From Micromonospora inyonensis (GTDB lineage Bacteria > Actinomycetota > Actinomycetes > Mycobacteriales > Micromonosporaceae): DNA of 64,000 bases. Below the pieces are notes generated by a model. It worked only from the letters and a program-made list of their open reading frames with translations. It searched no databases and had not been told where the DNA came from. Numbering within the stretch: the stretch's first letter is position 1; every line of letters begins with the position of its first letter. Below, piece by piece: positions 1-64,000 of the stretch. The translations under genes were made by a program, and so were the position numbers. The stretch covers positions 1,488,001 to 1,552,000 of the forward strand of contig NZ_FMHU01000002.1 in the NCBI RefSeq assembly GCF_900091415.1. Reading direction: 5' to 3'.

Positions 1-3000
1 ACTGGCCAGGTGACGGCCGTCCGGGGTGTAGGCCAGCGAGCAGATCCAACCGGCGTGGCCGGTGATCGTGTGGGCGAGCTGACCGGTGGCGGTGGCCCAG
101 ATCCGGATGGCGCCGTCGGCTCCGGCGCTGGCCAGGTGGTAACCGTCCGGGGAGAAGGCGATGGCGGTGACCGCACCCTCGTGTCCGGCGAGCACGCGGG
201 GCCGCGCTCCGGCGTCGAGGCCCCGGATCCGGATCGTCCCGTCCTCGTCCGCGCTGGCCAGATGACGCCCGTCGGGGGAGAAGCCGAGTGCCCGGACGGT
301 GTTGGCGTGCCCGGGCAGGACCTGCCGCCGGCCGGTGCCGAGATGCCACACCCGGACCGTGCCGTCCGTGCCGGCACTGGCCAGGTAGTGCCCGCCCGGC
401 GAGAACGCGATGGCGGTGACCCCGCCGTACCGCCCGGCTAGGGCACGGACCGCTCCGTGGCCGGAGACGTCCCACATCCGGATCGTGCCGTCGACGCCGG
501 CACTGGCCAGGTGGCACCCACCCGGCTCGAAGGCGATCGCGCGGACCGCCCCGATGTGCCCGGTCAACGTCCGTTCGAGTTCCGCCGTGGTGGGGTCCCA
601 GACCCGGATGCCGCCGTCGTGGCCGGCGCAGGCGAGGTAGCGGCCGTTGCCGGAGACGGCGAGTGCGGTGACGGCGGTGTCGGGGCCGCCCGGTTCGCTG
701 AGCACGCGGGGCTGGTCGCCGACCACGGGACTCCAGATCCGTACCGCGCCGTCGCCCGATCCGACCGCCATCCACGGATCGCCCTCCCGGGGCGAGAAGC
801 ACAGTGCGCGGGAGTCGCCGCCGCCGCCCCGGACGGTGCGCGACAACCTGCCCTCGGCGGTGTCCCACACCCGGACCGTCTCGTCGTCGCCCGCGCTGGC
901 CAGATGCCGACCGTCCGGGTAGTAGGCGATGGCGTGGACGCTGCCGCCGTGGCCGGTGAGGGTATGCAGAGCTTGGCCGGTGCCACCGTCCCAGACCCGG
1001 ATGGTGCCGTCGTCGCCGGCACTGACCAACCGCCGCCCCTCGGGGGAGAAGGCGAGAGCGCGGATCCAACCGGTGTGACCGGTCATGGTGTGGACGATGG
1101 CGCGGGTGGTCACGTCCCACACGTGGATGCGCCGGTCGTCGCTGGCGCTGGCCAGCCGATCGCCGGAGGGGGCGTACCCGACGGCGTGGACCGTGCCGGT
1201 GTGGCCGGTGAGGGTGTGGAGGGTGTGGCCGGTGGTGGTGTCCCAGATGCGGATGGTCTCGTCGTCTCCGGCGCTGGCGAGGTGCCCGCCGTGTGGGCTG
1301 TAGGCGACGGTGCGGACGCGTCCGGTGTGGCCGGTGAGGGTGTGGGGGGCGTGGCCGGTGGTGGTGTCCCAGATGCGGATGGTCTCGTCGTCTCCGGCGC
1401 TGGCGAGGTGCCGGCCGTCTGGGCTGTAGGCGACGGTGCGGATGCGTCCGGTGTGGCCGGTGAGGGTGTGGAGGGTGTGGCCGGTGGTGGTGTCCCAGAT
1501 GCGGATGGTCTCGTCGTCCCCGGCGCTGGCGAGGTGCCGGCCGTCGGGCGGGTAGGCGACGGCCCGCACCGTCCCGGTGTGCCCGGCCAGCATCCGCAGC
1601 GGCATTCCGTTGCCGGCGTCCCACACCCGGATCGCGCCGTCCTGGCCGCCGCCGGCCAGCAGCCGTACGCCGAAGGCCACCGCGACGGCGTGCACGACGG
1701 CGCAGGAGGCGATCTGGGGTTCGGCGGCGGTGTCGTCGGGCAGGGCGGCACCGAGCGTGTCGACGCCCCGCAGTGCCTCGCCGTCGGCTCCGGTCGCCGC
1801 CACCAGGGCGGTCCGGCGTAGCCGCACGTTGGTGAGGACCGCGCCGGTGAGGTCCGTGCCGAGCAGCCTCGCCCCGGTCAGGTCGGCCTCGGTGAGGTCG
1901 GCGTCGCGCAGCGTGGCCCGGTCCAGGCGGGCCCCGGTGAGGTTGGCCTCGGTCAGGTTGGCCCCGGTGAGGTTGGTGCCCACCAGCCTCGCGCCGGTCA
2001 GGTCGGCCCCGCCGAGGTCGGCGCCCGCGAGGAACCGGGCGGAGAAGTCCTCCCCGCGCAGGTCGAAGCCGGGCATGTGCAGGGGCGACGAGGTGGCCAC
2101 CCGCAGGTGTCGGAGGACCTCCACGGCGTTGCGTCCCACCCCGCGCGCGGTGGACCGGCCGGCCAGCGTCTGTTCCGCCCAGTCGCGCATGGCGTCGTGA
2201 CCGGCCAGGCCGACCAGAAAATCGATCATGAGCGGGGACATGGACCGGCCGATCAGACCGGGGGCGGCGCCACCCCCGGCGGTCAGCTGGCCGGCGAGGT
2301 GGTTGGCGATCAGCCACTCGCGTACCGAGTGGTGGACGAAGGTGAACCGTCGCTCGCCGTACCGGACCAGCAGTGTGCTGGACCCGAGCAGGTGGGCGCT
2401 CTCCTGCGGCTCCAGGGCGGCGGTCTCACCGACCGCGGTGGCGGTGAGCTGGGACAGCGTGGCCGCGGCGGCCCCGAGGTCGTCCAGGCTGAGGCTGTCG
2501 TCGGGCGAGTCCCACAGCCGGAGCGCCAGATGGGTCACGGCCTCCCAGAGGTCCGCCTCGCTGGGGGCGAGCGGACCGAGGCGGCCGAGCCGCCTGGTCT
2601 CGTATGCCAACCAGCGTTCGAGTACCCGCCGGTAGAGGCCGGCGGCGGTGATGGGGTTCCCGGCGTCCGTCCCGACGTGCAGTGACTCCTCACCCAGTTC
2701 GGTGATGAACCCGAGCATCCGCGGATTGCGGGACAGCCCGAGCAGGTCCTTGACGTCACGGAGGAGTTCGAGGCGGTGCCGGGCCCTGACCGGATCGCGC
2801 AGCTGGTGGGTGAGGAAGGTGAGGATCTGGTGGTCGTCGAAGTCGGCCAGGCGTACCACCCGGCGGTCGGCGCCGAGCTGGGCCCCGAGCGCGGACAGCA
2901 CGTCGGCGTCGGTGAGGAAGTGCTGGTCCCGGCTGGTGACGATGACCTTGGCCCGGTCCTCGGCCGCCTGCACGATGGTGTCCAGGTGGTTGGTGGCGCG

Positions 3001-4737
3001 GTCGTAGCTGACCCGGGTGGCCAACTCGTCGAAGCCGTCGAAGAGCAGTGCCACCCGGCCCTCGCGCCGCAGGTACCGGAACGCGTCGAGATCGATCTGC
3101 CGCTGGCCGTGCCGGGAGAGCTGCACGGCGACGAGTTCGTCCAGGCTGTACGCCTTCTCGAAGCCCCGCAGGTCGATCAGCACCGGCACCGTGCGGGAAC
3201 CGTCGTCGCGCATCCGGCGGGCCAGCTCCCGCAGCAGGAAGGTCTTGCCGTGTCCGAAGGTGCCCAGAACCACCACCAGCCGCCCGCGCGGCGCGTCCAC
3301 CCAGTCGCGCAGCCACGCGAGGAGATCCGTGGACGGCGGTGCCTCCGACGGTGCCCGTGCTCCGGGCAGGAACTCCGTGTAGCGCTGCGGGACGTAGGCG
3401 GCGGACGGATAGACGGGGTCGCTGTCCAGCACGGCGTCCTGACGTTCGGTGAACCGGTCGAGATCGGGTCCGAGCTGGAAGTCGGCGAAGGTGACGAGGG
3501 CGACGCCGCGCCCGCGGGCCCACTCACGCAGTCGCGGATCCGTCGCCGCCCCGACGTGCACGAGGCTGGCCGTCCGGCCGGCGCTGCCGGTACGGAACCG
3601 GGCCAGCACCTCGACGAACCACCCGACGTCGTCGTGGGTCGGGACGGCGGCACACACCCCGATCGGATGCTGCTCCGCCGGGCCCCGGTCGCCGCGCGTG
3701 GAGTCGGGGGAGACGCGCAGATAGGCAACCCTCGTCGAGTCGGGCTGCCGGACCAGGGTGACGTCGGCCGCCGGATGGCGCAGGCGGCAGACCTCCGCGA
3801 CCTGGTCCGCCAGCCGCCGTAGCGCCGCCGGTGGGTCCGGGTGGCGGGGCAGGGGCACCGCCCGGCGCGGAGGCGGGTACGGGAGCGGGACCGGCCCGGT
3901 GCTGCCGGCCGGACACGGACCGTCGGGCAGCGTGTGCACCCGCAGGTGGCCGGGGTGCACCTCGACGAGTTGCCAGCCGCCACTCCCGCCGCCGAGCACC
4001 GGCACGCCGACGGGGCGCAGGAGGGCGAGCGCGGGCTCGTCCGGCTGGCCGTGCACCACCAGATCCAGGTGCGGGCCCAGCGCGTCGACGAACCGGTCGG
4101 CGTCGGCGAGCCGACCGCTGGTGCCGGCGGCACCGTCCGGCCGGTGGTGCAGCACGCCGACCCGCAGCCAGTCCCGCCGGGCGGGCGCGGACAGGTGGTC
4201 GGAGAACCAGTCGATCTGCTCCGCGCCCAGGTGGCCGTACTCGTCGCCGGGTAGGTGGGTCTGGGCCATCGTGGAGTTGAAACCGGCGACGACGACACCC
4301 AGGTCGGGGTGCTCGGTGAGGGTCCAGGGTTGGTCCCGGGGCAGCTCCATGCCGTGGAACCGGCGGACCATCGTGGCGAACGGCTGCCACTTCTCCCAGT
4401 ACGGCGGCGTCGGCTGTTCCTCGTCGGCGGCGCACTGGAGAAAGTAGGCGTGGCACTTGAGGCGGTTGACGTCGCTGCTGCCCGGAACCAGCACGATCCG
4501 GCGGTGATCGATGGCGAGCGCGTCTCGCAGGGTACTCAGGGTCTGGTGTGCCATCTCGTATTCCGCCGGGGTCGCGCGTTCGGCGAGATTGCCCGTGACC
4601 ATCACCAGATCCGGCGGACGCGGTGCCTCCGAGGAACTCAACTGGTCGAGCAGGGAGTCGACCATGTCGCGCGATGACCGTGTGCCGGCCTGCGGGGAAC
4701 GCGTCGCGGCCAGGAAGTCCGGGCAGTGCAGGATCAT
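1..4737 (-). CDS. Phosphoesterase-like / NACHT NTPase / pentapeptide / WD40 protein (C-terminus off window)
   Basis: One open frame of 1579 codons with no stop before the left edge. Residues 1-270 have the layout of a calcineurin-like phosphoesterase, but the metal-binding motifs are degraded: VTGNLAE at about 47-53 replaces GDL, PGSSDVN at 85-91 replaces GNHD, and HGQPDE near 229 replaces GHxH; only LHH at 196-198 looks normal. A NACHT-type P-loop follows, with Walker A GTFGHGKT at 492-499 and Walker B LLFDGFDE at 564-571. Pentapeptide repeats (ADLTGARL type) span roughly 889-975. At least 13 full WD40 blades plus one cut by the edge begin near 1000, with the recurring ASAGDDETIRIWD signature. 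This is a STAND-type NTPase, a class used in signalling, defence and programmed death; the beta-propeller would be the sensor. The first ATG is used; a GTG at 4772 would add 35 codons less than the 36th position and is in frame. Function is inferred from architecture only. Confidence 0.85.
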   Translation of the reverse strand, partial: MILHCPDFLAATRSPQAGTRSSRDMVDSLLDQLSSSEAPRPPDLVMVTGNLAERATPAEYEMAHQTLSTLRDALAIDHRRIVLVPGSSDVNRLKCHAYFLQCAADEEQPTPPYWEKWQPFATMVRRFHGMELPRDQPWTLTEHPDLGVVVAGFNSTMAQTHLPGDEYGHLGAEQIDWFSDHLSAPARRDWLRVGVLHHRPDGAAGTSGRLADADRFVDALGPHLDLVVHGQPDEPALALLRPVGVPVLGGGSGGWQLVEVHPGHLRVHTLPDGPCPAGSTGPVPLPYPPPRRAVPLPRHPDPPAALRRLADQVAEVCRLRHPAADVTLVRQPDSTRVAYLRVSPDSTRGDRGPAEQHPIGVCAAVPTHDDVGWFVEVLARFRTGSAGRTASLVHVGAATDPRLREWARGRGVALVTFADFQLGPDLDRFTERQDAVLDSDPVYPSAAYVPQRYTEFLPGARAPSEAPPSTDLLAWLRDWVDAPRGRLVVVLGTFGHGKTFLLRELARRMRDDGSRTVPVLIDLRGFEKAYSLDELVAVQLSRHGQRQIDLDAFRYLRREGRVALLFDGFDELATRVSYDRATNHLDTIVQAAEDRAKVIVTSRDQHFLTDADVLSALGAQLGADRRVVRLADFDDHQILTFLTHQLRDPVRARHRLELLRDVKDLLGLSRNPRMLGFITELGEESLHVGTDAGNPITAAGLYRRVLERWLAYETRRLGRLGPLAPSEADLWEAVTHLALRLWDSPDDSLSLDDLGAAAATLSQLTATAVGETAALEPQESAHLLGSSTLLVRYGERRFTFVHHSVREWLIANHLAGQLTAGGGAAPGLIGRSMSPLMIDFLVGLAGHDAMRDWAEQTLAGRSTARGVGRNAVEVLRHLRVATSSPLHMPGFDLRGEDFSARFLAGADLGGADLTGARLVGTNLTGANLTEANLTGARLDRATLRDADLTEADLTGARLLGTDLTGAVLTNVRLRRTALVAATGADGEALRGVDTLGAALPDDTAAEPQIASCAVVHAVAVAFGVRLLAGGGQDGAIRVWDAGNGMPLRMLAGHTGTVRAVAYPPDGRHLASAGDDETIRIWDTTTGHTLHTLTGHTGRIRTVAYSPDGRHLASAGDDETIRIWDTTTGHAPHTLTGHTGRVRTVAYSPHGGHLASAGDDETIRIWDTTTGHTLHTLTGHTGTVHAVGYAPSGDRLASASDDRRIHVWDVTTRAIVHTMTGHTGWIRALAFSPEGRRLVSAGDDGTIRVWDGGTGQALHTLTGHGGSVHAIAYYPDGRHLASAGDDETVRVWDTAEGRLSRTVRGGGGDSRALCFSPREGDPWMAVGSGDGAVRIWSPVVGDQPRVLSEPGGPDTAVTALAVSGNGRYLACAGHDGGIRVWDPTTAELERTLTGHIGAVRAIAFEPGGCHLASAGVDGTIRMWDVSGHGAVRALAGRYGGVTAIAFSPGGHYLASAGTDGTVRVWHLGTGRRQVLPGHANTVRALGFSPDGRHLASADEDGTIRIRGLDAGARPRVLAGHEGAVTAIAFSPDGYHLASAGADGAIRIWATATGQLAHTITGHAGWICSLAYTPDGRHLAS

Positions 4738-5063
4738 GATCGGCGACGTGGTGTAAACCGGTGCCCCCCCACTTCCCGGAACGCTCCCGGAACCGCCGGA
4801 GGGCGGCGCGACGCGCGGGGCGCGGCCGGAAGCACTCTGCGCTGACCATGGCCGTTACGAGCCTATCAATTTACGATGATCCAAAGACGAGCGATTCCCC
4901 TTTGCGGCTTAGATACGGCTTGTCCCTAATGTTTAAGCTGTTGATCAAGTGGTGGGCCGGGATATGCTACCCACCAGCTGAAGGTCGCTCCCGAGTCGCC
5001 CGCACGCGTGGACGAGACCGCACACGTCATTGCTCACGGTGAATGAACGGTGGTTGCCGATCA
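4738..5063. promoter_or_regulatory. Divergent intergenic region with candidate promoter for the SCO2524 operon
   Basis: A 326-nt gap separates two divergent genes. The stretch from about 4855 to 4970 is much richer in A and T than its surroundings. TTGATC at 4941-4946 and TATGCT at 4963-4968, separated by 16 nt, resemble -35 and -10 boxes reading rightward toward the operon that starts at 5064. No clear operator repeat was seen. The promoter call is a motif match only. Confidence 0.4.
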
Positions 5064-6908
5064 ATGAGACTCCAGCCGCGCCAGGAATTGCTGTCGGTAT
5101 GGAAGGCAATATCCAGGTGGTGCGGCTCGGGGCAGAGCTTCTCCTGGGGTGACCGGGCCGGGCGCAACTCCATCAGCGACGCCGAGCTGCTGCTCTGTCT
5201 CCTGCTCCCACCGACGAAACTGCCGGACATCCGCTACGACCGGCCGGACGAGACCAAGCCCGACGTCTGCGCCGCGCTCGCCTCTTTCGGTAGCGCCGTG
5301 GAGATCCCGCAGCGGGTCGTCCGGCTCATCGGGGAGTACCTGCACGACTACACCGACCCGGAGACCGGGCTGCCGGAGTTCTCCGGCGGCGGCTACCTCA
5401 CCACCGCGCCCGACGACGACCGGGAGCCCACCGCCGAGCAGCGGACGCTCGAGGTGGTCGACTCGTACTCCACATCGGTCGTGCTCACCACGGCCGCGAT
5501 CGCGTTCGTGCGCGGGTACCGCCGGCAGGTCCAGCGTCCCTCCCACCGGGAGGAAATCGACCGGGTGGAGGCCGCCGCGCAGAAGCGCCTCACGGCGGCG
5601 ATGGCCGGACTCCAGCGGAGTTTCGCGCTCAGCGTCTTCCCGGGGGACAGTCGCGAGGGGCGGGCGCTGTGCGAGACGGTCAACCCGGAGGAGGGCTACT
5701 CCGCCGAACTGGTCGCCCGGCTCCGGGACTCGCTGGGCGACGTCATGGCCGGCCTCCGCGAGCTGGGTTCGTCCGTCGACGAGGTGGACGCCCTGCTGGA
5801 GAACCGCGACCTGCTGTTCGAGTGTGGCTGGTCGTGGGGGATCGTCCGGGACGCCGAGCCGGTCAAGACGGCGACGACCGTGTACGCCCAGCCCGGGCTC
5901 GCCGAGTCGGCCCCGTACCTCTACTTCACCGTGGTGGCGGTGGACGGCATCCGGGACCTCTTCTCCCGGGAGACCCGGCTCAAGGGCCTGCTCGACGAGG
6001 AGCAGCAGTCGCTCGCCCGGACCCTCAACCTCCAGTGGGACCTGGCCCAGCGGTACTGGTCCACGATCGCCACCTTCGGCGAGGACCGGTGGCCCGTCGA
6101 GGACATGCCGTGGCGGACGACGGACGAGGAGGAGAGCGACTACTACAGCCTCCTGGTCGTCTCGCTCGTCCGGCGTGCCCTCGTCGACCGGGGCGCCCCC
6201 GACTCCGACCTGGCCCGGATCGCCCGGGTCCTCGAGGACCTGGCCGACCGGGGCCGGATCAGACGCCGGCCACTCGCCGGTGACCCCGCGCTGAAGCTGC
6301 ACCACCCCGGCACCTGGGTCGCGTTGAACGGCAGCGAGCTGGCCGGGCCGGACGCGCCCCCACTCGGCTGGCGGCTGGGCGAGCTGGGCACCCTGCTGCT
6401 CAGTCGGGCGCTGGCCCTCGCGGCCCAGGTCAACGACCATCGCCTGCGGGCCCGGTTGCTGCGCCTGGCCGACGAGGCCTGGCGACACCTGGAACAGCGT
6501 CGGTTGCGCGACGGCCGAGGGACCGGTCTGTGGGACGAGGCGGCGAACGTGTACCCGACGCTGCCCCGCCGTGGCTCGCCCAGCTGGTACCACACCACCC
6601 GGGTGGTGCAGTGCATGGGCACCGCGGCGGACCTGATCCGGGGCGAGCCACCACCCGGCATGATGCTGTCGGACGTCGCCTCCGAGCTGCTGGTCGAGGC
6701 CGAGGACGTGTTCGACGAGGAGCAGCTGCGCGGTTCGGGAGAGGGCGGCCCGGCTCTGCGGGACAGCCTGAGCCGACAGGCGATCGGTCTCCGGCGGGCC
6801 CGCCGGTTGCTGCCGACCCGGCCCGGCACGGCCGCCTCCCTGATCCTGGACGTCCTACGCGAGCTGGACAAGCTCGCCGCGGCCCGGGAATCCGAGACTG
6901 GAGACTAG
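5064..6908 (+). CDS. SCO2524 family protein
   Basis: A 614-residue protein beginning MRLQPRQELL, the characteristic start of the SCO2524 family as I know it; this is why the ATG at 5064 is preferred over the one at 5043, which adds seven residues. The GRNSISDAELLLCLL segment near residues 32-46 is also typical. It looks soluble, with no membrane segment or signal peptide. The product has no known enzymatic role. It is the first gene of a close-packed operon: the next start follows its stop by one base, so the cluster is very likely co-transcribed from the promoter region at 4941-4968. Identification rests on remembered family features and on the matching order of the three genes behind it. 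Confidence 0.8.
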   Translation: MRLQPRQELLSVWKAISRWCGSGQSFSWGDRAGRNSISDAELLLCLLLPPTKLPDIRYDRPDETKPDVCAALASFGSAVEIPQRVVRLIGEYLHDYTDPETGLPEFSGGGYLTTAPDDDREPTAEQRTLEVVDSYSTSVVLTTAAIAFVRGYRRQVQRPSHREEIDRVEAAAQKRLTAAMAGLQRSFALSVFPGDSREGRALCETVNPEEGYSAELVARLRDSLGDVMAGLRELGSSVDEVDALLENRDLLFECGWSWGIVRDAEPVKTATTVYAQPGLAESAPYLYFTVVAVDGIRDLFSRETRLKGLLDEEQQSLARTLNLQWDLAQRYWSTIATFGEDRWPVEDMPWRTTDEEESDYYSLLVVSLVRRALVDRGAPDSDLARIARVLEDLADRGRIRRRPLAGDPALKLHHPGTWVALNGSELAGPDAPPLGWRLGELGTLLLSRALALAAQVNDHRLRARLLRLADEAWRHLEQRRLRDGRGTGLWDEAANVYPTLPRRGSPSWYHTTRVVQCMGTAADLIRGEPPPGMMLSDVASELLVEAEDVFDEEQLRGSGEGGPALRDSLSRQAIGLRRARRLLPTRPGTAASLILDVLRELDKLAAARESETGD

Positions 6909-6909
6909 C

Positions 6910-7845
6910 GTGCTGGTCTTCGCGGCGTCCGACAAGGGCGGCACCGGGAGGTCGGTCACGAGCTGCAACGTCGTGTACCGACGTGCGCTCGCCGGTGCCG
7001 AGGTCTGCTACCTGGACTTCGACTTCGGGTCGCCCACGGCCGGGTCCATCTTCCAGATCGTCGACGCCGCGCGGGGGGTGCGGGAGGGCGGTGGACTGCA
7101 CTCGTACCTGATGGAGCAGGATCCGCAGGCGGCGGTCGAGGAACCCCGGCGTATCGACGTCTGGAACCGGTCGGCCCGGGCCAGCCTGCGTCATCGCCCG
7201 CCCGGCTCCGGCCAGCTCATGCTCTTCCCCGGCGACCAGGACGGCGGCGAGTTCCGCCCGGACAAGGAGGCCCTGCGCCGGTGCGTCCGGCTGCTCCTCG
7301 CGCTCGACGAGGAGTTCGACATGTGCCTGGTCGACCTGAGCGCCGGACGGTCGTACGCGACCCAGCTGGTGCTGGAGGCGACGGCGGACCCGGCCCTGCA
7401 CGGAGTGGTCGCCCGTTGGCTGGTCTTCCACCGCTGGACCCGGCAGCACATCCCGGCCGCCGCCGGCCTCGTCTACGGCCGGGACGGCATCCTCGACGTC
7501 GGCGAGCGGGCCGGCCACGACCGGGACCGGCTGGCCGCGTCGATCCGGTTCGTCCGTACGGCGGTGGTCGACCCCGACTCGGCCGAGCTGCGCGGCCTGC
7601 GGCCCGCGCAGGTCGCCTGGCTGCGCGACTGCGACCAGGACCTGCGGCGGCTCGCCGCCCGGCACCGGGTCGGGCGGCTGGCGCTGCTCGGCTCGGTGCC
7701 GCTCGACCCGGTGTTGCAGTGGCGCGAGCAGCTGCTCTCGGACAACGACGTCGTCGCCCGGGACATCGCCAACCTGTCGACCGTGGCCGCGTTCGACGAA
7801 CTCGCCCGGAACCTCGTGGACGACGAGATGTGGGCGACCACATGA
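6910..7845 (+). CDS. SCO2523 family variant P-loop protein
   Basis: A 311-residue protein with a GTG start at 6910. The N-terminus has a deviant Walker A of the ParA/MinD type, KGGTGRS at residues 9-15, after a hydrophobic strand (MLVFAASD). A second acidic strand, CYLDFDFGSP, follows at about 35-44, as in SIMIBI ATPases. The final family-specific Thr/Lys composition of a normal KGGVGKT loop is changed to TGRS, fitting the family name 'variant P-loop'. It probably binds nucleotide and may organise partners at a surface, but no substrate is known. Its stop overlaps the next gene (ATGA at 7842). Confidence 0.8.
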   Translation: MLVFAASDKGGTGRSVTSCNVVYRRALAGAEVCYLDFDFGSPTAGSIFQIVDAARGVREGGGLHSYLMEQDPQAAVEEPRRIDVWNRSARASLRHRPPGSGQLMLFPGDQDGGEFRPDKEALRRCVRLLLALDEEFDMCLVDLSAGRSYATQLVLEATADPALHGVVARWLVFHRWTRQHIPAAAGLVYGRDGILDVGERAGHDRDRLAASIRFVRTAVVDPDSAELRGLRPAQVAWLRDCDQDLRRLAARHRVGRLALLGSVPLDPVLQWREQLLSDNDVVARDIANLSTVAAFDELARNLVDDEMWATT

Positions 7846-8876
7846 GAGCGGACGCCGAGTTCTTCGAGTCGACCGCCGACGCGCGGGTGGAGTCCGTCCC
7901 GCTGGCGCACCTGTCGGTCGAACTCGGTCACTTCTACTCCCCGGACCTCAGCGAGGACGACGACTTCTTCGTCGAGCACTTCCGCGGGATCGCGAGATGG
8001 TCCGCGACCGCCCGGGCGGCCTGCCACGACGCGGTCCGGGGAAGGAATGCGCGGATCAGCACCTGCGTCCTGATCGACGACTACTTCGGCCAGCCGGAAT
8101 CGCCCCGCTTGCTGCTTCCGAAACTGATCCGGGCGGCCCGGAACGGAGGTCTGGAAATCGACTACCTCGCCCGGGAGTCCGGTTGCGCCGACCCGGCGGA
8201 GCCCGTCGACCCCGACCCGGCGGAGCCCGCGGAGACCGGCCCGACCGGCCTGTCGCTGGCCGAACTGGTCGAGGCGCGGATCGTCGAGGACCCGCCGCCG
8301 GACACCACCGGGGCCCGCCCGCCCGTGCGCCAGACCGGGTGGCTGTGCAACGGGCAGCGGTCACCGGCCACGGATCGCCACGAGGCGATGAAGCGCCCGG
8401 CCGCGTGGCTGCCGCCCGCCGAGAACGCCGCCGTCAACCACTCCGTCTTCGCCGACATCGAGCTGTGGCGGGACGGCGACCGGGGCCGTCAGTGGTCCTG
8501 CGCGATGCTGGCCGCGGTCTGGCAGTTGCTGCGGCTGGGCGTCCTGCGGGACCAGGGGCGTCGCGTCGCGGTGCCGAGACCGGTGCCGGAGGAGCTGCCG
8601 GACGACTGGCGCCGGCTGCCCCCGGTGCTGCAGCTCAACCAGCGGGCCGCGCCGTTCAGCGCCTACCGGACCATGACCATCTGCGCACCCCTGTTCCTGC
8701 CGGTCGAGAACGCGGTCCGGACGATACTCCAGCAGGTGGCGGTGGATCCCACCGTGCTCGGCCAGGTCGCCGCGCGCGGCGCCGACGAGGGGATCGTCCT
8801 GCCGCCCGCCGTGGTCGACCGGATCGAACACCTGTTCGTGGACACCGGACCGGTGCGTGGTGCTGGTCCTGGGTGA
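7842..8876 (+). CDS. SCO2522 family protein
   Basis: A 344-residue protein starting at the ATG that overlaps the stop of the P-loop gene by four bases. The start region has an acidic patch (LSEDDDFFVEHF, about residues 36-47) and the segment CVLIDDYFGQ, both consistent with the SCO2522 family. A low-complexity acidic, Pro-rich stretch (PDPAEP repeats) lies near residues 115-135. There is no transmembrane helix. Function is unknown; translational coupling on both sides suggests a stoichiometric partner of its neighbours. Confidence 0.75.
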   Translation: MRADAEFFESTADARVESVPLAHLSVELGHFYSPDLSEDDDFFVEHFRGIARWSATARAACHDAVRGRNARISTCVLIDDYFGQPESPRLLLPKLIRAARNGGLEIDYLARESGCADPAEPVDPDPAEPAETGPTGLSLAELVEARIVEDPPPDTTGARPPVRQTGWLCNGQRSPATDRHEAMKRPAAWLPPAENAAVNHSVFADIELWRDGDRGRQWSCAMLAAVWQLLRLGVLRDQGRRVAVPRPVPEELPDDWRRLPPVLQLNQRAAPFSAYRTMTICAPLFLPVENAVRTILQQVAVDPTVLGQVAARGADEGIVLPPAVVDRIEHLFVDTGPVRGAGPG

Positions 8877-9804
8877 GGTGCAGACCGCCGCCCTGCGGCA
8901 TTCCGGCAGCGTGCCCCGGGAGTTGGCGGAAGGCGTGCTGGCGCTGCTGGCCGGCGAGCGGGTCCGCGTCTCCGAGCGCCCCATCTCCCACGCGGTCAGC
9001 CCGCACGTCCTCACCGGGGTGGACTGCCGGATCGCCGCCCGTTCGGGGGCCCGGGTGCGTGGCGTGGGCACGCTCATGGGCCGGGTCTGTCTCACCGGCG
9101 GGCGGGTGTTGCAGGGCTCCGCGGTGGTGCGGGTCGAGCCGATCGGCGGCGGCCACCGACGGGCGTGGTCGCACTACCTGGCGCGACCGGGCGTGGTGGA
9201 GACGCTCGGCCGGACCGACCTGCCCGGGACGGCCGCCGCCCACCTCGGCGCGGACCGGTCCTCGTCCACCATGGGCATGGGCGCGGTGTGCAACCGCCTG
9301 ATCGCCGAGGTCCAGGGATCGTCGTTGCTGGACCGGCGCCCACCGGTCCGGGCGCGCCGCACCGTGCTCCGCTGGGCCGCGCTGACCGACTCCGACATCG
9401 AGGGGGTCCGGGTGCGGTTCACCGTCCACGAGGACGGCCTGCGGACCGTGCGGCTGTTGCTGGGTCAGGTGCCGGTGGCCGACATCGTCGAACTGTGTGA
9501 GGATCTGGCCCTGCACGACTGGCTGCTGACCGCGCTGGTGTCCATCATCGAGCAGAGCCGGATCGGGGTCGACGAGCCTGTCCAGATCATCCACCGGCTG
9601 CGGCCCGCCGTCGACCACCTGCTGCACCTGTGGATGCCGGCGGCCCGCCTGGGTGGGTTCGCGCTGTCGGTGTGGGAGGGGCTGGACGGTCGGCCCGGGC
9701 TCTCCCGGCAGTGGGAGGCGTCCGTACGGCGGATCCGGGACCAGATCGCGATGGCCGCCGCGCTGGCGCACCGGCCGGCGGAAGCCGCTCCGCTGTTTCG
9801 TTAG
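8857..9804 (+). CDS. SCO2521 family protein
   Basis: A 315-residue protein with a GTG start lying 20 nt inside the preceding gene. It begins VLVLGEVQTAALRHSG, which agrees with the SCO2521 family. It appears soluble and no catalytic motif is evident. It closes the four-gene cluster; the SCO2525-type methyltransferase often found with this set is absent here. About 225 nt without a gene follow. They are richer in A and T (9840-9970) and probably carry the promoter of the acyltransferase and racemase pair. Confidence 0.75.
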   Translation: MVLVLGEVQTAALRHSGSVPRELAEGVLALLAGERVRVSERPISHAVSPHVLTGVDCRIAARSGARVRGVGTLMGRVCLTGGRVLQGSAVVRVEPIGGGHRRAWSHYLARPGVVETLGRTDLPGTAAAHLGADRSSSTMGMGAVCNRLIAEVQGSSLLDRRPPVRARRTVLRWAALTDSDIEGVRVRFTVHEDGLRTVRLLLGQVPVADIVELCEDLALHDWLLTALVSIIEQSRIGVDEPVQIIHRLRPAVDHLLHLWMPAARLGGFALSVWEGLDGRPGLSRQWEASVRRIRDQIAMAAALAHRPAEAAPLFR

Positions 9805-10029
9805 TGGATCGCAGCCGGGCCGACGGCATCTCCGCCCCCGCGTACGTTACTTTGTACGCCGTTCTGGGTAACGTTAGGTCCACTCGGATTCGTGCTGCCC
9901 AGGGCGACAATAACGTCAGGTTATCTCGGATTTGCGCTGAATGCACACGTAGCGTTAACTTGTGGTTATGTTTCCAGGGTGAGCACGGATTGCGTGTCGC
10001 GTTCTCGCGCATGAGAACGGTAGGTAGCG

Positions 10030-10905
10030 GTGGTACAGACCGAGGGCGCCGTGGCTGAGCGGCGAGCCGCAGTCGGCACGAATGCCGACGCGACCGGCCC
10101 GCCGGACAGTTCGGACACCATGGCGTCGGAGGCCGGACCCACGATCACGGCGCTGCACACCGCGGAACAGATCGAGGCCGCCGCCGACCTGCTGTGGACG
10201 GTCTGGGGAGCCCGGACCGACGCCGAGCGCAGCGAGCTGATCACCGTCGGCCTGCTCCGGACCCTGTGCCACTCGGGCAACTACGTGGTGGGGGCGTACC
10301 AGCACGGCCGTCTGGTCGGCTGCACGGTCGGGATGTTCGGCGCGCGGGCCGGGCGACCCGACCACCTGCACTCCTACATCACCGGGGTGTACCAGCCGGA
10401 ACGTAACCGGGGCACCGGGCTCGCGCTCAAACGGCATCAACGCCGGTGGGCGCTGGACCGCGGCCTCGACACCATCTCGTGGACGTACGACCCGCTGGTC
10501 TGTCGAAACGGGTACTTCAACCTCTGCAAGCTCGGCGCGACGGTCACCGACTACCGGCCGGACTTCTACGGGCGGCTCGACGACGGAGTCAACACCAACG
10601 AACGCACCGACCGGCTGCTGGTCGAGTGGGACCTCCGGGCCGAGTGGGTCGAGCAGGCCATGGTGGGGGAGCCCGGGGCGGCGCGCCGGCACGCCCGCGT
10701 GGTGCCCGGGGCCGAACTGATCGTCGTGCCGGAGGACATCGAACTGCTGCGGCGGACCGACCGCAGGCGGGCACAGAGCGAGCGGTACGCCGTGCGGGAC
10801 CGCTTCCTCGCGCTCTTCGACGACGACTACCGGGTGGTGGGCATGACCAGGAACCATCAGTACGTTCTCCTGCCGGCCGGCGCGACCCCGTCGTACGAGC
10901 CGTGA
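10030..10905 (+). CDS. GNAT family acyltransferase, probable N-succinyl/acyl-amino acid pathway
   Basis: A 291-residue GNAT protein with a GTG start; an ATG at residue 31 is an alternative because the fold begins only at ITALHTAEQ. The acyl-CoA binding loop is ERNRGTGLALKRHQ at about 125-138. Its stop overlaps the start of the racemase gene by four bases. In characterised systems a GNAT succinyl-CoA:D-amino acid N-succinyltransferase is paired with an N-succinylamino acid racemase for D- to L-amino acid conversion. That pairing is the reason for the proposed role, which is inferred. The third enzyme, an M20-type desuccinylase, is not in the window. Confidence 0.6.
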   Translation: MVQTEGAVAERRAAVGTNADATGPPDSSDTMASEAGPTITALHTAEQIEAAADLLWTVWGARTDAERSELITVGLLRTLCHSGNYVVGAYQHGRLVGCTVGMFGARAGRPDHLHSYITGVYQPERNRGTGLALKRHQRRWALDRGLDTISWTYDPLVCRNGYFNLCKLGATVTDYRPDFYGRLDDGVNTNERTDRLLVEWDLRAEWVEQAMVGEPGAARRHARVVPGAELIVVPEDIELLRRTDRRRAQSERYAVRDRFLALFDDDYRVVGMTRNHQYVLLPAGATPSYEP

Positions 10906-12008
10906 AGCTCACCCGGATCGAGCTGCACTGGGTGCGGCTGCCACTGGTGACGCCGTTCCGGACGTCGTTCGGCACGGAGTACGAGCGCGAGGCGCTCCTG
11001 GTGAAGGCGATCACGCCGGACGCCGTCGGGTGGGGCGAGTGCGTCGCCATGCCACAGCCGGACTACTCGGCCGAGTACGTCGACGGCGCTGCCGACGCGC
11101 TGGTCCGGTTCCTGATCCCCGCGGTCGGCGCCCTGCCGGCCGTCTCCGCGGCAACGGTCGGACACGCCCTCGCCGCCGTCAAGGGGCACCCGATGGCGAA
11201 GGCGGCGCTGGAGATCGCCATCCTCGACGCCCAGCTCCGGCAGGCCCACATGTCGCTGGCCGAGTACCTCGGCTCCGTCCAGCCGGCGGTTCCGGCCGGC
11301 GTCTCCGTCGGCATCATGACGTCGATCCCGGAGTTGCTCGACACCGTCGACGGTTACGTGGCCGCCGGATACCAGCGGATCAAGCTGAAGATCCAGCCGG
11401 GGTGGGACGTGGCGCCGGTTCGCGCCGTGCGTGAGCACATCGGCGACGCGGTGCCCGTGCAGGTGGACGCGAACGGGGCGTACACCGTGACGGACGCCGC
11501 CCACCTCGCCAAGCTCGACGCCTTCGACCTGCTGATGATCGAACAGCCGCTGGCCGAGGACGACCTGCGCGGGCATGCCGCTCTGGCCCGGCGGCTGCGC
11601 ACCCCGATCTGCCTGGACGAGTCGGTCACCTCTCCGGTGCGGGCCGTCGAGGCGATCGAGTCGGGGGCCGCGGCCATCGTCAACATCAAGCCCGGCCGGG
11701 TCGGTGGCTATCTCCAGGCGCGCCGGATCCATGACGTCTGCGCCGCACACGGTGTGCCGGTGTGGGTCGGCGGCATGGTGGAGACCGGCATCGGTCGGGC
11801 GGCCAACGTGGCGCTGGCGGCCCTCCCGAACTTCACCCTGGTCGGCGACGTGTCCGCGTCGGACCGCTTCTTCGCCCGGGACATCACCCCACCGGTCGTG
11901 ATGCGGGACGGGTGGATCGAGGTGCCGACGGGGCCGGGGATCGGGGTGGAACCGGACGAGGCCGCGTTGAAGGACTCGTCCGTGCGCAGCGAGGGCATCG
12001 ACCTCTGA
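10902..12008 (+). CDS. menC: Enolase-superfamily o-succinylbenzoate synthase / N-acylamino acid racemase
   Basis: A 368-residue protein from the GTG that overlaps the acyltransferase stop. It is a muconate-lactonizing-subgroup enolase-fold enzyme with the full catalytic set visible: K161 and K163 in KLKIQ, D189 in VDANG, E214 in IEQPL, D239 in LDES and K263 in NIKPG. This numbering coincides with the residues described for the Amycolatopsis racemase. Enzymes of this family act as o-succinylbenzoate synthase (menaquinone pathway), as N-succinylamino acid racemase, or as both. The coupled GNAT gene and absence of other men genes nearby favour the racemase role, so the symbol menC marks the family rather than a proven function. 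Confidence 0.75.
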   Translation: MKLTRIELHWVRLPLVTPFRTSFGTEYEREALLVKAITPDAVGWGECVAMPQPDYSAEYVDGAADALVRFLIPAVGALPAVSAATVGHALAAVKGHPMAKAALEIAILDAQLRQAHMSLAEYLGSVQPAVPAGVSVGIMTSIPELLDTVDGYVAAGYQRIKLKIQPGWDVAPVRAVREHIGDAVPVQVDANGAYTVTDAAHLAKLDAFDLLMIEQPLAEDDLRGHAALARRLRTPICLDESVTSPVRAVEAIESGAAAIVNIKPGRVGGYLQARRIHDVCAAHGVPVWVGGMVETGIGRAANVALAALPNFTLVGDVSASDRFFARDITPPVVMRDGWIEVPTGPGIGVEPDEAALKDSSVRSEGIDL

Positions 12009-12084
12009 CGCGACCGGGCTGACGCCGGGAAGAGCCGCGCAAGCGCCGGCGCGGGCGGCACCGGCGGTGGCGCGCTGTCGGGAG

Positions 12085-12116
12085 CGCTCAGGGCCCGCCC
12101 ACGCGGGCCCTGAGCG
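12085..12116. terminator. Bidirectional terminator hairpin
   Basis: A perfect 14-bp stem (CGCTCAGGGCCCGC and its complement) with a 4-nt loop sits in the gap between two convergent genes ending at 12008 and 12123. No U-tract is present, as is usual in high-GC actinobacteria. Confidence 0.8.
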
Positions 12117-12122
12117 TCCGGC

Positions 12123-15100
12123 CTACTTCAGGCGGGCCTCGATGGCCTCGATGATGCGCGGGCGGAGTTCGGCGGCGCGGATGACGGCGTCGACCGAACC
12201 TACCTCGACCGCGCGCTGGATGTTGTGCACGCGGTCGAACTCCGCGGCCACCTCGCCGAGCTTCTCCGCGCGGACCGCTGAGCGGAGTTCGTCGAGTTCC
12301 GCGGTCAACGAGGCGCGGTCGGTGCCGGCGGCGGTCGCGACGCGGGCCTCCAGGTCGCGCACCCGCTTGTCGGCCGCGGTGCGGGCGTTGACCTCGCCGG
12401 AGAACACCACGGCGGCGGCGGGGGCACCGCCGAGCACCGAGGCGAACGAGCCCTCCAGCGCGAGCACGGTCATGTTCGGGTTCAGCGCCTTCGAGAACAC
12501 CACGAACGCGCCGCCGTGGTACCGCGAGATCACGCAGAACACGATCGGGCCCCGGAAGTTCACGATCGCGCGGCCGATCTCGGCGCCGTACTCCAGCTGC
12601 AACTTCCGCATCGACTCCGGGGAACCGTCGAAGCCGGACAGGTTCGCCAGCACCACCAGCGGCCGGTTGCCGCTGGCCGTGTTGATCGCCCGCGCGGCCT
12701 TCTTCGACGACCGTGGGAACAGCGTGCCCGCGGTGTACGTGTCGGGACCGTCGGTGGGCGGGAAGCCCCGCCGCGGCACCGACCGCGACTCGATGCCGAG
12801 CAGGCACACCGGCATGCCGCCGAGGTGCACGTCCTGCACCACCGCGGTCTCCGCGTCGGCCATGCCCGCCCACCGTTCCAGCACCGGGTGGTCCTGGTCG
12901 GAGAGGGCCCGCATCACGGTCCGGATGTCGAACGGCTTCTTCCGGTCCGGGTTGGCCTCGGCCGAGAAGATCTCGCCGACGGTGGTGAAGTCGCTGCCCT
13001 CCACGGCGTGCGGGAAGGTGGAGATGTCGCGGTCGACGGGGTCGGTCGTCCTCGCCCGTCGCGGCGAGTCCTCACCGGGTGCGACGTACGTGTGGTCGTA
13101 GTGCAGCATCAGCACGTCCCGCGCGGCGGCCAGGTTCGGCGCCCAGTACTGCGCCTGACCGTTCGGGCCCATCACCCGGTCGTATCCGCCGATGCCGAAG
13201 TTGTCCTCGGCCGACACGCCGCCGGAGAAGTCGAGCGACTGCTTGCCGGTGAGCACCATCGCCGAGTCCGGCGTCATCACCAGGACGCCCTTGGTGTGCA
13301 TGAGCATCGTCGCCTCGGCGTTCCAGTACGGCTGCGCCCCGACGGTGATGCCCGCGACCACGATGTTGATCTCGCCGCCGTCCTGGGTGAACTCGACGAT
13401 CCGCTTGAGCGCCGCGGCCACCCAGTCCATGTTCTCCGTGCCGGACTCCATGGAGATGCGGGCACCGGCGGACAGCGCGTACCACTCCAGCGGCACCCGC
13501 ATCCGCTCGGCCAGGTCCAGCGCGGCGATCACGCGGCGGCACTCCGGCTCCGACAGCGCGCCCAGGGACTTGGTCGGGTCGCCGAGCAGCACGACCCGGG
13601 TGACGCCCTGCGGGTGCCGCCGGGTCGGCGTGGTGACGACGCCCGCGACGACCGCCGCGGTGTTGCGTCCCTTCGGCCGGTCGACCGGCACCAGCGCGTG
13701 CTGCTCGTCGAGGTCGTGCTCGACGAAGTCGCCGAGCAGACCGGTCAGCTCGTACGGGTACACCGTGTTGCGGCTGCTGGCCCGGAGCACCTTCTGCCGG
13801 TAGCTGTCGAGCGGTTCGACCGGCTCGTCCGACGGCGCGCCGACGGTCAGTTCGGTGCCGCCGGTGACGTCGAAGGAGACGCGCACGGCCACCTTGGTCA
13901 GCTCGCCGGTCCCCGGGTCGCGTTGCCGGGCGATCAACAGGATCTCCTCCAGCCCGGCACCGGCGGTGGTCGGCAGCACGCGGCCGGCGATCATCTCCAG
14001 CTCCGTGCGGGTGAGGTCGCTCGGCGGCCAGACGTAGATCACGATCCGGTTGGTGTTGACGCGCTTCGTCGAGGGCCGCCGCGACTGCTCCCGGCGGATC
14101 GAGTCGAGACAGGCGGCCACGGTGTCCTCGGCCGTCGGCAGCGCGATCAGCCGGCCGTCGTGCTCGCGCAGCGCGGTCAGGTCGCGCACCTGGGCGAACG
14201 CGACCAGGCGGTTGTCCGACGGGTTCTCCCGCGCCACGCACTGGAAGAGGTAGACCTCCTCGTCCGACGACGGCAGCCGGGTGAGGTCGAACTTGCTCAG
14301 CCGCTCCATCTGCATCCGCTGCGCGATGTACGGGTGCAGGCCGCGGACCAGCCGTTCCTCGCTCATCCCGGTGGTCGACGGGCGGAACGTGAAGTGGTGG
14401 TGCATCACCGCGCCGCTGCGACCCGCGACGGTGGCGGTGAGCCTGCGGACCTCGACCGGCAACGGGTGCGCGCTGACCACCTCGTGCAGGGCGGCCGCCA
14501 TCGCGTCGGAGTCATCCGGCTGGTTCTCCCAGGCGAGATAGATGTCGGCGTCGATGGCTCCCTCGCCGCTCGCCAGCTCCGCGAGCCCACGCAAGGCATC
14601 GCCCAGCGCGTCGAAGCTCACCGCGGCGGAGACCACGCACGAGTCCGGCCGCTTGGCGATGACGAACGTGCAGCCCGCGACCTCGCTGGTGCGGACACCG
14701 AGCCCCTTGTTGCCGTAGTACCGCCGGGTCAGCACCTCCAGCATGACGGCGTTGTCGAGGTCGTCGCGGACCAGCCGCTGGCCGAGCAGCCGCACCAGCG
14801 GTTCGGTGCTGCGCACCATCTCGGCGATGCGCTCGGCGCGGTCCGGCGCGTCCGGGTGCGCGTCCAGGTGGCGCAGGTGCCGGCGGACGTTGGCGTACAC
14901 GATGGCGCGGTTGCGGCGCAGCAGCGGCTGGGCGAACCAGGCGAACACCACGCCGCGCGCGAGGTCGGCGATCACGGGGAAGCGGACCTGCGTCGCGGCC
15001 ACCAGCCGCTCCAGCACGAGACCGGCGGGCTCGCGCAGGGCCTCGTCCGGCGGGGACTCCCGCAGCCAGGCGCGCAGCAGTGCCGTGACGACCATGGCGT

Positions 15101-17579
15101 CGATGGACGCCCGTTGCTGGGCGAGGAAGATCCGGAAGACGGCGGCTTCTAGCTCGGGGCAGCGCTCCAACTCGGTGACCCCGTAGTGCCCGAGCGCCTT
15201 GGCGAGCTTGGCCTGGAACGCCTCCGGCAACGCGGCTCGCTCGACGTCGAGGCACTGGAGGTAGGTGTGGAAGTACTCGCGGGCACTGTGCACGTGGCCA
15301 TCGCCGCCGCCGTCCTCGCCGGTCGGCCGGTTACGGCTCAGCTCGGCCAGGTCGGCGAAGACGTCGACGAGTTCGAGTTCCTCGGCCAGCGGCCGGTGGC
15401 CGTCCGCGATGGCCGCCTGACGGGCGGCGAGGTAGTCGTCGAGCACCCGGCGTTCGTCGTGCGGGTCGACGTCGAAGCCCAGCAGCAGGCTGCGCAGGTC
15501 CTCCTGGCCACGGGTGGTGCGCTTGCGCGCCGGGAGGGTCCCGGGCGCGGCGGGCAGGTCCAGCTCGACGGTCTGGGTGGTCGAGGTGTCCTCGGCCTCC
15601 GCGTCGGCGAGCGGCTCCAGGCGGATCAGCGGCGCGCCGGCCTCCACCTGGCTACCCACGGAGACGACGCATTCCTTCAGCCGCGCCTTGAACGGGGCCC
15701 GCAGCACCGTCTCCATCTTCATGCTCTCCAGCACCAGCACCGGTGCGCCCGCCTCGACCTCCGCGCCGACCTTCAGCGGCGTGGCGACGACCAGCGCGGG
15801 CGAGGGCGAACGGACGACGCCGCCCTCGTCACGACTGACCCGGTGGGTCACGCCGTCCACCTCGACCAGGTGGATCGGCCCGTGCGTGCCGGTGAGCAGG
15901 CGGTACCGGGTGCCGTTGACGACGACCTGCCCGCTGTGCCGGTCGAAGCGGTCCAGTTCGACGTCGGCGGTGCGGACGTCGTCGCCCGCTTCGATGCCGA
16001 CGCGGAACCGGTGCGCGCCGACCCGCGCGACCCGGACGCGGTAGCCGACGCCCCGCAGCTTGAGGTCCAGCGGTCGGCCACTCTCGTGCTGCACCTGCGG
16101 GCGTCCGCCGAACGCCGTCGAGAGCAGCCGCTCCCGCTCGGCGCGCTCCTCCTCCTCGTACGCCTCGATGGCGGCGGCCGCCAGCGCGACGGCGGAGTGC
16201 CGGTGCGAGACGAGCCGGCCCTCGCCACGGACGCGGTCGATCCAGCCGGTGTCCGCGCTGGCGTCGATCACCTCGGGCTGGTCGAGCAGGTCGAGCACGA
16301 AGCTCTTGTTGGTCGCGCCACCCTCGATGATCACCGTGGTCTGCGCCATCGCCCGGCGCAGCCGGCCGAGCGCCTCGTCGCGGTCGCGGCCGTAGGCGAT
16401 GATCTTCGCGATCATCGAGTCGAAGTCGGCGGGGATGGTGTCACCCTCGCTGACGCCGGTGTCCACCCGGATGCCAGGTCCGGCCGGCAGGTCCAGCCGT
16501 GCGATACGACCGGGGGAGGGGGCGAAGTCACGGTCCGGGTCCTCGGCGTTCAGCCGGGCCTCGATCGCGTGCCCGCGCTCCGCCGGCGGCTGGCCTTCGA
16601 GCCGCCCGCCCGAGGCCACGTGCAGCTGCGCCTTGACCAGGTCGAAGCCGGTGGTGGCCTCGGTGATCGGGTGCTCGACCTGTAGCCGCGTGTTGACCTC
16701 GAGGAACGCGAACATCTGGTCGCCGGGGTGGTAGAGGAACTCGACGGTCGCCGCGCCGCGGTAACCGACCGCGACGGCCAGCCGCTCGGCCGAGGCCTTG
16801 AGCTCGGCCGCCTGCGCCGGGCTGAGCACCGGCGACGCCGACTCCTCGATGACCTTCTGGTTGCGCCGCTGCACCGAGCAGTCGCGGACGCCGAGCGCCC
16901 ACGCGGTGCCCTCGCCGTCGGCGATCACCTGGACCTCGACGTGCCGGGCGCCGGTGACCAGGCGCTCCAGGAACACGACGCCGCTGCCGAACGCCCGGGC
17001 GGCCTCCTGGCTGGTGCGCTCGTAGGCGTCGGCCAGCTCGGCCTCGTTGTTGATGACGCGGATGCCGCGCCCGCCGCCGCCCGCCGTGGCCTTCAGCATC
17101 AGCGGGTAGCCGATCTCGCTCGCCGCCGCCACGGCGGCGTCCAGGGTCTCGACCGCGCCACGGCTCCAGGGCGCGACCGGCACGCCGACCTCCTCGGCGA
17201 TCAGCTTCGCGCCGATCTTGTCGCCGAGCTTGCGCATGGCGTCGGGGCTGGGGCCGACGAAGGTGACGCCGATCTTCTCGCACAGCTCCGCGAACGCCGG
17301 ATCCTCGGCGACGAAGCCCCAGCCGACCCACGCGGCGTCCGCCCCGGTCTCCACCAGCGCGCGCTCCAGCGCCTTCAGGTTGAGGTACGGCCGCGCGGAC
17401 GCGGGACCGAGGTCGTAGGAGAGGTCCGCTTCGCGGACGAACGTGGCCGTACGGTCGACGTCGGTGTGCAACGCGACCGTCTCGATCCGTGTCCCGGTCT
17501 CCGCAGCGATATCCCGGACGGCGTGGATGAGCCGCATAGCGGCCTCGCCCCGGTTGACGATGGCGACACGACTGAACAT
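12123..17579 (-). CDS. Single-chain biotin-dependent acyl-CoA carboxylase (BC-BCCP-CT fusion)
   Basis: An 1818-residue fusion holding all parts of an acetyl/acyl-CoA carboxylase. Residues 1-460 are biotin carboxylase with the ATP-grasp glycine loop ATAGGGGRGI and the FLEVNTRLQVEHPITE signature. The biotinyl domain has ESMKMET with the acceptor Lys at 621. A long central region of about 550 residues follows, then the carboxyltransferase with GKQSLDFSGG, DNFGIGGYDRVMGPNG and the C-terminal RGPIVFCVISRYHGG segment. The order resembles eukaryotic multidomain carboxylases rather than the split bacterial subunits. The ATG at 17579 is chosen because AGAAGGGG lies about 7 nt upstream; an earlier in-frame ATG (17642) adds 21 residues. 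It would supply malonyl- or alkylmalonyl-CoA; the acyl substrate cannot be read from sequence. Confidence 0.88.
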   Translation of the reverse strand: MFSRVAIVNRGEAAMRLIHAVRDIAAETGTRIETVALHTDVDRTATFVREADLSYDLGPASARPYLNLKALERALVETGADAAWVGWGFVAEDPAFAELCEKIGVTFVGPSPDAMRKLGDKIGAKLIAEEVGVPVAPWSRGAVETLDAAVAAASEIGYPLMLKATAGGGGRGIRVINNEAELADAYERTSQEAARAFGSGVVFLERLVTGARHVEVQVIADGEGTAWALGVRDCSVQRRNQKVIEESASPVLSPAQAAELKASAERLAVAVGYRGAATVEFLYHPGDQMFAFLEVNTRLQVEHPITEATTGFDLVKAQLHVASGGRLEGQPPAERGHAIEARLNAEDPDRDFAPSPGRIARLDLPAGPGIRVDTGVSEGDTIPADFDSMIAKIIAYGRDRDEALGRLRRAMAQTTVIIEGGATNKSFVLDLLDQPEVIDASADTGWIDRVRGEGRLVSHRHSAVALAAAAIEAYEEEERAERERLLSTAFGGRPQVQHESGRPLDLKLRGVGYRVRVARVGAHRFRVGIEAGDDVRTADVELDRFDRHSGQVVVNGTRYRLLTGTHGPIHLVEVDGVTHRVSRDEGGVVRSPSPALVVATPLKVGAEVEAGAPVLVLESMKMETVLRAPFKARLKECVVSVGSQVEAGAPLIRLEPLADAEAEDTSTTQTVELDLPAAPGTLPARKRTTRGQEDLRSLLLGFDVDPHDERRVLDDYLAARQAAIADGHRPLAEELELVDVFADLAELSRNRPTGEDGGGDGHVHSAREYFHTYLQCLDVERAALPEAFQAKLAKALGHYGVTELERCPELEAAVFRIFLAQQRASIDAMVVTALLRAWLRESPPDEALREPAGLVLERLVAATQVRFPVIADLARGVVFAWFAQPLLRRNRAIVYANVRRHLRHLDAHPDAPDRAERIAEMVRSTEPLVRLLGQRLVRDDLDNAVMLEVLTRRYYGNKGLGVRTSEVAGCTFVIAKRPDSCVVSAAVSFDALGDALRGLAELASGEGAIDADIYLAWENQPDDSDAMAAALHEVVSAHPLPVEVRRLTATVAGRSGAVMHHHFTFRPSTTGMSEERLVRGLHPYIAQRMQMERLSKFDLTRLPSSDEEVYLFQCVARENPSDNRLVAFAQVRDLTALREHDGRLIALPTAEDTVAACLDSIRREQSRRPSTKRVNTNRIVIYVWPPSDLTRTELEMIAGRVLPTTAGAGLEEILLIARQRDPGTGELTKVAVRVSFDVTGGTELTVGAPSDEPVEPLDSYRQKVLRASSRNTVYPYELTGLLGDFVEHDLDEQHALVPVDRPKGRNTAAVVAGVVTTPTRRHPQGVTRVVLLGDPTKSLGALSEPECRRVIAALDLAERMRVPLEWYALSAGARISMESGTENMDWVAAALKRIVEFTQDGGEINIVVAGITVGAQPYWNAEATMLMHTKGVLVMTPDSAMVLTGKQSLDFSGGVSAEDNFGIGGYDRVMGPNGQAQYWAPNLAAARDVLMLHYDHTYVAPGEDSPRRARTTDPVDRDISTFPHAVEGSDFTTVGEIFSAEANPDRKKPFDIRTVMRALSDQDHPVLERWAGMADAETAVVQDVHLGGMPVCLLGIESRSVPRRGFPPTDGPDTYTAGTLFPRSSKKAARAINTASGNRPLVVLANLSGFDGSPESMRKLQLEYGAEIGRAIVNFRGPIVFCVISRYHGGAFVVFSKALNPNMTVLALEGSFASVLGGAPAAAVVFSGEVNARTAADKRVRDLEARVATAAGTDRASLTAELDELRSAVRAEKLGEVAAEFDRVHNIQRAVEVGSVDAVIRAAELRPRIIEAIEARLK

Positions 17580-17892
17580 CCGACGGAACCCCTTCTCGGC
17601 GCCCTTTGGGCGAATCTGCACCTTTACATCGACTTGCGTCACTCATAGTATTGGCTCGCCAACCCTGCGCAGCAACCACCTCTGCCTTCCTGCGCCCGAG
17701 TTGAAACTCCACCAGCTTAGACATCGAGGGGTGTTTGGCGAGCACTCGTGTCTGTCGTCTGTCGGCGGCTTCGATGGCTCGCGCTCCACGATTTCCTGCC
17801 GGATGTCCAGGTCGGCGCGGTTGTCCCGGCTGCCGCGTGGCCTGCGCGCCACCAGCGGTTCTGGATCGAACCGTCTGGTGCGCGCCGAGCGC
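17580..17892. other. Gap upstream of the carboxylase gene
   Basis: About 310 nt with the ribosome-binding site of the carboxylase gene at its left end and no convincing gene. Short open frames on both strands show no family resemblance. It probably holds the leftward carboxylase promoter, but no -35/-10 pair stood out. Confidence 0.4.
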
Positions 17893-18268
17893 GCGGACCG
17901 TCTGCGGCAGGGTGGCCACGCGCGGCGGGTCGATCCGGGTCGACGGCGTCGAGGTGAGCTGCCGTCGCGGCCGGGATCGACCGGGCGTGCCAGACCTTTC
18001 CGGTGGCGCCGATGCTCGACCCGAAGGTGGTGCTCGTCGACGAACCGTCACCGGGGCTCTCGCCGCGGACGCGGCACCACGTCTTCGCCGCGCTCCACGC
18101 GCTGGCCACGCACCAGGTGGGCGTGCTGCTGGTCGAGCGGAACGCGGTGCAGGCCCTCGTGGTCGCCGACCGGGGCCTCGTGGTCGAACCCGGCCGGGTC
18201 GCGAAGTCGGGGACCGGGCCGGCCATGCTCGACGACCCTGACGTGCCTACCTGGGACTGCCGGCCTGA
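17893..18268 (+). pseudogene. Decayed LivF-like ABC transporter ATPase
   Basis: Pieces of a branched-chain amino acid ABC ATPase in three frames. The reading SIRVDGVEVS appears near 17930, a stranded LSGG signature near 17997 (frame of GAC CTT TCC GGT GGC), and then the Walker B and downstream part VVLVDEPSPGLSPRT to VGVLLVERNAVQAL in the frame of 18003. The normal family ending AYLGLPA followed by a stop at 18266 is in yet another frame. Walker A is missing, and the stretch between LSGG and Walker B (the usual QQQMLAIARAL) has been lost. No transporter permease or binding protein is nearby, so this is a relic. Confidence 0.7.
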
Positions 18269-18388
18269 CCGACCTGCCCCGACACCTCAAATTCATCAAA
18301 ATGCATCTATGGCCATGTCGGCCCGCGAGTGGTAGGAATCTTGCAGAACAGCTTCCCCTTCGGCACGTTCCCCCCGAGTGAGGCTTCG

Positions 18389-18959
18389 ATGAGGATACGA
18401 AGGCTCACGGGCAGCCTCACGGCGGTCCTCCTCGGCTCGGCCGGGTTGGTCACCCCGACCTGGGCGGCCTCACCGGACGAGCGCACCGTCAGCTACCACG
18501 GTTACCGCGTGACGGTCCCGCTGGACTGGCGGGTCGTCGACCTGTCCGACGACCCCCACGCATGCGTCCGGTTCGACCGACCCACGGTCTACCTGGGCCA
18601 CCCGGCGACGAGCCCTGATGTCCTTCGGGCCTGGTCGGGCGGACGGGGGGCTGGTCATCGAGCCGCTCGACGCCGTCACCGCCCCTCGCCTCACCGGGGA
18701 CACCGCCGTCACGGCGAACGGCAGGGCAACCGTGGACGCCCTGCCGTCCCGTGACGGGTCCGTCCAGGTCGCGGTCCGCGACGCGGGCGTGCTGGTCACA
18801 GCCGAACACACGCCGGACACCGAATCGACGGTCCGTCGGATCCTCGCCTCCGCCAGCCTCGGGAGAGGTGCCACCCCGGTCTCTCCGGACGCCGTCCGCG
18901 CGGCCCCGGTGCCTGCCACGGTCACGCCCTCGGCCAACAGCCCCCAGCCGGGCACCTAA
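18389..18959 (+). pseudogene. Secreted actinobacterial protein broken by frameshifts
   Basis: It begins with a good signal peptide (MRIRRLTGSLTAVLLGSAGL, cleaved after TWA) and continues SYHGYRVTVPLDWRVVD. Around 18603-18660 the reading must leave the first frame. A second frame gives PSGLVGRT after an in-frame TGA, and a third frame then gives GLVIEPLDAVTAPRLTG and runs to the stop at 18957. The two halves together make a plausible protein of about 190 residues, so at least two indels are present. The function of the family is unknown to me. A sequencing error is a possible alternative explanation. Confidence 0.6.
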
Positions 18960-19391
18960 ACCGGCAAAGGCTTCGACACGCGCACCGCCCCGTCGCAGTC
19001 GACGATGGACACCTGGCGCGCCAGCTCGCCGTACCGGGCGGTCCCCGGCCCGATTCCCCGGGGCGGCAGCCGCGCCAGGGGTGGTCGTATCGGACAGCCG
19101 GGGCCGTAGCCGGCAATCCGCATGCGGCTGGTACCGGTGCACCGAACAGCTGCCCGGACACGCGGAATGAAGCGGATATCCCGAAAGGCCGGTGCCTACG
19201 GGCCGCTGTCCCCCACGCCGCCGAGATGCTGACGCGGGGCCTCTGCGCCCCGCGTCGTCTAGGTCCACCACGGGCCGCGTGACGTGACGTGGCGTGGCGG
19301 TCGGGGGTTGCTGGCGGGGAATGGCGGTGGGGGCGGGTTGGTTGTCTCCCCGGTGCGGCCGTAGCCCTCCGCTGGTGAGCGGGCGGGTGGC
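18960..19391. other. Non-coding stretch
   Basis: About 430 nt in which no open frame resembles a known protein. A short G/T-rich run (19272-19350) stands out by composition only. Confidence 0.4.
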
Positions 19392-19419
19392 CGGGCGGCC
19401 CCGGGAATGGGGCCGCCCG
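19392..19419. terminator. Strong hairpin, probable terminator
   Basis: CGGGCGGCCCC (19392-19402) pairs perfectly with GGGGCCGCCCG (19409-19419) across a 6-nt loop. It lies about 200 nt upstream of the lysozyme-like gene and could end transcription from either side. Confidence 0.6.
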
Positions 19420-19625
19420 CCGGTCGTTACACCATGTCGACGCCGATGCAGCAGCCCGCACCGCGGGCCTGGCGGATCCCCCGATCCCCCTTCTCCGGCG
19501 CGTGACTATCCCCCGGATCTTCCTCAGAGCGCCCGTACGCGTGGTGCTTAGCGCATTGTCCCGTCCCCGCCCGCGTGGGTGGTGTGTCCGGGTGCGTGCG
19601 CCAACCCCCGAATGGAGCTTTGATC

Positions 19626-20231
19626 ATGAACAAGCTGATTCAGCGTGGTGTGCTGTCCATCGCCGGTCTGACCGCCGCAGCCGGAATCGCCGCCGGCCCG
19701 GGCCTGGGTCTGGGCCACGACACCCCGGTGACCGAGACCAAGCCGGTGGCGGCGACTCAGCAGGTGGCCACCGACAAGCAGCAGGTGTCGATGGACAAGT
19801 TGCTGCCCAACGGTGTGCCGGCCGGGCAGTCGACGGTGCCGCTGACCGACGAGCAGAAGGCCAACGCCAAGGCCATCATCGAGGCCACCAAGAAGAACGG
19901 CATGGACGAGCGGGCTGCCGTGGTGGCGATCGCCACGAGCCTGCAGGAGTCGAAGCTGGAGAACCTGGGTCACCTGGGTGACCGCAACGACCACGACTCG
20001 CAGGGTCTGTTCCAGCAGCGCCCGTCGAGCGGGTGGGGCACGGTCGAGCAGATCACCGACCCCGCGTACTCGACCACCGCGTTCCTGACCGGGTTGAAGC
20101 AGGTCGACGGGTGGAAGGACATGCCGCTGACCCAGGCCGCGCAGACCGTGCAGGTGTCGGCCTACCCGGACCACTACGCGCAGTGGGAGAAGCAGGCCGC
20201 CGACCTGGTCGCCGAGCTCTGGACCAAGTGA
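19626..20231 (+). CDS. Secreted lysozyme-like / transglycosylase-fold protein
   Basis: A 201-residue exported protein. The N-terminus MNKLIQRGVLSIAGLTAAAG is a signal peptide, followed by a Gln/Lys-rich linker. From about residue 78 the domain is of the actinobacterial lysozyme-like type: AAVVAIATSLQESKLENLG with the predicted catalytic Glu in LQES, then SQGLFQQRPSSGWGT, QITDPAYSTTAFL and VQVSAYPDHYAQWE. Such proteins are found next to peptidoglycan and cleave or bind it. The ATG at 19626 has an A-rich upstream TTTGATC context; an in-frame earlier ATG would destroy the signal peptide. It is monocistronic, ending at the hairpin at 20252. Confidence 0.8.
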   Translation: MNKLIQRGVLSIAGLTAAAGIAAGPGLGLGHDTPVTETKPVAATQQVATDKQQVSMDKLLPNGVPAGQSTVPLTDEQKANAKAIIEATKKNGMDERAAVVAIATSLQESKLENLGHLGDRNDHDSQGLFQQRPSSGWGTVEQITDPAYSTTAFLTGLKQVDGWKDMPLTQAAQTVQVSAYPDHYAQWEKQAADLVAELWTK

Positions 20232-20251
20232 CCCACACAGCACACGATGAT

Positions 20252-20283
20252 GAGGGGCCCTTCCCGCGTGGGAAGGGCCCCTC
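20252..20283 (+). terminator. Intrinsic-type terminator after lysozyme-like gene
   Basis: A perfect 14-bp stem (GAGGGGCCCTTCCC with GGGAAGGGCCCCTC) and a GCGT loop, beginning 20 nt after the stop codon. It is very stable and lies between two convergent genes. Confidence 0.9.
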
Positions 20284-20344
20284 ACCCGTTCCCGCGCCAC
20301 CACGGCCACCAGCACCGCTCTGGGCACCCCCTCTGGGGCGCCGT

Positions 20345-20875
20345 TCAGGGCGTGGCCAGTGACCAGTCGGCGTCTCCGTCTTTGACGGTGGCGTCGTTGT
20401 AGGTGAAGGAGTTGGGTGATGGCCATTTGCCTGCGGGGAAGGCGGTCTTGTCGACGGCTTCGCCGTGGAGGTTGACCATGCTGGTGGCCTGTGCGGCGAG
20501 GAAGGCGGACAGGGTCACCAGCGCGGTACCGATGATCGCGATGTTGACGCCGGCTTCTTCGAGGATGAGGGCGGCGCCGGCCCAGGAGAAGACGGCGGAG
20601 CCAAGGGCCGCGATCGCGACGATGGTGGCGGCGATGAGTTTCGCCAGGACGACGGCCAGGGTGGCGTAGAAGGCCGCTCCGGCTGCCGCGCACGCGAGGA
20701 GGTGGCCTGAGGTGCTGGCCGCGATGGAGCTGATCTTGCCGGCGGCGGTGGAGTGGCTGGTGACGCTGCTGACGTAGGCGTCACGGGCTTTGCCGGACCA
20801 GTCGGAGTTGCCGACGACGAGGTGCTGCTCTGTCAGGGCGCTGGCTATGCCCGAGGCGGAGCCCCGAATGTCCAT
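20345..20875 (-). CDS. WXG100-like small membrane protein, probably 5'-truncated
   Basis: A 176-residue reading from ATG 20875. It starts in a helical segment containing DWSGKARDAY (about residues 24-33), a W-x-G plus downstream Tyr pattern like that of ESX/type VII substrates, and continues into two or three hydrophobic helices (roughly 52-125, from LLACAAAGAAFYATLAVVLA to IIGTALVTLSAFLAAQ). The C-terminal 40 residues are polar. Related proteins usually have more sequence before the W-x-G helix. Here the upstream in-frame sequence is low-complexity Pro/Arg and looks non-coding, so the 5' end may have been lost. Confidence 0.5.
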   Translation of the reverse strand: MDIRGSASGIASALTEQHLVVGNSDWSGKARDAYVSSVTSHSTAAGKISSIAASTSGHLLACAAAGAAFYATLAVVLAKLIAATIVAIAALGSAVFSWAGAALILEEAGVNIAIIGTALVTLSAFLAAQATSMVNLHGEAVDKTAFPAGKWPSPNSFTYNDATVKDGDADWSLATP

Positions 20876-21214
20876 CCAGTCCCAGGCGTTTGTCGTGCTA
20901 CTCCGCCTGGCCTGCGGTGAACCAGATGGTGGCGAGGATGGGCAGGAGGACTCGCCTGCCGTCCCGTGCCGGGTGCCCGCCGCCGCGAAGCCGGGGGCAA
21001 GGCTCCCTTGCGGGGGCGCAAGGCGGCCTTGCCGCCCTCCGACGAGCACATCCAGCCGCACCCGATCCGGTGCCGAACCGCGCGGCCTGCTCTGCCGCGC
21101 GTGCGGCGCGACCTGGTCGCCGTCGTCGAGGCCGTGTCGGGTGCTGTGCCGGGTCGGCCGCCGCCGTTGGTTCCGGCACCCGCCCCGACCCTGCGGGGCA
21201 CGTGGTCGACGTGG
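20876..21214. other. GC-rich remnant sequence
   Basis: About 340 nt between the membrane protein and the frameshifted gene. Both strands give only Arg/Pro/Ala-rich shadow frames; no gene, hairpin or repeat is convincing. Confidence 0.4.
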
Positions 21215-21486
21215 TCAGTTGGTGGCGGGGCGGGTAGGCGTGTTCGAGCACGGTGGACACGAGTTCGCTGCGGGACACCGCGCCGTGCGCGTCGACGAGC
21301 TGGTCGAGGACGCGACGGTTCGCGGGTGTGGTCTTGAAGGTCCAGGTAACCCGTCCGGCGTCGCCTCTCTGGTCGCTGGCGTGTCGGGCGAACAGGCCCC
21401 CCGCCGGCCGGTTGGGGCGCGGCGCGGCGGGCGTCCAGGAGCGCGGGGATCTGCTGTTGCGCGGACTCGATCGCGTCGTAGACCAC
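21215..21486 (-). pseudogene. Ribbon-helix-helix-like mobile-element protein, frameshifted at a G run
   Basis: Reading left from GTG 21486 gives VYDAIESAQQQIPALLDARR. After a run of six G (21397-21402 on the + strand, as C) the sensible sequence moves to another frame: LFARHASDQRGDAGRVTWTF, KTTPANRRVLDQLVDAHGAV and SRSELVSTVLEHAYPP. The second part looks like a small DNA-binding protein of the kind found beside recombination genes of actinobacterial conjugative elements. One added or lost G in the run restores a continuous reading. Beyond about 21215 the frame is low-complexity, so the true stop is uncertain. The family assignment is tentative. Confidence 0.45.
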
Positions 21487-21540
21487 TGCGGCGACAGCGG
21501 GCGTGTCCCGCCGCGCGGGCGGCCCCCGGCTCCCTGCCGG

Positions 21541-21990
21541 CTATGCGGCGTCGAGCACCCGGCACCGGCCCTCGTCGGCTATCCGGCGGATGACGTCTCC
21601 ACCCACCAGCCGGCCACCGCCGGCACCACGGGCCGCATCTCGGGCGATGCAGGTTTCCACCGGCACGTCCCGCAGGTCGACCGCCACCAGGTGCGCCCCG
21701 GCCTGCTCGGCAAGCTGCCGCCACTGCTCCACCGACGCGTCCGGCAAGTTCGTGTCGTCCGCGATCACACTCAGGCCGGCGTGCAGCAGGGCGAGCACCT
21801 GCGCTTTCTGCGCGGTGGTCACCGCGTCCTCCTGCCACCGCACACCGGCCCTACCGCCGTGGCCCATGGCCCGCAGGTCGTCGCGGTTCACGCGGAATCG
21901 GCGCTCAGGATCCTGGGCCACCCACCGCTTGGCGTAGGTGGTCTTGCCAGAGCCGGGCAGGCCACGGGTAATGACAAGTGCGGGCATCAT
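21541..21990 (-). CDS. Polynucleotide kinase-like P-loop kinase
   Basis: A 149-residue protein with ALVITRGLPGSGKTTYAKRW at its start; the Walker A is GLPGSGKTT at residues 10-18. VNRDDLRAM is the second conserved element of the T4 Pnk/zeta-like kinase group, and SVIADDTNL matches the family's third strand. GGAGG lies 5 nt upstream of two consecutive ATG codons (21990 and 21987). Only the kinase half is present; the HAD phosphatase domain of full PseT enzymes is lacking. Similar short kinases occur in actinophages and conjugative elements, which fits the surrounding remnants. Confidence 0.7.
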   Translation of the reverse strand: MMPALVITRGLPGSGKTTYAKRWVAQDPERRFRVNRDDLRAMGHGGRAGVRWQEDAVTTAQKAQVLALLHAGLSVIADDTNLPDASVEQWRQLAEQAGAHLVAVDLRDVPVETCIARDAARGAGGGRLVGGDVIRRIADEGRCRVLDAA

Positions 21991-22339
21991 TCCTCCTTGG
22001 CGAACATGCGGCGGACAGCTCCCGGTCATCGGCGAGTCGGGCGCGACGTGGAACTTCGTACCGGAACCACGTGCTCCCACCTGACTCACGGCCGGGAGTG
22101 CCTCGTGGTTCACCAAACTGTCGAGCAATCTCTCCCACCACCGCCACGTCACCTCTGCCTCTGCCCTCTGCCGCCGGCACGAGGCCGGCCAGTCGAGGTG
22201 CGACAACGGCCCTGGACGCCGGTCAGCGCACCCGAGCCGGGAGGCGGTCCAGGAGGGCCAGCGCGGCGCGGACCGGCGCGCGGGTCAGTGTCTCGTCGAA
22301 GCTGGTCCGGCCCTGGCAGAACCGGACGAACATCCGCCA
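21991..22339. other. Junction region between mobile-element remnants
   Basis: About 350 nt without a supported gene, lying between the leftward kinase gene and the truncated rightward VirD4-like tail. A deletion or recombination point is probable here because the tail begins without its own start. No repeat marking the join was seen. Confidence 0.35.
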
Positions 22340-22638
22340 TCGGCGAGCACGACGTCGCCACCCGCTCGACCAGCAGCAGCGGATCCGGGTGGGGCCAGCG
22401 GTCCGTCTCCCACGCCACCCGCCGGCAGCGGATCCTCGACGTGTCCGACCTGCACGCCCTGCCCCGAGGCCGGATGGTCGTCTACGCCTCCGGCGCCCCG
22501 CCGGCGCTCGCCCGCACCGCCCCCTGGCAGGACGGGCCGTACGCCGAGGCGATCCGCGCCTCGATCGCCCGCTGGGACCCCGACAGCCGCACCGACTGGA
22601 TCCTGTCCCCCGAAGCGCCGCCGGAGCCAACCACATGA
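22340..22638 (+). pseudogene. C-terminal remnant of a VirD4/TraM-recognition conjugation protein
   Basis: From about GEHDVATRSTSSSG onward the frame reads RRQRILDVSDLHALPRGRMV then VYASGAPPALARTAPWQDGP. This is the extreme C-terminal pattern of type IV secretion coupling ATPases of actinobacterial integrative elements. The ATPase core and all upstream sequence are missing, leaving about 100 residues. Its TGA overlaps the ATG of the DUF4913 gene, the usual arrangement, which supports the identification. It is a relic of a conjugative element. Confidence 0.6.
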
Positions 22639-23108
22639 CCAGCCCGACGTCCGGACCAGGCACCGACCCGGTCGCCGACCTGACCAACCCGCTCGACCAA
22701 ATCGCCGGCACGCCTGAGGAACCGGCACCGGCACACGACCCGAACGCACCGGAACCCGTCTTCCGCAACATCGACCAGTTCGTCTCCGGCTACCTCGCGC
22801 TCGTCCTAGAACGTCGGGTCGCCTCCGGGCCCACACCCGGCATCAACTGGTGCCCCCGCTGGTGGGCACACCCCGAAGCGCTATCCCGCCTCTACGCCCT
22901 GTGGCGGGCCTGGGAAGCTCTACGCGTCAACGACCCCCACACCGGCATGAGCGTCTGGTGGCGTGACCACCTCGACCCGCACCTGGCGGTCCTGACCGGC
23001 GATGCCGGCCCGTTCACCCGTTGCGGGTCGGACCGGCACCGCGACCCGGAGCCTCTGCATGTAGAGCCCGCTCCAACCGAGGTGCTGGCGCAGTTGCCTG
23101 ACGCCTGA
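22635..23108 (+). CDS. DUF4913 domain protein
   Basis: A 157-residue protein with the DUF4913 features FRNIDQFVSGYLALVLERR, WCPRWWAHPEALSRLYALWR and SVWWRDHLDPHLAVLTG in order (about residues 38-125). DUF4913 genes usually follow the coupling-protein gene of actinobacterial conjugative elements, exactly as here. Function is unknown. The ATG overlaps the upstream stop by four bases, so translation was probably coupled. Confidence 0.85.
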   Translation: MTSPTSGPGTDPVADLTNPLDQIAGTPEEPAPAHDPNAPEPVFRNIDQFVSGYLALVLERRVASGPTPGINWCPRWWAHPEALSRLYALWRAWEALRVNDPHTGMSVWWRDHLDPHLAVLTGDAGPFTRCGSDRHRDPEPLHVEPAPTEVLAQLPDA

Positions 23109-23147
23109 CTCTGGGATGACAGGACCCCCCGAGACGAGAGGAACGAG

Positions 23148-23738
23148 ATGACCGAGACCGAGACCGACATCGAGACCGAGATCGTCGCGCGGGTGCCGGT
23201 GCACTACCACGGCGAGTACACGCTCAACGTGGAGAACGACTACGAGCACATCTACCAAGACGACTCCCACGACAACGAGCATCTGGAGGGGCTGGGCGAC
23301 AAGCCGGGCGCCACCACCGCGCTGTACGCCGTGGCCAGCGCCCGCTACCTGTCGGAGAAGACCGGGGTGCTGGGCGACGTGCTGCGCGAGCCGTACACGC
23401 TGCGGACTACCCGAGACGTAGAGGCGGTGGAGGTAGCTGTGCCGGCAGACCTTAGCCCGGCGCTCGACATGGACGCGCTTATCGCTGGGGTGATCGAGCA
23501 ACTACGAGCCCGCGGCATCGAGGTCACCGAGGTGCACGTCTTCGAGTGGCGAACCGTGTGGGAACTGGGCGAGGGTCGGCATCTGTCGTTGAGCAGGGAG
23601 GGCAGCTGGGACTTGGCCTCCCCCACGGGCGACGGGTCGACCTGGACTCCGGCCTGGTTCGGCCTGACCTGCTGGTACGCGCACCCGGAACAGATCGCTG
23701 ACCTGGCGGCCAAGGAACTGGCCGAAGTACAGGCGTGA
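23148..23738 (+). CDS. Hypothetical protein of mobile-element remnant
   Basis: A 196-residue acidic soluble protein that opens with a Thr/Glu repeat (TETETDIETE). A purine-rich GAGACGAGAGGAACGAG precedes the ATG. A central segment, LDMDALIAGVIEQLRARGIE, is helical; the C-terminal part is Trp-rich. I recognise no family. Position 40 nt behind DUF4913 suggests it belongs to the same conjugative-element module. Confidence 0.6.
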   Translation: MTETETDIETEIVARVPVHYHGEYTLNVENDYEHIYQDDSHDNEHLEGLGDKPGATTALYAVASARYLSEKTGVLGDVLREPYTLRTTRDVEAVEVAVPADLSPALDMDALIAGVIEQLRARGIEVTEVHVFEWRTVWELGEGRHLSLSREGSWDLASPTGDGSTWTPAWFGLTCWYAHPEQIADLAAKELAEVQA

Positions 23739-23991
23739 CGCGAGGAGCGCACCGGGGTGCGGCGCATGCATGAGCCACCGATTCCTCGGAATCGGCACGT
23801 CGGGCCCCCTTTGGTTCACGGTGGACTGGCTGGTCTGCCCCGCCGGCCACCCGAATCCACTGCCGAGACCGGCGGCCGGCCAGCCGGCGCGACCGAGAGT
23901 TCGCTGCATGTGCGGGGCCGTCAGTGCTGCGGACTGCCGCTAGAGTTGGCAAGCCGGCCGGTGCTGTCGTCGGCGGCGGTCAGGAGAGCGT

Positions 23992-24561
23992 GTGGTCGTG
24001 CGAGTTCCGAGTTCAGATCCGGGCGATTCCTCGTACCCCGTGGAGGTGCTCCACGACGGGTGGAGAATATGTGCCTCCAGCGCGGAGGAAGCCCTTGGGG
24101 TAATCGCTGATGATTATGCGAATCTCAAGCCTGGGCCGGCTCGGATGCGGGCCCGGCTCAATCTGGCGTTGCAGGCCCGGAACTTGGTGCAGGCGCTGCT
24201 CAATGCCGGCGAGGTCTTCGAGCAGAGCACCGATGAGCAGCGGCAGGTTCTGCTGCCTCAGCAGAACATGGCACCACCCGACGTCGACGTCTGGGCTGGT
24301 GTGGTGCCCTTGGTGCTGGTGACCTCGTTCTACCGGCCGCTTGGGGACCGGGAGCAGCCCCGCGTAGCGGGGCCCGGTCAGATCTGGTGGATCGATCCTG
24401 ACACCCCTGAAGCTTTCCTGGAGACGCTTCACCAGGTGCGATGGCTCGATGTGATACACATGGCGGCGGCATCGGATCCGGGCAGCCGCTACCGCAATCT
24501 TGGTCCCAACGGTGCTGCCGGCTACTGGTGGCGGCCTTGCGGAGCAGGAGCAGGCACGTGA
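23992..24561 (+). CDS. Hypothetical protein coupled to HD protein
   Basis: A 189-residue protein from GTG 23992, preceded by GGAGAG. It has no recognisable motif. The middle holds a helical ARMRARLNLALQARNLVQAL stretch, then VVPLVLVTSFYRP. Its stop overlaps the GTG of the HD-domain gene (GTGA at 24558), so the two are probably one transcript. Confidence 0.55.
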   Translation: MVVRVPSSDPGDSSYPVEVLHDGWRICASSAEEALGVIADDYANLKPGPARMRARLNLALQARNLVQALLNAGEVFEQSTDEQRQVLLPQQNMAPPDVDVWAGVVPLVLVTSFYRPLGDREQPRVAGPGQIWWIDPDTPEAFLETLHQVRWLDVIHMAAASDPGSRYRNLGPNGAAGYWWRPCGAGAGT

Positions 24562-25172
24562 CGGTCGATCACGCGCTGGCAATCCCGACCGACGAGCAGA
24601 TCCGAGCGTTACACGAACGGTTTGCGCCCACCGAGGAAGCCTTCGACCTCGTCTACACTCACTGCCGAATCGTCTGGGCCGTGGCGGAGCAACTGCTCGA
24701 TAGGTATTCCTCGGCCCTGGACGTCGATCTGGTGCGAGTGGGGAGTCTCCTGCACGACATCGGTGTCTACCGTCTGTACGGGGCGGCGGGGAAACTCGAT
24801 CAGGAGAATTACATCCGCCACGGGGTGCTGGGGCACGCGTTACTGCGTGACCTCGGATTTCCTGAGCACGTGGGTAGGTTCTGTTCCCACCACACCGGTG
24901 TCGGTCTCACCCGCGAGGACGTCCTGCAGCAGAGCCTGCCACTACCGGTCGGCGACTACACGGCCGGCACCGTGGAGGAGCAGCTGGTGATGTACGCGGA
25001 CAAGTTTCACAGCAAGACGACGCCGCCCACGTTCGTGACCGCGGCGTCCTACGCTGCCGGCGTGCGGCGATTCGGTGCGGATAAGGTAGCCCGGTTCGCG
25101 GCGCTGGTGGAGAAGTTCGGTGAGCCGGACCTTCTCCTACTGTCCCGCCATTATCAGCAATCGCTGATCTGA
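24558..25172 (+). CDS. HD-domain metal-dependent phosphohydrolase
   Basis: A 204-residue protein with the HD superfamily pattern: YTHCRIVWAVAEQLL near residues 32-46, then VGSLLHDIGVYRLYG with the HD doublet near 68, and FCSHHTGVG near 115. C-terminal helices carry QLVMYADKFHS with the last conserved Asp. The domain usually hydrolyses phosphate esters of nucleotides or signalling molecules; the substrate is not evident. The GTG start overlaps the upstream stop. Confidence 0.75.
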   Translation: MTVDHALAIPTDEQIRALHERFAPTEEAFDLVYTHCRIVWAVAEQLLDRYSSALDVDLVRVGSLLHDIGVYRLYGAAGKLDQENYIRHGVLGHALLRDLGFPEHVGRFCSHHTGVGLTREDVLQQSLPLPVGDYTAGTVEEQLVMYADKFHSKTTPPTFVTAASYAAGVRRFGADKVARFAALVEKFGEPDLLLLSRHYQQSLI

Positions 25173-25209
25173 GGCATTCGTCAGCGGCTGCTGATAATCG
25201 GCCGGGGCA

Positions 25210-26610
25210 TCACCGGCCCCTACCGGCGTCAGAGCCCGGACCGCCGCGACCCAGCCTCGCTGCGGCAGCGGACGTGGACGGACGAGGAGAAGAGAACTCC
25301 GGGTCAATCTGCGCCGCAGGAGGACGCTGTGGAAAGGCCAGCGACGCCGATCTGGCCGCATTGACCGCCCGCTGCGTCTCGCTACGGTGCTGGAGGGTGA
25401 TGATGCTGGAAATCGGGCGGCCACTGTCCGGCACCCAGACGAACTCTTTCTCGTCGGCCTTTGGCCATCGTAGGTAGTGCCGGTTACCGAAGCTGGTTAG
25501 CTCACCGTTGAGCGAGGCCCACATCTTGGCCGTCTGCCCACCGTCGATGAAGCAGCCCCAGCGGAATCCTGGATCGGCGGCAATGGAGTCTCGCGCCTCC
25601 TGCGGAGTAGCGCCCTGGAAGACCAGAGACCCCGGCCGACCGTCGAACAGCCGTAGGTGCGTTCGGCCCACGCGGTCCTCAAAGACCGTCATCCGAGCCC
25701 TCCTGCTGGGCGCGAACGGCGGTAGGACGTCTAGTGACCGGTCGGTGTTGATGGGGTGCGTGGCGAAGTCGGCGACGTTCAGCGACGGCCCGACCGTGAC
25801 GGCGGAGTCGGGAAACGCGTCGACATGCAGCTCACCAATGCTGCGGATCTCCAGCAGGTTGTCACCACGAAGGTCGACGTGCCTCGCCTGACACCTCATC
25901 ACAAGGTCATAGGCGAAGATGTCCAACCCGCCATCAGTGGCGATGCCCGTGGAGCGAAACCCGCGCCCGCCGGTCGACGTAAAACCGACATCGACCCAGC
26001 CGGCCCGGGGCGGCAGGACCGGCGTCAGGCGTGATGCCTCGTCCAGGACGCGCACGCTGCCCTTCTCTGGGTCATCCCGGCGGGTGATCACCATGTTGCC
26101 GTTACCGAAGACATAACACTCGGCCTGCCGCTCGGTGCGGCTACCCGTCCAGGTCAGCTCGGTCCCGTTGATGCTGACTCTGCCGGCTGCGGTGAGATTG
26201 CACATAGACAGCGCCCCAGCCCGAGAAATCAGCGCCTCGCGATCGACCACCGGCATGCTGAGCACCTGGCCCTGCTCGATGGCGAGGTTGAGGCTCGTTT
26301 GAACGGGCAGGCCTGATGCTTCATCGAGCAGCGTGAAGAACGCGGCGCTGGAGGTTGCTGGGCTATTCCGTGCTGCATCTACGGCGACGGTCGGGCGAGG
26401 CGTGAAACGCACCGCAGCAGTTGTGGCGCTCGATTCCCAGCTCAAGTCATAGACATTGGTAAAACCACCGCCAGCCAAGGTCAACGCGCTGGTGTGCAGC
26501 ACGAGACCGCTACCAAGGTCAGTTACCCGACTTGCCACCGGTTGGTCAATCTCGGTTTCCATAAACCGGGCCGCGTCCTGCAGCGACCGAAACCGACGCT
26601 CGTCACTCAT
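25210..26610 (-). CDS. Uncharacterised protein, possible phosphodiester glycosidase (NAGPA-like)
   Basis: A 466-residue protein from ATG 26610 (MSDERRFRSLQDAARF). No signal peptide is visible. The order of motifs AAFFTLLDEASGLPVQTSLN, NLAIEQGQVLSMPVVDREAL and GCFIDGGQTAKMW resembles the NAGPA fold (surface strand, loop 'G.l...p..r', DGG near the end), but the match is weak. The C-terminal 30 residues are low-complexity. An in-frame GTG at 26913, overlapping the resolvase stop, would add 101 residues, yet that region is compositionally poor and contains an inverted repeat (GTTCAGT / ACTGAAC, 26716-26742), so it is probably untranslated. Confidence 0.5.
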   Translation of the reverse strand: MSDERRFRSLQDAARFMETEIDQPVASRVTDLGSGLVLHTSALTLAGGGFTNVYDLSWESSATTAAVRFTPRPTVAVDAARNSPATSSAAFFTLLDEASGLPVQTSLNLAIEQGQVLSMPVVDREALISRAGALSMCNLTAAGRVSINGTELTWTGSRTERQAECYVFGNGNMVITRRDDPEKGSVRVLDEASRLTPVLPPRAGWVDVGFTSTGGRGFRSTGIATDGGLDIFAYDLVMRCQARHVDLRGDNLLEIRSIGELHVDAFPDSAVTVGPSLNVADFATHPINTDRSLDVLPPFAPSRRARMTVFEDRVGRTHLRLFDGRPGSLVFQGATPQEARDSIAADPGFRWGCFIDGGQTAKMWASLNGELTSFGNRHYLRWPKADEKEFVWVPDSGRPISSIITLQHRSETQRAVNAARSASLAFPQRPPAAQIDPEFSSPRPSTSAAAARLGRGGPGSDAGRGR

Positions 26611-26909
26611 CGCACCCGGCCAGCCAGGCTTGATCGTCCGCCCCCGCCTGCATCGCGCCTCCCCTACGTGGCACGCCGACCCTTCCGGCGCCAGCGTGGG
26701 AGTCCATAGTGGCAGTTCAGTTTTTCTCCGTGGGGTACTGAACCTCGACGACGATGTGGCCGATCCCGGCAGCGCACACGACCGCTGGGGGCGGTCGGGG
26801 CAGCCGTCGCGCTCGGCCAACCTCGGGAGCTGGCCCGGGCGCGGGGCCGGAGTCCATCCGGTCGGCAGCTCCGGCAGCCCCCTCACCGCATACAGCACAA
26901 CGCCGCTGC

Positions 26910-27608
26910 TCACCGGTCTTGCAGGGCGGCCTGGTTGTCGCGTTGGGTCGGAACGAGGTTAGGCAGCGCGCTGTACAGGGTGCTGCGAGAGACGCCGAGC
27001 AGCTTGGCGATCGAGGTCATCGTGCGGTTCGGCTCGGCGAGCAGCTGCAGCGCGTACGCGACCTTCTCCGGCGTCATGGCCGGCGGCCGGCCGAGCCGTT
27101 GCCCGCGGGCGCGAGCTGCGGCCAGGCCCTCGTTGGTGTTGGCCACGATGATGGTACGCAGGAACTCGGCCAGCGCGGCGAAGACGTGGAAGACGAACAT
27201 CCCTCCTGCGGTGGTGGTATCGAGCTTTTCGTGCAGGGACTGGAAGCCAACGCCGTGGCGCTTGAGCCGGCCGACGATGCCGATCAGGTCTTCCAGCGAG
27301 CGGCCGAGCCGGTCGAGCGAGACGACGGTGAGCACGTCGCCGGGCCGGATGTACTCGAACACCTTGGCTAGCTCGGGCCGATCGGTGTTCTTCCCGGATG
27401 CCTTGTCGAAGAAGCATTTGGCGCAGCCGGCCGCGGTCAGTGCGGCTTGCTGGCGGGCGAGGTTCTGCTCGCGGGTGGAGACTCGCCCGTAGCCGACGAG
27501 CACGCCTGCGAGCGGAGTCGGGGCGAGCAGGTCGCCCTCGACGGGCATGGGGGTGACGGTCACGCCGTCCAGAGTGCCCATCAAACCCGTCGTCGGGTTG
27601 TTGGACAC
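26910..27608 (-). CDS. Serine recombinase (resolvase/invertase family)
   Basis: A 232-residue reading with the resolvase N-terminal domain LVGYGRVSTREQNLARQQAA, catalytic Ser at residue 44, then VLTVVSLDRLGRSLEDLIG, with the conserved SLDRLGRS, and a C-terminal helix-turn-helix (MTSIAKLLGVSRSTLYSALP). The family normally places the Ser near residue 10, so the true start may be a later ATG such as the one at 27548. It would cut and rejoin DNA at a res-type site; the 38-bp palindrome at 27666 just upstream is the obvious candidate. No Tn3-type transposase accompanies it. Confidence 0.85.
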   Translation of the reverse strand: MSNNPTTGLMGTLDGVTVTPMPVEGDLLAPTPLAGVLVGYGRVSTREQNLARQQAALTAAGCAKCFFDKASGKNTDRPELAKVFEYIRPGDVLTVVSLDRLGRSLEDLIGIVGRLKRHGVGFQSLHEKLDTTTAGGMFVFHVFAALAEFLRTIIVANTNEGLAAARARGQRLGRPPAMTPEKVAYALQLLAEPNRTMTSIAKLLGVSRSTLYSALPNLVPTQRDNQAALQDR

Positions 27609-27665
27609 GCCGACTTTCCAGACGGGTTTTTCGGACGCGATCTACCCGCCCCGGCGACCCATCTT

Positions 27666-27703
27666 GATCTTGTCCGGAAAACGATCGTTTCCCGAACAAG
27701 ATC
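27666..27703. promoter_or_regulatory. 38-bp palindrome upstream of resolvase gene (res-like site)
   Basis: GATCTTGTCCGGAAAACGA on one side pairs with its complement on the other, centred at 27684/27685, with only two mismatched pairs out of 19. The TGTCCGGAAA half-site spacing resembles recombinase binding subsites. It lies 58 bp upstream of the first possible resolvase start, the usual place for res, where the recombinase also represses its own promoter. Confidence 0.6.
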
Positions 27704-27785
27704 CAGAATCCCGGAGAGTCGGTCGCCAAATGCGACAGGCACAATGACTTGCGATCATCGCAAAATAGTGCGCAATATGTAAGGC

Positions 27786-28223
27786 ATGACTCGACGAGAC
27801 ATCTTCACCGACGTGGCCGCGATCCTGTACCCGATCCCGCAACCCGACCCCGGCGAGGAACACGACGACGGCTTCCCCGCCGCGCGGGACGAAGCTGCCG
27901 AAGACCAAGAACGCGCTGCCGAGAACCTGCGGGCCGCGTGGGACGGAGGCGATCAGGACCCGCTGATCGGCGCGCTGGCCGGTGCCCGCCGCGCGAAGGA
28001 GGAAGCCGAGCAGCGGATCCGCGAGCTGATCGCCTACGGCCGCGAGTTCGTCCAACCCCGCCCCTACACGCTGGGCGACCTGGCCGCAGCCGCCGGCTTG
28101 TCCATCTCCGGCGTGCGCACCGCCTACAGCCACCGCGACGTCGCCCAAGTCGCCGACGCCACCGGCGCCAAGCCCCGAGAGTGGCGAGCCCCCGATCCCG
28201 AGGACGGGCAGGCAATGGCATGA
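27786..28223 (+). CDS. Small helix-turn-helix protein
   Basis: A 145-residue acidic protein. After a charged helical region (EDQERAAENLRAAW, AKEEAEQRIRELIA) comes a helix-turn-helix reading YTLGDLAAAAGLSISGVRTA (about residues 97-116), ending in a tail. It overlaps the next gene by four bases (ATGA at 28220). It may be the regulator or accessory factor of a mobile module. I do not recognise a named family. Confidence 0.6.
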   Translation: MTRRDIFTDVAAILYPIPQPDPGEEHDDGFPAARDEAAEDQERAAENLRAAWDGGDQDPLIGALAGARRAKEEAEQRIRELIAYGREFVQPRPYTLGDLAAAAGLSISGVRTAYSHRDVAQVADATGAKPREWRAPDPEDGQAMA

Positions 28224-28414
28224 GCGCGACGGCCTGCCTCTGCCCGATCCGCTGGCGGCACCTCTACGCCATGATCGAAGGCACTCGCTACGAGGTAGAA
28301 CCAAGTCTCGGCGACACCGCGACCAGCATGCTGTTCCGGGCCTGGTGCGCCGGCTGCGGTGCTGAGTACACCCACCCGTTCCGCATCAGCGATACGCGGC
28401 ACCAGGCAGCCTGA
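28220..28414 (+). CDS. Small Cys-rich protein
   Basis: A 64-residue protein starting in the overlap with the preceding stop. It carries CLC near the N-terminus and CAGC after residue 42, spaced as a possible zinc site, with a His after each pair. No homologous family is known to me. It ends about 85 nt before the first trailer repeat of the CRISPR array. Confidence 0.5.
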   Translation: MSATACLCPIRWRHLYAMIEGTRYEVEPSLGDTATSMLFRAWCAGCGAEYTHPFRISDTRHQAA

Positions 28415-28499
28415 CCGGGCCGCCCCGTGACCTCAATTGCGCTGGCCGGGCCGGACACGACACCGACTCGAGGTCGCGCCAAAACGCCGACACCTCGGC

Positions 28500-28720
28500 G
28501 GAGGACCCCCACGTGCGTGGGGAGGACACCGACGACGCGGACTGGCCGAACAGCGCCGGCGGAGCACCCCCACCCTCGCTTTCTGTGCGGACGTTCTCAG
28601 CGACGGCGGAGCACCCCCACGTGCGTGGGGAGGACACCACCGCCGCCACCGGCGGATCCAAGGTCCGCGGAGCACCCCCACGTGCGTGGGGAGGACGCCT
28701 CGGTGTGCTGCGGGGACGAC
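28500..28720 (-). repeat. Second repeat family at the trailer end of the array
   Basis: Repeats at 28500, 28608 and 28669 share CACGTGCGTGGGGAGGAC instead of the canonical ending; the last two are identical to each other. The one at 28561 keeps only its left half. A broken unit ends at 28720, directly before the 33-nt spacer that precedes the first canonical repeat. The stem is preserved by a paired change (CCCCAC/GTGGGG for CCCCGC/GCGGGG). Two unit lengths are shortened (47 and 24 nt instead of 61), showing deletions. Confidence 0.8.
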
Positions 28721-31700
28721 TGGCGAGCTCGGGTCATCGACATTCCTTCGGTAGGAAGACCCCCGCGCGTGCGGGGACGACGGGCGGGTTCGGCGCTCCG
28801 TGATGTCGGGCAACGGAAGACCCCCGCGCGTGCGGGGACGACTCCTCCGCCCGGCCGGTGCGGTTGATCCGCTCCGGAAGACCCCGCGTGCGGGGACGAC
28901 ACCTCCGTGGTGACGTTCTTCGAGTCGCTGGACGGAAGACCCCCGCGCGTGCGGGGACGACGCCAACACCGCGACCCCGTTGATCCGTAGCTGGGGAAGA
29001 CCCCCGCGCGTGCGGGGACGACGAGCGCGGCAGAGGGTTTGGTGAGCCGTGGTGGGGAAGACCCCCGCGCGTGCGGGGACGACGGATCCAGGGTGAACGG
29101 GACCAGATAACCGCCGGGAAGACCCCCGCGCGTGCGGGGACGACAGCTCGGACCAGGTCCCGGAGTACGACGATCGGGGAAGACCCCCGCGCGTGCGGGG
29201 ACGACTTCGGGATAGCGAACGTCGCAAGCTCGACGTAGGGAAGACCCCCGCGCGTGCGGGGACGACGACCGGTCCGGCGGTGGCGTCCTGGGCCCAGCCG
29301 GAAGACCCCCGCGCGTGCGGGGACGACTTGAACCCTCCCCGCCTCGGACGCGATGTCGGCGGAAGACCCCCGCGCGTGCGGGGACGACGTCGACCACCGG
29401 CCGGACCCCCGACCAAAGACAGGAAGACCCCCGCGCGTGCGGGGACGACGCCCTACTGCTGGGCCTGCCCCTGGTCGCCGGGGGAAGACCCCCGCGCGTG
29501 CGGGGACGACGGACCTCCTCTTCGACGGCCATAAGCCGCCGCAGGAAGACCCCCGCGCGTGCGGGGACGACCTCACCTACACCGACCTGCCCGCCTGGCG
29601 GGGCGGAAGACCCCCGCGCGTGCGGGGACGACGTCGGCGATGCGCTGCGGGGAGCGGTGGCCGGCGGAAGACCCCCGCGCGTGCGGGGACGACTCCACAA
29701 GCCGGGTGATGATCTGCCGAGCCATGGGAAGACCCCCGCGCGTGCGGGGACGACCCTCGAAGTGCCCTACGCCGATACGGCGCTCAGAGGAAGACCCCCG
29801 CGCGTGCGGGGACGACTCGATGTAGACCCGGAAGACCTGAAAGCCAAGCGGAAGACCCCCGCGCGTGCGGGGACGACGACGAGCTGTGCAGCAGCTCGTG
29901 GCCGAGGGCCGGAAGACCCCCGCGCGTGCGGGGACGACTCGAGCAGGCCGGCGGCGACCAGGCCGCCGAGCGGAAGACCCCCGCGCGTGCGGGGACGACG
30001 CGCGCGGCGGCGGCGTCGTACGCGGTGAGCAGGGAAGACCCCCGCGCGTGCGGGGACGACCCGACGGTGGCGGCGTCGGCCTCCTTGGTGAGCGGAAGAC
30101 CCCCGCGCGTGCGGGGACGACCCGACGTACTGCCACGGCCGGGCGCGCATCTCCGGAAGACCCCCGCGCGTGCGGGGACGACGCGGGAGTCGAGATACCG
30201 GTAGAGGCCGGCCAGGGAAGACCCCCGCGCGTGCGGGGACGACGTCCCGCCGCCGTAGGTGGCGGCGGCGTACACCGGAAGACCCCCGCGCGTGCGGGGA
30301 CGACCCGAAATCCGCGAAGAAACGAGAGGCGCCCGAAGGAAGACCCCCGCGCGTGCGGGGACGACGGCCTTGAGCTCGTCGACGTAGGCGGCGGCCTGGG
30401 AAGACCCCCGCGCGTGCGGGGACGACACTGATCAGGGTGTCGGCGCCGGGCGCGACCAGGGAAGACCCCCGCGCGTGCGGGGACGACTGCACGCCGTGTC
30501 CCGCCCGTCCACACTCGCCCGGAAGACCCCCGCGCGTGCGGGGACGACGAGGTCCGCCGCCAGTGGCGGGCCGTGAAGCACGGAAGACCCCCGCGCGTGC
30601 GGGGACGACCCAACCGGCACGCCTGTCAGGCGCTCGGAAAGGGGAAGACCCCCGCGCGTGCGGGGACGACACCTGCTGGTGCCGTACCGGGAGGTGCGCA
30701 ACCGGAAGACCCCCGCGCGTGCGGGGACGACGTACTCGCGCTATCCGGGGGAGTGTGGCTGCCGGGAAGACCCCCGCGCGTGCGGGGACGACGTCTCGAC
30801 CTGGACGCGTCGCCGCCACCCGGCCGGAAGACCCCCGCGCGTGCGGGGACGACAGGCTGACGGCGCTCTGGCTCCGCCTGCCGGCGGGAAGACCCCCGCG
30901 CGTGCGGGGACGACGACCCGCCGTCGGGTCGGGACGCCGTGACGTCGGGAAGACCCCCGCGCGTGCGGGGACGACCGGCCAGCGCGTTGACCCGCTGCTC
31001 GGCGGCCAGGAAGACCCCCGCGCGTGCGGGGACGACACCCAGACGCTCGTGGAGTTCTCGGTGTTGAAGGGAAGACCCCCGCGCGTGCGGGGACGACCCG
31101 CTGGTGGAGGTGACCGCGAGGCCGACCGGCGGAAGACCCCCGCGCGTGCGGGGACGACCGAGGGCGACTGCCGCCAGGCAGGCGACCACGGGGAAGACCC
31201 CCGCGCGTGCGGGGACGACACCACCACCGACCTCCAGACCGTCGTCGACGACGGAAGACCCCCGCGCGTGCGGGGACGACAGGGCGGCCGCCGCCTCGCC
31301 GCGGTGGTGTTCGGGAAGACCCCCGCGCGTGCGGGGACGACCACTTCTCCTCCTTCTCCCCTTTCCCCTTGTCCGGAAGACCCCCGCGCGTGCGGGGACG
31401 ACGCTCGCCGGAATAGCCATCCACCAGTGGCGAACGGAAGACCCCCGCGCGTGCGGGGACGACGCACTTTCAAATCCCTCGACTGCCTTGGCGTACGGAA
31501 GACCCCCGCGCGTGCGGGGACGACCCCCCGAAGAGTCAAGTCTCAACTCCGACCGGGGGAAGACCCCCGCGCGTGCGGGGACGACATGGCCACCCGCTGC
31601 CACCGCTGCGGTCTCCGAGGAAGACCCCCGCGCGTGCGGGGACGACAATCCGTGGGTCGCCCAGAAGGTCCAGCCCGGTGGAAGACCCCCGCGCGTGCGG

Positions 31701-34700
31701 GGACGACCCATGCCCCTGCCCAGCGACGGCTACCAGCCGGGGAAGACCCCCGCGCGTGCGGGGACGACGGTCGGTCGGTGGGCCGGAGCCACCCGCGCAG
31801 GGGAAGACCCCCGCGCGTGCGGGGACGACGGCGATCGAGTAGTCGCGGACAACGGTGACGGTGGAAGACCCCCGCGCGTGCGGGGACGACCGGGCGAACA
31901 GATGCCACCGCGCGTTCTCGATCGGAAGACCCCCGCGCGTGCGGGGACGACGGTGCTGCGAGACGCCGCCGCGCGGCCGGACGGGGAAGACCCCCGCGCG
32001 TGCGGGGACGACGAGGCAGCGGCATGAGGTGCCGCGCAGTGTGCGGGAAGACCCCCGCGCGTGCGGGGACGACACCCCCGGCTGCGACAACTGCTACGCC
32101 GAAACCGGAAGACCCCCGCGCGTGCGGGGACGACGCTAGGGCGGCCATGGTCGACCCGTTGCCCTGGGGAAGACCCCCGCGCGTGCGGGGACGACACCTT
32201 GTCGGCGGTGACCGCCCCCGCCTCGATCGGAAGACCCCCGCGCGTGCGGGGACGACAGGTGACACAGCACGGCGTACGCGCCCGGGAACGGAAGACCCCC
32301 GCGCGTGCGGGGACGACGCCGCGACACCGCCGACGATCTGCGCCCCAACCGGAAGACCCCCGCGCGTGCGGGGACGACCACACGGCTCCCGTCTACCGAA
32401 CCGTCGACCAGGGAAGACCCACGCGCGTGCGGGGACGACCCGTCGGGGTGGTCGTGAAGCGATCCATGACGGGGAAGACCCCCGCGCGTGCGGGGACGAC
32501 CGGACGGTGGCTGGCCTGCCGCAGATGTAGCACGGAAGACCCCCGCGCGTGCGGGGACGACACGCCGCTGTTCCACCCGAACGAGCGGGCCGATGGAAGA
32601 CCCCCGCGCGTGCGGGGACGACGACCTGCCCGACGGCCGGTACTTCGACGGCCTGGGAAGACCCCCGCGCGTGCGGGGACGACGGCAGGAGCGCGGGGAT
32701 GCGGTCGTGGATGGCGGGAAGACCCCCGCGCGTGCGGGGACGACGTCATCTCGGCGGCCGTCGCAGCGGTCGTCAGCGGAAGACCCCGCGCGTGCGGGGA
32801 CGACTGCCACAGCAGCGCGCCCTGCGGGTCCTGGGTGGGAAGACCCCCGCGCGTGCGGGGACGACAGGCAACCCGCCGACGTCATGCCTGTGGATAACGG
32901 AAGACCCCCGCGCGTGCGGGGACGACTCAGCCTCAAGCCCCGGAGTGCAAGCGACGCCGGGAAGACCCCCGCGCGTGCGGGGACGACGCCAGGGCACCGA
33001 TGACAGCCTGCACGGCCGACGGAAGACCCCCGCGCGTGCGGGGACGACTCCGGGATCCGCGGCGATGTGGAGACGCCCCTGGGAAGACCCCCGCGCGTGC
33101 GGGGACGACCTACACGGGGCACGCCAACGCGGCCCATCCGGGGGAAGACCCCCGCGCGTGCGGGGACGACCGGGCCGGGCCGGTGTCCGCCTTCACCGTC
33201 CGGGGAAGACCCCCGCGCGTGCGGGGACGACGCGTACGACGCCTCACCGGACGCGGGCGCGTCGGGAAGACCCCCGCGCGTGCGGGGACGACCAGCCCTC
33301 CCGCTCGACGCGCTCGACGGTCCAGGGAAGACCCCCGCGCGTGCGGGGACGACCGGGCCACGGCCACGCCGGAGATCGTGACGGCGGGAAGACCCCCGCG
33401 CGTGCGGGGACGACTTGTCCATCACGTCCGCGACCCCGGCGACCACCGGAAGACCCCCGCGCGTGCGGGGACGACCCGGCGGCGGGGGTGATGATCTGGC
33501 CGAGGTGGGGAAGACCCCCGCGCGTGCGGGGACGACTCTGTGAGCCGGATGTCGCGGCGCGAGAAGGTCGGAAGACCCCCGCGCGTGCGGGGACGACGTC
33601 AGGGCCGGTGTGAAGGTCGCTGTGACTGGCGGAAGACCCCCGCGCGTGCGGGGACGACGGGATCGAGGATGCCGGTATCGCGCTCCGCGAGGGAAGACCC
33701 CCGCGCGTGCGGGGACGACCCGGTCGCGGACTACGTGGCCTGGTCGGCGGAGGGAAGACCCCCGCGCGTGCGGGGACGACGTGGCGCGCGTCGGCCGAAC
33801 GGAGGAAACCGGCGGAAGACCCCCGCGCGTGCGGGGACGACTCGCTGATCAGCTCGACGGGCTGGAAGGTGCCGGGAAGACCCCCGCGCGTGCGGGGACG
33901 ACGAACGGGCAGACGAAACGCGCTGCCCATACCCCGGAAGACCCCCGCGCGTGCGGGGACGACGCCTGCTGCAACTCCCGCACCATCTCGCGAACCGGAA
34001 GACCCCCGCGCGTGCGGGGACGACATGTCCCGCAGCGAGTCGCCGGAGACGGCGACGGGAAGACCCCCGCGCGTGCGGGGACGACGGGCATCTCGCAGAC
34101 GGCGGTGTTGAGCAGCGTGGGAAGACCCCCGCGCGTGCGGGGACGACAGGAACACCCCGCCATCCTCGACCCGACCGAGCGGAAGACCCCCGCGCGTGCG
34201 GGGACGACGTCCGCGCGGCGGTCAGCTTGCCGTACCTCGTGGGAAGACCCCCGCGCGTGCGGGGACGACCCGGTCGTGGGCCCACCAGTAGGCGCGCATC
34301 GCGGAAGACCCCCGCGCGTGCGGGGACGACGGCGTCATCGAGGAACCGGTACAGGTCGCCGTCTGGAAGACCCCCGCGCGTGCGGGGACGACACGCGGAC
34401 GGCCTCGGCGTACCTGGCGCGGTCGGGAAGACCCCCGCGCGTGCGGGGACGACCGGTGCTCACGGACCCGGCTCTGTTCGGCCCACGGAAGACCCCCGCG
34501 CGTGCGGGGACGACGACGCCCCGGATCTGTCGGTGCAGGCCCATCAGGGAAGACCCCCGCGCGTGCGGGGACGACCCTCGGACGGGCTGATCCCTCGGGT
34601 GCTGGCCTGGAAGACCCCCGCGCGTGCGGGGACGACGCCGGGAAGACGAACCCGGCCGGGCCGGTGAGCGGAAGACCCCCGCGCGTGCGGGGACGACTGC

Positions 34701-35368
34701 TCCTCCAGGGCGCGGCGCCGCTCGGTCTCCGGAAGACCCCCGCGCGTGCGGGGACGACGGGCCGGGGCCGGCATACCGTCGCAGTCATCCGGGAAGACCC
34801 CCGCGCGTGCGGGGACGACGTGGGGTGGAGCCAGCCGAGTAGGCGGATGAGGGGAAGACCCCCGCGCGTGCGGGGACGACGGCGGCGTCCGGGTGCACGC
34901 GGGAGGCCTCGAAGGAAGACCCCCGCGCGTGCGGGGACGACGAACACGTTCCCCGAACAGGGGGATGGGTCATCGGAAGACCCCCGCGCGTGCGGGGACG
35001 ACGATCCGTCATCGGTCAGACCGTTGGCGCGGTGCGGAAGACCCCCGCGCGTGCGGGGACGACCTGGTAGTTGGCGGGCACCGTCCACCAGGCCTCGGAA
35101 GACCCCCGCGCGTGCGGGGACGACTCTGTTTCCTCCCACGGGGTCTATGCTCTAGCCGGAAGACCCCCGCGCGTGCGGGGACGACCCCAAGGCGAAGGAA
35201 CTCCGTCAGGCCCGGTCGGGAAGACCCCCGCGCGTGCGGGGACGACGCGACCACCACCGGCGCGACCACCGGCGGCGTAGGAAGACCCCCGCGCGTGCGG
35301 GGACGACCCCGACCGCGTGCGGGCCGACCTGGTCCCACGAGGAAGACCCCCGCGCGTGCGGGGACGAC
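28500..35368 (-). CRISPR. Type I-E CRISPR array, about 109 canonical repeats plus variant trailer repeats
   Basis: A 28-nt repeat, GGAAGACCCCCG...GGGGACGAC on the + strand, recurs every 61 nt from 28754 to 35341, giving 33-nt spacers; interval arithmetic gives 108 intervals, so about 109 repeats. The repeat forms a 6-bp stem (CCCCGC/GCGGGG) with a 4-nt loop. Read on the minus strand it matches the usual type I-E crRNA polarity (GTCGTCCCCGC at the 5' end). The leader is therefore at the right, next to the cas genes, and the trailer is at the left. Repeats are almost identical; exceptions are a 3-nt deletion at 28876, one missing C near 32778, and one C-to-A change near 32421. The number of repeats is high, implying a long-lived, active system. 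Confidence 0.97.
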
Positions 35369-35654
35369 ACTTGCTGACCTGGGGCTTTATCGCGCAGGCA
35401 TCGCAAATTCATTCAGTTGGTTCATCGATCAGGTTCGCGTGGACGTCGGTGTCATGGCAGGTGGCCTCCTCGATCGCCGCGTTCACTCAATCCTACGGAG
35501 CGCCGGTCACCAGCGGGCGCGACGCAGGGCCTTGTCCCTCGGTGCCGTACGGCTGGTTCGTTGGATGGGTTTTCGCGAGCACGGAAATGAATCTGGGTGG
35601 GGTCAAAGTCGACTTGTGTCGGGAAGGCGACTCACCAGGTGGCGGGGTGAGGAT
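35369..35654. promoter_or_regulatory. CRISPR leader and cas3 upstream region
   Basis: A 286-nt gap between the last (newest) repeat and the start of cas3. The 80 nt beside the repeat (35380-35450) are clearly richer in A and T than the rest, as expected for a leader that drives crRNA synthesis leftward. The rightward cas3 promoter should lie in the same region. No -10/-35 pair could be fixed with confidence. Confidence 0.6.
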
Positions 35655-38450
35655 ATGTCGGTGGTGGCTTTTACAGTCGCCGCCATGTCGTCGGACCATG
35701 CCCGTGCACTTGCCGCGTTGTGGGGGAAGTCGAATGCTGGCGGGTATCCCAACCTGCTGCTGCAGCATCTCCTGGATACCGCCGCGGTTGGAGAGTTGAT
35801 CTGGGACAGCTATCTCGCTGACCGTGTCAAGTGGTGGCTCGACGAGCTTTCCGGTGGTAATGGTCGTCGATTCTTTGCTCTTCTTTGTGGCTGGCATGAC
35901 GTGGGGAAGGCTTCCCCGGCGTTCCAGAACAAGGTCGATCATCTGGCGCAAGGAGTGCGGGCCGCCGGTCTGACGTGGCGTCACCTGAATGCGCAGTCGA
36001 TGAGGTGGCATCACACGCGGGCGGGAGCGGTGATCATTTCATCGGTTCTGCAGGAGGCGGGGTGGCGCCGGGAGGCTGTCGAGTGGGTTTGGCCGATGGT
36101 GGCTGGCCATCACGGCTTGGTTCCTTCGCGTCGCGACGTGTTCACGGCGGCTGGCAGGTTCCCTGATGCACAAGGTGGCGGTGCCGCCTGGCAGGAGACG
36201 CAGGCCGCGCTGGTGCGTGCTGTCGCTGATCACCTCGGTGTCGATCTGGCGGGTGCGGCTCCAGTCAAGACTCCACGCCGGGGCGAGCAGCTCGGCCTAG
36301 CCGGTTTCATAATCATGGCGGACTGGATCGCCAGCAGCGATCACTTCGGTGGTGTCTTCCACCTGCCCGACGTCACTATGGCCGAGGCACGTAAACGGGC
36401 GGCTAATGCCTGGGCGACGCTGGAGCTGCGTGGCGGGTGGGGTGGGGGTGCGTACCGTCAGGTGCCGGATCTGGTGGCGGCGCGGTTTGGCAAGGGAGCC
36501 CGTCCGTTGCAGGCCGCGTGCGTCGCGTTGGCCGAGCAGATGGCTGCACCGGGGCTGCTGATCATCGAGGCGCCGATGGGGGAGGGGAAAACCGAGGGGG
36601 CGTTGGCCGCCAGCGAGGTTCTGGGCCGGCGGTTCGGCTTCGACGGAATCTTTGTGGGCATGCCCACGCAGGCGACCAGCGACCCCATGTTCGACCGGGT
36701 GCTGCAGTGGGCCGGCAAGGTCGATCCGCATCTACCGGTGGGCCTGCTGCACGGCAAGCGCATGTTCAACCCTCAGTGGAACGCCCTCCAGCGCAGCATC
36801 CACTTCGCCGGTATCGACGACATGGGGTGCGAGGACGAGTTCGACCTCACAGGGCCAAGCCAAACGATCCGTCCCGCGCATGCCCCAGCGCAATGGTTCC
36901 TTGGGGCGAAACGGGGCATGTTCATGCCGATCACCGTCGGGACCATCGACCACCTGCTGTACGCGGCGACCCGCACCAAGCATGTGATGCTCCGGCATGC
37001 CGGCCTGGCCGGCCGAGTGGTGGTCCTGGACGAGATCCACGCCTACGACGTCTACATGTCGCAGTTCCTGCACGAGGCGCTGCGTTGGCTGGCGGATGCG
37101 GGGGTGCCGGTGATCCTGCTGTCAGCGACCCTGCCGCCGCAGCAGCGTCAGAGCCTGATGCGCGCCTACCTGCAGGGGGTGCAGGGCCGCCGTGACGTCG
37201 AGCTGCCAGCCCTCGATGAGACCGATGGCTATCCGGCCCTGCACGCGCTGACCGTCTCCGGTGACACCGTCACCTGCACGACCCGGACAGCAGCCCCGTG
37301 GCGGGAGGCGAGTCGGGTGGCCGTGGAGATCGTGCAGGAGGCCTCCGCTGGCAGCCCAGACCCGGTTGTGGGTCTTCTCGACGGCGAGCTGCGTGACGGT
37401 GGCTGCGCCTTGGTCATCCGCAACACGGTCGGCCGCGCCCAGCGCACCTACCAGGCTCTGATGGACCGTTGGGGCGACGACACCCTGATTCTTCTGCACG
37501 CACGGTTGACGACCGCTGCGCGCGCCGAGCGTACGCAGAAGGCGCTGGAGCTGCTCGGGCCGCCCGGCGGTGAGATCTCGCGCCCGCACCGGCTGATCGT
37601 GGTGGCCACACAGCTCGCCGAGCAATCCTTCGACGTTGATGTGGATGTGCTTGTCACCGATCTTGCCCCGATCGACCTTGTGCTGCAGCGGGTCGGCCGT
37701 GTGCACCGGCATGTCCGTCCGGGGCGCACGCGTCTGCCGAAGGTGTATGTCACTGGCATACGGACCGCGCAGGACGGACCACCGTCGTTCCCGCCTGGCA
37801 GCGAGGCCGTGTATCGGCGTTACCCTCTGCTTCGAGCCGCCGCGTTGGTCACCGAAGCCGTAGGCGCCGGCGGATGGAGCATCCCCGCCGACGTGCCCGA
37901 CTTGGTCCGCCGAGGCTACGACACCACCACCCACGCCGTTCCAGAGACGTGGTTGCTGGCAACCGAGGCCGCGCACGAGGCGTGGCGAACCGAGCAGCAG
38001 GCCCGGCGGCACGCGGGGGAACAGTTCCTGCTCGCCGGTGAGAGCAACCTCGGCGCCCCGACCCTGGCCGGGCTGCACGACCGTCCCTCGGGTGAGGCAC
38101 CCAGCGACGACGAACTGGCAGCGGTCGTGCGGGACGGCCCTGAGACCGTCGAGGCTGTCCTTGTCCGCAGGATCGGCGACTGCTACTACACGCTCGACGG
38201 GCGTCGCCTCGGCCCTAACGGTGACGTCAGCGGCAGTGGAATCGCCGAGGAGGTGATCGGGGCGATCGTACGTCTGCCCGCCCGCGTCACCGAAGCCGCG
38301 AAGGCACTCGAGCCCCTTCCCGGCTGGTACGGCAACCCCTGGCTCCACAAGGCCCGAGCCCTCTGCGTCGACGACTGCAACTCAGTCGTCCTCGGTGACC
38401 GGCGACTCACCTACGACCACCAGCTCGGACTGCTGGAAAACAAGGCATGA
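35655..38450 (+). CDS. cas3: Cas3 nuclease-helicase
   Basis: A 931-residue type I-E Cas3. The HD nuclease comes first: GWHDVGKASPAFQ with H81 and D82, HHTRAGA, and GHHG. The SF2 helicase follows: Walker A APMGEGKTE with K312, DEIH Walker B near 459, SATLP motif III, and QRVGRVHRH motif VI. A C-terminal domain completes it. It is recruited by Cascade and degrades the displaced target strand. The ATG at 35655 has GTGAGG just upstream; the open frame itself continues leftward through the repeats but that part is not coding. A second ATG at 35685 is possible. A 320-nt gap separates it from cse1, unlike the tight packing of the other cas genes. Confidence 0.97.
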   Translation: MSVVAFTVAAMSSDHARALAALWGKSNAGGYPNLLLQHLLDTAAVGELIWDSYLADRVKWWLDELSGGNGRRFFALLCGWHDVGKASPAFQNKVDHLAQGVRAAGLTWRHLNAQSMRWHHTRAGAVIISSVLQEAGWRREAVEWVWPMVAGHHGLVPSRRDVFTAAGRFPDAQGGGAAWQETQAALVRAVADHLGVDLAGAAPVKTPRRGEQLGLAGFIIMADWIASSDHFGGVFHLPDVTMAEARKRAANAWATLELRGGWGGGAYRQVPDLVAARFGKGARPLQAACVALAEQMAAPGLLIIEAPMGEGKTEGALAASEVLGRRFGFDGIFVGMPTQATSDPMFDRVLQWAGKVDPHLPVGLLHGKRMFNPQWNALQRSIHFAGIDDMGCEDEFDLTGPSQTIRPAHAPAQWFLGAKRGMFMPITVGTIDHLLYAATRTKHVMLRHAGLAGRVVVLDEIHAYDVYMSQFLHEALRWLADAGVPVILLSATLPPQQRQSLMRAYLQGVQGRRDVELPALDETDGYPALHALTVSGDTVTCTTRTAAPWREASRVAVEIVQEASAGSPDPVVGLLDGELRDGGCALVIRNTVGRAQRTYQALMDRWGDDTLILLHARLTTAARAERTQKALELLGPPGGEISRPHRLIVVATQLAEQSFDVDVDVLVTDLAPIDLVLQRVGRVHRHVRPGRTRLPKVYVTGIRTAQDGPPSFPPGSEAVYRRYPLLRAAALVTEAVGAGGWSIPADVPDLVRRGYDTTTHAVPETWLLATEAAHEAWRTEQQARRHAGEQFLLAGESNLGAPTLAGLHDRPSGEAPSDDELAAVVRDGPETVEAVLVRRIGDCYYTLDGRRLGPNGDVSGSGIAEEVIGAIVRLPARVTEAAKALEPLPGWYGNPWLHKARALCVDDCNSVVLGDRRLTYDHQLGLLENKA

Positions 38451-38461
38451 CGATCATGGCA

Positions 38462-38549
38462 AGTAACCCCGCGTTGGCGGGGACACCCTCGGGCTTCGCG
38501 CAGTACCAGCCACATCAGCGGACCACTCCGGCGTTGGCCAGACGTGCAC
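38462..38549 (+). repeat. Mini-CRISPR-like repeat-spacer-repeat between cas3 and cse1
   Basis: The first hairpin (38467-38482) is CCCCGC-GTTG-GCGGGG, with exactly the stem and 4-nt loop geometry of the array repeats in crRNA polarity. A second hairpin (38527-38542), TCCGGC-GTTG-GCCAGA, has the same GTTG loop, five of six pairs, and lies 60 nt downstream, close to the 61-nt array period. The flanks differ from the array repeats, so these are degenerate. A 32-nt spacer-like stretch lies between them. It is on the cas-coding strand, opposite to the main array. It could be a CreA- or CreR-type guide. The structure is seen; the function is inferred. Confidence 0.55.
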
Positions 38550-38771
38550 ACCCTATCGATGATCAAGCCACGGTCTCAAAACACGCCAGCACCCGCTAGC
38601 CATATCAGCTTGGCTGTCCACTGTAGAGTCACGAAGCATGCGGGGTTCCCGCCAGCGGCTTCTCTGCCGAGAAAGTCGTGGGCGAGGTCGTGCTCCGTCG
38701 CAAGGTCCTCGCCATGCCGGTCAGCGTGATCCCGAGCGACCGGTGGTTGTCATAAGACATGTGGGGTGCTG

Positions 38772-40388
38772 ATGGAGAGACACTCGTTCAATCTGCTGGA
38801 CCAGGAGTGGGTGCCGGTCGTGGAGGGCGGCCAGCCGAGGTGCTTGTCGCTCATGGATGTGTTGGTCCGAGCGCATGAGATCGACGGACTGAGTACTGCC
38901 AACCCGTTGGAAACCGTGGCGGTACTGCGGCAGGTACTGCTGCCGATTTACCTGGATGCGTGCGGCATTCCCAACAGCGAAGCCGAGTGGGAACACCGGC
39001 GGGCGGTCGGCCAGGTCGACGTTGGTCTGCTCAAGCCGTATCTGGACGAGCATCGGGTGCGGTTTGACCTGTTCGGCGACCGGCCGTTCGGCCAGGCAGC
39101 GGGACTGCGGACGGCGAAGGACGAGGACAAGCCCATCTCCTTGTTGGTCGCGGCGACGGCGACCGGTAACAACGTGCCGCTGTTCACGTCTCGGAACGAG
39201 GCGAACCCGCCGTCGATGACACCGGCCGAAGCGGTGAGGGCGATGCTGGCCGCGCAGTGTTGGGACACGGCCGCCATCAAGTCGGGCGCCGCTGACGATC
39301 CGCAGGTGAAGGGCGGCAAGACCACCGGGAACCCTACCGGTCCATGTGGCGCGCTGGGCGTTGTCGTGCCGATCGGCCGGAACCTGTTCGAGACCTTGTT
39401 GTTGAACAGCCCGATCGTGCGGCAGCCGCCGCGCGAGGACCGCCCGCAGTGGCGGCGTGAGCTGGCGATGACCGGGGTCTGGGAGACGCGGTCCGCATTG
39501 GGGTTGTTGGATCTGCTGACCTGGCAGTCTCGCCGGATACGTCTCATCCCCGAGAACGACGCCGGTGGGGCGACCGTGGTGCGGCGAGTGGTGCTCACCG
39601 CCGGTGACCGCCTGCAGCTCATACCGAGGGATGTGGAGCCGCACACCGCTTGGCGCAGGGTCGATAAGCCACGCGCCGGCCAGGCATCGCATATGCCGAT
39701 GCGGCATGCCCCGGGTCGGGATGCGTGGCGAGGGCTCACCCCGATGCTGGCCACCGTGCCGGGCACCGACCTCGCCTACAGCAGCAGCATCCTACTCACC
39801 CAGCTCGGTGACGTCGAGGTCAGTGACCTGCCGCTGCAGGTGTTGACGGTGGGCGTCGCATACGGCAACCAGTCGGCGGTGGTGGAGGACATCCTCGCGG
39901 ACATGATCCCGCTGCCGCTGGCCGCGTTCGCGGCCGGTGAGGTGCGGCGCCTGGTTGAGGCGGTGGTCGAGCAGGCTGAGGAATTACGGAGGGCTGGTAA
40001 CCGGCTCGATGACGACCTGCGGCGGGCCGCCGGTGGTGATCCGGTGCCCTGGGACAGGGGACTGCGGCCCGGGGACGCGTTGATGCATGAACTCAACCGG
40101 GTGGTGCGGCGCTTGCTGGCGGGTCTGCAGCGCGAACCGGAGCGGTGCGAGGAAGCGGAGGACGCGTGGCGGCGGTCAGCTTACGGACTGGCGCTCAAGG
40201 CCGCGGAGCCCGCGTTGGCGGCCGTGCCGCCGACGGCGTTCCTCGGCCGTGAGGAGGACGACAAGCAGGCCAAGAAACAGAAGAAGACGTATCGGGCGAG
40301 CCTCGCCGAGGCGTGGTACGAGGGAGCGGTCCGCAAAATCCTCGGTGTCGAGCCCGCTCATGTCAGCGAATGGAAGGCGCAGGGATGA
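38772..40388 (+). CDS. casA: Cse1 / CasA (Cas8e), large Cascade subunit
   Basis: A 538-residue type I-E large subunit, recognised by its opening ERHSFNLLDQEWVPVVEGG and the DLFGDRPFGQ motif (about 96-105), then the glycine-rich GNPTGPCGALGV loop and a helical C-terminal four-helix bundle. It recognises the PAM and recruits Cas3. GGGG at 38763-38766 precedes the chosen ATG by 5 nt; a GTG two codons earlier is also in frame. Its stop overlaps cse2 (ATGA). Confidence 0.95.
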   Translation: MERHSFNLLDQEWVPVVEGGQPRCLSLMDVLVRAHEIDGLSTANPLETVAVLRQVLLPIYLDACGIPNSEAEWEHRRAVGQVDVGLLKPYLDEHRVRFDLFGDRPFGQAAGLRTAKDEDKPISLLVAATATGNNVPLFTSRNEANPPSMTPAEAVRAMLAAQCWDTAAIKSGAADDPQVKGGKTTGNPTGPCGALGVVVPIGRNLFETLLLNSPIVRQPPREDRPQWRRELAMTGVWETRSALGLLDLLTWQSRRIRLIPENDAGGATVVRRVVLTAGDRLQLIPRDVEPHTAWRRVDKPRAGQASHMPMRHAPGRDAWRGLTPMLATVPGTDLAYSSSILLTQLGDVEVSDLPLQVLTVGVAYGNQSAVVEDILADMIPLPLAAFAAGEVRRLVEAVVEQAEELRRAGNRLDDDLRRAAGGDPVPWDRGLRPGDALMHELNRVVRRLLAGLQREPERCEEAEDAWRRSAYGLALKAAEPALAAVPPTAFLGREEDDKQAKKQKKTYRASLAEAWYEGAVRKILGVEPAHVSEWKAQG

Positions 40389-40969
40389 CCAGCACCGACG
40401 ATCAGGGCCAGCGGAAGGGAAACCGCCCGTTCTTCTGGGAGAAGGACTATGCGAAGAGTCCACCCGAGGGCGCGGACCTTGCCGCGCTGCGCCGCGGGTG
40501 GGGACGACCGGCCGGTGCGGTACCGGCGATGTGGCCGCACTACACGCGACTGCGCGCCGACGGCTGGGCGAGCCCGCAGCTACACGCCGAGCACGCCGCG
40601 CTGGTGCTGTTCGCTCTGCATCAGCAGTCCCAGTCAAGACTGGTGCACCAGCCAAACGTCGGACTGGGCCTGGCGGTGGCGAAGCTACGTGACTGCGGAA
40701 AGTTCAGCGCCGACGCGGTCACTGGCCGGTTCGGCGCGGCAGCGACGGCAACCAGCTTCACCGAGGTCGTCGCTCATCTGCGGGGCCTGGTGACCCAACT
40801 GCGTGCCCTCGCCCCGACACAGCCGCTGGACTACACCCAGCTCTTCTGGGATCTGTGCAGGTGGCAGGACCCGGAAAACGTGCACGAAATCCGGCGACGG
40901 TGGGGCTCCCAGTACTTCACCCACCGCGAGAAGACGGAGAACGTCACTGACGCAGGCGCCGCCGCCTGA
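40385..40969 (+). CDS. casB: Cse2 / CasB, small Cascade subunit
   Basis: A 194-residue all-helical protein matching Cse2: FFWEKDYAKSPPEGADLAALRR near the start, then HALVL-type helices with LHQQSQSRLV, and the C-terminal DYTQLFWDLCRWQDPENVH that ends the family. It sits in Cascade as a dimer along the crRNA backbone. The start overlaps the casA stop by four bases. About 60 nt separate it from cas7. Confidence 0.93.
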   Translation: MTSTDDQGQRKGNRPFFWEKDYAKSPPEGADLAALRRGWGRPAGAVPAMWPHYTRLRADGWASPQLHAEHAALVLFALHQQSQSRLVHQPNVGLGLAVAKLRDCGKFSADAVTGRFGAAATATSFTEVVAHLRGLVTQLRALAPTQPLDYTQLFWDLCRWQDPENVHEIRRRWGSQYFTHREKTENVTDAGAAA

Positions 40970-41028
40970 GACGACACCCTGCACAGAGCTTTACACCAAC
41001 AAGCCACCAGCACACCTTGGGAGAACCG

Positions 41029-42189
41029 GTGACCGAAGCGCGCACCTACATCGACATCCACATCCTGCAGACCGTGCCACCGTCGAACCTCAACCGAGAC
41101 GACGCCGGCAGCCCGAAACAAGCCATCTACGGCGGTGCCCGCCGGGCCCGTGTCTCCTCCCAGGCATGGAAACGCGCCACCCGCAAGTCCTTCACCGAAG
41201 ACCTCGACTACTCGCCCAGCCAGTTGGGAACCCGCACGAAGCGGGTGTCGACGCTACTGGCCGAACGACTGGCCGCCCGGACGAACCTCGACGACGAGGC
41301 CGCGACCCGGCTGAGCAACGCACTGCTCGCACACGACTTGGACATCAAGCCCGGCAAGAAGCCCACCGAAACCGCCTACCTACTGTTCGTCGGCCGGAAC
41401 CAACTCGAAGCGATCGTCGACCTGGTCGCCGACCGGGCCGCCGAGCTGACCGCGCTGCCCGACGACGCACTCGCCAAGGCCGTCGCCGACCTACCGGTGC
41501 GCGCGCAGCTGACCGTCAAGCACCCGATCGACGTCGCTCTGTTCGGCCGGATGGTCGCCGACATCCCCACCCTCAACGTTGACGCGGCCACCCAGGTCGC
41601 GCACGCCCTGTCGGTGCACCCCGTGGAGATCGAGTTCGACTACTACACGGCTGTCGACGACGAGAAGAAGCCCGACGAGGACGCTGGCGCGGCGATGATC
41701 GGCACCGTCGAGTTCACCTCCGCGACCCTGTACCGGTTCGCCACCCTCGACGTGCGGCAGCTCGCCGGCAACCTCGACCAGGACCTCGAGGCGACTGTCG
41801 AGGCCGCCCAGGCATTCCTGCACGCCTTCGTCACCTCCATGCCCACCGGACACCAGAACACCTTCGCCCACCGCACGATCCCCAGCCTCGTCTCCTACGT
41901 CGTCCGGACCAACCAGCCGGTCAACCTCGTCAACGCCTTCGAGAAGCCGATCCGCAACCGCGACGGCATCGCCGCCGCTGCCACCACGCGCCTGGCCACC
42001 GAACTGGACCGCACGAGCACCGCCTGGGGGCTCACCCCCCTCGCGGTAGCCAGCGTGTACGACCCAACCCTGGCCGATGCCTCCACCATCGCGCGGGTCT
42101 TCGGCGAATCGCGTAGCCTCGCCGACGCGATTGACGCGACCATCGCCACCGTGCGAACCCGGCTGACCGGAACCTCGACCACGCGATGA
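41029..42189 (+). CDS. casC: Cas7e (CasC), crRNA-backbone subunit
   Basis: A 386-residue Cas7 with the family start TYIDIHILQTVPPSNLNRDD, then KQAIYGGARRARVSSQAWKR, the RRARVSSQ motif being typical for the RAMP fold of type I-E. GTG 41029 is chosen because GGGAGA lies 5 nt upstream; a TTG at 41017 would add four residues. Six copies form the Cascade filament. Its end overlaps cas5 by four bases. Confidence 0.95.
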   Translation: MTEARTYIDIHILQTVPPSNLNRDDAGSPKQAIYGGARRARVSSQAWKRATRKSFTEDLDYSPSQLGTRTKRVSTLLAERLAARTNLDDEAATRLSNALLAHDLDIKPGKKPTETAYLLFVGRNQLEAIVDLVADRAAELTALPDDALAKAVADLPVRAQLTVKHPIDVALFGRMVADIPTLNVDAATQVAHALSVHPVEIEFDYYTAVDDEKKPDEDAGAAMIGTVEFTSATLYRFATLDVRQLAGNLDQDLEATVEAAQAFLHAFVTSMPTGHQNTFAHRTIPSLVSYVVRTNQPVNLVNAFEKPIRNRDGIAAAATTRLATELDRTSTAWGLTPLAVASVYDPTLADASTIARVFGESRSLADAIDATIATVRTRLTGTSTTR

Positions 42190-42995
42190 GCGACTCGACG
42201 TTCTGCCTGGTGCTCCGGCTGGCCGGGCCCCTGCAGTCGTGGGGCGGACGCGGCCAGCTCAACCGCCGTGACACCCTCGACGAACCCACCAAGAGCGGAA
42301 TCCTCGGCCTCCTCGCCGCCGCCCAGGGCCTGCGCCGGCAAGACTCCATCGAGAAGCTGCTCGGCCTCAACCTGGGTGTACGCACCGACCAACCCGGATC
42401 GCTGCTGCGGGACTACCACACCGTCAGCGACTACCGCGGCCGTCCGCTGCCGTCTGCCGCAGTCAACGCCAAGGGTGTGCAGAAACCGACCTCACCGCCG
42501 AAGCACACCCACGTCACCCAACGCTTCTATCTTCAGGACGCGGTCTTCGTCGCCGCCGTCAACGGCCCGACCGACCTGCTACGCACCCTGGTCGACGCCC
42601 TGCGTAGCCCGACCTTCCCGCTGGCCCTCGGCCGGCGATCCTGCCCGCCAACCCAGCCGCTGCTGCTGACCCCCGACGACACACACCGCGTCGACCGTGA
42701 CGCACTCTGGCCCGGACAGCCCCTCGAGGTGCTCCACCGCGTGCCCTGGCAAGCCAGCGACTCCCACCGCACCTCCCGCTCCCACCGCAAAACGATGCCC
42801 GCAACCGTGGACCTGCCGGTCACCGTCGACGACGAGCATGGCGACGACATCCGTGTCGACGTGCCCGCCTCGTTCGACCCACTACACCGAGGGTTCAACA
42901 CCCGTCGGGTCCGCCAAGAATGGGTGCGCCTCGCCACCGGCGAACCCGAGAACAGCCAACCTGACCATGATCCCTTCGCCCTACTCGGGTGGTAG
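42186..42995 (+). CDS. casD: Cas5e (CasD), 5'-handle binding subunit
   Basis: A 269-residue Cas5 with VLRLAGPLQSWGG at residues 8-20 and EPTKSGILGLLAAAQG (about 33-48), both hallmark elements. SFDPLHRGFNTRRV in the C-terminal part is another type I-E feature. It holds the crRNA 5' handle. The start codon overlaps the cas7 stop (ATGA). Confidence 0.95.
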   Translation: MSDSTFCLVLRLAGPLQSWGGRGQLNRRDTLDEPTKSGILGLLAAAQGLRRQDSIEKLLGLNLGVRTDQPGSLLRDYHTVSDYRGRPLPSAAVNAKGVQKPTSPPKHTHVTQRFYLQDAVFVAAVNGPTDLLRTLVDALRSPTFPLALGRRSCPPTQPLLLTPDDTHRVDRDALWPGQPLEVLHRVPWQASDSHRTSRSHRKTMPATVDLPVTVDDEHGDDIRVDVPASFDPLHRGFNTRRVRQEWVRLATGEPENSQPDHDPFALLGW

Positions 42996-43000
42996 CCACC

Positions 43001-43732
43001 ATGCCCTACCTGTCCCGTATCCACCTCAACCCGCTGCGCACCCAGGCCCAACGGATGCTGAACAACCCCCAGGTGCTCCACGCCGCCGTCCTCGGCGGCC
43101 TCAGCCGCCAACCCGTCACAGAACGCGTCCTGTGGCGGCTGGAAACCCACCAGCACCACCTCGCCGTCCTCGTCCTCACCCAGACGAAACCGTCCTGGGA
43201 ACACCTCATCGAACAGGCCGGCTGGCCCAACGCCGACGAACCCCAAGCCCTGGTCAAACCGTACGAACCGCTGCTCGACCAGATCCAGCGCGGCCGAACC
43301 TTCGCGTTCCGACTCAAGGCCAACCCCACCAGCGCCACCAAGAAATTGATCAAACCAACCACGACGCAGGCGGAACACCTCGCCGACGAACGGCCACGGG
43401 GCGTTCGGGTAGCACACACCAAACTGCCCGAACAGGTCGACTGGCTATTGGCCAAGCTTCACCGGGCAGGCTGCACCGTCCCGACCGACACCATCAACGA
43501 CAACGAGGTGCCTGCCGTCCGGGCGACCGACCGGCACCGGCTCCGTTTCCACAAGAACGGCCGCCGTGCAGACACACCCGTGACCCTGGAAGCCGTCACC
43601 TTCGACGGCCTGCTCCAAGTCGACGATCCGGCAACGACCCGATCGGCGCTGCTCGACGGCATCGGCACCGGCAAGGCCTACGGCTTCGGCCTGCTCACCC
43701 TCGCCCCACCACGCCCCCTCCAGGAGTCCTGA
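43001..43732 (+). CDS. casE: Cas6e (CasE), crRNA-processing endoribonuclease
   Basis: A 243-residue Cas6e. It begins MPYLSRIHLNPLRTQAQRML, with His27 in LHAAVLGG at the position of the general catalytic His, and ends with the glycine-rich loop GTGKAYGFGLLTLAP. It cleaves below the repeat stem and stays bound to the 3' hairpin. ATG 43001 fits the family; GTG 42989, overlapping the cas5 stop, is the alternative. It probably acts on the mini-repeat at 38462 as well, since that stem is identical. Confidence 0.95.
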   Translation: MPYLSRIHLNPLRTQAQRMLNNPQVLHAAVLGGLSRQPVTERVLWRLETHQHHLAVLVLTQTKPSWEHLIEQAGWPNADEPQALVKPYEPLLDQIQRGRTFAFRLKANPTSATKKLIKPTTTQAEHLADERPRGVRVAHTKLPEQVDWLLAKLHRAGCTVPTDTINDNEVPAVRATDRHRLRFHKNGRRADTPVTLEAVTFDGLLQVDDPATTRSALLDGIGTGKAYGFGLLTLAPPRPLQES

Positions 43733-43733
43733 C

Positions 43734-44726
43734 GTGTGGTGGCTGGCCGACCCACAAGACCTGCACCGCGTAGCTGACCGCATCTCCAGCGTCTACGTCG
43801 AACGCTGCCACATCGACCGCGACGACAACGCGGTCGTCCTGGTCAACCGCGAACGCACCGTCCGCATACCCGCCGCGATGGTCGCCACCCTCCTCGTCGG
43901 CCCCGGAGCCCGCATCACCACCGCCGCCGTACGCCTGCTCGCCGACTCCGGCACCGCCCTGTGCTGGGTCGGCGAGAAAGGCGTACGCCTCTACGCCTCC
44001 GGCATCGGCCCCAGCCGAGGATCCCAACTCCTCCTCCGCCAGGCATACCTGGTCACCCGCACCAAAGAACGCCTCGCCGTCGCCCGCCGCATGTACGGGA
44101 TGCGCTTCCCCGACGAAGACGTCAGCGCTTCCACCATGCAACAACTACGCGGACGCGAAGGCGCACGCGTCAAGAAGATCTACCGCACCCACTCGGCCCG
44201 CACCGGCGTGCCCTGGGACGGCCGACTCTACAAACCCGGCCAACCCTTCGAAACCGGCGACGACGTCAACCGACTCCTCTCCGCAGGACACAGCTGCCTC
44301 TACGGCATCTGCCACGCCGCGATCGTCGGCCTTGGCGCCAGCCCGGGACTCGGCTTCGTCCACACTGGCGGCGCCACCTCCTTCGTTCTCGACATCGCCG
44401 ACCTCTACAAGGCCGACTACACGATCCCCCTCGCCTTTGACCTCGCCGCCAAAGGCCACACCAGCGAGCGCGACGCCCGCACCGCCTTCCGCGATCGCAT
44501 CGCCGACGGCAAACTCATGACCCGCATCGTCCAGGACATCAAGGCACTCCTGCTCAGCGAGGTAACCGACGTCCCCGAGCAGGACGCCCACGAACTCTGG
44601 GACGAATCCCTCGGCTCCGTTCCCGGCGGTATCAACTGGGCCAACGACTACGCCGACGCCCTCGACGCCACCACCTTCATCGCCATCACCGGACCCGAGG
44701 TCCACGAACCCAAGGTGGACTTTTGA
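43734..44726 (+). CDS. cas1: Cas1e integrase
   Basis: A 330-residue Cas1 from GTG 43734, one base after the cas6e stop. The metal-binding residues are intact: E142 (RGREGARVK), H210 (GFVHTGG), D220 and D223 (VLDIADLYK), at nearly the same numbers as E. coli Cas1. It forms the spacer-integration complex with Cas2. The long array agrees with an active integrase. Confidence 0.97.
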   Translation: MWWLADPQDLHRVADRISSVYVERCHIDRDDNAVVLVNRERTVRIPAAMVATLLVGPGARITTAAVRLLADSGTALCWVGEKGVRLYASGIGPSRGSQLLLRQAYLVTRTKERLAVARRMYGMRFPDEDVSASTMQQLRGREGARVKKIYRTHSARTGVPWDGRLYKPGQPFETGDDVNRLLSAGHSCLYGICHAAIVGLGASPGLGFVHTGGATSFVLDIADLYKADYTIPLAFDLAAKGHTSERDARTAFRDRIADGKLMTRIVQDIKALLLSEVTDVPEQDAHELWDESLGSVPGGINWANDYADALDATTFIAITGPEVHEPKVDF

Positions 44727-45001
44727 CCGTTGTCGTCCTCATCGCCGTCGCCGAAGGCCTCCGCGGCCACCTCACCCGCTGGATGGTCGAAGTCGCCGCC
44801 GGAGTCTTCGTCGGCAACCCCAGCACCCGCATCCGCGACCGCCTCTGGGCAACACTCGCCACCCGGGTAGGAGACGGACAAGCCATCATGATCGAACCCG
44901 CCCGAAACGAACAAGGCTGGGCAGTTCGCACCGCCGGCCGGGACCGGTGGGTACCTGTTGACCTCGACGGACTCATCCTCTCCGCTCGACTCCGCCGATA
45001 G
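44723..45001 (+). CDS. cas2: Cas2e
   Basis: A 92-residue type I-E Cas2, starting MTVVVLIAVAEGLRGHLTRW, then EVAAGVFVGNPSTRIRDRLW. The start is a rare TTG overlapping the cas1 stop (TTGA), so translation is coupled. It scaffolds two Cas1 dimers. It is the last cas gene; the IS256-type element begins about 100 nt later. Confidence 0.95.
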   Translation: MTVVVLIAVAEGLRGHLTRWMVEVAAGVFVGNPSTRIRDRLWATLATRVGDGQAIMIEPARNEQGWAVRTAGRDRWVPVDLDGLILSARLRR

Positions 45002-45229
45002 GGGAACTCGAACAGATTCCCCTTCGAACATGCGGGCTCCAGTAAGCGGAGGCGAGACGGCAGCAGAAGCCCGACAGCGGGAAGTCCTGGAGATCCCGCC
45101 GGCGAGTTGCGTCCGGCAGAGTGGTGTATGGCAGACCTGCAGCTCAGAGCCGGTTTGGCGTAGACGTGAGGCGGCCACCGCGTGATCATTCGGACTGAGT
45201 TCCCGCTCAAGCTCGAGGAGATCAACGCG

Positions 45230-46465
45230 ATGGCCACCCCCAGTATCGATCCTGCCCGGTTCCTACACGAGCACCTCGCCGCGGCATCACCGGACCTGCT
45301 GCGTTCACTGCTGACCACGTTCATCGACACCCTGATGTCCGCCGAGGCCGACGCCGTGTGCGGCGCGGAGTACGGCACCAGCTCCCCGGATCGGGTCAAC
45401 ACCCGTAACGGCTACCGGCACCGCGACTTCGACACCCGCGCCGGGACCCTCGACGTCGCGATCCCGAAGTTGCGGCAGGGCTCGTACTTCCCGGACTGGC
45501 TGCTGGAGCGCCGTAAGCGTGCCGAGGCGGCCCTGACATCGGTCGTCGCGACGTGTTACCTGCTCGGCGTCAGCACCCGGCGGATGGACAAACTGGTCGA
45601 ATCCTTGGGGATCACCCGGCTGTCGAAGTCGCAGGTCAGCGTGATGGCCCGCGACCTCGACGAACACGTCGCGTCGTTCCGCACCCGCCCCCTCGATGCC
45701 GGGCCGTACACGTTCGTCGCCGCTGACGCCCTCGTGCTCAAGGTTCGTGAAGGCGGCCGCGTCGTCAACGTCCACGCCCTGCTCGCTACCGGCGTGAACG
45801 CCGACGGGCACCGCGAGATCCTCGGCCTACAGGTCACCAGCGCCGAAGACGGCGCCGGCTGGCTCGCGTTCTTCCGTGACTTGACCGCCCGCGGTCTGAC
45901 CGGCGTGCGCCTGGTGACCTCGGATGCGCACCGCGGCCTCGTCGAGGCGATCGGCGCCACTTTGCCCGGCGCGTCCTGGCAAAGATGCCGGACTCACTAC
46001 GCGGCGAACCTGATGTCCGCCACGCCGAAGGCGTCCTGGCCGTGGGTGAGAACGTTACTGCACAGCGTCTACGACCAACCCGACACCACGTCGGTGCACG
46101 CCCAGTACGACCGCCTCATCGACACCGTGCACACCAAACTGCCCGCCGTCGCCACGCACTTGGAAGCTGCCCGCGATGACGTTCTGGCATTCACCGGCTT
46201 CCCGAAAGAGATCTGGCGACAGATCTGGTCGAACAACCCGCAGGAACGCCTGAACCGGGAGATCCGCCGCCGCACCGACGTCGTCGGGATCTTTCCCGAC
46301 CGCCACGCCTTGATCCGCCTCGTCGGCGCCGTGCTGGCCGAACAACACGACGAGTGGACCGAAGGCCGCCGCTACTTCGCCCTCGACGTCCTCGCCCGCG
46401 CCCGCACCACACCCACACCCGACACCACCGCCGCCGACCGACCCGCCATGCAGGCCGCAGCATGA
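45230..46465 (+). CDS. IS256 family (Mutator-type) transposase
   Basis: A 411-residue transposase. Catalytic acids: Asp in FVAADALVLKV, Asp in RLVTSDAHRGL, and Glu in NREIRRRTDVVGIFP, the last being the family signature around the Glu. The zinc-like CRTHYAANL follows the second Asp. GAGGAG lies 9 nt before ATG 45230; GTG 45182 would add 16 residues. The gene is intact, so the element could have been recently active before it was hit by the IS5-type insertion. Confidence 0.93.
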   Translation: MATPSIDPARFLHEHLAAASPDLLRSLLTTFIDTLMSAEADAVCGAEYGTSSPDRVNTRNGYRHRDFDTRAGTLDVAIPKLRQGSYFPDWLLERRKRAEAALTSVVATCYLLGVSTRRMDKLVESLGITRLSKSQVSVMARDLDEHVASFRTRPLDAGPYTFVAADALVLKVREGGRVVNVHALLATGVNADGHREILGLQVTSAEDGAGWLAFFRDLTARGLTGVRLVTSDAHRGLVEAIGATLPGASWQRCRTHYAANLMSATPKASWPWVRTLLHSVYDQPDTTSVHAQYDRLIDTVHTKLPAVATHLEAARDDVLAFTGFPKEIWRQIWSNNPQERLNREIRRRTDVVGIFPDRHALIRLVGAVLAEQHDEWTEGRRYFALDVLARARTTPTPDTTAADRPAMQAAA

Positions 46466-46659
46466 GCCACCCGACACCACACCCCGACATCCCCGACCGG
46501 GCCACCCGCCACGCACTCAACGCCACGCTGGCCGCCACCGGCGCCGAAACCGGCTTCTACGACGACCACGGCCGCCCCGCACCCTGGCCCGACGACATCG
46601 ATCAATGGACCCCCACCAGCAACGACTCCACCACCGACCCCGCAGAACACCCCTTCTAA
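46462..46659 (+). CDS. Small IS-associated open frame
   Basis: A 65-residue polar, Pro/Thr/Asp-rich frame whose ATG overlaps the transposase stop. It ends FYDDHGRPAPWPDD ... HPF with TAA at 46657, the very codon duplicated by the IS5-type insertion. It may be an accessory peptide of the IS256-type element. No motif is evident. Confidence 0.45.
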   Translation: MSHPTPHPDIPDRATRHALNATLAATGAETGFYDDHGRPAPWPDDIDQWTPTSNDSTTDPAEHPF

Positions 46660-47628
46660 GAGGTCGCGCGGAATGGTTGTTGATCATCGGCGGCGGGCGG
46701 GTCGGTTGTTCCACCGGTAGAGGGTCCATGCACGCCGGATGAGGCTGCGGACGGTGATGATCGCGTCGGCGAGGTCGAAGAAGGCGTCGATGACCTTCTC
46801 TGTTCGTTCGTAGCAGCGTTGCAGCCGGTTGAACGCGTTGTGCCAGCTGTTCGTCCGTTCGACGTGCCACCGTTGGCTCGCCTGGATGGGCGCCTTGTCG
46901 CCCTTGTGGGCGATCTCACCGGTCAGGCCGCGCTCGGCCAGCAGGGCGCGGGTGACCTGGGAGTCGTATCCGGCGTCGAGGTGCACCGTGATGGCCTGGG
47001 GTAGTGGGCCGAGGTCGTCGAGGTGGTCGAGGGTGGGGCCGAGCAGGGGTGAGTCGTGTCGGTTCGCGCCGGCCAGGACCCGGCCGAGGGGGATGCCGTA
47101 GCCGTCGACCATCAACGAGCGTTTCATGCCCTGCTTGCCCCGGTCGACCGGTGAGCGTCCGGCGGCCTCGCCGCCGCCGGGAGCCTTGGTGATGCAGCCG
47201 TCCACGGCGATGTCGTCGAGGACCAGGCCGACGAGCCGGTCGTAGGCGTCCAGGGCGATCTGTTTGAGCTGGGCGAACACCCCAAGCTCTATCCACTCGT
47301 CACGGCGGCCGCGGATCGTGGTGGCCGAACAGGTGGCATCGGCGATCGCCTCGTAGGCGCAGCCGAACCGCAACACCTGGACCAGCTTGTCGAACACGAT
47401 GCGGTCATCGATCCGCTTGCGGTGACAGCCCAGCGGATGTGTCGGTTGGTAGGTCGGCCGATCGGGGAGCAGCGCGGCGAACTGGACCCACAACGGCTCG
47501 ATCAGCCATGCTGGGATGGCAGGCACAGAACCTCCCGTGATCACGGAGCGTCAGCAACTTCATGATCACCAGTTCTGTGTCTGCATCCGTTCAGGCGCGC
47601 CGATCAACCCACCATTCCGCGCGACCTC
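46660..47628 (-). mobile_element. IS5-type insertion sequence with intact ends
   Basis: A 969-bp element bounded by perfect 18-bp inverted repeats (GAGGTCGCGCGGAATGGT) and flanked by a TAA duplication (46657-46659 and 47629-47631). It is inserted in the stop codon of the small frame of the IS256-type element. Confidence 0.92.
46684..47526 (-). CDS. IS5 family transposase
   Basis: A 280-residue DDE transposase in one frame. Asp in DDIAVDGCITKAP, Asp in VHLDAGYDS, and Glu in WHVERTNSWHNAFNRL form the triad; the last is the Y-(2)-R-(3)-E-like region of the family. The N-terminal YEAIADATCSATTIRGRRDE is the DNA-binding helix-turn-helix. GTG 47526 has GGGAGG 4 nt upstream, preferred over the GTG at 47544. 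It looks fully functional. Confidence 0.92.
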   Translation of the reverse strand: MPAIPAWLIEPLWVQFAALLPDRPTYQPTHPLGCHRKRIDDRIVFDKLVQVLRFGCAYEAIADATCSATTIRGRRDEWIELGVFAQLKQIALDAYDRLVGLVLDDIAVDGCITKAPGGGEAAGRSPVDRGKQGMKRSLMVDGYGIPLGRVLAGANRHDSPLLGPTLDHLDDLGPLPQAITVHLDAGYDSQVTRALLAERGLTGEIAHKGDKAPIQASQRWHVERTNSWHNAFNRLQRCYERTEKVIDAFFDLADAIITVRSLIRRAWTLYRWNNRPARRR

Positions 47629-47688
47629 TAACCCAGACCGAAAAGATCACGCCTCAACCGCGAAACACCACTCCCAGGGACTTGACCC

Positions 47689-48126
47689 ACCGGACCCGCA
47701 CCCTGCCGCGCTGGCCGCCGAGCATGGGCGGTCCAGCCGGTGCGGCTGGCACGCACACCGAGTGCCGAACCAACGACCGGTCGGCTGGCCGCGTCAGGAT
47801 CCGAACTGTCCCGGTCCTCGCCGGGCTGCGGTCCGCAGGCCCGCCTCAGGGGAAACGAGAAGCCCTCCCGGCCGGGATGGTGTCTGGCTGTCCGGCCGGG
47901 GTCACACGCGTCTGTCACAGCGGCTGCGAACCAACCCCGAGACACGCCCGAAATGCGGCTTTTGCCGTGCATATAAGTTTCCTTCTCTGGTTTATGGACA
48001 CGGCTGCCGATGTCTTGGTTGGCTTCTTCGGCAGGACCTGCCGGGTCCTCGGCGATCCGCGAACGACTCCTGGCTCGTGCGTCGATCTTGCGACACGCAG
48101 AAGCGGCAGCCGGCGACTGGCCTTGT
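47689..48126. other. Gap between the IS elements and the toxin-antitoxin pair
   Basis: About 440 nt without a recognisable gene. A small hairpin (CCAGCCGGTGCGGCTGG, near 47731) and an AT-richer patch at 47955-48000 stand out. The latter may hold the promoter for the downstream pair. Confidence 0.4.
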
Positions 48127-48159
48127 CTGGCTGGTAGCACCGCAGGTGCTACCAGCCAG
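48127..48159. promoter_or_regulatory. Perfect 15-bp palindrome, probable toxin-antitoxin operator
   Basis: CTGGCTGGTAGCACC pairs perfectly with GGTGCTACCAGCCAG across GCA. It ends 13 nt before the antitoxin start, where an autoregulatory ribbon-helix-helix protein would bind. It could also act as an RNA hairpin over the ribosome-binding site. Confidence 0.65.
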
Positions 48160-48172
48160 GTAGGCTGGGAGC

Positions 48173-48424
48173 ATGACCGTGAAACGTTCGATCAGCGTTC
48201 CGGATGATGTCGCCGAGTGGCTTGATGGTCAACCGAACGTCTCCGCTGCGATCACTGCGGCGGTGCGGGCGCAGATGGCCGGCACCCAACTGGAGGAGGC
48301 GCTGCGCCGCGCTGGTATCGAGGTCACCGAGGCGGGCAAGGCCCGTTGGCGGGAGCGGTTGACGGCCCCGATTCCTGACGCTGCCTTGGCCGAGGGACAG
48401 CGGATGCTCGATGAGGCCGCGTGA
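48173..48424 (+). CDS. Antitoxin, ribbon-helix-helix (VapB-like)
   Basis: An 83-residue protein with the ribbon-helix-helix start TVKRSISVPDDVAEWLDG and NVSAAITAAVRAQM helix. The C-terminal half (LEEALRRAGIEVTEAG) should wrap the toxin. GGGAGC precedes the ATG. It overlaps the toxin start (GTGA at 48421). Confidence 0.75.
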   Translation: MTVKRSISVPDDVAEWLDGQPNVSAAITAAVRAQMAGTQLEEALRRAGIEVTEAGKARWRERLTAPIPDAALAEGQRMLDEAA

Positions 48425-48840
48425 GCGGCGGTCAGGTCGCGGTGGTCCTGGACGTCACCGCGCTGGTCGCTTACGTCGACGGGCAGGTCGCTGTCGGTGA
48501 GCTGATCGCTGAGGTCGCTGACGAGGGCCGGCAGGTGGCTGTCCCGGCTGCCTGTCTCGCTGCCGCCTATGCTGCCACTACCGGTGATGTCGGTGCGGCG
48601 CTGCTGACCCTGCTTGCCAGTACGCCGGCGGTGACCGTGGTTCCTCTCGGGGCCGAGCCCGGCGTTGACGATGCCCGCCAGGTCGGTGTTCTGGCTCGTG
48701 CCGTTGGCGGTGACCTTGCCCTGGGCCATGCCGCTCGTACCGCCATCGTCTGCCAAGCCCACCTGGCGACCACCGACCCGAAGTTGGCTGCCGCTGTCCT
48801 GCCCGCGGGGTGGAGCATCCTCGACCTCAGCCAGGCATAG
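48421..48840 (+). CDS. PIN-domain toxin (VapC-like)
   Basis: A 139-residue protein. The first strand VVLDVTALVAYVDG supplies the leading Asp (about 11), DLALGHAARTA the middle part, and LATTDPKLAA the closing Asp of a PIN nuclease. VapC toxins cut tRNA or rRNA. One acidic position of the canonical set is not obvious, so activity is uncertain. It is translated from a GTG in the antitoxin stop. Confidence 0.7.
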   Translation: MSGGQVAVVLDVTALVAYVDGQVAVGELIAEVADEGRQVAVPAACLAAAYAATTGDVGAALLTLLASTPAVTVVPLGAEPGVDDARQVGVLARAVGGDLALGHAARTAIVCQAHLATTDPKLAAAVLPAGWSILDLSQA

Positions 48841-49056
48841 GAGTCGGCCGACGGGGCTTGCACGGGGTCGTCGGGGCAGGATGCGGTTGCGGTCGGGAGG
48901 CCCTTCTCGCGGTGGTGCCCGCCCTGCATGTCCGGGGACCCTTGCGCCGCGCCGGCCGGCCTGCTTCGACACCAGGCGGTCGGCGACGACTGGCTGGAGG
49001 TGACGCAGCCGGGGTCCGGACCGCTTGTCTAGCTTGTCAGGTGGGGTTCAGCCCCG

Positions 49057-49224
49057 TCAGTCCAGGCCCGCGTAGAGCCATTGGAAGGTGGCGCGACAGG
49101 CCATGGAGTCGGTGCGCCGCGCCGTCAGCAGGATCGACTGGGCGCCGTCCGGTGGAGTGCCGCTGACCTCAGCGTCTTCGCCGCCCGCTGTGATCGTGCC
49201 CTGCGCGATGGCGTCGAGTGTCAT
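49057..49224 (-). CDS. Small frame, probably a gene tail
   Basis: 55 residues from ATG 49224 (MTLDAIAQGTITAGGEDAEV) ending CRATFQWLYAGLD. The amino-acid composition looks like real protein, and the third-base GC bias fits, but the sequence upstream is the terminator region of the C39-like gene, so it may be a fragment. No family is recognised. Confidence 0.35.
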   Translation of the reverse strand: MTLDAIAQGTITAGGEDAEVSGTPPDGAQSILLTARRTDSMACRATFQWLYAGLD

Positions 49225-49330
49225 CGCCTGGTATCTAGTTAGAGGCCCTGCGTGAACGCCTGGCCAGTGACACGTCGACGGGCCCGCCCCCGGGATGGGG
49301 GCCGGCCCGTCGTGGTCGTGCGTGTGTGGG

Positions 49331-50125
49331 TCAGGCGGAGTAGCCGCGGGTGGCGGTCCAGTCCGCGAGGGCCTCGGTGGTGATCCAGTAGGAGGCCTGG
49401 TCGGGGTTGGCGGAGTCGGCGATCTTGACGGTGTTGCCGTTGTCGCGGTAGCCGACGACGCTGATGTAGTGGCCACCTTCGAAGGAGTGGGCGACACCGT
49501 CGGTGTCGGTGGCGGTGCCGATGATGTTGGCGACGACCGCCCGGCCGTCGTCGATGGCGGTGACGACGTCGGCGCGCAGCTTGTCGGTCTGCTTGTCGTC
49601 GGCCATGGACGTGGGGATCTCGGTGGTGCGGTAGACGTCCTTGCCCATCTTGGCGTTGAGCGCCTTGGTGATCAGGTCGACGGAGTCGGTGCCGTTCTCG
49701 GTGGTGCCCATCTCCCGGGCGAGGTCGTCCTGGGAGATGTCCTTGTCCATGGTGGTCAGGGCGTTACGGGCGGCGGCGGGGCCGCAGTAGAAGAAGTTCG
49801 GCTGCGCCTGGTAGCGCACGCGCAGCTCCCTCTCGCTCTTGCCGTTGCCGCGTCCACGGTCATCACGGTCGTTGCCACGGTCACCACGGTTGTTCCCACG
49901 GTCACCGCGGTCGTTGCCACGGTCGCCGCGGTCGTTGCCACGGTCGCCGCGGTCGTTGCCACGGTCGTCCCGGTCAGGTCCGCGGTCGGTGGTTACCGAC
50001 GACACGGCCGTGGGGGCGCTGGCCGAGGCGGGGGCGGCGAAGGCGGTCGCAGGACCGGCGATGGCGCCACCGGCCAGGGCGGCACCGGCGATGGTCAGGG
50101 CGGCCTTACGGATCAGCGTGGTCAT
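49331..50125 (-). CDS. Secreted C39-like cysteine peptidase with Arg-Gly-Asp repeats
   Basis: A 264-residue exported protein. It has a signal peptide (MTTLIRKAALTIAGAALAGG, cleaved after AFA), then a low-complexity linker of RGDRGND units (about residues 48-92), and then a C39_2-like papain fold: NFFYCGPAAARNAL with the catalytic Cys, GGHYISVVGY with the His, and KIADSANPDQ with the Asp. These enzymes act outside the cell; the target is unknown. The start has a GGCAGGAC upstream region. The tandem codons at 49855-49985 also give repetitive nonsense on the other strand. Confidence 0.85.
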   Translation of the reverse strand: MTTLIRKAALTIAGAALAGGAIAGPATAFAAPASASAPTAVSSVTTDRGPDRDDRGNDRGDRGNDRGDRGNDRGDRGNNRGDRGNDRDDRGRGNGKSERELRVRYQAQPNFFYCGPAAARNALTTMDKDISQDDLAREMGTTENGTDSVDLITKALNAKMGKDVYRTTEIPTSMADDKQTDKLRADVVTAIDDGRAVVANIIGTATDTDGVAHSFEGGHYISVVGYRDNGNTVKIADSANPDQASYWITTEALADWTATRGYSA

Positions 50126-50361
50126 GAGGGTGTCCTGCCTTTCCGTTGGTCGGGGGCGCGTGGCGCGGGGGTGCCACGGGATGTGTCGACGCGCCGGTGA
50201 CACGGGGGTGCCACGGGCGGAAAAAGAGTGGGGGCGGACCCGGGGTTTGTGCCCTCTCAGGTGCGCCGGGTTCGTACAGCGCCACCCGCCCGGCTCGGCA
50301 TTCCAGGTGCGGGGCACCTCGTCGAGGGTGGGGCGGTGGTGCTCGGGGGTGAGCCAGGTCC

Positions 50362-50690
50362 AACGCCTGCGACCGGCATCTACATCAGCGGGGCCAGCCG
50401 TTCGTGCACCCAGGCCAACCTGACCGCGACCTGGGTGGCCAACCAGATCAACCGCGGCTGGCACCTGATCCCGATCGAACTCGACAACCAGGCGCCGTGC
50501 GGCACCCGTACGCCCAAGATGTCGTACGACCCGGCCACCGGCCGATCCCAGGGGGCGACCCGGGCGACCAGCGCGGCGATCGCGGCCACGTCGCTGGGCA
50601 TCCCCGCCGGCAGCGTCATCTACAACGACATCGAGCACTACCCCTCGACCGAGTCGTGCAGGGCGGCGAACGCACCCGCCGTGGCCGGGC
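50362..50690 (+). pseudogene. DUF1906 (glycoside hydrolase-like) fragment
   Basis: The reading GIYISGASRSCTQANLTATW, then VANQINRGWHLIPIELDNQA, and later GIPAGSVIYNDIEHYPSTES matches the N-terminal half of the DUF1906/Rv2525c-type domain. The signal peptide is missing and the second half is absent. It runs in frame into the aminotransferase fragment. The fusion is probably accidental. Confidence 0.65.
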
Positions 50691-51640
50691 GAGGCGGTCA
50701 GCGTGCTTCCAGCTCCACCTCGGGCGCGGAGGCGGTGGAGACCGCGATCAAGATCGCCCGAGTGAACGGGCGGCACCGGCTGGTTTCCATGCACAGTGGA
50801 TACCACGGCAAGACGACCGGTGCGTTGTCGCTCACCGCGCGGTCGCTCTACCAGGATCCCTTCCGTCCACTGCTGCCCGACGTGGCCCACGTACGCTTCG
50901 GTGACCTGGACGAACTGGCCGCCGTCGTCGACCGGGACGTCTGCGTGGTCGTGGAGCCGGTGCAGAGCGAGGGTGGGGTGGTCATCCCGGAGCCCGGCTA
51001 CCTCAAGGCGGTCGAGGCGCTGTGCCGTGACCGGGGCGCGATGCTCGTCCTCGACGAGGTGATGACCGGACTCGGTCGGCTCGGAACCTGGTGGGGCGCG
51101 GACCGTGACGGGGTGCGGCCGGACATCCTGCTGGTCGGCAAGGCCCTCAGTGGAGGTCTGGTGCCGGTCGCGGCGACCCTGGCCACCGCGGCGGCCTTCG
51201 CGCCGCTCGACAAGGACCCCTACCTTCACACGTCCACCTTCTCGGCGGCACCCATCACGATGGCCGCGGTCCGGGCGACGGTCGAGGTGATCCGGGACGA
51301 GGGACTGGTCGACCGCGCGGGCGCACTGGGCGCACGGCTGCTGGCGGCGTTGACCGAGGCGACGGGCGTGATCGGCCACCTGGTGGCCGAGGTCCGTGGG
51401 GTCGGCCTCCTCATCGGCGTCGAGTTCCGGGCCGGTCACCACGCCGCCGAGTTCCTGATGGACCTGCTCGACAACCACGTGGTGGTCAACCACTCGATGA
51501 ACGCGCACCCGGTGCTCCGGCTGACCCCGCCGGCGACCATGACGGCGGACGAGGAGGCCCGGCTGATCGCCTCGTTCACGCGGGCCTGCGCCGCGCTGGC
51601 GGCCCGCTTCCCCGCCACGACGACCGGTCCCACGGCATGA
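50691..51640 (+). pseudogene. Class III aminotransferase lacking its N-terminal region
   Basis: Starts abruptly at STSGAEAVETAIKIAR (normally about residue 100), then HSGYHGKTTGALSLT, VVEPVQSEGG, LDEVMTGLGRLG and LLVGKALSGG with the PLP lysine. The C-terminal half is complete, ending before the next gene with a four-base overlap. It therefore lacks the early substrate-binding part. If translated from the frame that opens at 50228 it would carry the DUF1906 piece. The downstream reductase and SRPBCC genes show it belonged to a small biosynthetic operon. Confidence 0.7.
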
Positions 51641-52659
51641 CGAAACGTACCGTCCTGGTCACCGGCGCCAGCGGCGTCGTGGGTACCGCCGTCCTGGCCG
51701 AGTTGGGCGGGTACGACGTGATCGCCGGGGTGTTCCGGCGCCTGCCGGCCGGCTCGGACCGCGCGGTCCGGCTGGACCTGCACGCCCCCTCGTTGGGGCT
51801 CGACCCGCGCGCGTACCGCGAGTTGTGCGCGGAGGTCGACGTGGTCATCCACTCGGCCGCCATCGTCAACTTCTCCGCCGACCAGGCCGAGGTCGACCGG
51901 CTCAACATCGAGGGCCTGGGCCGGGTGATCGAGTTCGCCGCCGAGGCGGACGCCGTCCTGGTCCACGTCAGCACCGCCTACGTGTCCCGCCACGGCCAGA
52001 CCGGTGGCGGCGGCCGGCTGGGCACGGAGAAGGTGGCCGCCCGGACGGACGAGTACGTGACGTCGAAGTACCTCGGCGAGCGGATGGTCCGCGACAGCGG
52101 CATCGACGCGGTGATCGTCCGCCCGGCGATCGTCATGGGTGACTCCCGCACCGGCGTCATCCGGCAGAAGCAGGGGGTGCACCTGCTCGCCGAGTACCTG
52201 CTGACCGGGAAGCTGCCCTTCATCCCGGCGCACCCCGGCACGTTCTTCGACCTGGTACCGCAGGACATGGTCGCCCGGGGGATCCGCGCGGTGCTCGACG
52301 CCGACCTGCGCGCCGGGGAGTTCTGGCTGACCGCGGGGCCGGCCGGCATGCCGGTGGAGCGCTACCTCGACCTGGTGACGGAGGTCGGCCGCGAGCGCGG
52401 CATCGACATGCCGACGCCACGGTTGGCCGACCCGTCCATCGTGGACCGGTTGGTGCGGCCGGCGTTCGCGGACGTCCTCGCTCCCGAGGACCTGGCCCGG
52501 TTGGACGGCGTGGTGGCGGTCTGCGGGCTGGTGATCATCCCCGAGCTGCTGCCCACCTCCTTCGGGACGATCCCCTGCGGACCGGCCGCGATGACCGCCA
52601 CCGAGGTCGAGGACGCGTGGCGGGTTTCCCTGCACCATCTTGTCCAGGGGTTGACGTGA
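51637..52659 (+). CDS. NAD(P)-dependent reductase, thioester-reductase-like SDR
   Basis: A 340-residue extended short-chain dehydrogenase. Cofactor loop TGASGVVGTAV at about 9-19, VHVSTAYVS, and the Tyr-x-x-x-Lys pair in YVTSKYLGE. The pattern VDVVIHSAAIVNF and the later FFDLVPQDMVA resemble reductases that release carrier- or CoA-bound acyl groups as aldehydes. The ATG overlaps the aminotransferase stop; the two would act in sequence (aldehyde then amine). Confidence 0.7.
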   Translation: MTKRTVLVTGASGVVGTAVLAELGGYDVIAGVFRRLPAGSDRAVRLDLHAPSLGLDPRAYRELCAEVDVVIHSAAIVNFSADQAEVDRLNIEGLGRVIEFAAEADAVLVHVSTAYVSRHGQTGGGGRLGTEKVAARTDEYVTSKYLGERMVRDSGIDAVIVRPAIVMGDSRTGVIRQKQGVHLLAEYLLTGKLPFIPAHPGTFFDLVPQDMVARGIRAVLDADLRAGEFWLTAGPAGMPVERYLDLVTEVGRERGIDMPTPRLADPSIVDRLVRPAFADVLAPEDLARLDGVVAVCGLVIIPELLPTSFGTIPCGPAAMTATEVEDAWRVSLHHLVQGLT

Positions 52660-52692
52660 CGATCGTCGACCTGAGCTGAGGAGGCCACCCAT

Positions 52693-53163
52693 ATGGAGTG
52701 CTCGGTCGTCGTGCACGCTCTGCTGCCCGGGGCGGACGCCAAGGAGTCGTTCGACCGGCTGGCCGACTTCGCCGCCTACCCGAACTTCACCGACACCGTA
52801 CGGACGGTCGGGGTGACCCAGGTTAGTCCGACCGAGGTGACGTCGACCTGGGAGGTGAACTTCCGCAAGGGGATCCTGGTCTGGACCGAACGCGACGAGA
52901 TCGACCCCGTCGAGCGCCGGATCACCTTCGACCAGCTGAGCGGCGACTTCGCGACGTTCACCGGCTCGTGGCTGGTCGTCGAGGTCGACGACGACGTGCG
53001 GGTGGAGTTCGCGTCCCGGTTCGACCTCGGCATCGCCTCCCTGGCCAGCCTGATCGACCCGGTCGCGTGCGCGGCGCTGCGGGACGCGGTCCGGGACATC
53101 CTGCTCGGGTTGTTCGGCGCCGGCATCGAGGTCCGCGCGGTGGAGGCCGCGCCGCTGGGCTGA
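52693..53163 (+). CDS. SRPBCC-superfamily protein (polyketide cyclase-like)
   Basis: A 156-residue protein with the START-like helix-grip pattern: FDRLADFAAYPNFTDTVR near the start, WTERDEIDPVERRITFDQLS in the strands, and a C-terminal helix. GAGGAGG lies 8 nt upstream of the ATG. Such folds serve as aromatases, cyclases or lipid carriers. It follows the reductase by 33 nt and is likely in the same transcript. Confidence 0.7.
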   Translation: MECSVVVHALLPGADAKESFDRLADFAAYPNFTDTVRTVGVTQVSPTEVTSTWEVNFRKGILVWTERDEIDPVERRITFDQLSGDFATFTGSWLVVEVDDDVRVEFASRFDLGIASLASLIDPVACAALRDAVRDILLGLFGAGIEVRAVEAAPLG

Positions 53164-53289
53164 TCCCGTACACCGGTGTCGCGACCCCGACAGTCAGCGG
53201 GGCGGCGTCGGCCGTCGGCACGGTCACCCGTTGTCCGGGTCCTGTCACACTCGGCCTTGACGTCGGCACGTGACGAGGGGCTGGCCGCG

Positions 53290-54183
53290 ATGTCCAGGAC
53301 AGAGAAGCGCCGGAAGATCGCCGTCACGGCCAGCGGTGCGTTGATCGCCGCGATTCTGGGGGCGGCGACCCAGGAGTTGCTCGACACCAGGCTGCGGTTG
53401 GCCGCAGCCGTCGTCGTCGTGGTGTCCCTGGGCACGATCGCCTCGATCGCCGCACTCATGGCGCTGGTCGAGTCGCGGAGCACCGCGGACGCGGAACTCG
53501 TCACCGAGATGCGCACCGCGACCGCCGACCATGAACGTCTCACCCGGTCCCTCGGCAACGAGATCCGGACGCTGTCCCAGCACATCGGCATCCGGGTCGA
53601 CACGATGATGCTGAGCGAGCTGAACAGGGCGACTTCCGTCGAGGACCGCACCGTCCAGCTCATGCTCACGGCGACGAGGGAGATCCGGGTCCTGGACCTG
53701 CTCCTCGAGGAGGGGCAGTGGCCCAACGACGCGATCCTCCAGTCGCACCAGGACAACGCGTTCGACGCGTTCGTGGAGATGCTCCGGCACCGGGTGCGGC
53801 CGGTGGCGTACAAGCGCGTCATCCAGGTGTCGGACCCGGCGAACTCGCTGCGGCGGGCCAGGACCGGCCGGTTGCTCAAGCACTGCCGCGGCATCCTGGC
53901 ACTCCAGCAGGAGAAGGGGCACCGGGCGTCCCTGCGGGTCACCCGCCGACGGTTCCCGTTCAAGTTCATCCTGATCGACGACACCGGCCTGGTCCTGCAA
54001 CTAAGCCGTCTACGCGACCTAACCGACAACGACAGGGCACGAATCTCCGCCAACCCCGGCATCCACACCTACCAACGAGCGGGACCGAGCACGCTGGGCA
54101 TCGGATCAGCACACCTCATCAGCAAGATCCACCAATTCGCAAGCGGGATCATCCCGAGGGCTCGTCCACGGATCGAGGCTTGA
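53290..54183 (+). CDS. Membrane-anchored protein of unknown function
   Basis: 297 residues with two adjacent N-terminal hydrophobic segments (VTASGALIAAILGAATQ and LAAAVVVVVSLGTIASIAAL, about 11-57), a coiled-coil-like stretch to about 110, and a cytoplasmic domain of about 150 residues. FPFKFILIDDTGLVLQLSRL near the end resembles the last strand of phospholipase D-like folds, but no HKD motif is present. GGCTGG precedes the ATG. It converges with the giant gene, with 12 bp between stops. The function cannot be assigned. Confidence 0.55.
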   Translation: MSRTEKRRKIAVTASGALIAAILGAATQELLDTRLRLAAAVVVVVSLGTIASIAALMALVESRSTADAELVTEMRTATADHERLTRSLGNEIRTLSQHIGIRVDTMMLSELNRATSVEDRTVQLMLTATREIRVLDLLLEEGQWPNDAILQSHQDNAFDAFVEMLRHRVRPVAYKRVIQVSDPANSLRRARTGRLLKHCRGILALQQEKGHRASLRVTRRRFPFKFILIDDTGLVLQLSRLRDLTDNDRARISANPGIHTYQRAGPSTLGIGSAHLISKIHQFASGIIPRARPRIEA

Positions 54184-54195
54184 CTCCCACCGGCC

Positions 54196-57100
54196 TCAGT
54201 CCCTTGACACATGCCGCCGGGGCTGACCCGGATCGCTCACCCGGTACCGCGCCGCCACGCTGCCGTGAGCTTTCTGGACCCGCTGCAGCAGACCACGGCC
54301 GCGCAGTAATGCCGCGATGCGGAGATGCACCGTCGGCTGCTTTGCGGCTGTCGCCTTGGCGAGGTCTGGCTCGCCGGCGGTGATGGTTCCGTTGTTGTCC
54401 ATCCGGTCGATCAGGGCGTGCCACAACTGCCGCAGTTGGTCTCGCTGCGGTGTGGTGGTGGCGATGTGGTCGGCGTGTTGGTCGAACAGGGCCCGGGCCT
54501 CGTCCGGGTTGTGCACCCACCGGCTGCCCTCGGGAGGGGCGGGCAGCGGTGCTTGCCGGGGCCGGCCCGGGTCGGTCATCCCGTACCGCGCCGCCCCGCC
54601 ACGGTGTGCTTCCTGGACCCGCTGCAGCAGACCACGGTCGCGCAATACCCCGATCCGGCGACGCACCGTCTGCTGCAGTGTGGCTGTCGCCGTGGCGAGG
54701 TCTGACTCGCTGGCGGTGATGGTTCCGTTGTCGTCCATCCGGTCGATCAGGGCGTGCCACAACTGCCGCAGTTGGTCTCGCTGCGCTGTGGTGGTGGCGA
54801 TGTGGTCGGCGTGTTGGTCGAACAGGGCCCGGGCCTCGTCCGGGTCGCGCACCCACCGGCTGCCCTCGGGAGGGGCGGGCAGCGGTGCTTGCCGGGGCTG
54901 ACCCGGGTCGGTCACTTCGTACCGCGCCGCCCCGTGACCGTGTGTTTCCTGGACCCGCTGCAGCAGACCACGGTCGCGCAATACCCCGATCCGGCGATGC
55001 ACCGTCTGCTGCGGTGTGGCTGTCGCCGTGGCGAGGTCTGACTCGGTGGCGGTGATGGTTCCGTTGTTGTCCATCCGGTTGATCAGGGCGTGCCACAGCT
55101 GCCGCAGTTGGTCTCGCTGCGCTGTGGTGGTGGCGATGTGGTTGGCGTGCAGGTCGATCAGGGCCCGGGCCTCGTCCGGGTGGCGTACTTGTCGGCTGCT
55201 GGCGGTGGGTTGGTGTTGGTCGGGGTGCAGTGGGGTGGGTGTGGTGGGTGGCTCGTCGGTGGGGTGGTGAGGGCTGTCGCCGGTGTGGATGGTGCCGGCG
55301 TCGGTGTGGGGCACCGCTGGGGGTGGCGTGAGGGATGGTTGCCAGTCCATGTCCGGCCCCTGCCCGATGGCCCAGTCGCCGAGGTTCCCGCCGTCGCCGG
55401 CCTGATCGTCGATGCTGGGCTGGCCGGGGTGGGTGGAGATCGCCGCACCGTGCTCGTCGGTCACATCCATGCCGGGATCCGGCTCCGCCGGTTCTGCCCG
55501 CCCCGTCGGCCGGGACGTTGTGGTGGCGATGTGGTTGGCGTGTTGGTCGATCAGGGCCCGGGCCTCGTCCGGGTGGCGTACTTGTCGGCTGCTGGCGGTG
55601 GGTTGGTGTTGGTCGGGGTGCAGTGGGGTGGGTGTGGTGGGTGGCGCGTCGGTGGGGTGGTGGGGGGTGTCGTCGGTGTGGATGGTGCCGGCGTCGGTGT
55701 GGGGCACCGCTGGGGGTGGCGTGAGGGGTGGTTGCCAGTCCATGTCCGGCCCCTGCCCGATGGCCCAGTCGCCGAGGTTTCCGCCGTCGCCGGCCTGATC
55801 GTCGATGCTGGGCTGGCCGGGGTGGGTGGAGATCGCCGCACCGTGCTCGTCGGTCACATCCATGCCGGGATCCGGCTCCGCCGGTTCTGCCCGCCCCGTC
55901 GGCCGGGACGTTGTGGTGGCGATGTGGTTGGCGTGTTGGTCGATCAGGGCCCGGGCCTCGTCCGGGTGGCGTACTTGTCGGCTGCTGGCGGTGGGTTGGT
56001 GTTGGTCGGGGTGCAGTGGGGTGGGTGTGGTGGGTGGCGCGTCGGTGGGGTGGTGGGGGGTGTCGTCGGTGTGGATGGTGCCGGCGTCGGTGTGGGGCAC
56101 CGCTGGGGGTGGCGTGAGGGGTGGTTGCCAGTCCATGTCCGGCCCCTGCCCGATGGCCCAGTCGCCGAGGTTCCCGCCGTCGTCGGCCCAGTCGTCGAGG
56201 TTCCTGCTGCCGTCGTCGGCCTGATCGTCGATGCTGGGCTGGCCGGGGTCGGTGGAGATCGCCGCATCGTGCTCGTGGGTCACATCCATGCCGGGAACCG
56301 GCTCGGGCGTCGGCGATTGAGGTGCCGGATTCTGCGTGCCTGGTCCGGGCGGGATCGACTGAGTCCCGGGGGACTGGCTGGGCTGGTCGCCGTTGGGTTG
56401 CGGCCACGATGTCGGGCGGGGCGGGGTCTGCGGCCGGGGCGGATGCATCGGTTGCGGTTCGGGGTCGGGTTCCGTGCCCACGGCCTCAAGCAGGTAGAGC
56501 AGGTCGGCCGGGTCCATATCGAGTAAATCGGCTGGGTCCATCTCGTGGGTGGCCCAGTCGTCGAGGTTGTCGCTGCCCTCGTCGGCCTGATCGTCGATGC
56601 TGGGCTGGCCGGGGTCGGTGGAGATCGCCGCACCGTGCTCGTCGGTCACATCCATGCCGGGAACCAGCCACCCCGGTTCCGTCCACTCCATCGGCTCCGC
56701 CGGTTCTGCCCACCCTGTCGGCCAGGCCGGCGTGGTGGGGGCGTCCGGGTCGTCCCACGGCCCGGGCAGCTGTGGCAGGCTCGTGCCCGTCGGCGAGGCG
56801 GGTGCCGGCCCGGGTATCGGCGCCGTAGCTTCGTGGTCCAGCCAGGTCAGGTCTTCACTACCCTGTGGGCGGTGCGGTCCGAGGGCAGGGCCGGGCACCG
56901 GTGCTTGCCGGGGCCGGCCCGGGTCGCTCACTCCGTACCGCGCCGCCCCGCCACGGTGTGTTTCCTGGACCCGCTGCAGCAGACCACGGTCGCGCAATAC
57001 CCCGATCCGGCGATGCACCGTCTGCAGCTGTATGGCTGTCGCCGTGGCGAGGTCTGACTCGGTGGCGGTGATGGTTCCGTTGTCGTCCATCCGGTTGATC

Positions 57101-60100
57101 AGGGCGTGCCACAACTGCCGCAGTTGGTCTCGCTGCGCTGTGGTGGTGGCGATGTGGTTGGCGTGTTGGTCGAACAGGGCCCGGGCCTCGTCCGGGTTGT
57201 GCACCCACCGGCTGCCCTCGGGAGGGGCGGGCAGCGGTGCTTGCCGGGGCCGGCCCGGGTCGGTCATCCCGTACCGCGCCGCCCCGTGACCGTGTGCTTC
57301 CTGGACCAGCTGCAGCAGACCACGGTCGCGCAATACCCCGATCCGGCGATGCACCGTCCGCCGCGGTGTGGCTGTCGCCGTGGCGAGGTCTGACTCGCTG
57401 GCGGTGATGGTTCCGTTGTCGTCCATCCGGTTGATCAGGGCGTGCCACAACTGCCGCAGTTGGTCTCGCTGCGCTGTGGTGGTGGCGATGTGGTTGGCGT
57501 GTTGGTCGAACAGGGCCCGGGCCTCGTCCGGGTTGTGCACCCACCGGCTGCCCTCGGGAGGGGCGGGCAGCGGTGTTTGCCGGGGCCGGCCCGGGTCGGT
57601 CACTTCGTACCGCGCCGCCCCGCGACCGTGTGCTTCCTGGACCAGCTGCAGCAGACCACGGTCGCGCAATACCCCGATCCGGCGACGCACCGTCCGCCGC
57701 GGTGTGGCTGTCGCCGTGGCGAGGTCTGACTCGGTGGCGGTGATGGTTCCGTTGTCGTCCATCCGGTTGATCAGGGCGTGCCACAACTGCCGCAGTTGGT
57801 CTCGCTGCGCTGTGCTGGTGGCGATGTGGTTGGCGTGCAGGTCGATCAGGGCCCGGGCCTCGTCCGGGTGGCGTACTTGTCGGCTGCTGGCGGTGGGTTG
57901 GGGTTGGTCGGGGTGCAGTGGGGTGGGTGTGGTGGGTGGCGCGTCGGTGGGGTGGTGGGGGGTGTCGCCGGTGTGGATGGTGCCGGCGTCGGTGTGGGGC
58001 ACCGCTGGGGGTGGCGTGAGGGGTGGTTGCCAGTCCATGTCCGGCCCCTGCCCGATGGCCCAGTCGCCGAGGTTTCCGCCGTCGTCGGCCCAGTCGTCGA
58101 GGTTTCCGCCGCCGTCGGCCCAGTCGTCGAGGTTCCTGCTGCCGTCGTCGGCCTGATCGTCGATGCTGGGCTGGCCGGGGTGGGTGGACATCGCCGCACC
58201 GTGCTCGTCGGTCACATCCATGCCGGGATCCGGCTCCGCCGGTTCCGCCCACCCCGCCGGTTCCGCCCACCCCGCCGGTTCCGCCCACCCCGCTGGCGGG
58301 GTGGGTGCCGGATCGGGCGTCGGCGATTGAGGTGCCGGATTCTGCATGCCTGGTCCGGGCGGGATCGACTGAGTCCCGGGGGACTGGCTGGGCTGGTCGC
58401 CGTTGGGTTGCGGCCACGATGTCGGGCGGGGCGGGGTCTGCGGCCGGGGCGGATGCATCGGTTGCGGTTCGGGGTCGGGTTCCGTGCCCACGGCCTCGAG
58501 CAGGTAGAGCAGATCGGCCGGGGCCACATCGAGTAAATCGGCTGGGTCCATCTCGTGGGTGGCCCAGTCGTCGAGGTTGTCGCTGCCCTCGCCGGCCTGA
58601 TTGCTGGGCTGGCCGGGGTCGGTGGAGATCGCCGCATCGTGCTCGTGGGTCACACCCGTGCCGGGAACCGGCCACCCCGGTTCCGCCCACCCCATCGGCT
58701 CCGCCGGTTCTGCCCACCCTGTCGGCCAGGCCGGCGTGGTGGGGGCGTCCGGGTCGTCCCACGGCCCGGGTATCGGCGCCGTAGCTCCGTGGTCCAGCCA
58801 GGACAGATTTCCACCCTGTGGGCGGTGCGGTCCGAGGGCAGGGCCCGGCACCGGTGCTTGCCGGGGCCGGCCCGGGTCGGTCATCCCGTACCGCGCCGCC
58901 CCGTGACCGTGTGCTTCCTGGACCAGCTGCAGCAGACCACGGTCGCGCAATACCCCGATCCGGCGATGCACCGTCTGCAGCTGTATGGCTGTCGCCGTGG
59001 CGAGGTCTGACTCGCTGGCGGTGATGGTTCCGTTGTCGTCCATCCGGTCGATCAGGGCGTGCCACAACTGCCGCAGCTGGTCTCGCTGCGCTGTGGTGGT
59101 GGCGATGTGGTTGGCGTGCAGGTCGATCAGGGCCCGGGCCTCGTCCGGGTTGTGCACCCACCGGCTGCCCTCGGGAGGGGCGGGCAGCGGTGTTTGCTGG
59201 GGCCGGCCCGGGTCGGTCATCCCGTACCGCGCCGCCCCGTGACCGTGTGTTTCCTGGACCAGCTGCAGTAGACCACGGTCGCGCAATACCCCGATCCGGC
59301 GACGCACCGTCCGCCGCGTTGTGGCTGTCGCCGTGGCGAGGTCTGACTCGCTGGCGGTGATGGTTCCGTTGTCGTCCATCCGGTCGATCAGGGCGTGCCA
59401 CAACTGCCGCAGCTGGTCTCGCTGCGCTGTGGTGGTGGCGATGTGGTCGGCGTGCAGGTCGAACAGGGCCCGGGCCTCGTCCGGGTTGTGCACCCACCGG
59501 CTGCCCTCGGGAGGGGCGGGCAGCGGTGCTTGCCGGGGCCGGCCCGGATCGGTCATCCCGTACCGCGCCGCCCCGCCACGGTGTGTTTCCTGGACCCGCT
59601 GCAGCAGACCACGGTCGCGCAATACCCCGATCCGGCGATGCACCGTCTGCAGCTGTATGGCTGTCGCCTTGGCGAGGTCTGACTCGCTGGCGGTGATGGT
59701 TCCGTTGTTGTCCATCCGGTTGATCAGGGCGTGCCACAGCTGCCGCAGTTGGTCTCGCTGCGCTGTGGTGGTGGCGATGTGGTTGGCGTGTTGGTCGAAC
59801 AGGGCCCGGGCCTCGTCCGGGTTGTGCACCCACCGGCTGCCCTCGGGAGGGGCGGGCAGCGGTGTTTGCTGGGGCCGGCCCGGATCGGTCACTGCGTACC
59901 GCGCCGCCCCGCCACGGTGTGTTTCCTGGACCCGCTGCAGCAGACCACGGTCGCGCAATACCCCGATCCGGTCATGCACCGTCTGCTGCGGTGTGGCTGT
60001 CGCCTTGGCGAGGTCTGACTCGCTGGCGGTGATGGTTCCGTTGTCGTCCATCCGGTCGATCAGGGCGTGCCACAGCTGCCGCAGTTGGTCTCGCTGCGCT

Positions 60101-63100
60101 GTGGTGGTGGCGATGTGGTTGGCGTGTTGGTCGAACAGGGCCCGGGCCTCGTCCGGGTTGTGCACCCACCGGCTGCCCTCGGGAGGGGCGGGCAGCGGTG
60201 TTTGCTGGGGCCGGCCCGGATCGGTCACTGCGTACCGCGCCGCCCCGCCACGGTGTGTTTCCTGGACCCGCTGCAGCAGACCACGGTCGCGCAATACCCC
60301 GATCCGGCGATGCACCGTCTGCTGCGGTGTGGCTGTCGCCTTGGCGAGGTCTGACTCGCTGGCGGTGATGGTTCCGTTGTCGTCCATCCGGTCGATCAGG
60401 GCGTGCCACAGCTGCCGCAGTTGGTCTCGCTGCGCTGTGGTGGTGGCGATGTGGTTGGCGTGCAGGTCGAACAGGGCCCGGGCCTCGTCCGGGTGGCGTA
60501 CTTGTCGGCTGCTGGCGGTGGGTTGGGGTTGGTCGGGGTGCAGTGGGGTGGGTGTGGTGGGTGGCTCGTCGGTGGGGTGGTGGGGGGTGTCGTCGGTGTG
60601 GATGGTGCCGGCGTCGGTGTGGGTCACCGCTGGGGGTGGCGTGAGGGGTGGTTGCCAGTCCATGTTCGGCCCCTGCCCGATGGCCCAGTCGTCGAGGTTC
60701 CTGCTGCCGTCGTCGGCCTGATCGTCGATGCTGGGCTGGCCGAAGTCGGTGGACATCGCCGCACCGTGCTCGTCGGTCACACCCGTGCCGGGAACCAGCC
60801 ATCCCGGTTCCGCCCACTCTGCCCACCCTGTCGGCCAGGCCGGCGTGGTGGGGGCGTCCGGGTCGTCCCACGGCCCGGGCAGCTGTGGCAGGTCCGTGTC
60901 CGTCGGCGAGGCGGGTGCCGGCCCGGGTATCGGCGCCGTAGCTTCGTGGTCCAGCCAGGACAGATCTTCACTACCCTGTGGGCGGTGCGGTCCGAGGGCA
61001 GGGCCCGGCACCGGTGTTTGCTGGGGCCGGCCCGGATCGGTCATCCCGTACCGCGCCGCCCCGCCACGGTGTGTTTCCTGGACCCGCTGCAGCAGACCAC
61101 GGTCGCGCAATACCCCGATCCGGCGATGCACCGTCTGCAGCTGTATGGCTGTCGCCGTGGCGAGGTCTGACTCGGTGGCGGTGATGGTTCCGTTGTTGTC
61201 CATCCGGTTGATCAGGGCGTGCCACAGCTGCCGCAGTTGGTCTCGCTGCGCTGTGGTGGTGGCGATGTGGTTGGCGTGTTGGTCGAACAGGGCCCGGGCC
61301 TCGTCCGGGTTGTGCACCCACCGGCTGCCCTCGGGAGGGGCGGGCAGCGGTGTTTGCCGGGGCCGGCCCGGGTCGGTCATCCCGTACCGCGCCGCCCCGC
61401 GACCGTGTGTTTCCTGGACCAGCTGCAGCAGACCACGGTCGCGCAATACCCCGATCCGGCGATGCACCGTCTGCTGCAGTGTGGCTGTCGCCTTGGCGAG
61501 GTCTGACTCGCTGGCGGTGATGGTTCCGTTGTTGTCCATCCGGTTGATCAGGGCGTGCCACAGCTGCCGCAGTTGGTCTCGCTGCGCTGTGGTGGTGGCG
61601 ATGTGGTTGGCGTGTTGGTCGAACAGGGCCCGGGCCTCGTCCGGGTTGTGCACCCACCGGCTGCCCTCGGGAGGGGCGGGCAGCGGTGTTTGCTGGGGCC
61701 GGCCCGGATCGGTCACTGCGTACCGCGCCGCCCCGCCACGGTGTGTTTCCTGGACCCGCTGCAGCAGACCACGGTCGCGCAATACCCCGATCCGGCGATG
61801 CACCGTCTGCTGCGGTGTGGCTGTCGCCTTGGCGAGGTCTGACTCGCTGGCGGTGATGGTTCCGTTGTCGTCCATCCGGTCGATCAGGGCGTGCCACAGC
61901 TGCCGCAGTTGGTCTCGCTGCGCTGTGGTGGTGGCGATGTGGTTGGCGTGTTGGTCGAACAGGGCCCGGGCCTCGTCCGGGTTGTGCACCCACCGGCTGC
62001 CCTCGGGAGGGGCGGGCAGCGGTGTTTGCTGGGGCCGGCCCGGATCGGTCACTGCGTACCGCGCCGCCCCGCCACGGTGTGTTTCCTGGACCCGCTGCAG
62101 CAGACCACGGTCGCGCAATACCCCGATCCGGCGATGCACCGTCTGCAGCTGTATGGCTGTCGCCGTGGCGAGGTCTGACTCGCTGGCGGTGATGGTTCCG
62201 TTGTCGTCCATCCGGTCGATCAGGGCGTGCCACAACTGCCGCAGCTGGTCTCGCTGCGCTGTGCTGGTGGCGATGTGGTTGGCGTGCAGGTCGAACAGGG
62301 CCCGGGCCTCGTCCGGGTGGCGTACTTGTCGGCTGCTGGCGGTGGGTTGGGGTTGGTCGGGGTGCAGTGGGGTGGGTGTGGTGGGTGGCTCGTCGGTGGG
62401 GTGGTGAGGGCTGTCGCCGGTGTGGATGGTGCCGGCGTCGGTGTGGGGCACCGCTGGGGGTGGCGTGAGGGATGGTTGCCAGTCCATGTCCGGCCCCTGC
62501 CCGATGGCCCAGTCGCCGAGGATCCTGCTGCCGTCGGCCCAGTCGTCGAGGTTCCTGCTGCCGTCGTCGGCCTGATCGTCGATGCTGGGCTGGCCGAAGT
62601 CGGTGGACATCGCCGCACCGTGCTCGTCGGTCACACCCGTGCCGGGAACCAGCCATCCCGGTTCCGCCCACTCTGCCCACCCTGTCGGCCAGGCCGGCGT
62701 GGTGGGGGCGTCCGGGTCGTCCCACGGCCCGGGCAGCTGTGGCAGGTCCGTGTCCGTCGGCGAGGCGGGTGCCGGCCCGGGTATCGGCGCCGTAGCTCCG
62801 TGGTCCAGCCAGGACAGATTTCCACCCTGTGGGCGGTGCGGTCCGAGGGCAGGGCCCGGCACCGGTGCTTGCCGGGGCCGGCCCGGATCGGTCATCCCGT
62901 ACCGCGGCGCCCCGCGACCGTGTGCTTCCTGGACCCGCTGCAGCAGACCACGGTCGCGCAATACCCCGATCCGGCGATGCACCGTCTGCAGCTGTATGGC
63001 TGTCGCCTTGGCGAGGTCTGACTCGCTGGCGGTGATGGTTCCGTTGTTGTCCATCCGGTTGATCAGGGCGTGCCACAACTGCCGCAGTTGGTCTCGCTGC

Positions 63101-64000
63101 GCTGTGGTGGTGGCGATGTGGTTGGCGTGTTGGTCGAACAGGGCCCGGGCCTCGTCCGGGTTGTGCACCCACCGGCTGCCCTCGGGAGGGGCGGGCAGCG
63201 GTGTTTGCTGGGGCCGGCCCGGGTCGGTCACTTCGTACCGCGCCGCCCCGCGACCGTGTGCTTCCTGGACCCGCTGCAGCAGACCACGGTCGCGCAATAC
63301 CCCGATCCGGTCATGCACCGTCCGCTGCGGTGTGGCTGTCGCCTTGGCGAGGTCTGACTCGCTGGCGGTGATGGTTCCGTTGTCGTCCATCCGGTCGATC
63401 AGGGCGTGCCACAACTGCCGCAGTTGGTCTCGCTGCGCTGTGCTGGTGGCGATGTGGTTGGCGTGCAGGTCGAACAGGGCCCGGGCCTCGTCCGGGTGGC
63501 GTACTTGTCGGCTGCTGGCGGTGGGTTGGGGTTGGTCGGGGTGCAGTGGGGTGGGTGTGGCGGGTGGCTCGTCGGTGGGGTGGTGAGGGCTGTCGCCGGT
63601 GTGGATGGTGCCGGCGTCGGTGTGGGTCACCGCTGGGGGTGGCGTGAGGGATGGTTGCCAGTCCATGTCCGGCCCCTGCCCGATGGCCCAGTCGCCGAGG
63701 TTCCCGCCGTCGCCGGCCCAGTCGTCGAAGTTCCTGCTGCCGTCGTCGGCCTGATCGTCGATGCTGGGCTGGCCGAAGTCGGTGGACATCGCCGCACCGT
63801 GCTCGTCGGTCACATCCATGCCGGGAACCAGCCACCCCGGTTCCGCCCACCCTGCTGGTTCCGCCCACTCTGCCCACCCTGTCGGCCAGGCCGGCGTGGT
63901 GGGGGCGTCCGGGTCGTCCCACGGCCCGGGCAGCTGTGGCAGGCTCGTGCCCGTCGGCGAGGCGGGTGCCGGCCCGGGTATCGGTAACGTGTTCCCGTCG
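54196..64000 (-). CDS. Giant tandem winged-helix protein (N-terminus off window)
   Basis: An uninterrupted frame of 3268 codons that is still open at the right edge, so the first ATG in the window (63819) is not the true start. It contains 17 complete and two truncated units of about 112 residues, each a winged helix: DEARALFDQHANHIATTTAQ, RDQLRQLWHALIDRMDDNGT, ESDLAKATATPQQTVHRRIG (recognition helix), LRDRGLLQRVQETHRGGAAR (wing). Units are linked by PLPAPPEGSRW or by long disordered blocks with Trp motifs (GNLGDWAIGQGPDMDWQP; TGWAEPAEP) and, twice, an amphipathic DPADLLDMDPADLLYLLEAV. The last unit before the stop is the most divergent. No catalytic domain is visible. It should bind DNA or nucleoprotein at many sites. 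I know no described family with this layout. Confidence 0.75.
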   Translation of the reverse strand, partial: DGNTLPIPGPAPASPTGTSLPQLPGPWDDPDAPTTPAWPTGWAEWAEPAGWAEPGWLVPGMDVTDEHGAAMSTDFGQPSIDDQADDGSRNFDDWAGDGGNLGDWAIGQGPDMDWQPSLTPPPAVTHTDAGTIHTGDSPHHPTDEPPATPTPLHPDQPQPTASSRQVRHPDEARALFDLHANHIATSTAQRDQLRQLWHALIDRMDDNGTITASESDLAKATATPQRTVHDRIGVLRDRGLLQRVQEAHGRGAARYEVTDPGRPQQTPLPAPPEGSRWVHNPDEARALFDQHANHIATTTAQRDQLRQLWHALINRMDNNGTITASESDLAKATAIQLQTVHRRIGVLRDRGLLQRVQEAHGRGAPRYGMTDPGRPRQAPVPGPALGPHRPQGGNLSWLDHGATAPIPGPAPASPTDTDLPQLPGPWDDPDAPTTPAWPTGWAEWAEPGWLVPGTGVTDEHGAAMSTDFGQPSIDDQADDGSRNLDDWADGSRILGDWAIGQGPDMDWQPSLTPPPAVPHTDAGTIHTGDSPHHPTDEPPTTPTPLHPDQPQPTASSRQVRHPDEARALFDLHANHIATSTAQRDQLRQLWHALIDRMDDNGTITASESDLATATAIQLQTVHRRIGVLRDRGLLQRVQETHRGGAARYAVTDPGRPQQTPLPAPPEGSRWVHNPDEARALFDQHANHIATTTAQRDQLRQLWHALIDRMDDNGTITASESDLAKATATPQQTVHRRIGVLRDRGLLQRVQETHRGGAARYAVTDPGRPQQTPLPAPPEGSRWVHNPDEARALFDQHANHIATTTAQRDQLRQLWHALINRMDNNGTITASESDLAKATATLQQTVHRRIGVLRDRGLLQLVQETHGRGAARYGMTDPGRPRQTPLPAPPEGSRWVHNPDEARALFDQHANHIATTTAQRDQLRQLWHALINRMDNNGTITATESDLATATAIQLQTVHRRIGVLRDRGLLQRVQETHRGGAARYGMTDPGRPQQTPVPGPALGPHRPQGSEDLSWLDHEATAPIPGPAPASPTDTDLPQLPGPWDDPDAPTTPAWPTGWAEWAEPGWLVPGTGVTDEHGAAMSTDFGQPSIDDQADDGSRNLDDWAIGQGPNMDWQPPLTPPPAVTHTDAGTIHTDDTPHHPTDEPPTTPTPLHPDQPQPTASSRQVRHPDEARALFDLHANHIATTTAQRDQLRQLWHALIDRMDDNGTITASESDLAKATATPQQTVHRRIGVLRDRGLLQRVQETHRGGAARYAVTDPGRPQQTPLPAPPEGSRWVHNPDEARALFDQHANHIATTTAQRDQLRQLWHALIDRMDDNGTITASESDLAKATATPQQTVHDRIGVLRDRGLLQRVQETHRGGAARYAVTDPGRPQQTPLPAPPEGSRWVHNPDEARALFDQHANHIATTTAQRDQLRQLWHALINRMDNNGTITASESDLAKATAIQLQTVHRRIGVLRDRGLLQRVQETHRGGAARYGMTDPGRPRQAPLPAPPEGSRWVHNPDEARALFDLHADHIATTTAQRDQLRQLWHALIDRMDDNGTITASESDLATATATTRRTVRRRIGVLRDRGLLQLVQETHGHGAARYGMTDPGRPQQTPLPAPPEGSRWVHNPDEARALIDLHANHIATTTAQRDQLRQLWHALIDRMDDNGTITASESDLATATAIQLQTVHRRIGVLRDRGLLQLVQEAHGHGAARYGMTDPGRPRQAPVPGPALGPHRPQGGNLSWLDHGATAPIPGPWDDPDAPTTPAWPTGWAEPAEPMGWAEPGWPVPGTGVTHEHDAAISTDPGQPSNQAGEGSDNLDDWATHEMDPADLLDVAPADLLYLLEAVGTEPDPEPQPMHPPRPQTPPRPTSWPQPNGDQPSQSPGTQSIPPGPGMQNPAPQSPTPDPAPTPPAGWAEPAGWAEPAGWAEPAEPDPGMDVTDEHGAAMSTHPGQPSIDDQADDGSRNLDDWADGGGNLDDWADDGGNLGDWAIGQGPDMDWQPPLTPPPAVPHTDAGTIHTGDTPHHPTDAPPTTPTPLHPDQPQPTASSRQVRHPDEARALIDLHANHIATSTAQRDQLRQLWHALINRMDDNGTITATESDLATATATPRRTVRRRIGVLRDRGLLQLVQEAHGRGAARYEVTDPGRPRQTPLPAPPEGSRWVHNPDEARALFDQHANHIATTTAQRDQLRQLWHALINRMDDNGTITASESDLATATATPRRTVHRRIGVLRDRGLLQLVQEAHGHGAARYGMTDPGRPRQAPLPAPPEGSRWVHNPDEARALFDQHANHIATTTAQRDQLRQLWHALINRMDDNGTITATESDLATATAIQLQTVHRRIGVLRDRGLLQRVQETHRGGAARYGVSDPGRPRQAPVPGPALGPHRPQGSEDLTWLDHEATAPIPGPAPASPTGTSLPQLPGPWDDPDAPTTPAWPTGWAEPAEPMEWTEPGWLVPGMDVTDEHGAAISTDPGQPSIDDQADEGSDNLDDWATHEMDPADLLDMDPADLLYLLEAVGTEPDPEPQPMHPPRPQTPPRPTSWPQPNGDQPSQSPGTQSIPPGPGTQNPAPQSPTPEPVPGMDVTHEHDAAISTDPGQPSIDDQADDGSRNLDDWADDGGNLGDWAIGQGPDMDWQPPLTPPPAVPHTDAGTIHTDDTPHHPTDAPPTTPTPLHPDQHQPTASSRQVRHPDEARALIDQHANHIATTTSRPTGRAEPAEPDPGMDVTDEHGAAISTHPGQPSIDDQAGDGGNLGDWAIGQGPDMDWQPPLTPPPAVPHTDAGTIHTDDTPHHPTDAPPTTPTPLHPDQHQPTASSRQVRHPDEARALIDQHANHIATTTSRPTGRAEPAEPDPGMDVTDEHGAAISTHPGQPSIDDQAGDGGNLGDWAIGQGPDMDWQPSLTPPPAVPHTDAGTIHTGDSPHHPTDEPPTTPTPLHPDQHQPTASSRQVRHPDEARALIDLHANHIATTTAQRDQLRQLWHALINRMDNNGTITATESDLATATATPQQTVHRRIGVLRDRGLLQRVQETHGHGAARYEVTDPGQPRQAPLPAPPEGSRWVRDPDEARALFDQHADHIATTTAQRDQLRQLWHALIDRMDDNGTITASESDLATATATLQQTVRRRIGVLRDRGLLQRVQEAHRGGAARYGMTDPGRPRQAPLPAPPEGSRWVHNPDEARALFDQHADHIATTTPQRDQLRQLWHALIDRMDNNGTITAGEPDLAKATAAKQPTVHLRIAALLRGRGLLQRVQKAHGSVAARYRVSDPGQPRRHVSRD
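54330..63520 (-). repeat. 336-nt tandem repeats within the giant gene
   Basis: The unit recurs at exactly 336 nt inside blocks (for example the GATGGTTCCGTTG motif at 54379, 54715 and 55051). Blocks of two to five units alternate with linker blocks of several hundred nt. Two copies near 55550 and 55943, 393 nt apart, stop after the first helix. Nucleotide identity between units is very high, and the GC skew of the codons is uniform, which means recent amplification or gene conversion. Confidence 0.9.

Follow-up and report, generated by a model that had tools for sequence, protein, structure and literature searches.

The gap between cas3 and cse1 in a type I-E CRISPR locus of Micromonospora inyonensis contains two repeat-like units on either side of a single spacer-like sequence, and the guide read from the minus strand matches a PAM-adjacent site upstream of cse1. 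The reading that best fits the window (i.e., the whole stretch of 64,000 nt that was analyzed) is CreR-type autorepression of the Cascade operon, which, judged from sequence data, we consider quite probable. The initial annotation had proposed a Cas-regulating mini-array, similar to CreR or CreA, at this place, and the proposal is now strongly supported by conservation and by the agreement of spacer and target across species. The two units, the handle, the seed, the PAM, the strand, the agreement between species and the genome-unique site can all be read off directly. The locus consists of cas3, cse1, cse2, cas7, cas5, cas6e, cas1 and cas2, as recognized by family matches, and the possible starts of cse1 are GTG at 38766 and ATG at 38772. 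The coordinates are summarized in Table 1.

Table 1. Features of the cas3–cse1 gap and its surroundings (positions in the window).
Feature	Position	Strand	Remarks
cas3 stop	38448-38450	+	5' border of the gap
cas3–cse1 gap	38451-38765		between cas3 and cse1; family matches
Unit 1, downstream ectopic repeat (psi-R2)	38460..38487	-	putative source of the 3' Cas6e hairpin of the guide; stem identical to that of the array repeat
Spacer-like sequence, 32 nt	38488..38519	-	guide position 1 = 38518, leftwards: CTGATGTGGCTGG...
Unit 2, upstream ectopic repeat (psi-R1)	38520..38542	-	degenerate stem 38527-38542 and 7-nt handle 38520-38526
Possible mini-CRISPR promoter	38550..38579	-	TTGAGA 38574-38579, 18 nt, TAGGGT 38550-38555; ends 7 nt before the unit 2 stem
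Target seed CTGATaTGGCT (guide CTGATgTGGCT)	38598..38608	-	match at 1-5 and 7-11, mismatch at 6
Target PAM AAG	38609..38611	-
-10-like TAGAGT, presumed repressed promoter	38624..38629	+	by eye; the -35 region would fall within the target
44-aa ORF	38638..38772	+	8 nt after TAGAGT; stop overlaps possible cse1 ATG 38772; such a size can be due to chance
cse1 (casA), first Cascade operon gene, presumed regulated	38766..40388	+	TIGR02547, E 1e-39
cse2, cas7, cas5, cas6e, cas1, cas2	40313..45001	+	same operon as cse1; family matches

Two hairpins with GTTG loops on the plus strand, with 60 nt between their stem starts, had been reported in the gap, and we found both. In plus-strand letters, the stem of hairpin 1 (38467-38482) is CCCCGC/GCGGGG and that of hairpin 2 is TCCGGC/GCCAGA. 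The stem of the first was said to equal that of the main array repeat, and this also holds: CCCCGCNNNNGCGGGG occurs 108 times in the window, with 107 copies in the array and a single copy in the gap, where 0.10 were expected. The unit 1 stem is the same as the array repeat stem at 12/12 positions, and the handle of unit 2 (GTGGTCC) agrees with the array handle (GTCTTCC) at 5/7. In an RNA fold prediction for 93 nt of the window, unit 2 paired with the spacer (z -0.71) and its hairpin was absent from the minimum-energy state, which counts against efficient processing. An Rfam search gave one match at the level of chance (E 3.6). Other repeats also occur in the window. Next to the main array, at its far end, a short run of degenerate repeats of another type (CGGAGCACCCCCACGTGCGTGGGGAGGAC-like) is located at 28490-28715, long tandem arrays of 336-nt and 393-nt units occupy 54216-63497, and 126-nt tandem repeats, which we assume may encode WD40-type repeats, lie at 859-1688.

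The mini-array had originally been read on the plus strand, which our analysis shows to be wrong: the element is encoded on the minus strand, in antisense orientation to cas3 and cse1. In the main array (28.7-35.4 kb), the repeats are regular at the right end and deviate at the left end, so its leader is most likely on the cas side and its crRNAs are most likely minus-strand. On that strand, the array repeat reads GTCGTCCCCGC ACGC GCGGGG GTCTTCC, and the mini-array resembles it in its inner parts, i.e., in the unit 2 handle and in the stem and 5' flank of unit 1. Unit 2 of Salinispora pacifica has the same handle as the species' own array (GTCTTCC); the two handles are also the same in L061, L073, L079 and L080, and they differ in other relatives. 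Where the unit 2 stem has a C-A mismatch in plus-strand letters, the minus strand has a U-G pair, and all six pairs can form only there. The homologous unit 1 stems of 35 loci contained 204 standard pairs out of 210 in plus-strand letters, with seven cells changed on both sides; the 36th locus (L073), which the script had misplaced, was left out of this count. When these stems were complemented by hand to the minus strand, 207/210 were standard, as five C-A cells and one A-C cell became U-G and three G-T/T-G cells were lost. A narrower count of 21 hand-picked units, without the imperfect L040 and L088, gave 99.2% and 5 double changes.

The seed score used below is the agreement at guide positions 1-5 and 7-11 (10 positions). 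With its start fixed by the handle, the guide of the window matched the full seed at a single site in the gap, the minus-strand CTGATaTGGCTaG preceded by AAG; a second mismatch falls on guide position 12, the next base after the seed. The next best site in the gap scored 6/10, and only 1 of 300 shuffled window guides reached 10. Across the 6.92-Mb genome, AANCTGATNTGGCT has a single site, which is this target, and the same pattern read backwards also occurs once. When guides of other species were placed on the window gap, the mean score was 6.85 and the maximum was 8 of 10; across the same gaps, the guides of other species had means of about 6.5-7.5 and maxima of 8-9 of 10. The sole terminator-like call in the gap (0.1 expected), a hairpin with a T-run at 38585-38600 on the minus strand, overlaps the target.

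We compared the gap with those of related type I-E loci. Cse1 searches yielded 68 loci after duplicates (L031, L061-L063, L116) and one truncated locus (L085) were dropped; 65 of the 68 had a cas3 match and a measurable gap, and 50 of these gaps were at least 100 nt long. Four loci (L057, L086, L099, L107) were excluded for want of a recognized cas3. A first search of the genome contigs had returned nothing, and a second, with the Salinispora protein, returned 28 named loci. At the DNA level, comparison of the gap with those of 60 relatives gave only short pieces (E 6.6e-4 or worse). By eye, a repeat-like unit 2 was recognized in 36 loci, for which the best-site score was 10/10 in 27, 9 in five, 8 in two and 6 in two. 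L040, L076 and L077 lacked a convincing target, and the remaining 33 loci formed the set analyzed further. These include L036 (8/10, a score that 168/300 shuffles reached), which was kept only for the alignment of its site with that of L035; a score of 9 was reached by 29/300 shuffles in L035 and by 11/300 in L037. Within this set, guide and target agreed at 323/330 of positions 1-5 and 7-11, at 8/33 of position 6 and at 4/33 of position 12, and the target site was on the minus strand in 33/33 loci. The PAMs were AAG in 16 loci, AAC in seven, AAT in seven, AAA in two and GAC in one. There were 28 different seeds; they vary by species, and the targets change with them.

The spacing of the stems in the 36 mini-CRISPRs was 48-50 nt in 21 (L037-L042, L048, L050, L051, L065, L074, part of L076-L082, L087, L088, L094 and L098; L073 is probably misplaced), 60-63 nt in 14 and 43 nt in L084. 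The spacers of many relatives are thus shorter by about 11-12 nt, which equals two 6-nt steps. In L040, as judged by eye only, the target (CTGTC CTATC beside AAC) seems to be missing the base that would face guide position 6.

An automatic scan for the handle pattern, a 10/10 seed and an AAN PAM found the pair in 25 of the 65 gaps, in every case on the minus strand; 2,600 shuffled gaps (40 x 65) gave none. The pattern was defined on loci that had been inspected beforehand, and the zero for the plus strand was obtained with the minus-strand handle pattern and thus says little about a plus-strand guide. A class-wide search then supplied 22 new loci as a holdout, which gave 21 gaps, 19 of them non-duplicate after removal of L117 (of L065) and L123 (of L064), and 15 of at least 100 nt. 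With the scan code unchanged, a 10/10 minus-strand pair was detected in 7/19 gaps, among loci that are not all independent (L110 and L065 share 78% similarity, and L111 is nearly identical to L113). Pairs of 9/10, sought only where 10/10 failed, were found on the minus strand in L121 and L127 and on the plus strand in L120. The comparison proposed at the outset, that of the gap across related type I-E loci, yielded a pairing of handle, seed and PAM in 25/65 gaps and in 7/19 new ones.

Of the 50 gaps that were 100 nt or longer, half (25) lacked the pair in the scan. Eleven of these 25 belong to the set recognized by eye, with a looser match or none, and L075 seems by eye to have a single-repeat form. 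No pair was recognized in 13 long gaps (L032, L034, L052-L056, L058, L060, L081, L083, L095 and L100), among which the search did not reach the end of cas3 in L052-L056. Short gaps, such as those of L041, L043-L047 and L049, also had no pair. The closest relative by Cse1, M. phytophila (L032), has unit 1 only (by eye) and gave no pair in the scan. The genome of the window itself carries a second, diverged type I-E cas3-cse1 pair (L103; G000:C1:452000-462000), in which the gap is about 20 nt and no mini-CRISPR was found.

Possible promoters were identified on both strands. The -35-like TTGAGA upstream of the mini-CRISPR was read by eye. On the minus strand, TAnnnT occurred 7-8 nt before the unit 2 stem in 6/6 loci of one group (the window, L033, L035, L036, L089 and Frankia L065), which was made by eye without a tree and whose members are related and do not represent six independent events. 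Among 22 loci with a short unit 2 hairpin, TAnnnT stood at 7-8 nt in seven, against a background of 0.003 per position. By a loose criterion, the target is followed on the plus strand of the same six loci by TAnnnT and a potential start codon. A strict promoter scan of the gap called no sigma-70 promoter, including at the TAGGGT and TAGAGT sites. The target was 20-83 nt from the cse1 match in 26 of the 33 loci, which is consistent with repression of the Cascade operon; the distance was 145 nt in L084, 157 nt in the window and 442-577 nt in five loci. Since the target in the window is farther from cse1 than in most of these loci, another transcript could be the client there.

Based on these results, we propose the following model, in which both promoters, transcription, processing, binding, repression and the purpose are inferred. 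A promoter immediately to the right of unit 2 would drive minus-strand transcription of the one-spacer mini-CRISPR, and Cas6e would cleave both degenerate repeats to release a crRNA-like RNA that carries the GTGGTCC handle and, at its 3' end, the hairpin of unit 1. Guided by this RNA, Cascade would bind 38598-38608 beside the AAG PAM through about 10 bp (positions 1-5 and 7-11, with base six flipped out), a pairing too short for cutting by Cas3. Bound there, it would cover the promoter upstream of cse1 and repress its own operon until ordinary crRNAs or anti-CRISPR proteins pull Cascade away. Work on E. coli has found that AAG together with as few as five seed pairs often suffices for Cascade to bind, that one base in every six is flipped out, and that at least 18 to 25 bp are required for robust interference (PMC5904413), so the guide of the window should bind without cutting. 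Work cited in the same source states that six PAM-distal mismatches greatly reduce repression by Cascade, and this weighs against autorepression here. Our estimate for autorepression stops at quite probable, given that the pair is missing from half of the long gaps and that the promoter is putative.

The initial annotation had named autoregulation of cse1 or a hidden toxin as the purpose of the element. Autoregulation fits the window best, because the target lies just upstream of the -10-like TAGAGT leading to cse1, and a toxin is not visible there beyond the unremarkable 44-aa ORF; some relatives, however, have small membrane-protein genes, possible toxins, behind the target. Alternatively, the RNA could act as the CreA of a CRISPR-regulated toxin-antitoxin system, repressing a toxic small gene between the target and cse1, and the cell would then depend on Cascade. 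In L033, L035, L065, L110, L111, L113, L121, L122 and L127, the target is followed by a small ORF with a hydrophobic segment, and in the window by the 44-aa ORF. S. mooreana (L034) retains unit 1 and the end of the small gene and has lost the front part of that gene along with unit 2 and the target promoter. M. peucetia (L033) and S. pacifica (L035) have an orphan gene of 126-127 codons after the target, whose proteins are alike mainly in the front part and have a hydrophobic stretch at the end. In L065 (Frankia sp. R82), L110, L111, L113, L121, L122 and L127, a different small protein is encoded behind the target, 166-212 nt before cse1, in which a single strongly hydrophobic helix (hydropathy 2.0-2.7) precedes an Arg-rich stretch; in these loci the target seems to serve the small gene and not cse1. 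Between the small genes of L127 and L121, codon positions 1, 2 and 3 show 19, 11 and 30 changes, respectively, a coding-like pattern. The window, however, has no small membrane-protein gene. Its region showed only a weak likeness to the end of the M. peucetia gene, which 3/300 shuffles equaled (5/300 in L089 and 271/300 in L035), so a remnant is not established. Furthermore, the small gene is frameshifted in L036 and L089 and the mini-CRISPR is still there. No significant family was found for the six small proteins tested (P0003, P0004 and those of L111, L121, L122 and L127) in Pfam, PADLOC and PHROGs, or in NCBIfam for P0003. P0003 had a MarR-type match below its cut-off (E 0.0078), and holin matches among the six (E 0.06 and 0.25) were too weak to be of use. 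A search with P0003 returned no match but itself. A search with P0004 returned five proteins, the one named being from Salinispora pacifica, and a search with an alignment of the small proteins, in which only the best 8000 candidates were scored, returned five proteins, three of them labeled as hypothetical, so that relatives of these proteins are few among those scored. For the window, we regard the toxin-antitoxin reading as unlikely. A doubtful, though less remote, variant is that in Frankia-type, Salinispora and Micromonospora relatives the mini-CRISPR guards a Cascade-repressed membrane toxin gene before cse1, and that the window derives from a system of this sort, its toxin gone and its guide retained as a cas autorepressor. 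If this were true, the toxin would be of a kind unlike the examples in the CreTA and CrePA literature examined, with a hydrophobic helix and an Arg-rich tail or with a winged-helix-like front and a hydrophobic end.

The remaining readings assign the gap other roles or none. That it holds a decaying, functionless remnant of a CRISPR array is suggested by the degenerate repeats of the mini-array, by the presence, by eye, of unit 1 only in L032 and by the two units without a convincing target in L040, L076 and L077. Such decay is very improbable in view of the agreement of seed and target in 33 loci with 28 different seeds, together with the PAM and the 6-nt phase, and the repeat parts that were kept are the inner ones required in a crRNA. 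The plus-strand guide aimed at 38641, as originally annotated, deserves next to no credence. The 38641 site does match at 10/12 letters and is preceded by ATG; its seed score (8/10) is at the level of chance, and we replaced it with the minus-strand site at 38598-38608 and its AAG PAM at 38609-38611. Read on the plus strand, the 36 loci scored 6-8 in 34, 9 in one and 10 in one, so a plus-strand guide scores 9 or 10 in 2/36 loci, but ATG is absent among the 33 PAMs and the handle-like and 5'-half parts that were kept are those of a minus-strand crRNA. It is equally hard to credit that the hairpin after cas3 is a mere terminator or an mRNA-stabilizing structure. It does lie closely behind the cas3 stop codon, but it has no T-run, the sole terminator-like call in the gap is elsewhere (38585-38600, minus strand), and a terminator accounts for neither unit 2 nor the pairing of seed and target.

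CreR-type autorepression remains the preferred reading, and the locus is a candidate case of an actinobacterial type I-E Cascade wired to a guide that is fit for binding and not for cutting, with guide mismatches in phase with the flipped-out bases. The analysis also offers a simple search rule for such RNAs and candidate membrane toxins under Cascade control in relatives.

The primary CreR paper is reportedly Liu et al. 2023; among the literature matches listed, no title pointed to one on an actinobacterial CreR, which is no proof of absence. CreR, the cas-regulating RNA, is known in types I-B, I-E and V-A (PMC13131331), and CreR, CreTA and CrePA have been described together (PMC12737573). 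The element resembles CreR as presented there in being a degenerate-repeat mini-CRISPR in the cas locus that has partial, PAM-adjacent complementarity to the cas promoter region and would use the cell's own Cascade (PMC12737573). Of these traits, the window has the ectopic repeat-like units either side of one spacer near cas genes and the complementarity with a PAM upstream of cse1, a site that would be a promoter. CreR is described as generally not coupled to a toxin gene; the window has only the 44-aa ORF, and some relatives have small membrane-protein genes. Unlike CreR, the element is known from sequence alone and lies antisense in the cas3-cse1 gap, its pairing is mostly confined to positions 1-5 and 7-11, and the spacers of many relatives are about 11-12 nt shorter. 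In CreA of the haloarchaeal I-B CreTA, psi-R1 keeps the Cas5-binding handle, and psi-R2 has lost its handle with the rest better kept (PMC9458426). The window follows the same pattern (unit 2 handle 5/7 and unit 1 stem 12/12 versus the array), but no toxin RNA or gene was identified behind its target. The likeness to CrePA, in which a protein toxin is under the control of CreA, is that some relatives have a protein gene behind the target (PMC12737573). CreP is typically KilA-N (PMC12737573), whereas the relatives encode small proteins that contain a hydrophobic segment and match no family significantly, and the window lacks such proteins. From its sequence, the element of the window is best filed as an unannotated new example of the CreR kind already reported.
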